From Elusimicrobiota bacterium (GTDB lineage: Bacteria; Elusimicrobiota; Elusimicrobia; UBA1565; UBA9628), in assembly GCA_016218575.1 (NCBI GenBank), contig JACRDN010000018.1, positions 1 through 46,705 on the forward strand: a stretch of DNA of 46,705 bases. Reading direction: 5' to 3'. The notes beneath the pieces were generated by a model. The model made no database searches. It was not told the DNA's origin and saw only the letters and a list, made by a program, of their open reading frames with translations. The translations under genes and the position numbers were made by a program. Positions 1 to 46,705 of this stretch are shown here, piece by piece; the first letter of the stretch is position 1, and the number at the start of each line of letters is the position of its first letter.

Positions 1-72
1 AGCAATGTTCCTGCGCTGGCCGCGATTGGAACCGAAGAGCAAGCGGAGGTGAGGCAACTAGTCGCGGCCTAA
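1..72 (+). CDS. C-terminal end of an unidentified protein (partial)
   Basis: The frame is open from the first base of the window and ends at TAA 70-72, giving 23 residues that finish in RQLVAA. This is too short to assign a family. It could be the tail of a real gene cut by the window edge or chance open frame; the codons look like those of the neighbouring genes, but nothing more can be said. Confidence 0.35.
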   Translation, partial: SNVPALAAIGTEEQAEVRQLVAA

Positions 73-154
73 AAAGTTAGAATGAATCCCTCACCAATTA
101 GGTTACGCTACGCAATTTCCCCGGACATCGGGGCACGGCCGCGACACCGCTGCC

Positions 155-532
155 TTGGCCGCTCTCGGCGCAAGCCTGCAAGCCATGATCGCCTGGAAAA
201 TGGCGGTTTACGGGGCCGTCTACTTCGAGCACAGCAATATTTTCCTCGGGGCGTCCCTCGAAGGCGTGCTGCGCAAAGGGGTGGTCACTCCGCCCATGCA
301 CATGGTCCACCATTCAACGGCCAGGTCCCAGGCCGACTCGAACTACGGCGTTATATTCTCCTTTTGGGACCGAATTTTCAGGACCTACGGAGCGGTCGCG
401 GACCCGGAGGGCATCGCTTTGGGGCTGCCGCAGGAGCCCATCCGGGGCGCTGAAGTCATGCGCTTGCCGGAAGGCGCGCAGGAAGTAGAGAAAGCAAGCC
501 AAGGACGATCCGGAACATGTTCAGAGGGGTAG
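155..532 (+). pseudogene. 5'-truncated fatty acid hydroxylase / sterol desaturase family remnant
   Basis: The translation carries the C-terminal half of the integral-membrane fatty acid hydroxylase superfamily (sterol desaturases, C4 methyl oxidases, CrtZ-type hydroxylases). It has a membrane segment, then the histidine box HMVHHS at about residues 49-54, then DSNYG and FWDRIFRTYG, which closely follow the family signature. Family members are usually 250-300 residues and need two earlier HxxxH/HxxHH boxes. Here the frame is open only from base 86, the usable start is TTG 155, and there is no room for the N-terminal half. With iron ligands missing it should be inactive, so I call it a decayed remnant. 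A frameshift or assembly break near the window edge is an alternative. It adjoins the psd-ubiA lipid block. Confidence 0.6.
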
Positions 533-576
533 GACGGGTTTCTCCGAGAGGGACAGCTTTAGTTTGGAGAGCGCCT

Positions 577-1395
577 TCACGGCAGGCAGAGGAGGAGGGC
601 GGCGCACTGGGCCAGGATGAGCCCGTGATAATATAGGCTGCCGCGGGCGGCCGGCGCGCCCAGGGCGAAGGCGGCGACGATCAATGGGAGCCCTCTTTCG
701 GGATGCCGTCCGGCCGGCCAAAAAACAGGAAGGCAGGCGGCCAGCATGAGGAGGCACACCATCCCAGCCGCGGGCCCGGCTCCCATAATCAGGGGAATAG
801 TCCTATTCCCGCTGTCCCGGTCTCCCTCCATGTCCCTGATATCCAGCAATACCGCGGTGCCGAATATGATCAAGAAGAGGGGAATGCTGCCCAGGAGTAT
901 CCTCGGCAGGCCACGCCAGGGGAAGGGATGCCAAGCCAGGATCGGGGCCATGACGATGATCCAGAACCCGTTGAGCATGGTGACGCCCGCCTTGCTTAGG
1001 GGAAACTTTTTCAGGCGCCAGCGGTTTTCTCCCAGGGGCAGGCTGTAAAGGATGTTGAGAGCGCCCAGGCCCAGGTAAGGCCCCCAGAGCCGCGGCAGGC
1101 CCAGGCGGAAAAGATAAGCGAGAGGCGCCATAAACGCCAATGCCGAGGCGCACGCGAGAATCTTCCATTGGCGCGCGGTCAGGCAATTTTCCGGTGTGTT
1201 GACGGCGTCTTCCCGGGAATCATGCAGCTTGTTGAAAAGGTAGACGAAGGCGGCCAAGGACGCGAAGCAGGCGCCCAGCATCGCTTGGCGCGCGTCCAGC
1301 CTTCTCAGGAATTTCACGCTAAAATCCAGGTAGGCGGCGGCAAAGAGGAGCACGATGTCCCCGCGGAATTTGAAGAAGGCGTTGAGCAAAGTCAT
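577..1395 (-). CDS. UbiA-family prenyltransferase, second copy
   Basis: A 272-residue polytopic membrane protein with both Asp-rich motifs of UbiA prenyltransferases. The first is NKLHDSRED (N55, D59, D63) and the second DIRDMEGDRD (D185, D188, D192), which bind Mg2+-diphosphate of the prenyl donor. I chose ATG 1395 because it overlaps the stop of the upstream paralogue in an ATGA junction; the longer open frame to 1437 begins inside that gene. The family moves a polyprenyl group onto an aromatic ring, a glycerol lipid, heme, chlorophyllide or a carotenoid. The acceptor cannot be read from the sequence. It is last in a psd-ubiA-ubiA operon, so a membrane lipid or isoprenoid product is likely. 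Confidence 0.85.
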   Translation of the reverse strand: MTLLNAFFKFRGDIVLLFAAAYLDFSVKFLRRLDARQAMLGACFASLAAFVYLFNKLHDSREDAVNTPENCLTARQWKILACASALAFMAPLAYLFRLGLPRLWGPYLGLGALNILYSLPLGENRWRLKKFPLSKAGVTMLNGFWIIVMAPILAWHPFPWRGLPRILLGSIPLFLIIFGTAVLLDIRDMEGDRDSGNRTIPLIMGAGPAAGMVCLLMLAACLPVFWPAGRHPERGLPLIVAAFALGAPAARGSLYYHGLILAQCAALLLCLP

Positions 1396-2216
1396 GGATG
1401 GGGGCCTGCCGCCAATGCCAGCCCGATCAACAGGCACTCGCCGATGACCAAGGCGTGGTAATAGAAGCCCGTCCTGGCGCGCAGGCAGCCCAAGGCGAAG
1501 GCCAGGATGAGGCCCGAGAGAGCCGCGATCATCGGGAGATGGAGCGCCGCCCCCAGGGCGAGGTTGCCCGCCATGAGCAGGGCGGCCAATGCCGCGGTCC
1601 TGCGCGCGCCGATCAATACGGGCAAGGTGCGGATACCGGCGGACTCGTCACCGGCGGCGTCCCGGATGTCCCAAAGCCATTCGGCGGCCATCACGCTCAT
1701 AAGAAGGGGCAGCGAGCGCAGGAACGCCAGGCCCGCGGCGGCCGGGCCCAGATGGTAGCGGGCCGATAGGGGCAGGAGTATCAGCATGCCGAAGGCCAGG
1801 CAGACCGGGACGAGGGCCTTGGTCGCGGCGAAGGATTTGAGGCGCAGCTTTCGCGCCCCCAGGGGCAGGCTGTAGCAGGCGCCGACCAGGCCCATGACGA
1901 GGTAGCAGGCGAGCAACGGGCCTCGGGAGAGCCGGATCAAATAGGCGAGGGGGAGGCAATAGAGGATGAGGCTCAGCTTCAGGACGGCCCTTCGCTCTTC
2001 CGGTCCCAGGCATTCCGAGGGCGCGTTGACCGAGTCCTCGCGAGTGTCGCACGCTTTGTTGAAGAGGTACACAAAGCCGTAGAAGGACATGACGCATATC
2101 CCCAGCGGGAAAAAGCTCGGATGCCCGGCTCCCAGGATGAGGCGCGCGCAATAGAAGTAGGCCAGGCCGTAGAGGGCTACGACATGCCCACGAAATTTAA
2201 GGAAGCGGCCCGCCAT
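1392..2216 (-). CDS. UbiA-family prenyltransferase, first copy
   Basis: A 274-residue membrane protein paralogous to the next gene: both begin with (K)FRG then hydrophobic helices, share VYLFNK...D..ED in motif 1 (N53, D57, D61) and CYSLPLG / LYSLPLG in the middle. Motif 2 is DIRDAAGDESAG (D183, D186, D190). Both active-site motifs are intact, so both copies should be active. The start ATG 2216 lies 7 nt after the psd stop, and its own stop overlaps the next start by 4 nt. The tandem arrangement suggests either two steps on one acceptor or a heteromeric pair; that is inference. Confidence 0.85.
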   Translation of the reverse strand: MAGRFLKFRGHVVALYGLAYFYCARLILGAGHPSFFPLGICVMSFYGFVYLFNKACDTREDSVNAPSECLGPEERRAVLKLSLILYCLPLAYLIRLSRGPLLACYLVMGLVGACYSLPLGARKLRLKSFAATKALVPVCLAFGMLILLPLSARYHLGPAAAGLAFLRSLPLLMSVMAAEWLWDIRDAAGDESAGIRTLPVLIGARRTAALAALLMAGNLALGAALHLPMIAALSGLILAFALGCLRARTGFYYHALVIGECLLIGLALAAGPHP

Positions 2217-2223
2217 CTAAGGC

Positions 2224-2826
2224 CTAATCGTAGCGGGCCAGGATGGTTTCTCCCGCCCGCACCTTACGGCCGGGAAAGGCCGCGGGACGGGCCGACTCGG
2301 GCAGCAGCAAGGTGACGGTGCTGCCGAGCCTGATGCGCCCCAGGCGCTGGCCCAGGGAAACGGATTCTCCCGGCTTCACGCAGGTTTCTATCCTCTTGGT
2401 GATCAGAGTCGTCATTTGGCGTACGACGTAGGGGCCGAGGCAGGATTGTATGGTCGTGACGGCGCGTACCCCCAGCCAATAATCCGCGTCGTCCGGATAG
2501 TAAAAATCCGCGCCTTGGCTTTCGACGCTCACGACGGTTCCGGCGAGGGGTATCCTCTGCACGTGCACGTCGGTCAGGCGCATATGGACGATGTATTCTA
2601 TTTTCCCCGCTCGGGGCTTGATTTCCAGGATCCCATCGGCCGGCGAGACCACGACGGCGCCATCGGCGGGGGGGACGCGCTCGGGGTCCCTATCGAAAAA
2701 CTCTTGGAATCCCCTCGGTAAGGAGTTTCGGCGCAGGCTCTCGAGCAGGGACTCCATGGTCCACGGGGATTGCGCGGGGACGTCGGCCTCGTCATAGATG
2801 TACTCCTTGGGAAAGGAAGTCATCAT
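2224..2826 (-). CDS. psd: Phosphatidylserine decarboxylase (short type)
   Basis: About 200 residues, the size of short PSD proenzymes. Visible motifs are SPADG near the start of the fold, DVHVQRIPLAG (equivalent to the family's HVNRIP.SG) and LGST near the C terminus. LGST is the self-cleavage site that creates the pyruvoyl group on serine. Product role: phosphatidylserine or a related phosphoserine lipid to the ethanolamine form at the inner membrane. Starts are possible at 2841, 2826 and 2823. The -10-like box on this strand (2844-2849) is too close to 2841, so I prefer 2826 or 2823. First gene of the psd-ubiA-ubiA operon, divergent from the membrane protein at 2860. An archaetidylserine-type substrate cannot be excluded. 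Confidence 0.8.
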   Translation of the reverse strand: MMTSFPKEYIYDEADVPAQSPWTMESLLESLRRNSLPRGFQEFFDRDPERVPPADGAVVVSPADGILEIKPRAGKIEYIVHMRLTDVHVQRIPLAGTVVSVESQGADFYYPDDADYWLGVRAVTTIQSCLGPYVVRQMTTLITKRIETCVKPGESVSLGQRLGRIRLGSTVTLLLPESARPAAFPGRKVRAGETILARYD

Positions 2827-2843
2827 CGCGGATGATACCATTT

Positions 2844-2853
2844 TTTATAGAAT
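2844..2853. promoter_or_regulatory. Back-to-back -10-like boxes between divergent genes
   Basis: Only 18 bp separate the outermost divergent start codons. The AT-rich core reads TATAGAAT on the plus strand (2846-2853) and TATAAA on the minus strand (2844-2849). With TAGAAT (2848-2853) as -10, transcription would start at 2860, the GTG of the plus-strand gene, giving a leaderless message. No convincing -35 is seen on the plus strand. Confidence 0.4.
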
Positions 2854-2859
2854 TGGCCC

Positions 2860-3804
2860 GTGCTCGGCCCCCCAGCCCAAGGCGTCGCGATTCCATGGAA
2901 ATTCCTGAAGTCCCTCTATTGGATCGCGGCCCTCTGCGCGACGGTGGCGGCCGGCGACGCTTTCGCGGGCGGGCCGCTCCGGCGGATACTCCCGCGCAAT
3001 CCTCATGAACTCCTCTATTTCAACGTGTTTTTCGGTCTTCCTCATATTGCCGCGAGCCACCTGCTCTGGGCGGGATACTCCGACTATCGGGAGTTTTACG
3101 GGAAGCTCGAGCTGAGAGCCCTTATGGCTTCTTTGGCCGTGGTCGGCGCCTGGCTGTTCTTCAAGGAGCGCGCGGTTTTCATGGCCGCTTTCGGCGCCGC
3201 CACGGCGTACCACGTGGTGGGCCAGCAGATAGGTTTTGTCCCCGGGCATCGGCCGGAGTTGCGCCTATGGAAGCGCTTGGCCTGGGCTTTCGCCATATTG
3301 AACAATTTCAGCTGGCAAGCCCTGCCTGCGGGGTGGGCCCGGGCCGCGACTGTTCTCAGCGTCTCGTCGCTGGCCTGCCTTCTTTGGAGCACTTGGCGCT
3401 GCCGCCGCTTGGCGCCGCCCGGCAGGGGGCGGGATTTCCTATGGCTTAACGCCGCGATGCTGTCGGGCGTCGGGGCGCTGGGTTTGGCCGGGTATCCTTT
3501 TTTCTCCATTTTGGCCGCGAGACTGATCCATGACGTCACGGCGTTCACTTTTTACATCGTCCACGACTGCAACAAGAACCGGGAGGCCGCGGTCCATGCT
3601 CTCTACCGGCTGCTCGCGGTCCCGCCGCGCGCCGTGCCGGCGGCCTGCGTGGGCTCCGCGGTTCTTCTAACCCTCTTCCTGCAGGCTATGCGCGAGCCGG
3701 CGCTAGCGCTTGTCGCTTACAGCCTCACCTTGGCCCATTATTATATGGAGGGGGTGACTTGGAAGGCGGGATCTCCCTACCGCATTCAGGTCCCGTTCGG
3801 CTGA
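2860..3804 (+). CDS. Histidine-containing polytopic membrane protein, unknown function
   Basis: 314 residues, start GTG 2860, about eight hydrophobic helices. Conserved-looking polar residues sit inside or next to helices: GLPHIAASH, TAYHVVGQQIG, RLIHDVTAF, IVHD and AHYYMEGVTWK. The first two resemble the GxPHGAxDH and SAxHFGQ motifs of Brp/Blh carotenoid dioxygenases, but the match is weak and two positions differ (G to I, D to S). It is distantly similar to the convergent gene 3786-4649: both have PH..A in an early helix, an H-rich helix near the middle, a D/H helix late and an end shaped like H...(W)xx...R..F. Possibly metal-binding; otherwise unknown. Its 3' end overlaps the convergent gene by 19 bp. 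Confidence 0.7.
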   Translation: MLGPPAQGVAIPWKFLKSLYWIAALCATVAAGDAFAGGPLRRILPRNPHELLYFNVFFGLPHIAASHLLWAGYSDYREFYGKLELRALMASLAVVGAWLFFKERAVFMAAFGAATAYHVVGQQIGFVPGHRPELRLWKRLAWAFAILNNFSWQALPAGWARAATVLSVSSLACLLWSTWRCRRLAPPGRGRDFLWLNAAMLSGVGALGLAGYPFFSILAARLIHDVTAFTFYIVHDCNKNREAAVHALYRLLAVPPRAVPAACVGSAVLLTLFLQAMREPALALVAYSLTLAHYYMEGVTWKAGSPYRIQVPFG

Positions 3805-4649
3805 AACAGCCGCCGTATCCAGCCTGGATTTCGGCGCGACAGGGCCAAGGAGGAGGCGATGTGCGCGTAAGCCCACAGCTCTCCTTGGCGGCGCCACTCC
3901 AGCAGGCCCCAGCGCGTCAAAAGCCCCGCGTAGGGCATGGCGAGGAAAAACGCGGCGGTGGCGGCGGCGGCCTGCCCCAGGAATAGCAGCGCCGGCCTGG
4001 CTCCGGCGGCCCGCAGATCGAGGACCGGCAGGATTATCCAGACGCAGAGGTGGTAGAAAACGACGTCCAGGAATTGGACCGACCCTCCGGCCAGAACCAA
4101 AGCGGCCAAGACTCCCGTGCCCTCGAAAACGAGAAGGTTTCCGAATTGGGGCTTGCCCAGAGCCGGAAGGGAGCGCCAGGCGGCCGCGAGGAGCCAGGCC
4201 GAGCACAATAGGACGGCCCCTTGCCACGCGCGCTCGGGCATGAGCCGGAAGAACGGATCAGAGCCCCAAAGCAAAGTCCCGTATGCCGCGAAGCTCAACG
4301 AAATCCTGGCCGCCGTCAACAGCCGGCCATGCCTGGCGGAGCCCTCCGGCGACAAATAGGCTTCCGTAAAGGCGTGATGAGCGCCGAAGATCACGATCAC
4401 TGATGGGATCGAGGCTGCCATCATCGACGCCCCCGCGGCTCCCAGGAGGGCCAGGCGCTCGCGCGCGGCGCGAGACGACCATAGAGCTCGGATCCTCCCG
4501 CGTGAATAGACGGCGGCCAGGACATAATGGGGGAAAAGCGCGGCGAAGAACAATGACCGGTACAACAGGGGAGGGCAGCCCGCTTTGAGCGCAAGGACAA
4601 GCAGAATGCCGGCGATCCGGATCGCGGCCATGCCGTTCGATGATAACAT
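3786..4649 (-). CDS. Histidine-containing polytopic membrane protein, distant paralogue of 2860-3804
   Basis: About 280-287 residues with roughly eight membrane helices. Polar residues in helices include LFPHYVLAAVY, FGAHHAFTEAY, VVFYHLCVW and YAHIASSLALS. The open frame extends much further upstream (to 5708), but that part lies antisense to the glycosyltransferase gene. The real start is ATG 4649 or ATG 4631; neither has a clear Shine-Dalgarno sequence. It is divergent from the glycosyltransferase with 18 bp between starts, and convergent with its paralogue. Function unknown; see the Brp/Blh comparison under the paralogue. Confidence 0.7.
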   Translation of the reverse strand: MLSSNGMAAIRIAGILLVLALKAGCPPLLYRSLFFAALFPHYVLAAVYSRGRIRALWSSRAARERLALLGAAGASMMAASIPSVIVIFGAHHAFTEAYLSPEGSARHGRLLTAARISLSFAAYGTLLWGSDPFFRLMPERAWQGAVLLCSAWLLAAAWRSLPALGKPQFGNLLVFEGTGVLAALVLAGGSVQFLDVVFYHLCVWIILPVLDLRAAGARPALLFLGQAAAATAAFFLAMPYAGLLTRWGLLEWRRQGELWAYAHIASSLALSRRNPGWIRRLFQPNGT

Positions 4650-4652
4650 TTG

Positions 4653-4658
4653 TAAAAT
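4653..4658 (+). promoter_or_regulatory. -10-like box TAAAAT, 9 nt before the start of the glycosyltransferase
   Basis: TAAAAT is followed by 9 nt and then ATG 4668. Predicted transcription start is near 4665, so the leader would be about 3 nt. The identical hexamer and spacing occur before nuoJ. No good -35 hexamer is visible at 16-18 nt. Confidence 0.4.
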
Positions 4659-4667
4659 AGCCCCGAT

Positions 4668-5900
4668 ATGACAGAAGCCAGGCAGGACTCTCGCCCCAAG
4701 GTGCTCATGATCTCTCCTTGGGCGCCCTATCCTTGGGACGGAGGGTCCAAGAGAATACATACCCTCTGCCGGATGTTGGGCGAGCGCTTCCAATTTTCCC
4801 TGCTCACATTCGCGGCGGAGAATTCCGGCTCCCATGCCGCGGCCGCGGATCTCGCCGCGGAGCACCGACATCTGAGGCCGGTCTTCGGTGGGATTCATTG
4901 GGTGGGGAAAGGCCCCGAGCCTTCGGCTCGGGGCCTGCCGGAGGACGTGTCCCGCTTTTATCGGGAGTCCATGCGCCTGCGGCTTGCGGATACCTTGGCG
5001 CGGGGAGAGGCCGATCTCGTGCACGTCGAGTACGAGTTGATGGCGCCCTACGCGCGGCATATTAAGGGGGCGATTCCCTTGGTTTGGACCCAGCATGACA
5101 TGGGAAGCCTTTCTATTTTCAATTCCTATTTTCGGGAAATGTCCGGCTTTGGGCGCCTGCGGCGCCTGCCAGATTGGTTCAAGAGGGCGGCTCTGGTCCG
5201 CAAGGCCGGCTCGTGGTTCGACCGGGTGGTGGCTATGACCGCCGAGGACCAAAGGAGGCTCTCGCTTTGGATGGACGAGCGGAAAGTCCGGACGATTTCC
5301 ACGGGCGTGGACGTGGAGCATTTCAGCCCCCGCGCGGGGGCTGAGGCTGCCGAGGATAGCCTCGTCTTTCTCGGGCATTACCCGCATTACCCCAACGAGG
5401 ACGCCGTCCTTCATTTTCACCGCGACATCTGGCCCATCATCCGGGCGCGCCGGCCCGGGCTGCGATTCTACGCGGTGGGCTCCTCCCCGACTCCGGCGGT
5501 GCGTCGTTTGCCTCACGAGGATTCCAGAATAACCGTGACGGGAACAGTGGAGGACGTGCGCCCCTATCTCCAGAAAGCCGCCGTGTTCGTAGCACCCATG
5601 CGCCTCGGCTTCGGCATCAAGGGAAAAATTCTCGAGGCCGCGGCCGCGGGCGTGCCGGTGGTGGCGACCTCGCGCGCGGCCGAGGGGCTGGCGTTGCGCG
5701 CCGGCCATGATTTCCTAAAGGCGGATGGCGCGCGGGAGTTCGCCCAGGCGGTCCTTCGCCTCTTGGAAGATTCCGGGTTGCGGCGGGAAATCTCGCTGCG
5801 CGCCCGGGCGGCCGTGGAAAAACGCTATGATTGGAAGGCCCAAGCATGTCTCTTGGGAGACCTTTATGAGGAATTGCTCAAAGAACGCGCGGGCCGCTGA
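4668..5900 (+). CDS. Glycosyltransferase, GT4-like
   Basis: 410 residues with a two-domain GT-B layout. The N-terminal domain opens with KVLMISPWAPYPWDGGSKRIHTL, the usual acceptor-side beta strand and Gly-rich loop. The C-terminal domain contains VDVEHFSP, a VFLGHYPHYPNEDAV strand and GFGIKGKILEAAAAGVPVVAT, which holds the nucleotide-sugar-binding Glu of retaining GT4 enzymes. The layout resembles the Stp1-like sugar transferases seen with exopolysaccharide clusters. It probably adds a sugar to a lipid-linked precursor on the cytoplasmic face. The next gene, an ABC-2 permease, starts 35 bp before this stop, so synthesis and export are likely coupled. Confidence 0.85.
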   Translation: MTEARQDSRPKVLMISPWAPYPWDGGSKRIHTLCRMLGERFQFSLLTFAAENSGSHAAAADLAAEHRHLRPVFGGIHWVGKGPEPSARGLPEDVSRFYRESMRLRLADTLARGEADLVHVEYELMAPYARHIKGAIPLVWTQHDMGSLSIFNSYFREMSGFGRLRRLPDWFKRAALVRKAGSWFDRVVAMTAEDQRRLSLWMDERKVRTISTGVDVEHFSPRAGAEAAEDSLVFLGHYPHYPNEDAVLHFHRDIWPIIRARRPGLRFYAVGSSPTPAVRRLPHEDSRITVTGTVEDVRPYLQKAAVFVAPMRLGFGIKGKILEAAAAGVPVVATSRAAEGLALRAGHDFLKADGAREFAQAVLRLLEDSGLRREISLRARAAVEKRYDWKAQACLLGDLYEELLKERAGR

Positions 5901-6663
5901 GGCCTTCCCGTACGGATTCCTCTTCTGGGAGATGACTCGGACCCAGTTTCTGCTGAGAGACCAAGGCACGGCGTTGGGATTTTTCTGGACCCTCATGCAC
6001 CCCCTGCTCATGTTCGCGGTGCTCTACGCACTGTTCATCAAATGGGTGGGCCGCTTCGTGAACCAATACGCGGCTTACCTTCTCGTGGGCCTGGTCCTAT
6101 GGAATTTTTTCCAGAAGGCGACCTCATCGGCGGTGGGGTCGCTGCGGCGATCCCGGGGGCTGGTCCTGAACTACATATTTCCCCGCGAGATCATCGTGCT
6201 GTCGGCGGTGGGGGTGGCGCTTTTCACGGCCGCGCTCGAGGCCGGGCTCCTCATGGCCCTTCTCCCGTTCTTCGGCCAACCGATCCGCCAGGCCTGGCTT
6301 TTCCTCCCGGTTCTCATCGGGTGCCTTGCCTGCTGGGTGTCTGCCGTTGCCCTGCAGTTGGCGGCCTGGGGTGCGCGCTACCAGGACATGGAGCGCATCT
6401 GGGAGGTGCTTTGCGCCGCGCTGTTTTATCTCACTCCGGTCTTCTACCATTTGGACATGCTGGAGTCTCGCTGGCGGGGGCTTCTGGCCATGAGCCCTCT
6501 GGCATACATCCTCACCGCTTTTCGGGCCTGCGCCATCGAGGGGCGAATGCCCGCGTGGCCTTGCCTCGGTCTGGCCTTGGGGCTGGGGGCCGCGGCCGCG
6601 GCCGGGTCCCTATGGGCTTTCCGCAGGCAAGAGCAGAAGTTCGCCGATAGGCTCTTGGTATGA
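5866..6663 (+). CDS. ABC-2 type permease, polysaccharide/O-antigen exporter class
   Basis: 265 residues. I chose ATG 5866 because a GGGAGA Shine-Dalgarno lies 5 nt upstream and the protein then opens like Wzm/TagG permeases: a short amphipathic stretch, FLFWEMTRTQFLLRDQGTALGFFWTLMHPLL, then six helices. The open frame to 5725 lies inside the glycosyltransferase. Typical features are the DQ(G)TALGFFW entry motif, LVLNYIFPREIIVLSA after the second helix and LFYLTPVFYHLDML before the last helices. It forms the membrane channel for a glycolipid or polysaccharide, with the ATPase whose start overlaps this stop (ATGA). Confidence 0.85.
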   Translation: MRNCSKNARAAEAFPYGFLFWEMTRTQFLLRDQGTALGFFWTLMHPLLMFAVLYALFIKWVGRFVNQYAAYLLVGLVLWNFFQKATSSAVGSLRRSRGLVLNYIFPREIIVLSAVGVALFTAALEAGLLMALLPFFGQPIRQAWLFLPVLIGCLACWVSAVALQLAAWGARYQDMERIWEVLCAALFYLTPVFYHLDMLESRWRGLLAMSPLAYILTAFRACAIEGRMPAWPCLGLALGLGAAAAAGSLWAFRRQEQKFADRLLV

Positions 6664-7421
6664 GTTCCATTGCGGTCGAGGCCTGCGGTCTCGGCAAGAT
6701 TTTTTCCATCGCGATAAAAGAGGAGAGGAATACTTTCCTCAATCAGCTGCGGCGAAGCCTTACCGGTCAGGGCGCGCGCGGACGCTTCTGGGCCTTGCAG
6801 GATTTGAGTTTTAAGATCGCCAGGGGGGAGGTCTTCGGGGTGATCGGCCCCAACGGAGCGGGCAAGAGCACGTTGCTCCTGATCCTGGCCGGGATATTGG
6901 CTCCCAGCGAAGGCCAGGTCAATGTCCATGGAAGGCCCAGCCCTTTTTTCCAGCTTAGCGCGGGACTTCAGCCGCTGCTCACGGTGCGCGAGAATTTCTC
7001 CCTATGCGCCGCCCTCTTGGGTATGCCGCGCCGGGAATATCTGCGTCGGCGCGAGGAAATCCTGGCCTTCTCTGGCCTCGAGAAATATTGGGAGGCGCGC
7101 TACGGGGAGCTCTCAACGGGCCTTGCCGCGAGGATCGCCTTGTCGGCGGCCCTCCACTCGAACCTCGACGTGATCCCCATTGACGAGATGTTCTCGGTGG
7201 GGGACCTCGCCTTTCAAGGAAAGTGCTTGGAAGCCTTCGCACGCTTGCGCGCGAAGGGAAAAACCTTCGTGCTGGTCTCGCATGACCTGGGACTTATCGA
7301 GGCGGTCTGCGGCCGGGTGCTGTATTTAAGGGAGGGGCGCCCGGCCTTTCTCGGACCCGCCGCCCAGGCCGTGGAGCGCCTGCGCGCCGACAGTGGGAAT
7401 CCCATTCGAACTACAAGGTGA
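6660..7421 (+). CDS. ABC transporter ATPase, polysaccharide exporter class
   Basis: 253 residues. Walker A is GPNGAGKST (63-71), the signature is LSTGLAARI (151-159) instead of the usual S(S/T)GM..RL of Wzt/TagH proteins, Walker B is VIPIDEMFSVGD with catalytic Glu 176, and the switch His is in LVSHD. The N terminus has the long loop before the core that this subfamily uses to contact its permease. There is no C-terminal carbohydrate-binding domain, so substrate recognition by a modified sugar terminus is unlikely. The 3' end overlaps the convergent receiver-hydrolase gene by 11 bp. Confidence 0.88.
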   Translation: MSSIAVEACGLGKIFSIAIKEERNTFLNQLRRSLTGQGARGRFWALQDLSFKIARGEVFGVIGPNGAGKSTLLLILAGILAPSEGQVNVHGRPSPFFQLSAGLQPLLTVRENFSLCAALLGMPRREYLRRREEILAFSGLEKYWEARYGELSTGLAARIALSAALHSNLDVIPIDEMFSVGDLAFQGKCLEAFARLRAKGKTFVLVSHDLGLIEAVCGRVLYLREGRPAFLGPAAQAVERLRADSGNPIRTTR

Positions 7422-8640
7422 CGCGCATGCCTTCCTGCGCGGCAAAGCAATTGAAGGAATGCCCGCCCTTGGCCACGTGCTCGCGGCACTCGGCCACGAA
7501 GCGGTCCATCATCTCGTCGGTGTGCGAGGGGTCGTGGTGGAAGAGGGCGAGATTCTTGACCCCGGCCTTGGCGGCCAGGCCCACGACGTCGGCGAAGGTG
7601 CTGTGCCCCCAGGACTTCTTGGCGCGGTACTCCTCCTCGGTGTATTGCGCCTCGCTGATGAGCAGATCGCAGCCCGAGGCGAACTCCGCCACGGCCAAGT
7701 CCTCCTGCACGCTGAATTCTCCCTTGGCGTTGAGCCGCGAGTAGGGCTCGTGGTCGCTGAGGTAGCAAACGCTCCAGTCCTTGGTCTCCAGGCGAAAGCC
7801 GATCGTGATCCCGGGGTGGTTGAGGTAGTGGTAGCGCGCCTTGACCGCGCCCATCTCCCAGGGCCCGGAAAGCTCCACCGTCTCGACCTTCGAGTCGAGG
7901 TCGCGGAAGGAAACCGGGAAGTAGGTCGGGTGCATCTGGCCGCTTAGGACATCCTCGAACTTCTGCGTGGTCCCGTGGGTTCCGTAAATCGTGAACTTAT
8001 TCTGGGGCGCGTAGAGGGGGCCAAAGAAGGGCAGTCCCTGGATATGGTCCCAATGGGTGTGGCCGATGAGCAGATGCGCGCGCAGGGGCCTTCCTTGGCT
8101 TTCCTCGGCGAGCGCTTGCCCGAGCTCCCGGATCCCGGTTCCCGCGTCGAGGATGAGGAGGTCGTCTCCCGCGCGAAGGCTCGTGCAGGGGGTGTTGCCG
8201 CCGTAGCGCAAAGTTTGGGGCCCGGGAGAGGCGATGGAGCCCCGTGTGCCCCAGAACTTAAGTTCTAGGGCTTTGGCATCCTTTTCCAGAAGAATCTTCA
8301 CCTGACCGAGCAGCTCATCGATGGCGTACGGCTTGACGATGTAGCCGTCGGCGCCCGCCTGCTTGGCGGTTTGAATGTCCTTGGAGTAGGATTTCGACGA
8401 GCTGATGAGCACCTTGATGCGGCGCAAGGTCTCGTCGGCCTTGATCTTCTGGCAGACCTCGAAGCCGTGCATGCGCGGCATCAGAAGGTCAAGCACCACC
8501 AAGTCCGGCATGGCCTTCTTGACGAGCTCGAGTCCCGCCGCCCCGTCCTCGGCCTTGAGCACCTCGTAATGCGGGCCCAGGATGTCGGCGATGAGCTCCC
8601 GCATCGCGGGATCGTCGTCTACCACCACGATTTTCTTCAT
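7411..8640 (-). CDS. Response-regulator receiver fused to metallo-beta-lactamase-fold hydrolase
   Basis: 409 residues in two parts. Residues 1-120 are a CheY-like receiver: VVDDD (acidic pocket D8-D10), phospho-acceptor D51 in VVLDLLMPR, the Ser run at 80-82 and K103 in IVKPY. Residues 127-409 are an MBL-fold domain like the cyclic-phosphodiesterase/RNase Z-related group: FWGTRGSIASPGP, the metal site HTHWDH (194-199), later NHPG, LSDHEP, SEAQYT and FHHDPSHTD. The output is therefore enzymatic, perhaps hydrolysis of a nucleotide signal, switched by phosphorylation. No histidine kinase is adjacent. The start ATG 8640 is followed by a textbook receiver, and a strong sigma-70-like promoter lies upstream. 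Substrate unknown. Confidence 0.85.
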   Translation of the reverse strand: MKKIVVVDDDPAMRELIADILGPHYEVLKAEDGAAGLELVKKAMPDLVVLDLLMPRMHGFEVCQKIKADETLRRIKVLISSSKSYSKDIQTAKQAGADGYIVKPYAIDELLGQVKILLEKDAKALELKFWGTRGSIASPGPQTLRYGGNTPCTSLRAGDDLLILDAGTGIRELGQALAEESQGRPLRAHLLIGHTHWDHIQGLPFFGPLYAPQNKFTIYGTHGTTQKFEDVLSGQMHPTYFPVSFRDLDSKVETVELSGPWEMGAVKARYHYLNHPGITIGFRLETKDWSVCYLSDHEPYSRLNAKGEFSVQEDLAVAEFASGCDLLISEAQYTEEEYRAKKSWGHSTFADVVGLAAKAGVKNLALFHHDPSHTDEMMDRFVAECREHVAKGGHSFNCFAAQEGMRVTL

Positions 8641-8672
8641 CTTTATTCGGCCTCGAAGGTCGAATTCCTTAC

Positions 8673-8701
8673 CTTATAACAGGGATTGGACTGGGCGTCA
8701 A
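8673..8701 (-). promoter_or_regulatory. Sigma-70-type promoter for the receiver-hydrolase gene
   Basis: On the minus strand TTGACG (plus 8696-8701), a 17-nt spacer, and TATAAG (plus 8673-8678). Predicted start of transcription is near 8666, giving a leader of about 26 nt before ATG 8640. Confidence 0.65.
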
Positions 8702-8722
8702 TACTCGAAGCCGCCCGATGAT

Positions 8723-8751
8723 TTGACGTTTCATCGGCGGCCATGTACAAT
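8723..8751 (+). promoter_or_regulatory. Sigma-70-type promoter for nrdJ
   Basis: TTGACG (8723-8728), 17-nt spacer, TACAAT (8746-8751). Predicted transcription start is near 8758, leaving a leader of about 47 nt with AGGAG at 8793-8797 before ATG 8805. I saw no cobalamin riboswitch (no room for one) and no clear NrdR box. Confidence 0.7.
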
Positions 8752-8804
8752 CTGTATTCGGCGGCGGCACATTTGCGCGAGAGGCAGCCCCTAGGAGAAG
8801 CCCG

Positions 8805-11558
8805 ATGCCCAGGACGATATCGAAGGCGCAAAACCCCAAGAAGGCCGGTTCCCTCCAGCTCTCGCGCTACTTCACCTCCAGCAAGGAGGATCCCTTGGGG
8901 GCCGTCGCGTACGAGCGGCGCGTCTCCAGCATCACCGACGCGGACGGGAGCTCGGTTTTCGAGATGAAGGATGTGGAGGTCCCGCAGGCCTGGTCTCAGC
9001 TGGCCACCGACATCCTGGCTTCCAAGTATTGCCGGCCGACTTCGCCGGACGCCTCGAGCCGCGAGAACAGCGCCAAGCAGGCGGTGGGCCGCGTGGTCCG
9101 GGCCATCCGCGGCGCCGCCGGGGAACAGGGGGTGCTCGGCGGCCCTGCCGCCAAGATCCTCGAGGATGAGTTGGCCCATCTCTTGATCCGCCAAATGGCG
9201 GCTTTCAATACCCCGGTATGGCTGAACGCAGGGCTTGCGCGGGAGTACGGCGTCCGCGGCCAGGGCGGCAACTGGTTTTGGAATCCCGAGACTGGCAAGG
9301 TCGAGATGGCGCGGGACGCATACACCCGCCCGCAATGCTCCGCTTGCTTTATCCAGTCGGCCGAGGACAGCCTCCCCGCCATTTTCGACTTGCTCAAAAG
9401 CGAGGCCCGCATTTTCAAATACGGCTCGGGATCGGGCTCTAACTTCTCCAAGATCCGCAGCCGCTACGAGAAGTTGTCCACCGGCGGGAGCCCCTCGGGC
9501 CTCATGTTCTTCCTGGAGGTGTTCGACAAGGGCGCGGGGGCGATTAAATCCGGGGGAATCTCCCGGCGGGCGGCCAAGATGGTCTGCCTCGACATGGACC
9601 ACCCCGAGATCGTCGATTTCCTGCAATGGAAGCAGCGGGAGGAGAAAAAAGTCGCCGTCATGGTGGCCGCGGGATACCCTTCCGACTTCAACGGCGAGGC
9701 CTATCGCACGGTGAGCGGCCAGAACTCGAACAATTCGGTCCGGGTCTCGGACGCCTTTATGAGGGCCGTCCTCGAAGACGGAGCCTGGGAGACCGCTCTC
9801 CGGACGACGGGCCGGGTCTTCGAGAAGCATGAAGCCCGCAAGCTCATGAAGCTCGTCGCCCAAGCGGCGTGGTCCTGCGCGGACCCGGGCGTGCAGTTCG
9901 ATTCCACGATCAACCGCTATCACACCTGCCCGGCCGCCGACCGCATCCGCGCTTCCAACCCCTGTTCGGAATACATGTTCCTGGACGACACCGCGTGCAA
10001 CCTCGCTTCGCTCAATCTCCTGAAATTCCTGCGCGAGGACAACGTCTTCGACGTCGAGGCCTTCCGGCGCGCGGCGCGCGTCGTGTTCCTGGCCCAGGAG
10101 ATACTGGTCGACTACTCCAGCTATCCCACGGAAAGGATCGCGAAAAACTCCCATGACTACCGCCCGCTCGGGCTTGGCTACGCCAATCTGGGGACCTTGC
10201 TGATGATCTTGGGCCTGCCTTACGATTCTCCCGAGGCTCGAAGCTGGTGCGGGGCCTTGACCGCCATCTTGACCGCGGAGGCCTACAAGACCTCCGCGGA
10301 GATCGCCGCCGCGAGGGGGGGCCCCTTCGCGGGCTTTGAGGAGAACCGGGAGCCCATGCTGGCGGTCATGCGCATCCACCAGGCGGCCGTCCGGCGCATT
10401 GAGCCGGGCTGCCCGGAATATCTTCTCAGGGCGGCCGGCCAGTCCTGGGCTCAGGCGGTGAGGCTGGGCGAGCGCCATGGCTACCGCAACGCCCAGGCCA
10501 CGGTTCTGGCGCCGACCGGCACGATCGGACTCTTGATGGATTGCGACACCACGGGGATCGAGCCGGATTTCGCCTTGGTGAAATTCAAGAAGCTCGCCGG
10601 CGGGGGTACCATCAAGATCGTCAACCACTCCGTGGAGCGCGCGCTCAAGAATTTGGGGTACGCCGAGAGGGAGCGCAAATCCATCATTGCCCACGTTCTG
10701 GAGACCGGAGGGGTGGAGAATGCCCAGTATCTCAAGCCCGAGCATTTGCCGGTGTTCGATTGCGCCGCGCCCTGCGGCGGCGGAACGCGCTTCATCGCGC
10801 CGATGGGGCATGTGCGGATGATGGCCGCCGCCCAGCCATTCATCTCAGGCGCCATTTCCAAGACCGTCAATCTGCCCCATCAATCCACGGTCCAGGACAT
10901 CGAGAGCATTTTCATCGAGAGCTGGAAGCTGGGCCTCAAGGCGATCAGCGTCTACCGGGACGGCTGCAAGCTTTCCCAGCCCTTGTCGGTCGCCCAGGGC
11001 AAGGGGGCCGAGAGCGAGGTGAAAATGGCGGGAGCGATCCTGGAGCGGCGCTACCTGCCCCAGAAGCGCGCCGGACACACCTACGAGGCGGCCATCGCCG
11101 GCCAGAAGATATACGTCAAGACCGGCGAGTATCCCGATGGCCGGCTGGGCGAGGTCTTCATTGATTTCAACAAGCCCGGCTCTCCCCTCCAGGAAATGCT
11201 CAATTGCCTCGGGATCGCCGTTTCCCTGGGCCTTCAATACGGCGTGCCTCTCGAGGATCTCGTCAACCGCCTCACCTTCACGCGCTTTGAGCCCGCCGGC
11301 CCGGTCAAGCATCCCCACATCAAGCAGGCGACCTCGGTGATTGACTTCATCTTCAGGCTGCTTGGGGTCGAATACCTGGGCAGGAGCGAGCTTGCCCATG
11401 TCCCGCCGGACAGGGAATGCCCCGCCAAACCCAAGGAGGACTCTCAGGCCTCGGGGGCCGCGGACGCGCCTTTCTGCGACGGCTGCGGGCATGTCACCGT
11501 ACGAAACGGCACTTGCTATAAGTGCCTCAATTGCGGCAATTCGCTCGGCTGTTCCTAA
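8805..11558 (+). CDS. nrdJ: Adenosylcobalamin-dependent (class II) ribonucleotide reductase
   Basis: 917 residues, usual length for the long class II enzymes. It reduces ribonucleotides to deoxyribonucleotides with a cobalamin-generated thiyl radical. Seen: NTPVWLNAG, CSACFIQS (redox cysteine near residue 181), FKYGSGSGSNFS, the active-site loop NPCSEYMFLDD (N385, C387, E389) and PTGTIGLLMDCDTTGIEPDFALVKFK. The C terminus ends in a four-Cys zinc-ribbon-like tail (CDGCGHVT...CYKCLNCG) plus a last Cys, expected to shuttle electrons to the active site. ATG 8805 has a good Shine-Dalgarno. As the only RNR in view it would work with or without oxygen. A flippase-like gene follows after 12 nt. Confidence 0.93.
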   Translation: MPRTISKAQNPKKAGSLQLSRYFTSSKEDPLGAVAYERRVSSITDADGSSVFEMKDVEVPQAWSQLATDILASKYCRPTSPDASSRENSAKQAVGRVVRAIRGAAGEQGVLGGPAAKILEDELAHLLIRQMAAFNTPVWLNAGLAREYGVRGQGGNWFWNPETGKVEMARDAYTRPQCSACFIQSAEDSLPAIFDLLKSEARIFKYGSGSGSNFSKIRSRYEKLSTGGSPSGLMFFLEVFDKGAGAIKSGGISRRAAKMVCLDMDHPEIVDFLQWKQREEKKVAVMVAAGYPSDFNGEAYRTVSGQNSNNSVRVSDAFMRAVLEDGAWETALRTTGRVFEKHEARKLMKLVAQAAWSCADPGVQFDSTINRYHTCPAADRIRASNPCSEYMFLDDTACNLASLNLLKFLREDNVFDVEAFRRAARVVFLAQEILVDYSSYPTERIAKNSHDYRPLGLGYANLGTLLMILGLPYDSPEARSWCGALTAILTAEAYKTSAEIAAARGGPFAGFEENREPMLAVMRIHQAAVRRIEPGCPEYLLRAAGQSWAQAVRLGERHGYRNAQATVLAPTGTIGLLMDCDTTGIEPDFALVKFKKLAGGGTIKIVNHSVERALKNLGYAERERKSIIAHVLETGGVENAQYLKPEHLPVFDCAAPCGGGTRFIAPMGHVRMMAAAQPFISGAISKTVNLPHQSTVQDIESIFIESWKLGLKAISVYRDGCKLSQPLSVAQGKGAESEVKMAGAILERRYLPQKRAGHTYEAAIAGQKIYVKTGEYPDGRLGEVFIDFNKPGSPLQEMLNCLGIAVSLGLQYGVPLEDLVNRLTFTRFEPAGPVKHPHIKQATSVIDFIFRLLGVEYLGRSELAHVPPDRECPAKPKEDSQASGAADAPFCDGCGHVTVRNGTCYKCLNCGNSLGCS

Positions 11559-11570
11559 GGGCCCAACTGC

Positions 11571-12626
11571 TTGAAGGAATCATGGTCTAAGGTCAAGCGG
11601 CAGGCGGCGGTCGCGGCGGGGGGCGTGCTCTCGCTGGCGATCTTGGCCTGGCTCGTCATTAAAAGCCTCCATCCCCTGCTTCACGTCGTGTCCGGCATCC
11701 TCTGGGGCTGGGTGGCGGCGGGACTCTTCTGCGCCTTGTCGAGCTACGCCATGGTGGGCCTGGCCTTGGGCCAAATCCTGTCCCTTCTCGGATTTTCCCA
11801 GCCTCTTGCCGAACTCCTGGGCGTGGCCTTGGTTTCCACCACGGCCAATTACTTCATCTCTTCGGCGGGGTTGAGCGGCTTCGCCCTGAAGGCCTACCTC
11901 CTAAGGAAGCGGCACGTGCCGTACGGCGTGACCGTGACCGCCTCGGTGCTGAGCTCGGCCATCCTTTATATCGTGCTGGCCGTGATCCTGGGGCAGGGCT
12001 TGATTTACCTCGTCTATCATTTGGGAGGGGGAAGGCTCCCTGTCATGGAAAGCGCCTTGGGCATGCTGATTCTGCTCGGCGTAGCCGTCCTCATCCTGGG
12101 CTTCTTCTTCAACCACAAGCTGAGAAACCGCCTCTCCCAAAAGCTCTTCCATGCCTTGAACCACGCGGTCTTCTATTTCTCGAAGGCGGAGATCCCACGC
12201 GAGGCTTTCGAGGAGTTCGAATCCCAGTTGAACCGGGGCCTCTCGAGGGTGCGGCAACATAAGAAACGGCTCACCAAGACCGTGGTTTACACGGGGCTTG
12301 ACTGGTGCCTGGCCATGCTGGCGCTTTACTGCAGCTTCCGCGCTGTGGGGGTGAGCCTCGACGTCGGACATCTCAGCGCGGGGTTCACCGCCGGCCAGGC
12401 CGCCACTTTCATCCCCCTTCTGCCTGGAGGGCTGGGAGTTCTCGAGGGCTCCATGGCCGCGGTGTTCCAGGGGCTGGGGGTTTCCTGGGAACAGGCCTTG
12501 ATGGGGGCTCTCCTTTATCGCCTGACATACTACTTGATTCCCGGCCTCATGAGCGTTTTCGTGCTTTGGGGTCTCAGTCTGGCGCGGCGGCAGGACCACC
12601 CGCCAGCCTGCCCATTGCGGGAATAA
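11571..12626 (+). CDS. YbhN/UPF0104 flippase-like membrane protein
   Basis: 351 residues with about eight hydrophobic segments. It matches the lysylphosphatidylglycerol-synthase transmembrane family without the synthetase domain. Characteristic stretches are SSYAMVGLALGQILSLLG, TTANYFISSAGLSGFALKAYLLRKR and FIPLLPGGLGVLEGSM, the last being the family's most conserved motif (P..PGG.G..E). Members are thought to move lipids or lipid-linked molecules across the inner membrane. The only start possible is TTG 11571, because the frame is closed upstream by the nrdJ stop; AAGG lies about 10 nt before. The nuo promoter overlaps its last codons. Confidence 0.8.
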   Translation: MKESWSKVKRQAAVAAGGVLSLAILAWLVIKSLHPLLHVVSGILWGWVAAGLFCALSSYAMVGLALGQILSLLGFSQPLAELLGVALVSTTANYFISSAGLSGFALKAYLLRKRHVPYGVTVTASVLSSAILYIVLAVILGQGLIYLVYHLGGGRLPVMESALGMLILLGVAVLILGFFFNHKLRNRLSQKLFHALNHAVFYFSKAEIPREAFEEFESQLNRGLSRVRQHKKRLTKTVVYTGLDWCLAMLALYCSFRAVGVSLDVGHLSAGFTAGQAATFIPLLPGGLGVLEGSMAAVFQGLGVSWEQALMGALLYRLTYYLIPGLMSVFVLWGLSLARRQDHPPACPLRE

Positions 12627-12643
12627 TCCCAAAAAAATAAAAT
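12615..12643 (+). promoter_or_regulatory. Sigma-70-type promoter for the nuo operon
   Basis: TTGCGG (12615-12620), 17-nt spacer, TAAAAT (12638-12643), then 9 nt to ATG 12653 of nuoJ. Predicted transcription start is near 12650, so the leader would be about 3 nt. The -35 lies within the last codons of the flippase gene. Confidence 0.6.
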
Positions 12644-12652
12644 AAACAGCTC

Positions 12653-13147
12653 ATGGTATTCAAAAACCTCGCCATGTGCGCGGCCGGGGCGGCGGCGGTA
12701 TTGTTTTCCGGCCTCATGATCCGCCAGCGCTCCCTTTACGTGGGCGCCGTATGTCTGTTGGCGGTTCTTCTTCAGACCGCGGTGTTTTTCTTTCTGTCCC
12801 AGGCCCCGCTTTTGGCCTTTTTGCAGATCATGGTCCATGCTGGGGCCGTCATGGTCCTGATTGTGATTGCGATAATGGCTTCCTCCTCTTCCTTGGAGGA
12901 AGCCGGGGGTATTTGGGCGCGGCTGTCTATACCTTGGCCTTTGGCGGCCTTGGGCTTGCTCATCCCCTTCCTCCAGGTCGCTTATTTAATGCTCCGGGAC
13001 GGGATGGCTCCGTTCGGAGCCATCCCGTCTTACTCGGTGCAGTCCCGGCTGGGCGCGGTCCTCTTCGGTTCCTACGCTCCGGCCACGGAGGCGGTGGGGC
13101 TTCTCCTGTTCGTCTCGGCCCTGGCCTTGGTGAACGGCAGAAGATGA
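12653..13147 (+). CDS. nuoJ: NADH-quinone oxidoreductase subunit J
   Basis: 164 residues, five helices, subunit of the complex I membrane arm next to NuoK and NuoA. The helix-3 region LAFLQIMVHAGAVMVLIVIAIM matches the family's conserved QI.VYAGA.mVL segment, the hinge (pi-bulge) helix that links quinone reduction to proton pumping; here Tyr is replaced by His. First gene of the operon, with no Shine-Dalgarno and a promoter ending 9 nt before the ATG. It overlaps nuoK by ATGA. Confidence 0.9.
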   Translation: MVFKNLAMCAAGAAAVLFSGLMIRQRSLYVGAVCLLAVLLQTAVFFFLSQAPLLAFLQIMVHAGAVMVLIVIAIMASSSSLEEAGGIWARLSIPWPLAALGLLIPFLQVAYLMLRDGMAPFGAIPSYSVQSRLGAVLFGSYAPATEAVGLLLFVSALALVNGRR

Positions 13148-13440
13148 GAGCCATGGTCTGGAGCGTGAGCGGTTTTCTATTCGCCTCCGGGCTGGCCATG
13201 GCGGTTTTCCGGCGCCAGTTCCTGGCCATGCTTTTTGGGCTCGAGCTCATGATCAGTGCCGCCAATATCGCGTTGGTTTATTGCGCGGGGATTTCCGTCG
13301 ACCCGGAGGGGATGGGTGCGGCGGCCCTTATCATCGCGCTGGCCGCCGCCGAGGCCGTGGTGGGACTTTCCCTCATCCTGCGCCTCCAGCGGGAGGGGGC
13401 TCTCCTCGATTCCGCCGGTCTTGGGAGCTTGCGGGGCTAG
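13144..13440 (+). CDS. nuoK: NADH-quinone oxidoreductase subunit K
   Basis: 98 residues, three helices, normal length. The two membrane glutamates of the proton path are present: LFGLELMISAANI (helix 2) and AAAEAVVGLSL (helix 3). Start ATG 13144 overlaps the nuoJ stop; the longer open frame upstream is out-of-frame nuoJ. Confidence 0.92.
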   Translation: MRAMVWSVSGFLFASGLAMAVFRRQFLAMLFGLELMISAANIALVYCAGISVDPEGMGAAALIIALAAAEAVVGLSLILRLQREGALLDSAGLGSLRG

Positions 13441-13441
13441 C

Positions 13442-15304
13442 ATGCACGCATTCCCGATGGAGGTCTACGTTCTTTTGGGCGCTCCCGTCGCCGCCCTCTT
13501 TTTGGGTTTCTTCGTCTTTAGGCGATTCAAGCCCGAGTGGACTCACCTTCCCATTCTTGCCTCCTGCGCCGCGGTCTGTGCCGCGAGCGTTTCCCTGGCG
13601 GCTCGGGTCTGCGCGGGCTGGGGCATGGACGCGCCCTTCTACACGTGGGTGGCGGTCGGCGACGTGGGCATCTCCTTCGGGGCCCGCTTGGACGGGCTTT
13701 CCATCTCGGTGTTGGCCATGGTCTCCTTGGTGGGCGGGCTCATCCATGTGTATGCCTGGGGTTATATGAAGAAAGATCCGGGATTCTCCCGCTTTTTTCT
13801 CCTGTTCCACCTGTTCTTTTTCGCCATGATCGGGCTTCTCATATCGAACAACTACGTCCAGCTCTACCTGTTCTGGGAGTTGGTCGGGGTATCCTCCTAT
13901 TTTCTGATCGGATTCTGGCATCAAAAGGAGTCGGCCCGCCGCGCGGCTCTCCAGGCCTTCATGGTCAACCGCGTGGGGGACTTCGGCCTGATGCTGGGCG
14001 TGCTCATCCTGATGGCGACTTTCAAGGCCAATACGCGGTTTAGCTTCATATTTCAGATGATCTCTCTGGCGGACCCCGGATTTCTAGCCTTAGCCGGGCT
14101 CTGCTTCTTTTGGGCGGCCTGCGCCAAATCCGCTCAGTTCCCTCTCTATTTTTGGCTTCCAGACGCCATGGAGGGCCCGACCCCGGTCTCGGCCCTCATG
14201 CACGCCGCGACCATGGTGACGGCCGGCGTGTTCCTCCTGGCCCGCTCCTGGCCCTTGATATCGGCCGTGGCGTTTTTGGGGCCGGTCATGGCTTTAACAG
14301 GGGCTTTTACCTGCGCCGCCGCGGCGCTTTTGGCCTGCACCCGGACCGATTTAAAAAGGATACTAGCCTACTCCACTGTGAGCCATTTGGGCCTCATGGT
14401 CTTCGCCTTGGGCCTGGGTCAGACCGGGGCCGCGGTGTTTCATCTCGTCACCCACGGCTTCTTCAAGGCCGTGCTCTTCCTTTGCGCGGGGAATATCGCC
14501 CACGCCCTGCACAAACCCACTGTCTCGCTCTCGGAAGCAGGGGGGCTCTACAAGAAAATGCCGCTCACTTTTTTCTGCTTCACGGTCGCGGCTTTGTCCT
14601 TGGCCGGGGTATGGCCTTTCGCGGGTTTCTTCAGCAAGGACGCGATCCTGGAGGCGGCCCTGCGTGCCGGGGGGCTCACCGCCGCGACCGGGATCTTGAT
14701 CGGGGTTCTAAGCGCGTTCTATATTTTCCGCATGCTGTTCCTGACCTTCTTGGGTGCTCGCCGAAGCCAGGCCCGCCCCTTGGGCGCGCATGAGGCCGAG
14801 GCCGTCATGGCCGCTCCCATGTTCTTCCTGAGCTTGGGGGCCTTGGGGGTGGGCTGGCTTGCCAAGGGTTTCATCTCGATGCTCCGCTCGGGCTGGGTTT
14901 TCGCAGCACCTCCCGAACTTCCCCCGTTCTCCATGGCGGTGCTCGCCGTGGGCTCGGCCGCGGCCGCGGCCGGAATCGCTTTGGCCTGGGTTTGGAGCTT
15001 GGGGCGGCCCGAGTGGGATTGGGAGTGGCGGCGGCGTTGGCCGGGGCTTGAGCGGCTTCTGAACTGCGATTTTGGCTGGAAGCATGCCGCGGGCCTTGTG
15101 GCCCGCGCCGCAGAGAGGTTGTCTGAGCTGCTGGGACGCCTTTGGGACAGGGCTCTCTGGGACGGTCTCATCGAAAGCTCCGGGTCTTTTTCCCAAATGG
15201 CGGGAGAGGCAGGGGGGCTCCTGGCCACTGGGCTCCTCAATGATTACCTCTGGTGGATGCTGGCCGGGGTCGGGGCCCTCTTGACGACGGTGCTATGGCT
15301 CTGA
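13442..15304 (+). CDS. nuoL: NADH-quinone oxidoreductase subunit L
   Basis: 620 residues, the most distal antiporter-like proton-pumping subunit. Typical segments are LYLFWELVGVSSYFLIGFW with the key Glu of TM5, KSAQFPLYFWLPDAMEGPTPVSALMHAATMVTAG with the broken TM7 Lys/Pro region, DLKRILAYSTVSHLG and VTHGFFKAVLFLCAG. The C terminus carries the long lateral-helix region. Start ATG 13442 lies one base after the nuoK stop; ATG 13457 is an alternative. The stop overlaps nuoM by 10 bp. Confidence 0.93.
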   Translation: MHAFPMEVYVLLGAPVAALFLGFFVFRRFKPEWTHLPILASCAAVCAASVSLAARVCAGWGMDAPFYTWVAVGDVGISFGARLDGLSISVLAMVSLVGGLIHVYAWGYMKKDPGFSRFFLLFHLFFFAMIGLLISNNYVQLYLFWELVGVSSYFLIGFWHQKESARRAALQAFMVNRVGDFGLMLGVLILMATFKANTRFSFIFQMISLADPGFLALAGLCFFWAACAKSAQFPLYFWLPDAMEGPTPVSALMHAATMVTAGVFLLARSWPLISAVAFLGPVMALTGAFTCAAAALLACTRTDLKRILAYSTVSHLGLMVFALGLGQTGAAVFHLVTHGFFKAVLFLCAGNIAHALHKPTVSLSEAGGLYKKMPLTFFCFTVAALSLAGVWPFAGFFSKDAILEAALRAGGLTAATGILIGVLSAFYIFRMLFLTFLGARRSQARPLGAHEAEAVMAAPMFFLSLGALGVGWLAKGFISMLRSGWVFAAPPELPPFSMAVLAVGSAAAAAGIALAWVWSLGRPEWDWEWRRRWPGLERLLNCDFGWKHAAGLVARAAERLSELLGRLWDRALWDGLIESSGSFSQMAGEAGGLLATGLLNDYLWWMLAGVGALLTTVLWL

Positions 15305-16743
15305 CCTTCCTTTGGCTTGTTCCTTTCGCGGGGGCAATCGCCACGGCCTTGTCAGGCGTGGCCTCGGAGCGCGGGCCGCGGCGTATGTCTCTTTTATTCG
15401 CGGCCCTGAGCTTGGCAGCGGTTCTGGCCCTCCCCTGGGGCAGCGGCATCCAGGGGATCTCGGCCTTCGCGGAGCGCGGACCGGCCTGGGCCTTCGGGAT
15501 TCATTATGCTCTGTCCATCGATGGGCTTTCCTGGTGCTTGTGCCTGCTTAACGCCTTCCTCACGGTGATTTCTTTGTTGGCTTCATGGGGAGAGAAGCGG
15601 GCCTGCGGGTATTGGGCGGCTTTCCTCTTGCTGTCGGCGGCATTAATGGGCGTGTTTCTGGCCGCGGACCTGTTTCTGTTTTACATCTTTTGGGAAGCCG
15701 CGCTCATCCCCATGTTCTTCATCATCGGCCTTTGGGGCTCGGAAGGCCGCAGGCACGCGGCCGTCAAATTCTTCCTATTCACGTTCTTCGGCAGCCTCTT
15801 CCTTCTCGTGGGTTTTCTGGCCTTGGTGACCCAGCATCATCAGGCTCTCGGGGCCTGGACCTGGGAACTGGCGAGCCTGAAGGCCCCGGCATCCGGCCGC
15901 TGGGCCAAGACGATTTTCCTGGCTATGCTCGTGGGCTTCGGGGTCAAGATTCCCCTGGTGCCGCTTCACACCTGGCTTCCCGACGCCCATACCGAGGCGC
16001 CCGCGGCCGGCTCCATGATGCTGGCGGGGGTGATGCTGAAAATGGGGGTTTACGGCTTCCTGCGGATACTTATTCCCCTGTTTCCAGACCTTTCCTGGGA
16101 CTGGCTTCCCGCTCTTGGGGCCTTGGCCGCCGTCAACATCCTTTACGGCGCGGTCTGCGCCATGGCCCAAAGCGACTTGAAGAGGCTGGTGGCTTACTCG
16201 AGCATCGCCCACTTGGGGTTCTGCCTCCTGGGGATATTCTCGAAGACTTCCGAGGGGCTTTCCGGGGGTGCGCTCCAACTGATCAACCATGGACTTACCA
16301 CCGGAGCCCTCTTCCTGATGGTGGGGATTCTCTACGAGCGCTCGCATCGCCGCGGCCTCTCCGACTTCGGGGGCCTGGCCTTGCGTGCTCCCTGGCTCTG
16401 CTTTTTCTTCGGCTTCTCGATCCTGGCGTCGATAGGCCTTCCCGGCTTGAACGGCTTCGTGGGGGAATTCATGGCGCTTCTCGGCATGATTCGCGTCCTG
16501 CCGGCCCTGGCCATAGCGGGTGTTTTTGGGGTGACCTTGGCCGCGGCCTACGCCTTGCCCGCCTACCAAGCCGTGTTTTGGGCCGAGGCCGGGCCGGGCT
16601 CGGCGTCCGGGCGGGTCACCGATCTCGACTTGCGCGAGAAGGGGCTTCTGTGGACTTTGAGCCTTCTCATGCTCGCGATAGGCCTTTATCCCAAGCCTTG
16701 GCTCGATGTCCTGCTTCCAGCGGTACAGGGGATTATCCGATGA
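15295..16743 (+). CDS. nuoM: NADH-quinone oxidoreductase subunit M
   Basis: 482 residues, antiporter-like proton channel. Seen: LFYIFWEAALIPMFFIIGLWG (TM5 Glu), VKIPLVPLHTWLPDAHTEAPAAGSMMLAGVMLKMGVYG (TM7/8), DLKRLVAYSSIAHLG and INHGLTTGALFLMVG. ATG 15295 is chosen because it overlaps the nuoL end by 10 bp and starts directly on a hydrophobic helix. Overlaps nuoN by ATGA. Confidence 0.93.
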   Translation: MALTFLWLVPFAGAIATALSGVASERGPRRMSLLFAALSLAAVLALPWGSGIQGISAFAERGPAWAFGIHYALSIDGLSWCLCLLNAFLTVISLLASWGEKRACGYWAAFLLLSAALMGVFLAADLFLFYIFWEAALIPMFFIIGLWGSEGRRHAAVKFFLFTFFGSLFLLVGFLALVTQHHQALGAWTWELASLKAPASGRWAKTIFLAMLVGFGVKIPLVPLHTWLPDAHTEAPAAGSMMLAGVMLKMGVYGFLRILIPLFPDLSWDWLPALGALAAVNILYGAVCAMAQSDLKRLVAYSSIAHLGFCLLGIFSKTSEGLSGGALQLINHGLTTGALFLMVGILYERSHRRGLSDFGGLALRAPWLCFFFGFSILASIGLPGLNGFVGEFMALLGMIRVLPALAIAGVFGVTLAAAYALPAYQAVFWAEAGPGSASGRVTDLDLREKGLLWTLSLLMLAIGLYPKPWLDVLLPAVQGIIR

Positions 16744-18116
16744 GGCTCTTCATGCTGGGGCCCCAGTTGGTCTTGAGCGCCGGGGTTTTGGGAAGCCTCT
16801 TGACGGGGACGATTTTCCCCGACCCCCAGGCCAACGTCCGGCGCTTCTTGAAGGGACTGGTCGTAGCGGCGATCGCGGCGGCGCTCATGCTGGCCGCGTC
16901 GGGCGTTCCCTCCGAGTTCGGGCCGCTCATTCGCGTCGATGGGATTTCCTTGTCATGGCAAGTCCTGCTTTACGCGGCGGCCCTGCCCCTGGCCTTGATT
17001 TTAGGCGTTTGCGACGAGGTTCCGGCGGCCCTGCTTCTGGCGAGCGTCCTGGGCATGGGGCTCTTGGCCGTGTCCTGGAATTTGTTCATGCTTTTCATAG
17101 GCCTTGAGTTCATGTCCCTTCCGGCCTACCTCCTGGTCTCCCGATCCCGGGGCTCGAATTCCGCCGCTCTCGAGGCTTCGGTCAAATATTTTTTCGCCGG
17201 AAGCCTGGCAGGCGCCCTCTATCTCATGGGGATGGCGCTTTATTACGCCAGCGCCAAGAGCCTGGCCTTGGCCTCGGCTACGGGCCGCTTGGCCGATGCC
17301 AGCCTGGTCCTAATGGGAGCGGCGGCCCTGTTCAAGCTGGGTGCCGTACCTTTCCATTTTTGGCTGGCGGACGTGTACGAGGGCTCCGACCCGGAGCTCG
17401 CGGGGTTTCTCTCCACCGCCATGAAGTCCGCGGCCGTCCTATTCCTGATGCGCCTTGCGGCCCTGGCGCCGCATTCGACATTGGCGCGCGCGTTGCCTTG
17501 GGCGGCGGCTTTGACGATGCTCGCCGGGGCGCTCCTGGCCTTGCGCCAGGAAAACCTGCAGAGGCTCTTGGCCTACTCCTCCATAGCCCATGCCGGCAAC
17601 GTTCTCCTTGGAGTCGGGTGCTGGGCGGCCCAGGGAGCGCTCCATTCCCAGGCCCTTGCGGTCTTCTTCTACCTGGCGGCCTACGCCTTCATGAGCAACG
17701 GGGCTTTCCTTTGGCTCAAGGCCTCCGGGATTTCCACCCGCCGTGAGCTCATCGGCTACGCGCGCCGAGATCCCCTTTCGGCGGGAGCCTTCGCGGCCTT
17801 GCTCCTGGCCTTGGCCGGGGTGCCGCCCGGGGCCGGGTTTTTGGCCAAGCTCCTGATATTCTGGGAGGCGTTGAAAACAGGCCTCTATATCCCGCTCGTC
17901 TGCGCCGGGTTGTCGGCCTTGATCGCGATGGGGTACTATCTGTCTTTGGTGAGGGATATGTATTTTGAAGAAGAGTCGGGGACGGGCTCCTCAAGCCCGT
18001 CTTCCCCAGGGGGAACGTTGGCGAGGACTTTGGCATTGGCATGCGCGCTCCCTTCGGCTGTTCTTGGTTTGATGCCCTGGATACTTGATTTCCTGGCAAG
18101 GGGGCTGGCCCGCTGA
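16740..18116 (+). CDS. nuoN: NADH-quinone oxidoreductase subunit N
   Basis: 458 residues, third antiporter-like subunit. Seen: LFIGLEFMSLPAYLLV (TM5 Glu), ASVKYFFAGSLAGALYLMG, FKLGAVPFHFWLADVYEGSDPELAGFLSTAMKSAA (TM7/8) and LQRLLAYSSIAHAG. The DVYEGSDPELAGF loop has D-E where most NuoN have APT.V. Start ATG 16740 overlaps the nuoM stop. A long open frame upstream in this frame is antiframe nuoM. Confidence 0.92.
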   Translation: MRLFMLGPQLVLSAGVLGSLLTGTIFPDPQANVRRFLKGLVVAAIAAALMLAASGVPSEFGPLIRVDGISLSWQVLLYAAALPLALILGVCDEVPAALLLASVLGMGLLAVSWNLFMLFIGLEFMSLPAYLLVSRSRGSNSAALEASVKYFFAGSLAGALYLMGMALYYASAKSLALASATGRLADASLVLMGAAALFKLGAVPFHFWLADVYEGSDPELAGFLSTAMKSAAVLFLMRLAALAPHSTLARALPWAAALTMLAGALLALRQENLQRLLAYSSIAHAGNVLLGVGCWAAQGALHSQALAVFFYLAAYAFMSNGAFLWLKASGISTRRELIGYARRDPLSAGAFAALLLALAGVPPGAGFLAKLLIFWEALKTGLYIPLVCAGLSALIAMGYYLSLVRDMYFEEESGTGSSSPSSPGGTLARTLALACALPSAVLGLMPWILDFLARGLAR

Positions 18117-18117
18117 G

Positions 18118-18471
18118 ATGAACGCCGTCGCCTTCCTCTTCAATTTGATCCTGGTCTCGGTCTTGATCACGGTATTGCTCAAGGCTGGGTCCTGGCTCGG
18201 GCCGCGCCCGGCCCATCAGGGAGACGCGGATATGCCCTACGAGACCGGGATGCCGCCGATCGAGGCGGCTGTCGGGAAAATGTCCGTGCTTTTTTATCGC
18301 TTCGCCGTGCTGTTCGTGGTATTCGACGTGGATCTGGCCTTTCTCCTGCCCTGGGCCCTCAATCGGCCCTTTTTTGGCCTAGGCCAGCTCCTGGTCCTGA
18401 CCTCCTTCGTGGGGCTCCTGGGCCTCATGCTCTCCTATTTCTGGCGCAAGGGAGTCCTGGAATGCCGGTAG
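18118..18471 (+). CDS. nuoA: NADH-quinone oxidoreductase subunit A
   Basis: 117 residues, three helices. The conserved loop before helix 2 is MPYETGMPPIEAA, equivalent to the family's Y/FE(C/S)G; the loop Cys is Thr here. FVVFDVDLAFLLPWA is the hallmark helix-2 motif with its acidic pair. ATG 18118 follows the nuoN stop by one base; the upstream in-frame ATG at 18085 lies inside nuoN. Overlaps nuoB by 10 bp. Confidence 0.92.
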   Translation: MNAVAFLFNLILVSVLITVLLKAGSWLGPRPAHQGDADMPYETGMPPIEAAVGKMSVLFYRFAVLFVVFDVDLAFLLPWALNRPFFGLGQLLVLTSFVGLLGLMLSYFWRKGVLECR

Positions 18472-18938
18472 ACGATTTCGCTCCCGCGGGCACGCTCACG
18501 ACCCAGCTTGACGCGGCCCTGGGCTGGGCGCGCAAGTATTCCATCTTTCAATATCCCTTCGTGACCGCCTGCTGCGGCATGGAGTATATGTCCACCGCGG
18601 CCTCGCATTACGACATGGACCGCTTCGGTGCGGGGTTTCCGCGCTTCTCTCCGCGTCAGGCAGACGTCTTGATGGTGGTGGGTACCATAAGCCACAAGAT
18701 CGCCCCGGTCTTGAGGCGCATCTACGACCAGATGGCCGCTCCCAAGTGGGTGGTGGCCTTTGGGGTGTGCACCTGCACTGGAGGTTTTTACAACGACTAT
18801 GCCACGGTGCAGGGCATAGACACGATTCTTCCCGTGGACCTCTACATCCCGGGCTGCCCGCCTCGGCCCGAGACGGTCCTGCAGGGGCTCATTCTCCTCC
18901 AGGAGAAAATCCAGAGGCAGGGCAGGCGGGGGGCTTAA
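18462..18938 (+). CDS. nuoB: NADH-quinone oxidoreductase subunit B
   Basis: 158 residues, hydrophilic subunit that carries the terminal 4Fe-4S cluster N2 next to the quinone site. All four ligands are visible: the adjacent pair in TACCGMEYM, GVCTCTGGFY and IPGCPPRPE. The GVCTCTGG loop has an extra Cys compared with the common GxCASSGG. Ends TAA, directly followed by the nuoC ATG. Confidence 0.95.
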   Translation: MPVDDFAPAGTLTTQLDAALGWARKYSIFQYPFVTACCGMEYMSTAASHYDMDRFGAGFPRFSPRQADVLMVVGTISHKIAPVLRRIYDQMAAPKWVVAFGVCTCTGGFYNDYATVQGIDTILPVDLYIPGCPPRPETVLQGLILLQEKIQRQGRRGA

Positions 18939-19418
18939 ATGGAATTCGAGAGCCGCTGGGTGGGGCCGGGACGGGCCTTCGATGTGCTCAAATACCTCAA
19001 GGAGGAGGGATACAACGTTTTAGCGGATCTCTTTGGCGTGGATTATTCCAAGCTGGGACGAGAGCCTCGCTTCGAGGTGGTCTATCGCCTGGCGTGCCTC
19101 AACCCTGACACGGGCTTGGAGGACAAGCCTCGCGTGGAGGTCCATTGCGCGACGGCAGAGGAGCCGGAGCTGCGCTCGGTGGCTTCTCTTTGGCCGGCCG
19201 CGGATTGGCTGGAGCGCGAGGTTTGGGACATGTTCGGAATCCGATTTGTCGACCGCCCCGAGATCAAGCGGATCCTCCTTTACGAGGCGTTCTCGGGGCA
19301 TCCCCTGCGCAAGGATTATCCCATCGCCAAGAGACAGCCCCTCATCGGCCCGCCCGCCGGCGAGGCAGAGAACAACCCGAGCTTCAACAGCCAAAGGCCC
19401 GCGCTCAAGTACGAATGA
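18939..19418 (+). CDS. nuoC: NADH-quinone oxidoreductase subunit C
   Basis: 159 residues, peripheral-arm 30-kDa subunit. Conserved C-terminal segment: LWPAADWLEREVWDMFGIRFVDRPEIKRILL...GHPLRKDYP. It packs against NuoD and NuoB. The start abuts the nuoB stop, and the stop overlaps nuoD (ATGA), so it is separate from NuoD rather than fused. Confidence 0.93.
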   Translation: MEFESRWVGPGRAFDVLKYLKEEGYNVLADLFGVDYSKLGREPRFEVVYRLACLNPDTGLEDKPRVEVHCATAEEPELRSVASLWPAADWLEREVWDMFGIRFVDRPEIKRILLYEAFSGHPLRKDYPIAKRQPLIGPPAGEAENNPSFNSQRPALKYE

Positions 19419-20734
19419 GAACCCAAAAAACCTATATGCTCAACATGGGCCCCGCCCACCCGGCGATGCACGGGGTGGTGAGGCTTATTCTGGAATTGGA
19501 GGGAGAACGCATCGTTTCCACCGACGTCGAGATTGGCTACCTTCACCGGGCTTTCGAGAAGCACGCGGAGTCCGAGACCTGGAACAACGTCGTGCCCTGG
19601 ACGGACCGTTTGAACTACGTCTCTCCCCTCATCAACAATTCGGGCTACTGCCTGGCCGTGGAGAAGCTGGCCGGGATCACGATTCCCGAGAGAGGCCAAT
19701 ACCTGAGAGTGATCGCCTCCGAGCTCTCTCGCGTGACCGACCATCTGACCTGCGTCGGGGCCAGCGCCATGGAGCTCGGCTCCTTCACTGTCTTCCTTTA
19801 TCTTGTCAAGGCTCGGGAGTACCTCTACCAGCTCATCGACAGCTTGACTGGCGCGCGCGTCACCACCTCCTACACCCGGGTGGGCGGGGTCAAGGCCGAC
19901 ATGCCGGCGGATTTTCCCGCGGGTTGCCTCGCGGCCTTCAAGAAAGTCCGAGAGGCCCTTGCCGAATCAGACAAGCTCCTCACCCGCAATAGGATTTTCA
20001 TGGACCGCATGGAGGGAACCGGCGCCATCACCCAGGCAGACGCCTTGGCTTACGGCATAACGGGGCCCTTCCTGCGTTCGACCGGCATCCCCTACGACGT
20101 GCGCCGGGCCCATCCGTATCTCGTCTACGACCGGCTCGACTTCGAGGTCCCGGTGGGCGCCAAGGGGGATAATTTCGACCGCTATCTCGTGCGCCTGGCC
20201 GAGATGGAGCAGAGCCTGCGCTTAGTCGAGCAGTGTTTCAAGAAGATCCCGGACGGGGCGCACAGCCTCGAGCCCTCGGAGATGAAGGACGCCTTCGAGT
20301 TCCAGGACGCGGGCAAGCAGGGCGAGACGGCTCTCTTATCCAAGTACAGAGCCAAGGTGGATCAGACTTTGCAGGGGGCGGGCCGGGAGAGCTTCGGCGC
20401 GGTCAAGGCCGCGGAGCGTTCGGCCGTGCTGCCGCCAAAGGAGGAGACCTACGGCAATATCGAGGGGCTCATGAACCATTTCGAGCTTATCATGTGGAGC
20501 TGGGGGATCAAAATCCCGGCCGGCGAGGGTTATTGCGCCGTCGAGGGGGGAAACGGCGAGCTCGGGTTCCACGTCGTGTCATCGGGAGAAGATCGGCCTT
20601 ACCGCGTGCGCTGCAGGCCTCCTTGCTTTTTCATCATGGCGGCTCTGCCCAAGCTCTTGAATGGCTCCTACGTGGCCGACGTGATCCCCACCTTCGGCTC
20701 CGTGAACATGATCGCGGGAGAGCTGGACCGGTGA
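19415..20734 (+). CDS. nuoD: NADH-quinone oxidoreductase subunit D, with insertion
   Basis: 439 residues; family members are usually near 400. It lines the quinone cavity. Conserved: LNMGPAHPAMHG, VEIGYLHRAFEKHAE, RVTDHLTCVG, MDRMEGTGAIT, GITGPFLRSTGIPYDVRRAHPY and FGSVNMIAGELDR at the end. Between the KKIPDGAHS and LPPKEETYGNIEGLMNHFEL segments there is an extra stretch (about residues 284-338) rich in charged residues, some 45 residues longer than usual. Start ATG 19415 overlaps the nuoC stop. It ends in a GTGA junction with nuoEF. Confidence 0.93.
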   Translation: MRTQKTYMLNMGPAHPAMHGVVRLILELEGERIVSTDVEIGYLHRAFEKHAESETWNNVVPWTDRLNYVSPLINNSGYCLAVEKLAGITIPERGQYLRVIASELSRVTDHLTCVGASAMELGSFTVFLYLVKAREYLYQLIDSLTGARVTTSYTRVGGVKADMPADFPAGCLAAFKKVREALAESDKLLTRNRIFMDRMEGTGAITQADALAYGITGPFLRSTGIPYDVRRAHPYLVYDRLDFEVPVGAKGDNFDRYLVRLAEMEQSLRLVEQCFKKIPDGAHSLEPSEMKDAFEFQDAGKQGETALLSKYRAKVDQTLQGAGRESFGAVKAAERSAVLPPKEETYGNIEGLMNHFELIMWSWGIKIPAGEGYCAVEGGNGELGFHVVSSGEDRPYRVRCRPPCFFIMAALPKLLNGSYVADVIPTFGSVNMIAGELDR

Positions 20735-22497
20735 ACACATCCGAGGCCGCGTTCACATCCGAGCAAGCCGCCGCGCTCAAGGCGTGGGCTTCCTATTACC
20801 CCTACAAGCCCATGGGCCTTCTAGAGGCCCTGCGCCTGGTCCAGGAGTGGAACCTCTGTGTCAAGCCCGAGCATGAGCGCTTCGTGGCCGAGATCTTCGA
20901 TTTGCCGGCCTCGCGCGTGCGCGAGGTGGCCACGTTCTTTCCGTTCTTCACCCAAGAGCCCACGGGCAAGAAGCGCATCGGCCTCTGCCACGGCCTTTCC
21001 TGCGCCATGGCCGGAAGCTCGGCCATGGCCTCTTGCCTTGAGAAGAATTTGGGTGTTCCGCCATTTAAGTCCACGCCTGACGGCCGTTTTAGCTTCGAGG
21101 AAATGGAATGCCTGGGGGCCTGCGACTACGCCCCGGCCCTGCTGGTCAACGAAACCTTGGTCGGAGCCGCGAGCCAGGAGTCCATCGCCGCGTCGCTGGG
21201 CCAGGGGGATATCCCCGATTTCCGGTCCCGCCGCGATCCCGTGGCCCAGGGCTACGAGACCACCCGAATATTGACGAGGCATTTCAATGAAGAGAGGCTT
21301 GCCGAACTGCCGGTGTACCGTTCTTTGGGAGGCTATCAAGGCCTTGAAAAGGCTCTGAGCCTCTCCCGGATTGAACTGATCGAGGAAGTCAAGAAGTCGA
21401 ATCTGCGGGGCCTGGGCGGGGCGGGATTTCCGACGGGGATGAAGTGGGCCACGGTGCCTGCCGATGGAAAGGTTCCGGGCCCCCGCTACGTGGTGGCCAA
21501 TGCCGACGAGTCAGAGCCCGGCTGCTTCAAGGACCGCGTGCTCATCGAACGCTCCCCCCATCAACTTTTGGAGGGCCTCCTTATCGCTGCTTATGCCATC
21601 GGGGCCAAGGACGCCTTCGTCTTCATTCGCGGGGAGTACGGGATCCAGTACCGCGTCTTAAGGAAAGCCGTGGCAGAGGCCGAGAAAGCGGGCCTTGTCG
21701 GCGGCAATATTCTAGGAAAGGAATTTTCCTGCCGGGTCAGGATCATGCGCGGGGCCGGGGCCTATATCTCGGGCCTGGACACGGCACTTCTGGAGAGCAT
21801 GGAAGGCAAGAAGGCATGGCCCCGGCAGCCTCCGCCCTTTCCGACCGTGGCCGGCCTCATGGGCAGGCCCACGGTCGTCAACAACGTGGAGACTCTGTCC
21901 ATGCTGCCCGCAATCGCTTTTAACGGCGGGGAGTGGTTCGCCAAGATCGGCGTCCCCAAATGCGGCGGGACCGCGGTGTACAGCGTGAGCGGCCACGTTG
22001 AGCGGCCGGGGGTCTACGAGTTCCCGATGGGTGCCCCGTTGCGCCGCATACTCGAAGCGGCGGGGGGCGTGCGCGACGGCAAGAAGCTCAAGGCCGTGAT
22101 CCCGGGCGGGGCCTCCACGCCCGTACTCTCCTCCCATGAGATCGACGTGTCCATGGATTTCGAGGGCCTGCGCGGGGTCGGCTCCTTCCTGGGAGCGGGA
22201 GGCGTGATCGTCCTCGATGAGACCGTGAACATGGCGGAGGTCGCCCACAACATCGAGCGCTTCCTCGCCCACGAGTCCTGCGGACAGTGCACTCCCTGCC
22301 GGGAAGGCAGCGAGTGGACGGTGAGGATCTTGGAGCGGATCCTCGCGGGGCGGGGCGTGGGGGGGGATTTGCCCAACCTTCAGCGCATCGGCGAGAATAT
22401 CACCGGCAAGGTCATCTGCGCCCTGGGCGACACGGTCGGGGTCGTGACCCGGGGCTTCATGAAGAAATTCCCCAAGGATTTCGAGAGGCATGGCTAA
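20731..22497 (+). CDS. nuoEF: Fused NADH-quinone oxidoreductase subunits E and F
   Basis: 588 residues from GTG 20731, which overlaps the nuoD stop. Residues 1-160 are NuoE (thioredoxin-like fold): the 2Fe-2S cluster N1a ligands are C86, C91, C127 and C131 (LCHGLSC; ECLGACDYAP). From about 171 the NuoF part starts (RDPVAQGYETTRILTRHF), with the NADH/FMN Gly-rich loop RGLGGAGFPTGMKW (usually RGRGGAGFPTG) and the N3 4Fe-4S ligands C517, C520, C523 (SCGQCTPCREG) and C563 (ICALGD). No stop separates the halves; GTG 21241 could be an internal restart for NuoF. The product is the NADH-oxidising tip of complex I. Overlaps nuoG by 8 bp. Confidence 0.93.
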   Translation: MNTSEAAFTSEQAAALKAWASYYPYKPMGLLEALRLVQEWNLCVKPEHERFVAEIFDLPASRVREVATFFPFFTQEPTGKKRIGLCHGLSCAMAGSSAMASCLEKNLGVPPFKSTPDGRFSFEEMECLGACDYAPALLVNETLVGAASQESIAASLGQGDIPDFRSRRDPVAQGYETTRILTRHFNEERLAELPVYRSLGGYQGLEKALSLSRIELIEEVKKSNLRGLGGAGFPTGMKWATVPADGKVPGPRYVVANADESEPGCFKDRVLIERSPHQLLEGLLIAAYAIGAKDAFVFIRGEYGIQYRVLRKAVAEAEKAGLVGGNILGKEFSCRVRIMRGAGAYISGLDTALLESMEGKKAWPRQPPPFPTVAGLMGRPTVVNNVETLSMLPAIAFNGGEWFAKIGVPKCGGTAVYSVSGHVERPGVYEFPMGAPLRRILEAAGGVRDGKKLKAVIPGGASTPVLSSHEIDVSMDFEGLRGVGSFLGAGGVIVLDETVNMAEVAHNIERFLAHESCGQCTPCREGSEWTVRILERILAGRGVGGDLPNLQRIGENITGKVICALGDTVGVVTRGFMKKFPKDFERHG

Positions 22498-24001
22498 ATT
22501 CACCTTGAACGGCAAGCCCGTGGAGGCTCCCGAGGGAACGTTGGTCTTGGAGGCCGCCAAGAAGGCCGGCGTCGAGATCCCGCATTACTGCTACCACCCG
22601 GCCCTGGGCAACCCCGGCAACTGCCGCCTATGCGTGGTGGAGGTGGAGGGCGCGCCCAAGCCCATGGTTTCCTGCCGCCTGCCGGTCAAGGATGGCCTCG
22701 TGGTGAAAAGCGATTCCGAGGCTGCTCGCCGCGCGCAGTCGGCCTCGCTCGAGTTCCACCTCGTGAACCACCCGCTGGATTGCCCGGTCTGCGACCAGAG
22801 CGGGGAATGCGGCCTGCAGGACTATTACATGAAGATCGGCCGCTACCAAAGCCAGGTGCGAGAGGATAAGCTCCACAAGGGCAAGCGCATGCCCATCGGC
22901 CCCCACGTGATGCTCGACCAGGAGCGCTGCGTTCTTTGCACCCGCTGCACGCGCTTCGTGGATCAGGTGACTGGCACCCGCGAACTCGGGATTTTCGGCC
23001 GCGGCCATATGGAGCGCGTGGACCTCATCCCCGGCATGGCCTTGGACAACGCTTATTCCGGGAACGTCGTGGACATCTGCCCGGTCGGGGCCCTCACGGA
23101 GCGTGATTTTCGCTACAAGGTTCGGGTATGGTACCTGGAAGAGACCGACACTATTTGCCCCGGCTGCGCGCGGGGCTGCAACATCTCGCTTCACACCAAC
23201 ACCCAGAGGACCTGGCACAACGAGGGGCGCCGGGCCGCGCGCATCAAGCCCCGCCACAACCCCGAGGTCAACGGCTACTGGATTTGCGACGAGGGCCGCT
23301 ACGGCTACAAAAGCCTGGATCAAGACCGTCTGGGCCGCGTCATTAGGCTCAAACCCCGACAGGAACTATCCTGGGAGAGGGCTTTGGACGAGGTGGCCGC
23401 GGCCCTGAAAAATGGTTTCAAGGCCAAGGGTCCGGAGGGGCTTGCCGTGATCGCCTCGGGGGCCTTTTCCAACGAGGATTGGGCCGCCATGAAGAGGCTA
23501 TTTTGCGACGTGCTGGGGGTGCGCCGCTTCCTATTTTCCCCGGAGCCCGACCAGGTCGGGGAGGAGGACGGGCTCCTGCGCCGCCGCGAGAAAGTGCCCA
23601 ACCTCAAAGGGGGGGAGGCCTTCGGCTTCGGGACCGAGATCCCATCTAAGTCCTGGGAGTCCTTGGCTCGGGAGATAGAGGCAGGCCTGGTTTGGGGCCT
23701 CTACATCGTGGACCGGGACGCGGCCAAGGTGTGGAAGGACAAAGCCGCCGGGCTTTTCTCGCGCCTTGACCTCGCAGTTTTTCAGGGCTCATGTAAAGGA
23801 AAGACCGGTGATCTGACCCATTACCGCCTGCCCGCCACGGCCTACGCGGAGGAGGACGGCCATTTCACGAATTTCGAGGGCAAGACCCAATTCTACCGCA
23901 AGGCCTTGGAGCCGTTGGGCCAAGCGCGAACGGATTGGCGCATTTTTTCCGAGCTCGGCGAGCGCCTGACCCAAAGCGCGCCGCTGGAGGCGGCGCCGTG
24001 A
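22490..24001 (+). CDS. nuoG: NADH-quinone oxidoreductase subunit G, short form
   Basis: 503 residues; most NuoG are 680-900. Cluster sites in order: 2Fe-2S N1b (C34, C45, C48, C62), His-ligated 4Fe-4S N5 (H94, C98, C101, C107), N4 (CVLCTRC... and DICPVGAL) and an extra N7-type 4Fe-4S (CPGCARGC...YWICDEG). The molybdopterin-oxidoreductase-like domain is strongly shortened but keeps ATAYAEEDGHFTNFEGKTQ, a family landmark. So all electron-transfer clusters are present, while the non-catalytic C-terminal domain is reduced. The stop overlaps the GTG of nuoH. Confidence 0.93.
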   Translation: MAKFTLNGKPVEAPEGTLVLEAAKKAGVEIPHYCYHPALGNPGNCRLCVVEVEGAPKPMVSCRLPVKDGLVVKSDSEAARRAQSASLEFHLVNHPLDCPVCDQSGECGLQDYYMKIGRYQSQVREDKLHKGKRMPIGPHVMLDQERCVLCTRCTRFVDQVTGTRELGIFGRGHMERVDLIPGMALDNAYSGNVVDICPVGALTERDFRYKVRVWYLEETDTICPGCARGCNISLHTNTQRTWHNEGRRAARIKPRHNPEVNGYWICDEGRYGYKSLDQDRLGRVIRLKPRQELSWERALDEVAAALKNGFKAKGPEGLAVIASGAFSNEDWAAMKRLFCDVLGVRRFLFSPEPDQVGEEDGLLRRREKVPNLKGGEAFGFGTEIPSKSWESLAREIEAGLVWGLYIVDRDAAKVWKDKAAGLFSRLDLAVFQGSCKGKTGDLTHYRLPATAYAEEDGHFTNFEGKTQFYRKALEPLGQARTDWRIFSELGERLTQSAPLEAAP

Positions 24002-25050
24002 CCTTGTGGATTTTGGCCAAGGTGGCCTTCGCTTTGGGCTTGGGCTTGGGTCTTGCCGGGTTCCTTGGCTGGGTCGAGCGCAAGCAAAGTGCCGTGCTCC
24101 AGGACCGCGTCGGCGCCAACCGGGCCTCAATTTTCGGGATAAGACTGTTGGGGCTGTTTCATCCCATCGCGGACGCTCTCAAGATGCTGACCAAGGAGGA
24201 CTTCGTCCCGAGGAACGCCCGTAGAGTTCTCCACACCGCGGCCCCGGCTATTTCCTTGGGATTCGCTCTCCTCTGTCTGGCGGCGTTCCCCTACGGGGGT
24301 GCGGTTGAGTTCGCGGGGAAGGCCTGGAGCCTTCAGCCAGTGGAAAGCCCCGCGGGCTTGGTCCTGGTCCTGGCCCTCTTGTCCTTGGGGGTTCATGGGA
24401 TTGTGATGGCGGGCTACGCCTCCGGCTCGAACTACGGCCTTTTGGGAGGGCTTAGGGGTGCCGCGCAAATGATTTCCTACGAGGTGTGCCTGGCCTCCAG
24501 CGTGGCCGGGGTCGCCTTCATTTACGGGAGCCTCGACCTGCAGGAGGCCTGCCTCTGGCAGGGCCGGCTCCTGGGCGGCTGGCTTCCGGCTTGGGGGATT
24601 TTCCTCCAGCCCGTGGGTTTCCTTCTCTTCTTGACCGCGGGGGCGGCCGTCACCAAGCGCACGCCCTTCGACCTTCCGGAGGGGGAGGCCGAGATCGTGG
24701 GCTACCATGTGGAATACTCCGGCATGAAATTCGGCATGTTCCTCATGACCGACTTCGTTGAGTCCATCGTGATATCTGCCCTGGCCGTGACCTTGTTTCT
24801 TGGCGGCTGGCAGATTCCCTTCGTAGCGCCCGCCGGGCCTTGGGGGGGGGCGGCCATGGTGGCGAGCTTTACCGCCAAACTCATGCTCGTCCTCTTCTTC
24901 CTGATGCAGGTGCGCTGGACTTTGCCTCGCCTGCGCTTCGACCAGCTCCTGGATCTAAGCTGGAAGAATATCCTGCCTTTGTCCCTCCTCAATTTCATCG
25001 CCACGGTCTGGGGAGTCTACTTCTTGAAGGGGGGACGGCTATGGCGGTGA
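23998..25050 (+). CDS. nuoH: NADH-quinone oxidoreductase subunit H
   Basis: 350 residues, eight helices, quinone-channel subunit. Conserved: GWVERKQSAVLQDRVGANRAS (usual QxRxGPNRVG), LGLFHPIADALKMLTKED, GLLGGLRGAAQMISYEV and FDLPEGEAEIVGYHVEYSGMKFGMF with the acidic loop of the quinone entry. Start GTG 23998 overlaps the nuoG stop; a longer frame upstream lies inside nuoG. Overlaps nuoI by 10 bp. Confidence 0.93.
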   Translation: MTLWILAKVAFALGLGLGLAGFLGWVERKQSAVLQDRVGANRASIFGIRLLGLFHPIADALKMLTKEDFVPRNARRVLHTAAPAISLGFALLCLAAFPYGGAVEFAGKAWSLQPVESPAGLVLVLALLSLGVHGIVMAGYASGSNYGLLGGLRGAAQMISYEVCLASSVAGVAFIYGSLDLQEACLWQGRLLGGWLPAWGIFLQPVGFLLFLTAGAAVTKRTPFDLPEGEAEIVGYHVEYSGMKFGMFLMTDFVESIVISALAVTLFLGGWQIPFVAPAGPWGGAAMVASFTAKLMLVLFFLMQVRWTLPRLRFDQLLDLSWKNILPLSLLNFIATVWGVYFLKGGRLWR

Positions 25051-25565
25051 TAGTCCGTCCCGTTTCTCGCCCGAGCCGCACTTTCAGGGAACAGATTTAC
25101 CTGTGGGAAGTGTGGAGAGGCCTTCTCGTCACCTTCCGCCACCTGTTCGTGAATCTTTCTCGCCACGCCAGGCGCTCCGTGGGCCTTGCGGCGCCGGAGG
25201 GAGCCGTCACCGTCCAGTATCCGGAGGACCCGGCTGTCCTGGGAAAAAGGGCGCGCACCCGGCACAGGCTGCTCAAGCGAGGGGACGGCTCGCCGCGCTG
25301 CACGTCCTGTCTTCTCTGCGAGACCATTTGCCCGGCCAAATGCATCCATATCACGGCCGAGGACAGCCCCGACGTCCTGGTGGAGAAGCGCGCCAAGACC
25401 TTCGACATCGACCTCGGGCTTTGCGTCTTCTGCGGCTATTGCGTGGAGGCTTGCCCAGTGGACGCCATCCATATGGACGCCAACGAGGTCGAGCTTTCCT
25501 CGTACAGCCGCAAGGACATGATCTGGACCTTGCCCGAGCTCATGGGGGACAAGAAAAAGCAATGA
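25041..25565 (+). CDS. nuoI: NADH-quinone oxidoreductase subunit I
   Basis: 174 residues with two 4Fe-4S ferredoxin motifs, CTSCLLCETICPAKC and CVFCGYCVEACPVDA (clusters N6a and N6b). These wire NuoG to NuoB. An N-terminal amphipathic segment is followed by the usual YPEDPAVLGKRARTRHRL region. Last nuo gene; its stop overlaps the start of the diadenylate cyclase (ATGA), so translation continues directly into the c-di-AMP genes. Confidence 0.94.
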   Translation: MAVIVRPVSRPSRTFREQIYLWEVWRGLLVTFRHLFVNLSRHARRSVGLAAPEGAVTVQYPEDPAVLGKRARTRHRLLKRGDGSPRCTSCLLCETICPAKCIHITAEDSPDVLVEKRAKTFDIDLGLCVFCGYCVEACPVDAIHMDANEVELSSYSRKDMIWTLPELMGDKKKQ

Positions 25566-26446
25566 ACCAGAACCCTTTCGAGGCCTTCGGCCTGTCCGAC
25601 TTCTTGGACATCGGCTTGGTGGCCGTGCTCATTTACGCCCTCTTGGTATGGTTCAAGCGCACCAAGACCGCCTTCGTGGCGCGAGGGCTTCTCATGCTGG
25701 CATTGGTCTACACCTTGGCCCGGGTCATGCGCATGTACATGACGGTTTGGATATTCCAGGGGTTCTTCGCGATCCTATTCATAGCCATCGTGGTCATTTT
25801 CCAAGAGGAGCTGAGGAGCTTTTTCGAGCGCATCGCGGTGTGGAGCCTCACCGGCGCCAGCCCCCAGGAGGAGCCGGTCTCGCGCCAGACTGAGATCATC
25901 GTGAGGTCCTTGTCGGATCTTGCCCACGACCGGATCGGGGCTTTGGTGGTCCTCAAGGGGCGCGATCCCCTGGACCGGCACGTGGAGGGGGGTTGGGACT
26001 TGGACGGGGAGATGTCGGAGGCCCTCATTAAGAGCATCTTCGACTCGCACTCCCTCGGTCATGACGGGGCTCTTCTCATCGAGAACGGCCGGGTCAGCCG
26101 CTTCGGGGCTCATCTGCCCCTGTCCAAGGAATTCGGGAAAATCACGAACATGGGCACGCGGCACACCGCGGCCCTCGGTCTCTCCGAGCGCACAGACGCC
26201 CTGTGCCTGGTGGCCAGTCAAGAGCACGGCACCATCGCCATGGCCCGGGGCGGGGAGATATCGCAGGTGAGCAACCTCAGGACCCTCCAGAAGACCGTGG
26301 AGAAATTCCTGGAGGCCTTGGCTCCCCATACCCGCGAGGAAAGCTTTAGGCATTTTTTCCGGCACAACGTGGGGGAAAAGCTCATTGCCCTGGGTCTCGC
26401 GGTCCTCATCTGGCTGTTTTTCGTGGGATTCGGCGGCATCCGATGA
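25562..26446 (+). CDS. cdaA: CdaA-type diadenylate cyclase with extra C-terminal membrane helix
   Basis: 294 residues. Residues 10-85 hold three membrane helices as in CdaA. Residues 105-235 are the DAC (DisA_N) domain, with DGA at 168-170 (metal/ATP contact) and GTRHTAALG at 198-206; most family members read GTRHRAA, so the second Arg is Thr here. The domain condenses two ATP to cyclic di-AMP. After it, residues 269-290 (NVGEKLIALGLAVLIWLFFV) form a fourth helix that looks like the N-terminal anchor of the partner protein CdaR/YbbR; no separate ybbR gene is present. Start ATG 25562 overlaps the nuoI stop and the end overlaps the DHH gene (ATGA both). The Thr substitution leaves some doubt about activity. 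Confidence 0.85.
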   Translation: MNQNPFEAFGLSDFLDIGLVAVLIYALLVWFKRTKTAFVARGLLMLALVYTLARVMRMYMTVWIFQGFFAILFIAIVVIFQEELRSFFERIAVWSLTGASPQEEPVSRQTEIIVRSLSDLAHDRIGALVVLKGRDPLDRHVEGGWDLDGEMSEALIKSIFDSHSLGHDGALLIENGRVSRFGAHLPLSKEFGKITNMGTRHTAALGLSERTDALCLVASQEHGTIAMARGGEISQVSNLRTLQKTVEKFLEALAPHTREESFRHFFRHNVGEKLIALGLAVLIWLFFVGFGGIR

Positions 26447-27489
26447 AAATCTCTTTTCATGCTCGGCGCCTTCTCTCCTTCCTGGACCAGGAGGCCGGCA
26501 AACTCAGACCCCTGACGATCTTGACCCACGACCATCCGGATCCGGATTCCCTCGCGAGCGCCTGGGCCTTGGCGCACCTTGTCCAGGGGGTGGCCAAGGT
26601 GCGTACGCGCATCCTCTACGGAGGAATCATCGGCCGGGCCGAGAACCGCCTGATGGCCGAACGCCTGACCATCCCGGCCCATCCCCTGCGCAAGGGAGAG
26701 CTTGCCCAGGCCCAGCATTTGGCCTTGGTGGACACCCAGCCGCCTTTTCGCAACAACCGCTGTCCGCCGCGCCGCAAGCCGGACCTCATCATAGATCACC
26801 ACCCGCGCCACGCCGACACGCAGGCTGATCTTCTCCTGATAGACGAGAGCGTGGGAGCTACCAGCACCATATTGGCCGAGGCCCTGCTCGCCTCCGGCAT
26901 CAAGATCCCCAAGAGCCTTGCCACCGCCATCGTCTACGGGATCGGCTCCGAGACGCAGAACCTGGGGCGGGAGGCCGGAGATCGGGACATCGCGGTCTAC
27001 CAGGCCCTCTGGCCGAAGGCTCACATGAAGGCCCTTTGGCGGATTTCCTATCCCAAGAGGCCGGGGGCATTTTTTTCAATCCTGGCCCGCGGCATCCGCA
27101 ACGCCTTTGTATGCCGCAACATCATCGGAGTAAGCCTCGGCCCCCTGCAGACCCCGGACCGCGTGGCTCAGATCGCGGACTTTCTCCTCACTCACGAAAA
27201 AATGGGCTGGTCGGTGGTCACCGGGCGCTGGCAGGGGCGGCTCTACATCTCGCTGCGCACCAACGATCCTTCCGGGAGGGCAGGAAGGCTCTTGAAGCGC
27301 CTGCTCGGGGGTGGAAACCGGGGCGGGGGCCACTCCATGATCGCCGGGGGCTCCATCGAGGTCGGGGTCGAGGCTCCCGAACCGAGATGGCAGGAGAAGG
27401 AGGAGGAGGTCGTCTGCGCCTTCCTCACGAGCCAGGGGATCAAGGAGCCCTCCCAGCGCGTTTATCCCTTTCGCGACGAGTCGGCGTAG
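26443..27489 (+). CDS. DHH-DHHA1 family phosphoesterase (candidate c-di-AMP/pApA or nanoRNA hydrolase)
   Basis: 348 residues. DHH domain: motif HDHPDPDS (29-36) in place of DHPDGDA, VDTQ (96-99) and DHH (118-120), which bind two Mn2+. The C-terminal DHHA1 domain has GGGHSMIAGG (294-303) for substrate binding. There is no PAS, GGDEF or membrane part, so it is not GdpP itself. By architecture it resembles stand-alone NrnA/DhhP-like enzymes that cut c-di-AMP to pApA, pApA to AMP, or short RNAs. Being translationally coupled to the diadenylate cyclase argues for the c-di-AMP pathway. Ends at a TAG that is part of a hairpin shared with the convergent gene. Confidence 0.82.
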   Translation: MKISFHARRLLSFLDQEAGKLRPLTILTHDHPDPDSLASAWALAHLVQGVAKVRTRILYGGIIGRAENRLMAERLTIPAHPLRKGELAQAQHLALVDTQPPFRNNRCPPRRKPDLIIDHHPRHADTQADLLLIDESVGATSTILAEALLASGIKIPKSLATAIVYGIGSETQNLGREAGDRDIAVYQALWPKAHMKALWRISYPKRPGAFFSILARGIRNAFVCRNIIGVSLGPLQTPDRVAQIADFLLTHEKMGWSVVTGRWQGRLYISLRTNDPSGRAGRLLKRLLGGGNRGGGHSMIAGGSIEVGVEAPEPRWQEKEEEVVCAFLTSQGIKEPSQRVYPFRDESA

Positions 27490-27530
27490 CACATCAGCGG
27501 CAAAGCATTTTCTGATGCCGCTGAGTGCTA
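27487..27530. terminator. Bidirectional hairpin containing both convergent stop codons
   Basis: Arms 27487-27502 and 27516-27530 form 15 base pairs with one bulged A; the loop is 13 nt. The outermost three pairs are TAG of the plus-strand phosphoesterase (27487-27489) and CTA, the TAG of the minus-strand gene (27528-27530). No U-tract follows in either direction, so it may end transcription with Rho or protect 3' ends rather than act as a classic intrinsic terminator. Confidence 0.7.
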
Positions 27531-28268
27531 GAGCATCCCGGTCTCGACTTTGATCTGCGTTTCCGGCTCGCTCACCTTGAGCTTGGATTTGCTCCCGTAG
27601 AGCGCCAGGGCCTGCGAAGTCTTGATGGTCGAGATGAAGTCTCCAAGCTTTATATTCCCTGGGAATTTCTTGGCCAGGTAATTCTCGAACTGCTGGTGCA
27701 TCTGGGGGCTGGCCTGGGTGAGGGAGCCCTGGAAGGCGCGGTCGGCCGACTGCTTTCCTACCGGGGTGAGCTCGAGCGCCACTTCATGGCCTGCTTCGAA
27801 ATCCTGCCACGAGCCGCGCGTGAACCTTGCCTCGGCCGAGAAGTCCACCTTGAAGTAGAACCGGAACTCGTCGAAGTCTCCCTGCACCGTGCGGCTGACC
27901 TTGACCCACGCCAGATCCGGCCTGTCTTTGGCCGGGGAAAGGGCGATTTGCGAGGAGCCCTGAGATTTGCCGTCTCCCGGGAAGCTCGTCAGCGTTTCTT
28001 CGTGCATGGTGCGGGGGAATTTTCCTAAGGGAAAGCCCGGGATGTCGAGGATGGTCTCGACGAATCGGTTGGCCGCGGACTGGCGGAATTGAAACCCCCC
28101 GCTGGAGGCGTATTCGTCATGGCTTTGCGCCAGATTCATGGTGATGATGATGGGATAGCGGTATTCGGCGGCGGCGACCTCCACTTCCTTGAAGCCTACG
28201 GCAGGAATTTCCTGGGCCGAGGCCATGCCTAATCCTGACAAGAGTGCCAGACTTAAAAGATTTATCAT
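27528..28268 (-). CDS. Secreted protein of unknown function
   Basis: 246 residues, with a clear signal peptide (MINLLSLALLSGLGMASAQ, cut after ASA). The start is fixed by GGAGG five nt before ATG 28268. The mature part is rich in beta-strand-like alternation, ends in a charged tail and contains no Cys, so I expect a periplasmic or outer-membrane-associated protein. I recognise no family. It is preceded on this strand by a 154-nt gap and converges with the phosphoesterase through a shared hairpin. Confidence 0.75.
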   Translation of the reverse strand: MINLLSLALLSGLGMASAQEIPAVGFKEVEVAAAEYRYPIIITMNLAQSHDEYASSGGFQFRQSAANRFVETILDIPGFPLGKFPRTMHEETLTSFPGDGKSQGSSQIALSPAKDRPDLAWVKVSRTVQGDFDEFRFYFKVDFSAEARFTRGSWQDFEAGHEVALELTPVGKQSADRAFQGSLTQASPQMHQQFENYLAKKFPGNIKLGDFISTIKTSQALALYGSKSKLKVSEPETQIKVETGML

Positions 28269-28377
28269 GATTCCTCCAGGCTCGATTTTAATTCCCGAGC
28301 TTTTAAAATTTTACTGGTTTGAGGTTGAGGAAGAATGAGTCGAAGGGCCCAGGAAGACGGAGGAAGAGGTCCTAAGG

Positions 28378-28398
28378 CCAGCCGGGCTTTTCGGCTGG
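28378..28398. terminator. Hairpin downstream of etfA
   Basis: CCAGCCG, a 7-nt loop, CGGCTGG: a perfect 7-bp GC-rich stem, with a weaker outer pairing of TAAGGCC and GGCCTTA around it. It lies 25 nt past the etfA stop on the minus strand. There is no T-run, so terminator function is only likely. Confidence 0.4.
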
Positions 28399-28422
28399 TG
28401 TCAGGGGTTTAATGGTTAGGCC

Positions 28423-29403
28423 TTAAGACTGACCTCGCCGCCTTTTGATCTCGGCGGTGATGAGTGGGAGGAGCTCGTTGAGGTCTCCCTGGACGGAGAT
28501 GCTGGCCATCTGCATCATGGGGCAGTCCGGATCGGTATTGAGGGCGATGATGGTCCCGGAGGAGGACATCCCCGCCAGATGCTGGATCTGGCCGGAGATT
28601 CCGCAGGCCAGATACAGCTTGGGCCTGACGGTGCGACCGGTGAGGCCGACCTGATGGCGGTAGGCGATCCAGCCAGAGTCCACCACCGCGCGGCTGGCTC
28701 CGACCGCGGCCCCCAGGGCCTGGGCCAGCTCGCGGATGGCCTTGAAGGCCTCCGCCGAGCCAAGGCCCCGGCCGCCCGAGACCACTCGCTCGGCGTTGGC
28801 TAGGTCGATCTCGCTGCTCTCCTCCGGCTGGTAGGACAGGAATTCAATGCGACTCTCGACCGACGCATCCAGGGCGACGGGAACAATCTCCCCGGCGCGC
28901 CCCGCCTGCTTCTCAGCGGGGGGGAAAACCATGGCCTGGACCGTGAGGACTTGGGTCTGGGACTTGAACTCGAGCTCGGAGACTACGTTGCCGCTATATT
29001 GGTAGCGCTTGGCCTTGAGGCCCGTGCCGTTCTGGCGCACCTCGCAGACCTCCGAGGCTAGGCCCGCCTTGAGAAGGACCGAGAGGCGCGCGGCCAAGGA
29101 GCGCCCCGCCACGGTGGCGGGAAGAAGAATCTGGCCGAGGCCCTCCTTCCGGGCGAGAGCCGCCAGGGTCTTGGCGTGGAGCTCGTCGTTGAAGTTGTCG
29201 AGCCTGGGGTCCGATAGCGTGAAGACCTTGTCGGCTCCGCGCTCGAGCAGGTTCTTGGCGAACTCGGGGGCCTTGCTGCCGAGAACCGCGGCGCACAATG
29301 GCTCCTTGCGGCTGTCGGCAAGCGCCCGGCCGGCCGTCAAGAGCTCGTAGGCGGCCGGGATCATTTTCCCGCGCGGGGTCAGGGCGACTGTTAAAATAGC
29401 CAT
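28423..29403 (-). CDS. etfA: Electron transfer flavoprotein subunit alpha
   Basis: 326 residues. The C-terminal FAD-binding domain is complete: VVSGGRGLGS, GASRAVVDSGW, HQVGLTGRTVRPKLYLACGISGQIQH and IIALNTDPDCPMMQMA. It passes electrons from acyl-CoA or similar dehydrogenases to the quinone pool or to a bifurcating partner; which one cannot be told here. Start ATG 29403 overlaps the etfB stop by one base (TAATG). The longer frame upstream lies inside etfB. Confidence 0.94.
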   Translation of the reverse strand: MAILTVALTPRGKMIPAAYELLTAGRALADSRKEPLCAAVLGSKAPEFAKNLLERGADKVFTLSDPRLDNFNDELHAKTLAALARKEGLGQILLPATVAGRSLAARLSVLLKAGLASEVCEVRQNGTGLKAKRYQYSGNVVSELEFKSQTQVLTVQAMVFPPAEKQAGRAGEIVPVALDASVESRIEFLSYQPEESSEIDLANAERVVSGGRGLGSAEAFKAIRELAQALGAAVGASRAVVDSGWIAYRHQVGLTGRTVRPKLYLACGISGQIQHLAGMSSSGTIIALNTDPDCPMMQMASISVQGDLNELLPLITAEIKRRRGQS

Positions 29404-30212
29404 TAGATCAGTTTCCTCTCTACCAGAATATCCACGAGCTTCTTGGCTTTCTCTGCGGCGGTGGCGCCCTCGACCCTGATTCCCCCGGGGCGGGGAGGAG
29501 GGGGGGAGTAGCGCAAAACCGTGGTGCTGGAGAGCGCTGCCTGCAGCTCCCTGGGATTTAGGCCGAGGTCCGCGGAACTCCATTTGGGTATGGCCGCCTT
29601 TTTGGCCGCCATCTTTCCTTTGAGGGAGGCCAGGCGCGGTTCGTTGATCTCCTTGACCGTGGAGAGCGCGGCTGGGAGGGCGACCTTGAGGACCTCGACC
29701 CCGTCCTCCACCGTGCGCCACACCGTGGCGGACTTCTCGTCTATCGCGTCTATTTTCTTGATGGAAGTGAGGCCCGGCCAATCGAGCCAAGCCGCGGTTT
29801 CAGGCCCGACGGCGCCCGAGTTTCCATCGTTGGTATTTTTGCCGAAAAGGAGCAAGTGCACGGGCTTTTCTGCGTGAAGCTTCCTCACGGCCGCGGCCAA
29901 GGCGAAGCTCGTGGCGTAGGGATTGGCGTCCGCGAATTCCGGCCCCGTCACCAGCACTCCCGCGTCGCAGCCGCGGGAGATCGCCTCCCGCAGGACCGCC
30001 TCGCAGGAGGAGTCCGGGCCCAGAGTGAGTGCTGTGGCCGTGGAGCCGGGCAAGCGCTCCTTTAAGCGCAAGGCCTCCTCGACCGCGTACTCGTCGAACG
30101 GGTTCATGGCGTAGGAGAGCCCGGCGGTCTTGAGCTTCCCGGTGGCAGAGTCCACGGGCATGTTGACCGTGGCGGGAGTATTCTTCACACAGACTATGAT
30201 ATTGAGTGGCAT
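29403..30212 (-). CDS. etfB: Electron transfer flavoprotein subunit beta
   Basis: 269 residues. Typical N terminus IIVCVKNTPAT, MNPFDEYAVEEALRLKE, then LLLFGKNTNDGNSGAVGPETAAWL (the nucleotide-binding loop, usually G.qaiDgd.gqvgp..A) and LPAALSTVKEINEPRLASLKG. Start ATG 30212 has AGGTGA four nt upstream and AGGAG a little further. First gene of the etfBA operon. Confidence 0.94.
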   Translation of the reverse strand: MPLNIIVCVKNTPATVNMPVDSATGKLKTAGLSYAMNPFDEYAVEEALRLKERLPGSTATALTLGPDSSCEAVLREAISRGCDAGVLVTGPEFADANPYATSFALAAAVRKLHAEKPVHLLLFGKNTNDGNSGAVGPETAAWLDWPGLTSIKKIDAIDEKSATVWRTVEDGVEVLKVALPAALSTVKEINEPRLASLKGKMAAKKAAIPKWSSADLGLNPRELQAALSSTTVLRYSPPPPRPGGIRVEGATAAEKAKKLVDILVERKLI

Positions 30213-30243
30213 ATTGTCACCTGCTCCTATTTGGCGATAAGCG

Positions 30244-30340
30244 TGGTTGGGAGAGGATTCGCGGCGAGCCCAGGCGCTTGGCGCCTGACGGTAGGGGCTC
30301 GCCTATTCCCGATACCGGTTCAAATCCTCTCCCTCCCATA
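30244..30340. repeat. Structured tRNA-like relic next to tRNA-Tyr
   Basis: Nested inverted repeats: 11-bp outer stem (30249-30259 with 30323-30333), 9-bp middle stem (30263-30271 with 30295-30303), 6-bp inner stem with a 3-nt loop (30272-30277 with 30281-30286). Bases 30244-30261 repeat, over 18 nt, the tRNA-Tyr 3' end at 30349-30366. On the plus strand 30319-30340 looks like the T-loop and acceptor 3' strand of another tRNA (GGTTCAAATCC..., ending CCCTCCCA), but no matching 5' acceptor strand exists. So this is not an intact tRNA; it may be a tRNA-derived relic or an unknown structured RNA. Confidence 0.5.
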
Positions 30341-30348
30341 AAAAAGAT

Positions 30349-30432
30349 TGGTTGGGAGAGGATTCGAACCTCTGTAGGGCGTAGCCCGACGGTTTTACAG
30401 ACCGTTGCTTTTGACCGCTCAGCCACCCAACC
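30349..30432 (-). tRNA. tRNA-Tyr (anticodon GTA)
   Basis: 84 nt on the minus strand. The acceptor stem is GGTTGGG/CCCAACC (7 of 7 pairs), the anticodon stem ACGGT/ACCGT with loop CTGTAAA, a long variable arm GGGC-TAC-GCCC as expected for bacterial tRNA-Tyr, and T arm AGAGG-TTCGAAT-CCTCT. The discriminator is A. CCA is not encoded; a run of six T follows and could end transcription. Confidence 0.95.
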
Positions 30433-30451
30433 CAAAACATTTTCCCGTATA

Positions 30452-30496
30452 GGTTGGGTGACGGGGGCGCTCCGCGCTTGACCCCGCCGCCCAACC
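30452..30496. repeat. 45-nt hairpin reusing the tRNA-Tyr acceptor stem
   Basis: Outer arms GGTTGGG (30452-30458) and CCCAACC (30490-30496) equal the tRNA-Tyr acceptor stem; an inner pairing CGGGG/CCCCG (30462-30466 with 30482-30486) closes around a GCGC stem. On the minus strand it begins GGTTGGGCGGC, like the start of the tRNA-Tyr that lies just downstream. It looks like a shrunken tRNA copy. Confidence 0.5.
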
Positions 30497-30516
30497 GAAA
30501 GCATTCGCACCAACTT

Positions 30517-30536
30517 AACTGTGGGCGCCCACAGTT
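30517..30536. promoter_or_regulatory. Perfect 20-bp palindrome, copy 1
   Basis: AACTGTGGGCGCCCACAGTT is identical to its reverse complement. It shares the pattern ACTGT-N8-ACAGT with copy 2; centres are 52 bp apart, about five helical turns. This fits a pair of operator sites for a dimeric regulator upstream of the methyltransferase gene, or two RNA hairpins. Confidence 0.45.
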
Positions 30537-30568
30537 GGGTATGAAGCGTTGAGATTCTAGCAAATCAT

Positions 30569-30588
30569 GACTGTAGCCGGCTACAGTC
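30569..30588. promoter_or_regulatory. Perfect 20-bp palindrome, copy 2
   Basis: GACTGTAGCCGGCTACAGTC is identical to its reverse complement. It keeps ACTGT and ACAGT of copy 1 while the eight central bases differ, which is what one expects when only the outer half-sites are read by a protein. It ends 78 nt before the TTG start of the methyltransferase. Confidence 0.45.
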
Positions 30589-30666
30589 GGTCTTGATTCG
30601 ATGCCTGGAACGTGCAGATTGGAAGTACTGTTGCTATGGCAATTGTAGGACCAAACGGGGCAAATA

Positions 30667-31497
30667 TTGAAGAGCAATAAAGAAGAATTCGACGCCTGCT
30701 ACCGCGGGTCGAGCCTGGCGGGGCTGCTGGCCGCGGCCGAAAACTACGGCGAGTTCTTGGACAAGGCTGCGGCCGTGGACACCAGTTGGGTCGGGCTTTA
30801 CATGGGGGGATTTCGGGAGCGGCTCAAAGGATCCAAGGTCGTGGAGCTCGGCTCCGGCGATGGCTTGAACGCACTCATCATGGCAAAACTCGGGGCTGGG
30901 GTCACCGCCGTCGACTCTTCCGAGGTCGGCATCGGGCTTCTGCACCGGGCGTCCGCGGCGCTTGGCCTGCCGGTGGAGTGCATCGCCGGGGATTTCTTCC
31001 AAGCGCCGCTTCCGGCAGGCTCCTTCGATTTCGTGGTGGGGAAGGGCTTTCTTCATCATATCCCGCGAGAGATGGAGGATTCTTGTTTTTCGAGAATAGC
31101 CGCGCTCTTGAGGAAGGACGGCGAGGCGCGTTTTTGCGAACCGGCGGTCAATAGTTTCCTCCTGGATCGGCTGCGCTGGGCCGTCCCGGTGCCGGGGAGG
31201 CCTTCGAGTCTCGATCGCCGTGCCTTCCTGGCTTGGAAGGAGCGTGATCCTCACCCCGACAGGGACAACAGCTCGGCCCACTATTGGGACGCATTCTCGA
31301 AGCACTTCGGGAGCGTGGAGATTCTTCCTTTCGGAGGGATCGAGAGGCTTTGCCGCCTCCTTCCCAGAGGCCGCTGCAGCATCGGTTTTAGGAGATGGGC
31401 CTATCGCTTCGAACGCGCGCTTCCCTTCGGCGTCAACTCGCGGCTGGCCAGGGCCCAAGCCATCATACTGCGCCTTCCTTTGGCCGGCAAAAAATAA
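30667..31497 (+). CDS. Class I SAM-dependent methyltransferase
   Basis: 276 residues from TTG 30667; the frame is closed just upstream at TAG 30646, and no ATG or GTG is available near. Motif I VVELGSGDGLNAL binds SAM, followed by VTAVDSSEVGIGLL (acidic strand-2 residue), CIAGDFFQAPLPAGSFDFVVGKGFLHHI and a short beta-6/7 region. FLHHIPRE marks the small-molecule/Methyltransf_11-type group. The C-terminal third (WRWAY.FERALPF) is not recognisable. Substrate unknown. Preceded by the two palindromes, followed by a promoter and terminator. Confidence 0.8.
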   Translation: MKSNKEEFDACYRGSSLAGLLAAAENYGEFLDKAAAVDTSWVGLYMGGFRERLKGSKVVELGSGDGLNALIMAKLGAGVTAVDSSEVGIGLLHRASAALGLPVECIAGDFFQAPLPAGSFDFVVGKGFLHHIPREMEDSCFSRIAALLRKDGEARFCEPAVNSFLLDRLRWAVPVPGRPSSLDRRAFLAWKERDPHPDRDNSSAHYWDAFSKHFGSVEILPFGGIERLCRLLPRGRCSIGFRRWAYRFERALPFGVNSRLARAQAIILRLPLAGKK

Positions 31498-31500
31498 CGC

Positions 31501-31529
31501 TTGCCAAATGCCGGGGCATATGCTCTAAT
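31501..31529 (+). promoter_or_regulatory. Sigma-70-type promoter
   Basis: TTGCCA (31501-31506), 17-nt spacer, TCTAAT (31524-31529). Each hexamer matches consensus at five of six positions. Predicted transcription start is near 31536, only about 70 nt before a strong terminator. Confidence 0.55.
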
Positions 31530-31570
31530 AAAAGTGGATTTCGAACCTGTAACGAGAAATGTCAGGACCG

Positions 31571-31608
31571 ACCCCTAGGGCGAGCAAAGCCCGGGGGTTT
31601 TGTGTTTT
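31571..31608 (+). terminator. Intrinsic terminator in the leader of the small-protein gene
   Basis: ACCCCTAGGGC (31571-31581), 7-nt loop, GCCCGGGGGT (31589-31598): ten pairs with one bulged A and one G-T, followed by a T-rich tail TTTGTGTTTT. It ends two bases before ATG 31611. It can end the methyltransferase transcript; combined with the promoter at 31501 it would also end a short RNA of about 70 nt. Confidence 0.75.
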
Positions 31609-31610
31609 AT

Positions 31611-31814
31611 ATGGCTAAAATCAAGGAAGAGAAAAAGAAAGAGAGGTCTGGCATTACCGGCACCTACGTCTACGACAAGGAGCTTGGCCGCGTCATCCAG
31701 ATCTCTGAGCACATCCCGAAGGTCGCCTCCAAGGGGAAAGGCTTTGCCGCGGAGGTCGGCCCTTGCGGGCGCTCCGCCTGCGGCGGCGGCCGCTGCCAAC
31801 GTGGCGGGGATTAG
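31611..31814 (+). CDS. Small basic protein with Cys-rich tail, unknown
   Basis: 67 residues, Lys-rich N terminus (MAKIKEEKKKERSG), a central TYVYDKELGRVIQISEHIPKVASKGKG segment, then CGRSACGGGRC with three cysteines in a Gly-rich tail that could bind a metal. No family recognised. ATG 31611 directly follows a terminator tail, so expression would need read-through or a start within the hairpin. Its last 14 bases overlap the GTG start of the release-factor-like gene, which supports it being translated. Confidence 0.6.
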   Translation: MAKIKEEKKKERSGITGTYVYDKELGRVIQISEHIPKVASKGKGFAAEVGPCGRSACGGGRCQRGGD

Positions 31815-32193
31815 CCCGGAGGAGCGCTTGGCCCGGCTGGGCGTTCGGGCGGGAGACTTGCGCGAGAGCTTCTCGCGTTCGGGGGGAAGCGGGGGACAGA
31901 ACGTCAATAAGGTGGAGACCTCTGTGACTCTGGTGCATTTGCCGACGGGGCTTGCCGTGCGCTGCCAGGACGAGCGCTCCCAGGTCCAGAATCGCCTCCG
32001 GGCCCGCGAGCGCCTGGCGGAGCTCTTGGAGGACCGCCGGCGGCGCCTTGCCGCCCAGGTCCGCCATGAAAGGGAGCGCCTGCGCCGGCAAAGACGAGGT
32101 CGGCCCAAGGCGGTCAAGGCCCGCATCCTGCGCGACAAGCGCCTGCGCTCCGGCATCAAGCGATCCAGGGCGCGCCCGCGGCCGGAAGATTAA
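31801..32193 (+). CDS. Release-factor-like ribosome rescue protein (GGQ domain only)
   Basis: About 130 residues from GTG 31801. The catalytic loop SGGSGGQNVNKVET, followed by VTLVHLPTGLAVRCQDERSQVQNR, is the class I release factor domain 3. The stop-codon-reading domain is absent, and a Lys/Arg-rich C-terminal tail (RRRLAAQVRHERERLRRQRRG...) follows, as in ArfB/YaeJ and related proteins that hydrolyse peptidyl-tRNA on stalled ribosomes using a basic tail in the empty mRNA channel. The open frame extends upstream to 31600 but that part overlaps the small-protein gene. Converges with the next gene with a 4-bp overlap. Confidence 0.8.
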   Translation: MAGISPEERLARLGVRAGDLRESFSRSGGSGGQNVNKVETSVTLVHLPTGLAVRCQDERSQVQNRLRARERLAELLEDRRRRLAAQVRHERERLRRQRRGRPKAVKARILRDKRLRSGIKRSRARPRPED

Positions 32194-34421
32194 GGCCGTC
32201 GAAGCAAGGCCGAGGCCTCCGCCCGGGATTGGATGATTAATCGCCGCACATGCTCCTTCCTGCTTTTTAGGGAAAGGCTTCGATCGTAGACCCGCAAGGC
32301 GTCGTGATAGTGCTTTTGCGCGGTGTAGACGGCTCCGAGGCTCAAGGCGGCCTCCTCCATGCCCGGGTCCATGCGGAGAGCCGCCTCCAAGCTTGCAGCC
32401 CCTTGCGCCTTCAACCCCAGGCCGTACTCGCATATCCCGCGATCCTTGAGGAAGACGGCTTCTCGCGGATAATCCCGCGTCAGCCTTCGCAGGACCTCGA
32501 GCGCACGGCCCGGCAGGCCGGCTCCAAGGTAAAGGAAAGAGGATTCATGGAGCGCCTTTGCCCGTCCAGCGCAATCGCCCACGGCGTCCAGGATTTTCAA
32601 AGCCTCGTCCACGCGGCCCAAGCTGATTTCCATGCGTGCGGCTTCCAAGGCGAAAGCCGGGCTTTGGGGCCTGGCTTCCGCCAGGAGTTTGAGAAGAGCC
32701 AGGCGGAGGTCCCTGGGTTTACCATCGAGGATTTGATCGAGCCGGCCGAGGAAGGACTCGTCCTCCACGCTCCTAAGATTCCGGTCGGCTTCCGCCTCGC
32801 CGGAGTCGGCTGGGGGGTGGAGCATTCCCTGCCGGCCGCGCCACGCATCCAGGGCCAAAGCCGCCTGCGCCGCGGCCTCTTTTGCTTTTCCCGAGCGCAG
32901 CAAAGCCAGGGCCTTGTAGACGGGGATCTGGTCTGCGATGCTGTCGTTGAATGCAGGGGCTTGAAGGGGAGAAAGGCGCAGGAGCGAAGCGGGTTTCCCG
33001 CCTTCCGAGCGGGCCAGGGCCAGCTCGAGCTCGAACGCGGGAACGCCGGGCGCCAGCGCGTTGGCCCGGCTCAGGTCGCCGAGCGCTGCTTGAAGCGATC
33101 CCTGTCCCAGCTCCCGCTTGCCGCGGTGATGGAGAAGCCAGGGGTCAGCCGGGCTTGAGGCCGCGGCGTTTCTCCAAGCTTCATCCGAGTTGGGAGGGAC
33201 GGCTTGGCACTGTAAGGCGTAAAGACTTATCCGTCCAAGAGCCCATAAGGCGAGAACTTGAAGGATAAGAACCAACGCGGTCAGGGCCTTCGTCGCCCAA
33301 GGCGAACTTTTCAGGCTATTTTTTGAAAAACGCAGGCCCGCCGCCGCGGCGATCAAGAGCGGCCACAACGGCTCGAAGTAGTTGTCCTCGACGGACATTA
33401 AACAATTAATTCCAAGAAAATAAATGGAAAATAAGCCGAGGACTTGGAGCTCTGCATTCTTCCTAAAACAAACGAGAGCCGCGAGTGCCGCAAAAAATAG
33501 AAAGGGGCGCAAGCGCCAAACATAGCGCAGCCTTCTCCCCACACCCCTCAGGTATTGACTCGGATGCCGCCTCACATAACCGGCCGCCCAGCCCGCCATC
33601 GAGCGGTAGCCGTCCGCGGGAGGCCCGTCCATGAGGCGGCGGAAGTCCCCGTGCGCGCAAGCAACGGTTCCCAGGGCCCCGGTCACGATGTTCATGTTGG
33701 CGGCGCCGTGCTCGAAAGGGACGAACTCGCGGTAGGCGGCCCAGTTCAAGGCGACCCATGGGGCTATATAAAGGTAAGGAACAAGAAGAAGGATGAGGAC
33801 GCGCCTGCCGCGGTACTGCGAGCCGTCCTCCTTCCTGGAAAGCCAGGCTTCCAAGGCCGAAAGGGGCGGCAGAAAGGCGAGGGTCGAGCGGTAAAGGAGG
33901 CTTGCGCCCACAGTGCAGGCTTCCAGCAAGGCACTTCCCAAGGAAGGTCTTCGGCGGTTCAATACCGAGGCTCCCGCGGCGGCGAGCACGAAAGGCGTGA
34001 AGAAGAGCTGCTTGTAGAAGCCGCTTCCCAGGGGCAGAGAGGAGAAGAGGAGAAGCCAAAGCAGCGCCGAAAGAAGGCCCAGCCCGAGGTTTCCCGCCGC
34101 CGTCCCAAGGGCGAAAGTCAAGGCGGCGCTCATCAGGACAGCCGCGGCGGGCAAGCCCTTTTGAAGCGCTGCCGGGGCGTGAAACAGCCCCCAGGCCTCC
34201 AGCATGGGCCCCAACGGCAGGCGATAGGAGACATGAACGGCGGCCGGATGGGCCAGATGGATCAAGGCTTCCCCTTGAGTCGCATAGTTGAGATCGTAGA
34301 AATTTCGGCTCTCGGGCAAGAAAGAACCGAGGACCTCGAAGACCGCGAATCCGAGGCCGAGGCAGAGAAGGGCCCGGATGGCGATCCTCCAGGCGCAGCG
34401 CTTCGGTCGAGGTGTTTCCAC
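32190..34421 (-). CDS. Membrane glycosyltransferase-like protein with C-terminal TPR region
   Basis: 743 residues, start GTG 34421. The first 400 residues hold about ten hydrophobic helices with an early luminal ESRNFYDLNYATQGEALIHLAHP loop, similar in layout to GT39/PMT-type and other polyprenyl-phosphate-sugar-dependent transferases (acidic residue in the first loop). Residues 420-743 are helical TPR-like repeats (PADPWLLHHRGKRELGQGSLQAALGDLSRANALAP; PGRALEVLRRLTRDYPREAVFLKDRG; LEAALRMDPGMEEAALSLGAVY). Such proteins are commonly annotated as tetratricopeptide membrane proteins, so the enzymatic role is inference. A TATAAA box lies 9 nt before the start. Confidence 0.7.
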   Translation of the reverse strand: METPRPKRCAWRIAIRALLCLGLGFAVFEVLGSFLPESRNFYDLNYATQGEALIHLAHPAAVHVSYRLPLGPMLEAWGLFHAPAALQKGLPAAAVLMSAALTFALGTAAGNLGLGLLSALLWLLLFSSLPLGSGFYKQLFFTPFVLAAAGASVLNRRRPSLGSALLEACTVGASLLYRSTLAFLPPLSALEAWLSRKEDGSQYRGRRVLILLLVPYLYIAPWVALNWAAYREFVPFEHGAANMNIVTGALGTVACAHGDFRRLMDGPPADGYRSMAGWAAGYVRRHPSQYLRGVGRRLRYVWRLRPFLFFAALAALVCFRKNAELQVLGLFSIYFLGINCLMSVEDNYFEPLWPLLIAAAAGLRFSKNSLKSSPWATKALTALVLILQVLALWALGRISLYALQCQAVPPNSDEAWRNAAASSPADPWLLHHRGKRELGQGSLQAALGDLSRANALAPGVPAFELELALARSEGGKPASLLRLSPLQAPAFNDSIADQIPVYKALALLRSGKAKEAAAQAALALDAWRGRQGMLHPPADSGEAEADRNLRSVEDESFLGRLDQILDGKPRDLRLALLKLLAEARPQSPAFALEAARMEISLGRVDEALKILDAVGDCAGRAKALHESSFLYLGAGLPGRALEVLRRLTRDYPREAVFLKDRGICEYGLGLKAQGAASLEAALRMDPGMEEAALSLGAVYTAQKHYHDALRVYDRSLSLKSRKEHVRRLIIQSRAEASALLRRP

Positions 34422-34430
34422 CGCCTAGAG

Positions 34431-34436
34431 TTTATA
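34431..34436 (-). promoter_or_regulatory. -10-like box TATAAA, 9 nt before GTG 34421
   Basis: On the minus strand TATAAA, 9 nt, GTG. The same 9-nt distance is found before nuoJ and the glycosyltransferase at 4668. A weak TAGACT lies 17 nt further upstream as a possible -35. Confidence 0.45.
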
Positions 34437-34507
34437 GGTCTTTTGCCGGTCTCAGTCTAGGCCTTTAGACTCATAGAATAGTCTGTGCCGTTTTCTAGGA
34501 TGTCGGC

Positions 34508-35182
34508 ATGAACAAAAAATCGCTTTTGTCCATCTTTAGTTTTGTCGTGATCGCCGTTTTCGCCCGGTCTGGAGCGGGCCAAGTCCCCGTTGTGGGAAAG
34601 AGGGAAGTCTCCATCGCGGCCGGCGATCCAGCCGGGCTCTTGCTGCAGGCGCCGGGTTTTACGCGCTACGCCAAGATCGAGTCGCTCTTTAAGGCGGGCA
34701 CTTTGCCGTCCCGCGAGGAATTGTCCGGGTGGCATGCAGGCCGCTGCTATTCGGAATCGGACCGCGACGCGGCCCTGGCGGGGCTTATGGCGGGCTTGAG
34801 CTTGGGGCATGACGGACCTCTATTTCCAGATGAATTCAAGGCATTTTCCATAACGACCTACGCGGATCCGAGCGCCTTCGATGAGCCGAGCCAATACGGG
34901 TCCTTTTCCACCTACAGCGAAATGATGAGGTCCATTTATAACGATGTCACTTTCGCGCGTGTAAAGGATGGATCATACGCGGCCAGGCAGAAGCTGTCGG
35001 AGCCCTATTATCGTTTCAGCCTTTTGAAGGGAGGCACCATAGAGCATCGGATTCGCAAAGCCGGCTCTTACTTCATCATCCAGCATGCGGTGATCTCGGT
35101 TCCGAAAGACAGGGAGTGGGTCGGAGCCAAGCCGGGGCAGATACTCTCTTATTGCTATTTCTTCAAGAAGATCAAGGACTAG
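34508..35182 (+). CDS. Secreted protein of unknown function
   Basis: 224 residues with signal peptide MNKKSLLSIFSFVVIAVFARSGAGQ. AGGA is 8 nt before ATG 34508. The mature part contains a WHAGRCYSESDRDAALAGLMAG segment and ends in a beta-rich region (YFIIQHAVISVPKDREWVGAKPGQILSYCYFFKKI). Two Cys are present. No family recognised. Divergent from the TPR membrane protein. Confidence 0.7.
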   Translation: MNKKSLLSIFSFVVIAVFARSGAGQVPVVGKREVSIAAGDPAGLLLQAPGFTRYAKIESLFKAGTLPSREELSGWHAGRCYSESDRDAALAGLMAGLSLGHDGPLFPDEFKAFSITTYADPSAFDEPSQYGSFSTYSEMMRSIYNDVTFARVKDGSYAARQKLSEPYYRFSLLKGGTIEHRIRKAGSYFIIQHAVISVPKDREWVGAKPGQILSYCYFFKKIKD

Positions 35183-35247
35183 TGCTCCGACCGAAGCGGC
35201 GCCGCGGTGCCAGGCACCGGCCATAGGACCTGGGGCCTAAAAAGCAT

Positions 35248-35284
35248 GGGTCCATAGACCGGAGGAAAGGGGGACTATGGACCC
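35248..35284. terminator. Hairpin between the secreted protein and the 877-residue exported protein
   Basis: GGGTCCATAG (35248-35257) and CTATGGACCC (35275-35284) are a perfect 10-bp inverted repeat with a 17-nt purine-rich loop. It ends 23 nt before a TATAAT box. It could terminate the upstream gene or serve as an operator; no T-run follows. Confidence 0.4.
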
Positions 35285-35307
35285 CTCCCTTCCTTATCGA
35301 GCGCGGG

Positions 35308-35313
35308 TATAAT
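35308..35313 (+). promoter_or_regulatory. TATAAT box 5 nt before ATG 35319
   Basis: A perfect -10 hexamer whose predicted transcription start (about 35320) falls on the start codon, implying a leaderless message. No good -35 is seen. Confidence 0.45.
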
Positions 35314-35318
35314 ACGGC

Positions 35319-37952
35319 ATGAAGAAAACTTTACTTTCCATCGCACTGTCCGCGCTTTTTCCGCTTTCCCTTTGGAGCACAAACCTCATTCCCGAGGGCA
35401 ATCCCCCCAGCGACAGGGCCTCGCGGGTTCCCGCGAACTTCGCCTTCTCGCTCGAGCTCCTGCCCGGCTACGGCTTTGATTCCGACGCTTTCCGCAAGCT
35501 CGATCCCTCAGAGCAGGAGCGCGTGAAGGGGTGGATCCGTGTCCTCGAGTTCGAGCGTCGAGAGGTTCGCCTCGCTCGCCCGGAGTTGTCCCTCAAAGGC
35601 CCGGTTGTGGCAGGGCCCGCCGCGGCCGCTCCGGTCCAAAATCCGGGGGCCGTGTTCGATGGGGGTAAGCCCCGCGAGTCCCAGGACTGGAACGTCAGCG
35701 TGGATTTCCGCAATCTCGAGCCCCGGCGCTTCGTCATCGCCAACCGTGACGGCCTCTCGTTTCAGGGCGGATATCTCGGGGTGGCCGGCCGCAGTCCCTT
35801 GATCGGAGTCAGTCCCTACTTCTCCGTGCGCCAGGACATCGAGGGAAGCAACAGCTGGGTGGATTACGCCGTCCAGGCCCAGGTGGGCGTGGTGGACTTG
35901 AAGAGCCGCTTATATTACGCAGATAACCCGAGCCTCGACTCCCGGATAGACCGCACCGTGGACGGCCTCTCCGGCTTGGACCCCAGGATCGGGTTACGGC
36001 CCCAATCCATAGAGTCCCTGCGCGATCCCATCCGCTTCTCCATGGATTTCCAGGGTCAAAATACCGTGATCGGCAGCGTCCTGGCCCAGGTCGGGCGGGC
36101 CTACCCGATCGTGGGGCCCCTGGACGCGGGCTGGAGCGCCATGCTCGTGGGGCGCTATAGCGGGGGATTCCCGAACGTGGTCTTGGACCAAAGCGGAGCC
36201 CTGCGCGTGCGCTTGGGGGAGGAGAACTATTTCGGCCTTTTCGGCGGGGTGACCGAGGCGGTCGGCCTTTTCAAGGAGAACTTCGCGACCGCGGCCTTAA
36301 CCCAGGATAAGGTGAAGCTTCCCGTGCATCCGGACTTAGCACCCCATGCCTCCGTGGCTTTCTGGGGCAAGATGCCTTATCTTTCCGGCGCCCGCTACTC
36401 CGTGGAGGCGGGCAAGCAGTGGAACCCGATGACCACGGTCCAGACCGTGGCGGCCTCGGTGGTCGCCCCGGCCGGCAAGGAGGGGCATGTGGGCGTGCAG
36501 GGCCGCTATAGTAAGGAAGATGGGGCGGCCATAGAGTTCCACCGCAAGACCGTGTCGGCCGGGGTTGCCTACAGCCCCAACCGGGACTTGGAGCTTTCCG
36601 TCAACCTTCAGCAGGATCAGATACAGCTCGGCAACGCCACGGTCAAGAACCAGGGGGTGTTCTTCGGCGTGACCTACACCGGAAACGACCCCAACTCCGG
36701 AACCGGTCACTTCGATTTCCTGTCGGGAGGCAAAGACAAACTGATCGTTCCCGCCCATGTCCAGTCCGAGTATGTCAAGGACGTGCAGAAGGTCTTGGCT
36801 CGCTTCATCGAACTAAAAACCCAGCTCGAGGCCGTGATCGGCCCCGGAGGGCTCGAGGCAAGGCAAAACCAGCTCCAGGGACTTTATCAAGGCCTGCCCG
36901 CCGACGTCCGCCAGCAGTTGAATGACGCCTACCGCGCGGCCAACCCCGCGGGGCCGAGTCTTGAGGAGCTTATGGCGACCCCCATCCCATCCTTGGAGTC
37001 CATAAACCAGCTCGTGACCTTGCTCGCCGACGCGCAGGTCTTGGAGCGCATCCTGGTCCGCCATCTGCGCAACGCCATCCTCGAGGAGTTGAGCCATGCC
37101 GAGGTGAAGTTCCTGGGGCAAAAAATCAAGCTCAACGTTCCCGGCCTCATCGCGGGGGCGCATGCCTACCGTTTGGGCTTGAGCCCGCTTCCCGGCATCA
37201 CCGAGAAGGACGCTCGGGAAGGCGTTGACGTTTTCCTCATCAAGAAATTCGCGACGAGCCTCGGCTGCAAGGACGGAAGCACCCCCGAGCAGGTGACCCA
37301 ATGCCTCCTTCAGAGCCTGCCGGAGCCCACGCGCAACGCGATTCTCGCCGCCTACGGCGCCAACGTCCATGAGCTGTTGAAGAACAACGTGACCTGGATG
37401 AGCGACATTATCCGGCGCGAGATCAACGCCACCATCCTCCAGCTCTTCATCGCCTCCGAGCAGCTCCAGGAGCTGACCGTGGATCAGGGCGAGCGGCCGG
37501 CGGCCTTGAACGCCCGGGCCCTCGGAAAATCCTTCGCCAGGCTCGATGAGCGCCGCAGAGCCCAGGCCCTGGAAGTCTTGGGAGCCGCCAAGAGCGACGT
37601 GGAGGAGAGCCTCGAACGATCCCGGGAAGAGGTCCGCCAGGACCTGGCCGATTACGGGCAGAAAAGGCTTTCGGCGCTCATGGCGGAGGCCGCCTGGCCC
37701 AAAAACGTGGAGTTCTCGGTGAGGGCGGGGGATTGGCCGAGCCTCCTAGAGTCCTATGGGGACGCCCAGATTTTCCGCCTCTTCCTGAGGCTCAAGGCCC
37801 AGCTTGCCCAGGCCTCGGGCGGGGCACCCGTGTCCCTCCTCCTGGCGCTTGACCGCGATGGGATTTTCGCCTCGCCCATGCTCCAGAACGGTCGTCCGCT
37901 CGTCCTGACGCTTCCATCAAGGCCGGTGGATTTGTCGGGGGTGGCTCTTTAA
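35319..37952 (+). CDS. Large exported protein, beta-barrel-like middle and helical C-terminal region
   Basis: 877 residues. Signal peptide MKKTLLSIALSALFPLSLWS. Residues about 120-470 alternate like outer-membrane strands (VSVDFRNLEPRRFVIANRDGLSFQGGYLGV; ARYSVEAGKQWNPMTTVQTVAASVV; LELSVNLQQDQIQLGNATVKNQGVFFGVTY). From about 480 to the end it is mainly helical, with LEAVIGPGGLEARQNQLQ and VEESLERSREEVRQDLADYGQKRLSALMAEA looking coiled-coil. One Cys pair (CKDG...CLLQ). I recognise no named family; a surface or outer-membrane protein is likely. The start is set by the TATAAT box and signal peptide. The 3' end overlaps the convergent aminotransferase by 36 bp. Confidence 0.75.
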   Translation: MKKTLLSIALSALFPLSLWSTNLIPEGNPPSDRASRVPANFAFSLELLPGYGFDSDAFRKLDPSEQERVKGWIRVLEFERREVRLARPELSLKGPVVAGPAAAAPVQNPGAVFDGGKPRESQDWNVSVDFRNLEPRRFVIANRDGLSFQGGYLGVAGRSPLIGVSPYFSVRQDIEGSNSWVDYAVQAQVGVVDLKSRLYYADNPSLDSRIDRTVDGLSGLDPRIGLRPQSIESLRDPIRFSMDFQGQNTVIGSVLAQVGRAYPIVGPLDAGWSAMLVGRYSGGFPNVVLDQSGALRVRLGEENYFGLFGGVTEAVGLFKENFATAALTQDKVKLPVHPDLAPHASVAFWGKMPYLSGARYSVEAGKQWNPMTTVQTVAASVVAPAGKEGHVGVQGRYSKEDGAAIEFHRKTVSAGVAYSPNRDLELSVNLQQDQIQLGNATVKNQGVFFGVTYTGNDPNSGTGHFDFLSGGKDKLIVPAHVQSEYVKDVQKVLARFIELKTQLEAVIGPGGLEARQNQLQGLYQGLPADVRQQLNDAYRAANPAGPSLEELMATPIPSLESINQLVTLLADAQVLERILVRHLRNAILEELSHAEVKFLGQKIKLNVPGLIAGAHAYRLGLSPLPGITEKDAREGVDVFLIKKFATSLGCKDGSTPEQVTQCLLQSLPEPTRNAILAAYGANVHELLKNNVTWMSDIIRREINATILQLFIASEQLQELTVDQGERPAALNARALGKSFARLDERRRAQALEVLGAAKSDVEESLERSREEVRQDLADYGQKRLSALMAEAAWPKNVEFSVRAGDWPSLLESYGDAQIFRLFLRLKAQLAQASGGAPVSLLLALDRDGIFASPMLQNGRPLVLTLPSRPVDLSGVAL

Positions 37953-39149
37953 GAGTTGGGAAAGGGCCAGGCCCAGCTCCTCGTATTGAGCCGGGCTGTT
38001 GTAAAGCTGGGCCGAGACGCGGAAAAGTCTGTCCGGGGGCGCGGGCCAGTTCCATACGGGAACCTCGATTCGGTAGCGCTTGAACAGGCTTTCTTGAAGC
38101 GGATTCTTGACCAGAGGGTTGCAGAGCCGCTGGTCATGCCCGGGCTCCGGCCCAAGGGGAAGGGCGGCCATGGAGCCAAGCATGCTGTCCGGGCATGGAG
38201 GCGGGACGCCGAGCTTTCGGCAAAGGATTTCCCGGCCTTCCAAGGCCAGCTTCCTGTTGCGCCTCATGACGGCGGCCCAGCCGCCTCCGACCAATGAGCC
38301 CATGAAGCGGACGGCCTCGGGCACGCACAGATAAGGGGTCGGGTCCGCGGTGCCGGTCCAATCGAACTCCAGTCTGAAGCGCGAGCGGTCCGATCTAGGG
38401 GAATTCATCCCGTGGCTGAGGGTCAGGGGATGGACGTCCTTCTGCTTGTCGCGCCTGACGTGGAGAAAGGCCGCGCCCTTGGGCGCGCAAAGCCACTTGT
38501 GGCAGTTTCCCGTGTAGTAGGCCGCGCCCAAGGCGCGGAGATCGAGGGGAATCATCCCGGGGGCATGGGCCCCGTCGATCATGGCGTCGATCCCCCGGCG
38601 AGATAGTTCCTTGACCAGTTCCTCCGCCGGGAACACGAGACCGGTGGGGGAGGTGACGTGGTCAAGAAGCGCCAGCCTCGTCCGGCGCGTGACGCCGGAC
38701 AGGACCGTTTCCACGACTTGCCCTTCCCCTTGAATGGGGAAGGGCACTTCTGCGACGACGACCTTGGCCCCGCTCTCTTTGGCAGTGAAATCCATGGCGT
38801 TGCGGCAGGCGTTGTAGGCGTGGTTGGTGGTCAGGAGCTCGTCTCCGGGCTTGAGTTCGAGAGAGCGCAGCACCGTGCTCACCCCGGAGCTTGCGTTGGG
38901 GATGAAGGCCAGATCCTTGGGATCGGCCTTGACGAAATCGGCCAGGACCTTTCGGGCCGCGTCGGCAAGCCCTTCGAGCTCGCGCATGAAGAAGCGCACC
39001 GGTTCGGCTTCCATCCGAGCGCGAAGCTGGCTTTGCGCCTCCAGGACGGGCTTGGGACATGCGCCGAAGGAACCGTGGTTGAGAAATGATATCCGCGGAT
39101 CCAGGTTCCAGTGATGGTGCAGGCCGTGCTGCTTGCGCTTGGCACTCAT
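37917..39149 (-). CDS. Class V aminotransferase-fold PLP enzyme, isopenicillin-N-epimerase-like
   Basis: 410 residues. HHHWNLDPRISFLNHGSFGACPKPV is the typical start of the epimerase-like subgroup. PLP site: NASSGVSTVL (phosphate loop), LLDHVTSPTGLVFP, the aspartate in MIDGAHAPGMIPLDL, and the Schiff-base lysine in GNCHKWLCAPKGAAFLHV. The reaction may be epimerase, desulfurase or lyase; it cannot be told. ATG 39149 overlaps the stop of the CHASE2 kinase (ATGA), so the longer frame to 39248 is not used. An enzyme translated with a sensor kinase is unusual. Confidence 0.85.
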   Translation of the reverse strand: MSAKRKQHGLHHHWNLDPRISFLNHGSFGACPKPVLEAQSQLRARMEAEPVRFFMRELEGLADAARKVLADFVKADPKDLAFIPNASSGVSTVLRSLELKPGDELLTTNHAYNACRNAMDFTAKESGAKVVVAEVPFPIQGEGQVVETVLSGVTRRTRLALLDHVTSPTGLVFPAEELVKELSRRGIDAMIDGAHAPGMIPLDLRALGAAYYTGNCHKWLCAPKGAAFLHVRRDKQKDVHPLTLSHGMNSPRSDRSRFRLEFDWTGTADPTPYLCVPEAVRFMGSLVGGGWAAVMRRNRKLALEGREILCRKLGVPPPCPDSMLGSMAALPLGPEPGHDQRLCNPLVKNPLQESLFKRYRIEVPVWNWPAPPDRLFRVSAQLYNSPAQYEELGLALSQLLKSHPRQIHRP

Positions 39150-41218
39150 GCTTGGGCCTGCGGAATCGTGAAATGGAAGGTCGAGCCCTTGCCCGGCTCT
39201 GACTCGGCCCATATCCTGCCGCCATGGGCCTCGATAACGGAACGGCATATGGACAGTCCGAGCCCGGTGCCTGACACGCCGCGCTCCCGCTGGGCCGCGA
39301 GGTCGAATTGCTCGAATTTTCTGAAAAGCTTGGACAGATTCTCGGGGGCCATTCCCGGCCCCGTGTCGCGCACGCTGAAGCGCACCAGCCCCGGCTGGGC
39401 CTCGGCCAGGACCGATATCTTCCCGCCCGAGGGCGTGAACTTCAAGGCGTTTCCGAGGAGATTGTTGAGCACCTGCTCGAACTTCTCACGGTCCGCCGCG
39501 ACGGGGGGCAGACGCCCCGGGATCTCGTCCTCGAGCGCTATGCTCTTGGCTTGGGCCGCGAACCTGAACAGCTCCAGGGCGCTGCGGGCGGCGTCCGCAC
39601 CTTGCAGGGGGGCGAAGTGGTACTGCATTTTCCCGGCCTTGATCTTGGCCGCGTCCAGGATGTTGGCGACGAAGGAGTTGAGCTTGGCGCCGGACTGCTT
39701 GATGAGCTCGAGTATCCTTTTCTGCGAGTCGGTCAAGGGCCCGGCGCTTTCGCGGCTGAGCAAGGTCACCGCCGTGACCATGGCGTTGACCGGCCCGCGC
39801 AGATCGTGCGAGACCATGGCCACGAGCTCGTCCTTGAGCTGGTCGAAAAGGACGAGGCGCCGCCTCTCCGTTTCGCTTTGCCAATAGCTTGCCAAGGAAG
39901 AGGAAAGATAAACCAGCAAGGCCGCCAAGGAAGGAAACAGCGGATCTAAAAGCAGATGAAATTTTGAGAAGGCATACCAGGACAGGGGGAACGTTAGGGC
40001 GATGGCCCCTAGCCCTATCAGGCCGGACCACAGGGCTCCCAGGCGAGGCAGAAGCCAGATAAGGCCCAGGCCCAGAATTAAAAGTGCTGCGAGCTCGACT
40101 CCATCGGCCCAATCGGGCCTCTGCAGGAAATGCCCTAAGAGAATCTGTTCCGTCATTTGGGCTAGAATTTCAACTCCCGGGCATGAGGGATTTAGCGGAG
40201 TCGTCCTGGTGTCGCGGAGCCGCACAGCACTCGTGCCCAAAAAGACGATATGTCCGGCTATGAGAGCCCGTGAGACGTCTCCCGACAGCAATTTCCAGGC
40301 GGGAATGCTCCTTTCAGGGACTTCGCGGGTGTAATGCAGCCATGCCCGGCCCTGGGAATCGGTGGGGATGATCTGCGGGCCCACCTTGATCTGATTGATC
40401 CCGGTATGCTGCCCGAAATTGAATACGCCCCTGGCTCCAGCCGACTTGACCACATATCCCGATTCCTCCTGATGCACCCTTGCGGCCTCGAGAACGATGG
40501 AGGGATAAACATCTTTTTCGTATCTAAATAAAAGAGGAATGCGCCGAGTAATCCCGTCTTTTTCCGGCAGGATGCTGAGACTGCCGTTGCCCAAGGAGGC
40601 CTCCTCCAATGCCCGGGAATTAGCCAAGGCTCCTGAAAAGCCGGGCAGATAGCTCAAGGGGCTGTCCCCCGAGTAAGCCAGGCCGGCCTTCAGGAGGGGG
40701 CGAGTTTCCGTTTTATAGATTAATAGGGGGAATCCAGTGATTACCTTGCTTTTAGCCATGGCCTGGGCCAGGATGTGATCATGCCGAGGCAATTTCTCCA
40801 GCTTCGCTTTCAAGGCCTTGAGCTCCGGTGAACTGGGAATTCTTCGCGCGATTTGCTCCGGGGATGTTGCATCCGGCTCCGAAAATGTGATATCAAAAAC
40901 GATAGTGGAAGCTCCCAGTTTGGAAAGGTTGGAGATGATCTCGGCCATTTTCGTTCTCGGCCAAGGCCAGGGCCCCAGGCGCAAGAGGCTCTCATCGTCA
41001 ATGTCAATGATTCGCACCGGGACGGTTTGGTAGGAGCGGGGCGAGAGGGCTTGAAAGGCGTCGAAAATCTTATTTTGAGAAACTTCTATGAATTCATTGC
41101 CAGAGAGCCTGATAATAACGCACAATCCCAGAAGGAATCCGGGAGGCAGCAAAACGGAAATGCGCCGAAAATTTTGCCGTAACCTGGTTAGGCGTTCGGA
41201 AAGCATGGAAAGGAGCAT
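39146..41218 (-). CDS. CHASE2-domain sensor histidine kinase
   Basis: 690 residues. A membrane helix near 25-40, then an extracytoplasmic CHASE2 domain (VRIIDIDDESLLRLGPWPWPRTKMAEIISNLSKLGASTIVFDITFSEPD; VFLGTSAVRLRDTRTTPLN), three helices around 375-450, then the kinase: H box SHDLRGPVNAM (H471), N box NNLLGNALKF (near 585-594), G1 DTGPGMA (618-624) and G2 GTGLGLS (650-656). All catalytic motifs are intact. No response regulator is adjacent. Start ATG 41218 or 41206. Operon with the aminotransferase; divergent from the TPR/beta-barrel gene by 17 bp. Confidence 0.92.
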   Translation of the reverse strand: MLLSMLSERLTRLRQNFRRISVLLPPGFLLGLCVIIRLSGNEFIEVSQNKIFDAFQALSPRSYQTVPVRIIDIDDESLLRLGPWPWPRTKMAEIISNLSKLGASTIVFDITFSEPDATSPEQIARRIPSSPELKALKAKLEKLPRHDHILAQAMAKSKVITGFPLLIYKTETRPLLKAGLAYSGDSPLSYLPGFSGALANSRALEEASLGNGSLSILPEKDGITRRIPLLFRYEKDVYPSIVLEAARVHQEESGYVVKSAGARGVFNFGQHTGINQIKVGPQIIPTDSQGRAWLHYTREVPERSIPAWKLLSGDVSRALIAGHIVFLGTSAVRLRDTRTTPLNPSCPGVEILAQMTEQILLGHFLQRPDWADGVELAALLILGLGLIWLLPRLGALWSGLIGLGAIALTFPLSWYAFSKFHLLLDPLFPSLAALLVYLSSSLASYWQSETERRRLVLFDQLKDELVAMVSHDLRGPVNAMVTAVTLLSRESAGPLTDSQKRILELIKQSGAKLNSFVANILDAAKIKAGKMQYHFAPLQGADAARSALELFRFAAQAKSIALEDEIPGRLPPVAADREKFEQVLNNLLGNALKFTPSGGKISVLAEAQPGLVRFSVRDTGPGMAPENLSKLFRKFEQFDLAAQRERGVSGTGLGLSICRSVIEAHGGRIWAESEPGKGSTFHFTIPQAQA

Positions 41219-41235
41219 GAGTCAATTTAGCTCTT

Positions 41236-42843
41236 ATGGCAATTTTTGACAAGCCTAAGGGCTCGCAACGAAATAATATGACCAACTGGCAGGCCCAGAT
41301 TCGAGTTGATTTCGAGGCGCGAGAAGGGAGCAATGCCGCAGCGCATTGTGACCGACGAGCAACGAAGAAATCGGCCGAAGATGAGCCTGCCCGAAGGGCC
41401 GAGGCACTTTTGGGCTGCGACTTCGTCTCTCGTCACTCACATACCGCTGCGGGCATGCTCGCTCCTCGATCCTCGTCTCGCTCCAAAATTGCCCCCGCCA
41501 GTTGGTCATATTATTTCATTGCGAGCCCTAAGACGGATTTTTTCAGGGTCATCGCTGTTGGTTTGCTTCTTTTCCTCCTTCAACCCCGGCTGGCCGCTCA
41601 GAATAAAGCCGACTTGGAGGATGTCAGCTACGAGCAGGTTCTTGCGGACCCGGACAACCCGGATCTTAATTATCGCTACACCCGCGCCCGCGTCGCAAGA
41701 GGGGATTTCAAGGGGGCCGTGGCCCCCCTGGAGAGGATTCTCGCCCTCTATCCCCAGCGCCATGATATCAGGCTGTTCTATGTGCTCGTCCTTTATCGCC
41801 TGGACAACATCCAGGACGCCGAGAGGGAATTGGAGAACTTGAGCCGCGAGCCCCTTGATGAAAAAATGAAGGAGGAGGTGGAGCGCTATAAAAAAGAAAT
41901 CAGCAGCCTCAGGAAGCGCAACGTCCTATCGGGGCATCTGGGCTTCGGCTACGATTACATGAACAATCGCAACTTTTCTCCTTCCACGGGGCGCGTTCTT
42001 TTCGGAGACACCGTTCTTTTTGTGAGCGGCCAATCCTTGCCTCGCGACGACACGAGCCTCATGACCAATGGGCATGTGGAGTTCCATCATGACCTGGGGA
42101 CGCAGTCCGGGCATGAGTTATTCGCCTCGGCCAGCTTCAACCGCACGGACCAAACCCATGTCAAGTCGCTCAGCCTCCAGGTTTATTCCCTCCAGGCCGG
42201 CGGGACCTTTAAATCGCGCTGGTTGGATGCAACCCCCACTTTGATGTTCGATTATCTTGTCCTCCACCAGAGGGCCTATCTCAGGAACCGCGGAGCCAGC
42301 GTGAAGCTTGAGAAGAAATTAACCCGCAAAGCCAGCGTCTATCTTTCCGGGACAGACGCTTATCAGCAATTCACGGCGACTCCCGATGTCCAAGCGGATT
42401 CGGCCGACCGCAGCGGGGTTGAAGCCGAGGCCGCCGGGGGCGGGAATTATTGGGTTACCCCCCGCATGATGTTGGGAGCCGGCTACGGCTATGGCTTTAA
42501 GCACTCGGCCCTGAAATACCTGGCCTTTGAGCGGCATTCTTTGCGAGGCACCCATACATGGCTTTTGCCCAAAAGCATGTTTCTCGCCTCCTCCCTCTAC
42601 TTCAATTTCGACCACTATGAGAGACCCAATGATTTAGTCAGCACGAGAATGCGGCGTGACCATATATGGTGGGCTTCCACCACCTACGGCACGCCCTTGA
42701 GCTTTATAAGCTCCGCTTTTAAAGACTTAATATGGACTGTCACCTATGATTACTATCAGACCATCTCGAACATCCCCAACTTTTCTTATACCAACAACCG
42801 GATAGCCACTAAATTCAGCTACCAATGGAAGCTGGCGTATTAA
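41236..42843 (+). CDS. TPR/beta-barrel outer-membrane protein with MITE insertion in its signal peptide
   Basis: 535 residues as read from ATG 41236. Codons 1-8 (MAIFDKPK) are followed by 91 codons made by a MITE-like element, then TDFFRVIAVGLLLFLLQPRLAAQ, a signal-peptide core. Without the insert the protein would be 444 residues with a normal signal peptide. The mature part begins with TPR-like helices (PDNPDLNYRYTRARVARGDFKGAVAPLERILALYPQ; DIQDAERELENLS) and continues with a barrel of amphipathic strands (SGHLGFGYDYMNNRN; LFASASFNRTD; WVTPRMMLGAGYGYGFKHS), ending in an aromatic C-terminal strand (ATKFSYQWKLAY) as in outer-membrane proteins. Other in-frame ATGs at 41278 and 41455 lie inside the element. 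Export may be impaired. Next to a FecR-domain gene. Confidence 0.8.
   Translation: MAIFDKPKGSQRNNMTNWQAQIRVDFEAREGSNAAAHCDRRATKKSAEDEPARRAEALLGCDFVSRHSHTAAGMLAPRSSSRSKIAPASWSYYFIASPKTDFFRVIAVGLLLFLLQPRLAAQNKADLEDVSYEQVLADPDNPDLNYRYTRARVARGDFKGAVAPLERILALYPQRHDIRLFYVLVLYRLDNIQDAERELENLSREPLDEKMKEEVERYKKEISSLRKRNVLSGHLGFGYDYMNNRNFSPSTGRVLFGDTVLFVSGQSLPRDDTSLMTNGHVEFHHDLGTQSGHELFASASFNRTDQTHVKSLSLQVYSLQAGGTFKSRWLDATPTLMFDYLVLHQRAYLRNRGASVKLEKKLTRKASVYLSGTDAYQQFTATPDVQADSADRSGVEAEAAGGGNYWVTPRMMLGAGYGYGFKHSALKYLAFERHSLRGTHTWLLPKSMFLASSLYFNFDHYERPNDLVSTRMRRDHIWWASTTYGTPLSFISSAFKDLIWTVTYDYYQTISNIPNFSYTNNRIATKFSYQWKLAY
41256..41531. mobile_element. Palindromic MITE-like element with 3-bp target duplication
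   Basis: The element proper is 41259-41528 (270 bp, GGGCTC...GAGCCC), flanked by TAA direct repeats at 41256-41258 and 41529-41531; the longer shared word is CCTAAG. Terminal inverted repeats 41258-41290 and 41497-41529 match at 32 of 33 positions. The interior also folds back imperfectly on itself around a centre near 41394, so the whole element is one long hairpin. Both strands are open, each beginning MTNW and ending APASWSYYF or GPASWSYYF. There is no transposase; it would need one in trans. Confidence 0.85.
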
Positions 42844-42849
42844 CCAACT

Positions 42850-44154
42850 ATGAAAATTAAAACTTCGCTGGCGGTTTTTCTCGTGGCCGGCCTGCGCACC
42901 CCGGCCCCGGCGCAGACTCCGCTGCCGGGCCGTATCGGCGTGGCGGCCGTTGTCCGAGGCCAGGTTCAGGCAAAACCAACCGTGAATCCCGAAATCGGCA
43001 GAATTTTGAGCAGCGGCCAGCCTGTCTTTCTCAACGACAAGATATCAACCGCCCCGGACGGCCGCCTCCAGATCCTTTTTCAAGATGAAACGGTATTGAC
43101 CTTGGGCCCGAACACGACGGTGATTCTTGACAAGTTCATTTATGACTCGAATTCCGGGGCGGGAGAAATATCAGCCAACGTCATCAAGGGCATATTTCGT
43201 TTTATTTCCGGCCGCATCGCCAGGAATAAGCCCAATAACATGAAGATACGGCTTCCGGCTGGCATTTTGGGGGTTTTCGGCACCATGGGCGAGGGGCAAG
43301 TGAAGGAAAACAGCGAGGCCACTGTGGTTTTCAATGGTCCGGGGATCAAAAATAATGTGGGAGAATCCCTCTCGGGCATTGCCCTGGAAAATCCTGACTT
43401 TCCCAACCAGGTCGTTGTTTCCCGGCCCGGCTTTGGAAGCTCGGTGAGCCCGGGAGAGCCCCCAAGCCTTCCCTTCGAAGCCTCGCGAGAAACCCTTAGA
43501 GACATCGCCGCCCAGCTTTCTTTGGAGGCGGCGCCGCAAGAATTTCGAGAGTCCAAAGAATCCAAGGGTGCTCCCATTCAGGCGGGGCCTGTTTCTCCGG
43601 AACAGGCCTCCGGCCAGGACCGCGCTCGGGGCAATGATAATTTTAGGGAGATGAAGTCCATCGCCAAGCTGGAGCAAGATAAGGAAGATTTGTCCAGCGG
43701 CCTTGCCCAAACCCTCATCCCCATTCCAAACAGCGTCAACACTTGGGAACAGCTTCGAGGCGTCTCCGGCGGAACGGGACAGTTCTCCGGGAGCGGCTCC
43801 TTTAGCGGGTGCGGGGGAGGCTGCAATGGGAGCTGGAATTTTTCCCTCGCGGTCAATTTCGCCACCCGCATCATCCAAGTCCAGGCCCAGGTCCAAACAA
43901 TTCCATTCACAAATACCTTGGGCCTGACTGAATTTTCATACGACAATTCAACCTCTTTTACCGGCAACACGGTCTTTGTCCGTTCCTCTAACAATTTCGC
44001 TCCCGCTCAGCCTGGCGCTGTTGTTGACTATAACTTCAGCTTCAACAACAAGGACGGGGTGGTGGCAAAACAGGTGGAGGCCCGCAGTTCTTATAGCGAC
44101 CCCGGCCCTCCAAGCAATGGGACCGGAAGCCCAATCTTTTCGGATAGACAGTGA
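42850..44154 (+). CDS. FecR-domain secreted protein
   Basis: 434 residues. Signal peptide MKIKTSLAVFLVAGLRTPAPAQ. The FecR domain is at about 30-150: LNDKISTAPDGRLQILFQDETVLTLGPNTTVILDKFIYD...GIFRFISGRIARNKPNNMKIRLPAGILGVFGT. In this context (not next to an anti-sigma helix) such domains act as periplasmic or surface modules. The rest is low-complexity linker, then a Gly/Ser/Cys-rich segment (FSGSGSFSGCGGGCNGSWNFSL) and a beta-rich C terminus. It follows the TPR/beta-barrel gene by 6 nt, and a CHASE2 kinase is divergent; FecR, CHASE2 and TPR-barrel genes often travel together. Confidence 0.8.
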   Translation: MKIKTSLAVFLVAGLRTPAPAQTPLPGRIGVAAVVRGQVQAKPTVNPEIGRILSSGQPVFLNDKISTAPDGRLQILFQDETVLTLGPNTTVILDKFIYDSNSGAGEISANVIKGIFRFISGRIARNKPNNMKIRLPAGILGVFGTMGEGQVKENSEATVVFNGPGIKNNVGESLSGIALENPDFPNQVVVSRPGFGSSVSPGEPPSLPFEASRETLRDIAAQLSLEAAPQEFRESKESKGAPIQAGPVSPEQASGQDRARGNDNFREMKSIAKLEQDKEDLSSGLAQTLIPIPNSVNTWEQLRGVSGGTGQFSGSGSFSGCGGGCNGSWNFSLAVNFATRIIQVQAQVQTIPFTNTLGLTEFSYDNSTSFTGNTVFVRSSNNFAPAQPGAVVDYNFSFNNKDGVVAKQVEARSSYSDPGPPSNGTGSPIFSDRQ

Positions 44155-44273
44155 TGTCGGGTCTTTAGACCTGATTGTCCTAGGACCAAAGTCCCACCCA
44201 TGAATGGCCCAAAGGGCCTAAGCCCGGTCTTGCCAGACTTGGCATAATCGCATTGCGGGAAATCGCCGACGTC

Positions 44274-45233
44274 ATGAAGAAATTCGCTTTGTTTGCTTTC
44301 TGCCTCGTTTGCGCAATCCCCGGCGCGCAGGCCTCCCAGCAAGCGCGCAACTGGGGAGGACGCTGGACTCCGCCTTTCGACGGCCGGCAGACCATGTCCT
44401 CCGACGAGGTGCGCAGGGCTTTCCAAGCCTTGGCGCGCGATCCGAAGGCCGCGAATCTCCAGGTCTCTCTCGAAGAGATTCGCTCCATTTGGGAGGCGAC
44501 CTACCTCCATCCGGTGGCGGGCCTCGACGACCCGCGCAAGCTTGAGTATTACGACCCAAGCGGGGGCGTGGGCTTCTGTTACGGCCGGGCCGCCTGCGCG
44601 GTGCTGGAGGGGACCTCGCGGGCGCGCCTGGCCCTTTCCTCCATGGCCAAGCTCTTCGTGGTCGGGGACCTGCGCCAGGGAGACGACCCGGAATGGCGCT
44701 TCCACGTCACGACCTTGGCCCGGGGCCCGAGCGCTCAATGGCACGCCGTGGACCCCATCATGCCCGTGCCCATGCGGGCCGAGGATTGGATGCGCGAGGT
44801 CAGGCGCATCTGGGGCGGCGGCCGGGACATCCATTTCTACCTCACCCCCGCCTCCGTCATCATCCCCGACTTGAGCTTGGTCCCGGTCCATGAGGAAGGC
44901 AAACGACTCATCGAAGTGAGTTTTCGCCCGGAGAGGCGGGAGGGATTTTCTCTAGCCCCTTCCTTGGAGGGGGCTTACTCCCCGGACGAAGCGCGCCTGG
45001 CTGAGCATTTTCAGAGTGACAAGGTCTTCAACTTCCTCGGTATTTCGATCAGTGACGGCTTGAGGGAGTTCCCGTTCCAATACAATGGATACTTCGAGCA
45101 CTTGGTCAGGAGCTTCATGGAAGTCTCACCCACGGCGCGGCCAGCGCAAGCGCTTTCCATGGCGAGAGGCGCGGCTCTTGCCGAGCGCGCTCATCGGGGC
45201 ATCATTAATAAGCTGGGCCTGAGGTTGCCGTGA
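44274..45233 (+). CDS. Secreted protein, protein-glutaminase-like
   Basis: 319 residues. Signal peptide MKKFALFAFCLVCAIPGAQA; ATG 44274 is chosen over 44253 because it starts the signal peptide. The layout fits the Cys-His-Asp triad of protein-glutamine deamidases: GFCYGRAACAV (C102), WRFHVTTLARG (H144) and WHAVDPIMP (D160). Such enzymes turn Gln side chains into Glu, or belong more broadly to the transglutaminase-like fold. The family call is by motif pattern only. The part from 180 to the end is unassigned. Its stop overlaps the GTG of the ligase gene. Confidence 0.6.
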   Translation: MKKFALFAFCLVCAIPGAQASQQARNWGGRWTPPFDGRQTMSSDEVRRAFQALARDPKAANLQVSLEEIRSIWEATYLHPVAGLDDPRKLEYYDPSGGVGFCYGRAACAVLEGTSRARLALSSMAKLFVVGDLRQGDDPEWRFHVTTLARGPSAQWHAVDPIMPVPMRAEDWMREVRRIWGGGRDIHFYLTPASVIIPDLSLVPVHEEGKRLIEVSFRPERREGFSLAPSLEGAYSPDEARLAEHFQSDKVFNFLGISISDGLREFPFQYNGYFEHLVRSFMEVSPTARPAQALSMARGAALAERAHRGIINKLGLRLP

Positions 45234-46549
45234 AGTATTACGACGATTGGGAATCCCAGAGCGCCGAGGCTCGGCGGAGAATCGTGTCGCGCAAGCTGGG
45301 CGAGTACGTCCGCTATGCCCAGAAGGAGATACCCTTCTACCGCGACCGCCTCGAGGCGTATGACCCGAAGTCCGAGCACCCCCTGTCCAAGGTCCCGGTG
45401 CTTAACCAGGCCGATTTGCGCGAGCTCCTTCCTCCCAAGCGCGCGGGAGGCGGTCTCGTGGCCCGCGGGGCCCGGAATTACACGGTGTTCCAGAGCGGGG
45501 GGACCACGGGATATCCCAAGACCACCTTGTTCAGCCACGAGGAGATGGAAGGGCTTTACCTGCCCAACGCCCGGGGATTCCACGCCGTGGGGCTTTCCCG
45601 CGAGGATCGGGTGGCCAACCTCTTCGCCGTGGGCGGGCTCTACATGACGTTCCTCCACGTCCACAGAATGCTCGAGGCCTACGGCTGCATGAACTTCCCC
45701 TTCTCGAACCATACTCCCGTGGACTTCATGCACAGCGTGGTCAAGCTCTTCAATGTCAACTGCGTGGCCGGGATCGCGAGCATGGCCCGCAGCGCCTTGC
45801 TCGGCTTCGAGAGGCTGGGGCTCTCGGGCATACGCATCGAGAAGATTTTCTACGGGGGCGAGCACCTCTACGAGGCCGACAAGAAGGAGCTCAGGGAGAA
45901 ATTCGGGGCCAAGGTCATCGCGGCCCCGGGCTACGGCACGGTGGACTCCTGGTATCTGGGCTATCAATGCCTGGCCTGCCCGACCGGAGTCTTCCACGCC
46001 CACGACGACCAGGCCTATATCGAGATCGTGGACGAGGAGACTGGACGCCATTGCCGTCCGGGCGAGAGGGGCATGGTCTACGTGACGGCGTTTCCCCGGC
46101 GGCTCACGCCCATCGTGCGCTACAGGGTGGGGGACCTTGCGCGCTGGGGGGCCGAGCTATGCCCTTGCGGCAGGACCACGCCCCTTTTCGAGCTCCTGGG
46201 CCGGGGAGACGACGTGCTGAGGATCGGCTTTGACTCCGTGGACTATGCCTCGATTCTCGACTGCGCGGGGCGCGTTCCCGGCCTCTCGGCCACGCTGCAG
46301 ATGGAGAAGAAGCGGGAGAAGGGCCGCGACAGGCTGGTCGTGCGCGTGGAGACCGAGCTTTCCCAAGCCCGGCGCGCCAGCGCCGCCAAGGCCCTGGAGC
46401 GGGAGATACTAGCCCAGCGCCTGACCTTGCGCAAGGCCTTGGACGAGGACATGGTCTGGCCCGTCCAAGTCGAGCTTGCCCCTTCCAGGACGCTCGGCCG
46501 CAACCCCCGCACCGGAAAGCTCATAAGGGTCATCGATGGAACCCGCTAA
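45230..46549 (+). CDS. PaaK-like adenylate-forming enzyme
   Basis: 439 residues, the length of phenylacetate-CoA ligases. P-loop VFQSGGTTGYPKTT (87-99), FYGGEHLYE, APGYGTVDSWYLG (A5-like), GMVYVTAFPRRLTPIVRYRVGDLARW (A7/A8 region with the hinge) and a C-terminal small domain ending RTGKLIRVIDGTR. A CxxC-type pair (YQCLACPTG) and CPCGRTTP suggest bound zinc as in PaaK. It should activate a carboxylic acid as acyl-AMP; acid and acceptor are unknown. Start GTG 45230 overlaps the upstream stop, and the end overlaps the next gene by 14 bp. Confidence 0.85.
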   Translation: MKYYDDWESQSAEARRRIVSRKLGEYVRYAQKEIPFYRDRLEAYDPKSEHPLSKVPVLNQADLRELLPPKRAGGGLVARGARNYTVFQSGGTTGYPKTTLFSHEEMEGLYLPNARGFHAVGLSREDRVANLFAVGGLYMTFLHVHRMLEAYGCMNFPFSNHTPVDFMHSVVKLFNVNCVAGIASMARSALLGFERLGLSGIRIEKIFYGGEHLYEADKKELREKFGAKVIAAPGYGTVDSWYLGYQCLACPTGVFHAHDDQAYIEIVDEETGRHCRPGERGMVYVTAFPRRLTPIVRYRVGDLARWGAELCPCGRTTPLFELLGRGDDVLRIGFDSVDYASILDCAGRVPGLSATLQMEKKREKGRDRLVVRVETELSQARRASAAKALEREILAQRLTLRKALDEDMVWPVQVELAPSRTLGRNPRTGKLIRVIDGTR

Positions 46550-46705
46550 GCCTTTCAAGGCGCGCCTCGAGATTGCGCCCCAGGAAGCCTTCCTGAGCGC
46601 GGCCGCGGACTTCGTCCTGGGCTACGCCGCCCATTTCGGCCGCGCCGCCGCGGAGCAGGACCTGCTTAAGGAGGCGAGCCTCGCGGCCTTGACCATGGTC
46701 AAGGC
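46536..46705 (+). CDS. N-terminal part of a possible anti-sigma-type (RsbW-like) ATPase, cut by window end
   Basis: About 56 residues are visible: MEPAKPFKARLEI, then AFLSAAADFVLGYAAHFG, EQDLLKEASLAAL. This spacing resembles the start of HATPase_c_2 proteins (RsbW/SpoIIAB), where the helix with E(xx)N/A binds ATP-Mg. Too short to be sure; translationally coupled to the PaaK-like gene. Confidence 0.45.
   Translation, partial: MEPAKPFKARLEIAPQEAFLSAAADFVLGYAAHFGRAAAEQDLLKEASLAALTMVK

Follow-up and report, generated by a model that had tools for sequence, protein, structure and literature searches.

A predicted CdaA-like diadenylate cyclase and a DHH-DHHA1 phosphoesterase encoded behind the complex I genes of an Elusimicrobiota bacterium

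The closest described relatives of the cyclase reported here are CdaA (DacA) proteins of Firmicutes and of other Elusimicrobiota families, with the motif given as GxRHRxA (PMC12974146). Replacement of RHR by AAA abolishes the activity of Mycobacterium tuberculosis DacA (PMC3328451), and genetics showed that Staphylococcus aureus requires c-di-AMP in aerobic respiration (PMC5836111). The cyclase of the window (the whole stretch of DNA analysed, 46,705 nt) shares with CdaA the CdaA_N and DAC domains, the HDGA motif, and the fold, but it has RHT instead of RHR, an extra C-terminal helix, and no adjacent glmM, folP, or ftsH, and it is about 30% identical to the phylum's canonical CdaA proteins. 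The extra helix aligns with the one in front of a YbbR-like domain, akin to the regulator CdaR (YbbR), that is fused to related cyclases; the YbbR-like domain itself is absent. As in the cdaA-cdaR-glmM operon, the cyclase gene stands in an operon with partner genes; here, however, it is paired with a phosphoesterase gene inside the nuo operon. This phosphoesterase shares its domain order, fold, and DHH and GGGH motifs with Pde2/NrnA, DhhP, Rv2837c, TmPDE, and the catalytic domain of GdpP. It differs from the stand-alone DHH-DHHA1 phosphodiesterases and GdpP in an identity of only 15–20% to solved phosphodiesterases, nanoRNases among them, in Glu instead of Asp in motif IV, and in the pairing of its gene with a cyclase gene. 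The features of the locus are as follows.

12653..25565, + strand: complex I operon, nuoJ-K-L-M-N-A-B-C-D-(EF fusion)-G-H-I (ORFs and Pfam)
20731-22497, + strand: NuoE-NuoF fusion gene
25041..25565, + strand: nuoI, end gene of the nuo run, with Fer4 domains (Pfam)
25562..25565, + strand: ATGA overlap of nuoI and cdaA (sequence)
25562..26446, + strand: cdaA, CdaA-like diadenylate cyclase of 294 aa, PF19293 and PF02457 above cut-off
26057..26077, + strand: GHDGALL codons, active-site DGA motif (translation, alignment)
26153..26176, + strand: GTRHTAAL codons, where the RHR motif reads RHT (alignment, tabulation)
26336..26428, + strand: codons of the cyclase C-terminal helix (alignment, Pfam YbbR matches in relatives, structure model)
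26443..26446, + strand: ATGA overlap of cdaA and dhh (sequence)
26443..27489, + strand: dhh, stand-alone DHH-DHHA1 phosphoesterase of 348 aa (Pfam, alignment, fold match)
28423..30212, - strand: etfA and etfB, convergent to cdaA-dhh (Pfam ETF domains, conservation counts)

The operon has the full 14-subunit set from NuoA to NuoN. Pfam supports NuoB, C, D, EF, G, H, I, J, and K, and NuoA, L, M, and N were identified from translations and are conserved in relatives according to tblastn. The best NCBIfam match of NuoI is TIGR01971 (NuoI), with 109.4 bits and a cut-off of 113.05. Sequence, ORFs, and Pfam agree with the sequence-only reading that nuoI is the last nuo gene and that ATGA overlaps join nuoI to cdaA and cdaA to dhh. 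By themselves these overlaps are weak evidence, because 4-nt overlaps are common across the operon (nuoM/N, nuoC/D, nuoD/EF, nuoG/H); most of the remaining nuo junctions are within 10 nt. The compact operon runs on into cdaA in the same manner, and from this arrangement cdaA-dhh very probably shares a message with complex I in the window genome. The host genome codes for another complex I-like cluster on contig C21, so the designation of the linked enzyme as the main proton pump, made in the same reading, is unproven; an additional NuoH homologue is on contig C17.

As the best explanation, cdaA-dhh is regarded as a c-di-AMP turnover module that is carried and co-expressed with complex I here, and we hold this to be somewhat better than an even prospect. 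Gene order, its conservation with exceptions, domain anatomy, and motif changes are observed, whereas the activities of both enzymes, their transcription together with nuo, and the link to physiology are inferred.

Linkage was counted in 42 fetched loci of the host family, which consists of uncultured Elusimicrobiota, with the window itself kept apart; the same order also holds a sister family (f2) and a third family (f3). In 40 of the 42 loci nuoI is upstream of cdaA on the same strand, so the nuoI-cdaA-dhh order is conserved in relatives, and a link unique to the window genome is excluded by this recurrence. The spacing of nuoI and cdaA ranges from -16 to +6,589 nt, and only 18 loci keep it at or below 20 nt. 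Inserts of 0.3–6.6 kb, some with opposite-strand genes, were found in 14 loci, and in genomes G299 and G300 opposite-strand genes interrupt the linkage. In genome G099 nuo is located elsewhere, with lpgTM-ORF-cdaA-dhh-etf preserved. The pair is apart from nuo in the sister family, and the third family has complex I with NuoH homologues, but neither DAC nor dhh was found in its genomes searched. The inserts, G099, and both related families exclude the fixed link proposed earlier: what stands of the claimed chaining of c-di-AMP genes to complex I is the tight and widely conserved pair and, in the window genome, its very probable message in common with complex I. Attachment to nuo is a host-family-specific arrangement, loosened or broken in some relatives, and the conserved unit is cdaA-dhh, because its spacing from nuo is variable, it is unlinked in the sister family, and complex I of the third family occurs without DAC or dhh.

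With a probability only a little short of even, cdaA-dhh is a passenger by descent that was placed downstream of nuoI a single time and has been held in position by ordinary synteny or through a borrowed housekeeping promoter, with no functional respiratory link. Confinement of the nuo arrangement to a single lineage speaks for such a passenger, together with the missing, interrupted, and absent linkages (sister family, G299 and G300, and G099, respectively) and the NuoH homologues of the third family in genomes lacking any DAC. The convergent etfA and etfB genes, which cannot be co-transcribed with cdaA-dhh, served as a synteny control, and the conservation of etfA in 19 of 28 loci also speaks for a passenger. 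The nuoI gene, however, is retained in 40/42 loci versus 19/28 for etfA (raw counts, uncorrected for relatedness), and 4-nt nuoI/cdaA overlaps persist across several genera of the host family; both speak against a passenger.

Within the pair, no more than 20 nt separate cdaA from dhh in 37 of 40 host-family loci. The dhh gene adjoins the cyclase gene in all loci of the sister family and in contigs of Omnitrophota, Planctomycetota, Verrucomicrobiota, Bacteroidota, and Deltaproteobacteria, where it may follow or precede it. The pair is old and widespread, occurring in several phyla and several gene orders. Outside the host family, trehalose, GlgE, and MgtE genes are often adjacent to this class of cyclase, and a neighbourhood survey found no trehalose gene beside canonical CdaA. 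Such neighbours indicate osmotic control, and this clue, which comes from other phyla and not from the host genome, points to osmolyte and ion control as a probable ancestral role of the class. GlmM adjoins 19 of 27 canonical CdaA loci of the phylum versus none of the 42 host-family loci, and these counts exclude the canonical cdaA-glmM context for the window cyclase.

The dhh product has Pfam matches to DHH (E=2.7e-10) and DHHA1 (E=6.2e-6), and the motifs HDHPDPD, VDTQP, DHHP, GSETQN, and GGGH. Its motif IV Glu (E170), at the position of a metal-ligand Asp in the GdpP domain, is invariant in the dhh alignment. A RecJ identity was ruled out by length, architecture, and fold ranking. The fold matches the GdpP, TmPDE, and NrnA structures and is about equally close to NrnA and to GdpP/TmPDE. 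There is a smaller yet substantial chance that the protein is mainly a housekeeping NrnA-type nanoRNase or pAp phosphatase, paired with the cyclase to clear pApA; the even fold match speaks for it. Also in accord with this role, dhh is the sole DHH-domain gene detected in the host genome, and in genome G004 (locus L134) the cyclase has beside it a DHH-DHHA1 protein that scores more strongly in Pfam. The score with the NCBIfam NrnA model NF053633 is 21.7 bits, below the curated cut-off of 350. The family of dhh was found in 42 of 295 genomes of the phylum, and 39 of these are members of the order that also have the cyclase. Such near confinement to cyclase-bearing genomes is unlike a general housekeeping nanoRNase.

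The cyclase gene is the only DAC gene of the host genome. Its product has N-terminal membrane helices, a DAC domain (PF02457, 109.5 bits versus a cut-off of 27, E=9.5e-32) following CdaA_N (PF19293, 37 bits versus 23.8, E 4e-9), and the extra C-terminal helix at residues about 259–289. The model of the protein is similar to solved CdaA DAC domains, with a TM-score of about 0.9 (normalised by target). In the tree, the class forms a 55-row branch separate from canonical CdaA (SH-aLRT 100). In every scored member of the class, the residue after the RH of the motif is T, S, A, L, or M, while 25 of 27 canonical CdaA proteins of the phylum have RHR; the window cyclase reads GTRHTA and departs from the published motif. 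By DAC sequence and motif, it belongs to a distinct CdaA-like class of common descent (RH[TSAL] for RHR) and is not a standard CdaA. Its activity is not certain, because the second Arg of RHR is replaced and the mycobacterial RHR-to-AAA mutant is inactive. A catalytically dead enzyme, or one yielding another product, is nevertheless unlikely. The motif change throughout the class would suit it, as would the narrow miss of the NCBIfam CdaA equivalog TIGR00159 (179.2 versus 188.8 bits), but HDGA and the first Arg and His of the RH motif are invariant in a 17-member alignment, the acidic S-x-E position is retained, and the class is conserved over many phyla, often beside a phosphodiesterase-like partner.

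Class members outside the host family are about 380–494 aa long and, where scored, have a YbbR/CdaR-like C-terminal domain. All intact host-family cyclases are about 290 aa long, and the window cyclase stops after the C-terminal helix, which aligns with the helix preceding the YbbR-like domain of related cyclases. No YbbR domain was found in a search of the host genome. The host family has retained the helix and shed the domain. A quick tree has two changes, the supported branches force only one, and the tree does not decide between a single loss and more. Direct respiratory signalling, in which the membrane helices of the cyclase would respond to complex I or the proton gradient with the retained C-terminal helix acting without YbbR, is possible and quite improbable: domain loss with helix retention and nuo linkage mark the same family, but this is one coincidence on a tree that leaves the number of losses undecided, and G099 keeps the short cyclase with its genes unlinked from nuo. 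Equally improbable is that the shortened cyclase is a complex I accessory reading proton-pump activity or membrane energy, with c-di-AMP as a respiratory signal of the host family.

In the preferred reading of a turnover module, the ancestral cyclase would have been fused to a CdaR/YbbR-like extracytoplasmic domain via the extra C-terminal membrane helix. In the host-family ancestor, the YbbR-like domain was presumably lost, the helix was kept, and cdaA-dhh was placed behind nuoI. From this position in the window genome, the pair would be transcribed and probably translated together with complex I. The cyclase is predicted to be a membrane-anchored diadenylate cyclase of the distinct class, and the dhh product a cytoplasmic enzyme whose most likely task is to clear c-di-AMP and/or its product pApA. 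A likely effect is that c-di-AMP turnover capacity would track the amount of linked complex I, and c-di-AMP may then restrain the uptake of ions or osmolytes that the proton gradient powers. A coupling between c-di-AMP and respiration is possible. In favour of the turnover module, the host genome has one DAC gene and one detected DHH gene, and a search for a PgpH-type phosphodiesterase (7TM-HD) gave no match. Against it, searches of the host genome for three types of c-di-AMP receptors (RCK_C, ydaO riboswitch, and KdpD) also gave no match.

A mainly open-access literature search found no direct description of a CdaA-YbbR fusion and no direct account of c-di-AMP or complex I in Elusimicrobiota. 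To our knowledge, a link between c-di-AMP and respiration is otherwise known mainly from S. aureus genetics. Two things are separable in this locus: a conserved cyclase-phosphoesterase module, present in several phyla near osmolyte and ion genes, and its hitching to nuo in the host family. The host family is a natural experiment in which the extracytoplasmic domain was shed and the module hitched to complex I, and its linked, inserted, and unlinked relatives could be compared for c-di-AMP output versus respiration.

The genome (G000) has a size of 2.8 Mb, and its contig C18 is spanned entirely by the window. The compact complex I operon, with the order nuoJ-K-L-M-N-A-B-C-D-EF-G-H-I, is followed by genes for a DAC-domain cyclase (cdaA) and a DHH-DHHA1 phosphoesterase (dhh). 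The features are as follows:

8805-11558, same strand, upstream of nuoJ: B12-dependent ribonucleotide reductase gene
11571-12626, same strand, directly before nuoJ: lysylphosphatidylglycerol-synthase-like membrane protein gene (lpgTM)
from 12653: complex I operon
20731-22497: NuoE and NuoF in a single frame, one 588-aa protein
25041-25565: nuoI, sharing ATGA with the start of cdaA
25562-26446: cdaA, sharing ATGA with the start of dhh
26443-27489: dhh, downstream end of the ATGA-joined series

The ORFs and sequence of the window confirmed the coordinates and both ATGA overlaps of the sequence-only reading. Overlaps of 4 nt are also found at nuoM/N, nuoC/D, nuoD/EF, and nuoG/H; they are a local habit, so the two ATGA junctions alone indicate merely a dense operon. 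The uninterrupted NuoE-NuoF frame is present in 7 other loci of the family, and most of the remaining loci match from NuoF only.

Up to 19 kb were fetched around the cyclase gene across the order, with 42 loci of the family besides the window. Conservation of the nuoI-cdaA-dhh order in relatives, proposed earlier as a check, was followed here, and nuoI is upstream of cdaA on the same strand in 40 of the 42 loci. The observation of the sequence-only reading is correct and holds more generally than a single genome could reveal. The distance between the two genes is ≤20 nt in 18 loci, 21-300 nt in 8, 301-1000 nt in 7, and >1 kb in 7. Same-strand inserts, named from their translations, include a putative radical-SAM-like ORF in genus g5, a putative SPFH-like ORF in G292, and putative pilin-like and small membrane ORFs in genus g4. 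Opposite-strand ORFs lie between nuoI and cdaA in genomes G299, G300, and G127, and these would be incompatible with a simple operon there. In G307, nuoH is upstream of cdaA and nuoI was unrecognised. Genome G099 has the order lpgTM-ORF-cdaA-dhh-etf, with a nuo operon on a different contig; the window has lpgTM directly before nuoJ, so in G099 complex I seems to have moved out from between lpgTM and cdaA. Convergent etfA, a downstream gene that is unable to share the message, served as a synteny control: among the 28 family loci whose sequence extends far enough, 19 keep it, and general synteny therefore accounts for some of the conservation. The nuoI link is retained somewhat better (40/42 vs 19/28, raw counts with kinship ignored).

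In the sister family f2 (8 loci), cdaA-dhh is retained without nuo beside it, and nuo operons of the same type sit elsewhere in the 2 inspected genomes. Searches of genomes of a third family of the order, f3, found NuoH homologues and no DAC or member of this DHH family. The nuo-cdaA link is therefore a family-level trait and not an order-wide rule.

The interpretation proposed earlier is partly right: cdaA-dhh and complex I probably share a message in G000, but the data do not show that the module is functionally tied to the proton pump in a fixed way. Nor is this complex I established as the "main proton pump", as G000 has a second complex I-like cluster (L225, C21:1-20000) with nuoA, B, C, D, H, I, L, M, and N homologues and no match to NuoF or NuoG. 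A third NuoH homologue lies on C17, next to genes that resemble those for NuoM, NuoD, NuoI, and NuoB. Searches for three types of c-di-AMP receptors (RCK_C, ydaO riboswitch, KdpD) found none in G000. A link to respiration is plausible by analogy with S. aureus, where respiration-gene mutations rescue cells that lack c-di-AMP, and where c-di-AMP is dispensable anaerobically (PMC5836111).

Within the family, cdaA and dhh lie ≤20 nt apart in 37 of 40 loci. The DHH family profile matches 42 of 295 genomes of the phylum; 39 of these are in the order, and all 39 also carry the cyclase. Of 40 contigs from other taxa that carry this cyclase class, 16 have a dhh homologue next to the cyclase gene, downstream in Omnitrophota, upstream on the same strand in Verrucomicrobiota and Bacteroidota, and on the opposite strand in some. 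One pair in several gene orders argues for a functional link between cyclase and phosphoesterase. In locus L075 (G292), dhh is broken across several frames (9982-11008), by frameshifts or assembly error.

The phosphoesterase carries DHH and DHHA1 motifs, with the motif IV Asp replaced by Glu, invariant in alignment A2. Its model (pLDDT 90) matches five structures with 15-20% sequence identity: GdpP with pApA, Rv2837c, TmPDE, S. aureus NrnA/Pde2, and Bacillus NrnA. As the enzyme co-occurs with the cyclase, c-di-AMP or pApA is favoured over short RNA as substrate. Pfam DHH detected a single DHH-domain gene in G000, and hence no gene for RecJ.

The more interesting result is the cyclase together with its partner: it belongs to a separate CdaA-like class that bears a fused CdaR/YbbR-like part, and the family has a reduced form. 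The cyclase has CdaA_N and DAC domains, and its model has a TM of ~0.9, normalised to target, to solved CdaA DAC domains. It falls narrowly below the NCBIfam cut-off; in a tree, 55 sequences of its class split from canonical CdaA of the phylum with SH-aLRT 100; and the RHR motif (25 of 27 canonical proteins) is RHT in the window and RH[T/S/A/L/M] across the class. The enzyme is no standard CdaA. RHR-to-AAA mutation abolishes M. tuberculosis DacA activity (PMC3328451) and mutation of the first Arg inactivates Leptospira CdaA (PMC12974146); the window cyclase keeps the first Arg, His, and HDGA. Members outside the family are about 380-494 aa long, with a YbbR-like domain beyond the C-terminal helix (Pfam E = 2.8e-7 in L134 and 3.3e-4 in L105, others weaker or unscored). 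Family cyclases end immediately after this helix, at about 290 aa. The domain was likely lost once in the family; a quick tree has 2 changes, and supported branches force 1.

Canonical CdaA loci of the phylum have FtsH (23/27), GlmM (19/27), and FolP (17/27) as neighbours, none of which was found beside the fused-class cyclase in 40 other contigs. There, the neighbours are GlgE (8), TreS (6), OtsAB (6), TreT (4), DUF5752 (4), MgtE (8), and dhh (16). The trehalose/maltosyltransferase genes are near the fused class in several phyla (L193, L190, L198, L212, L216, L209, L221, L122, and L134), and MgtE-type CBS-domain cation transporter genes adjoin it in L171, L173, L197, L211, L212, L215, and L220. 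The trehalose/maltosyltransferase neighbours suggest a tie between c-di-AMP and compatible solutes. Judged by its gene neighbours, which stand for trehalose synthesis and divalent-cation transport, the class may originally have served to control osmotic and ionic balance.
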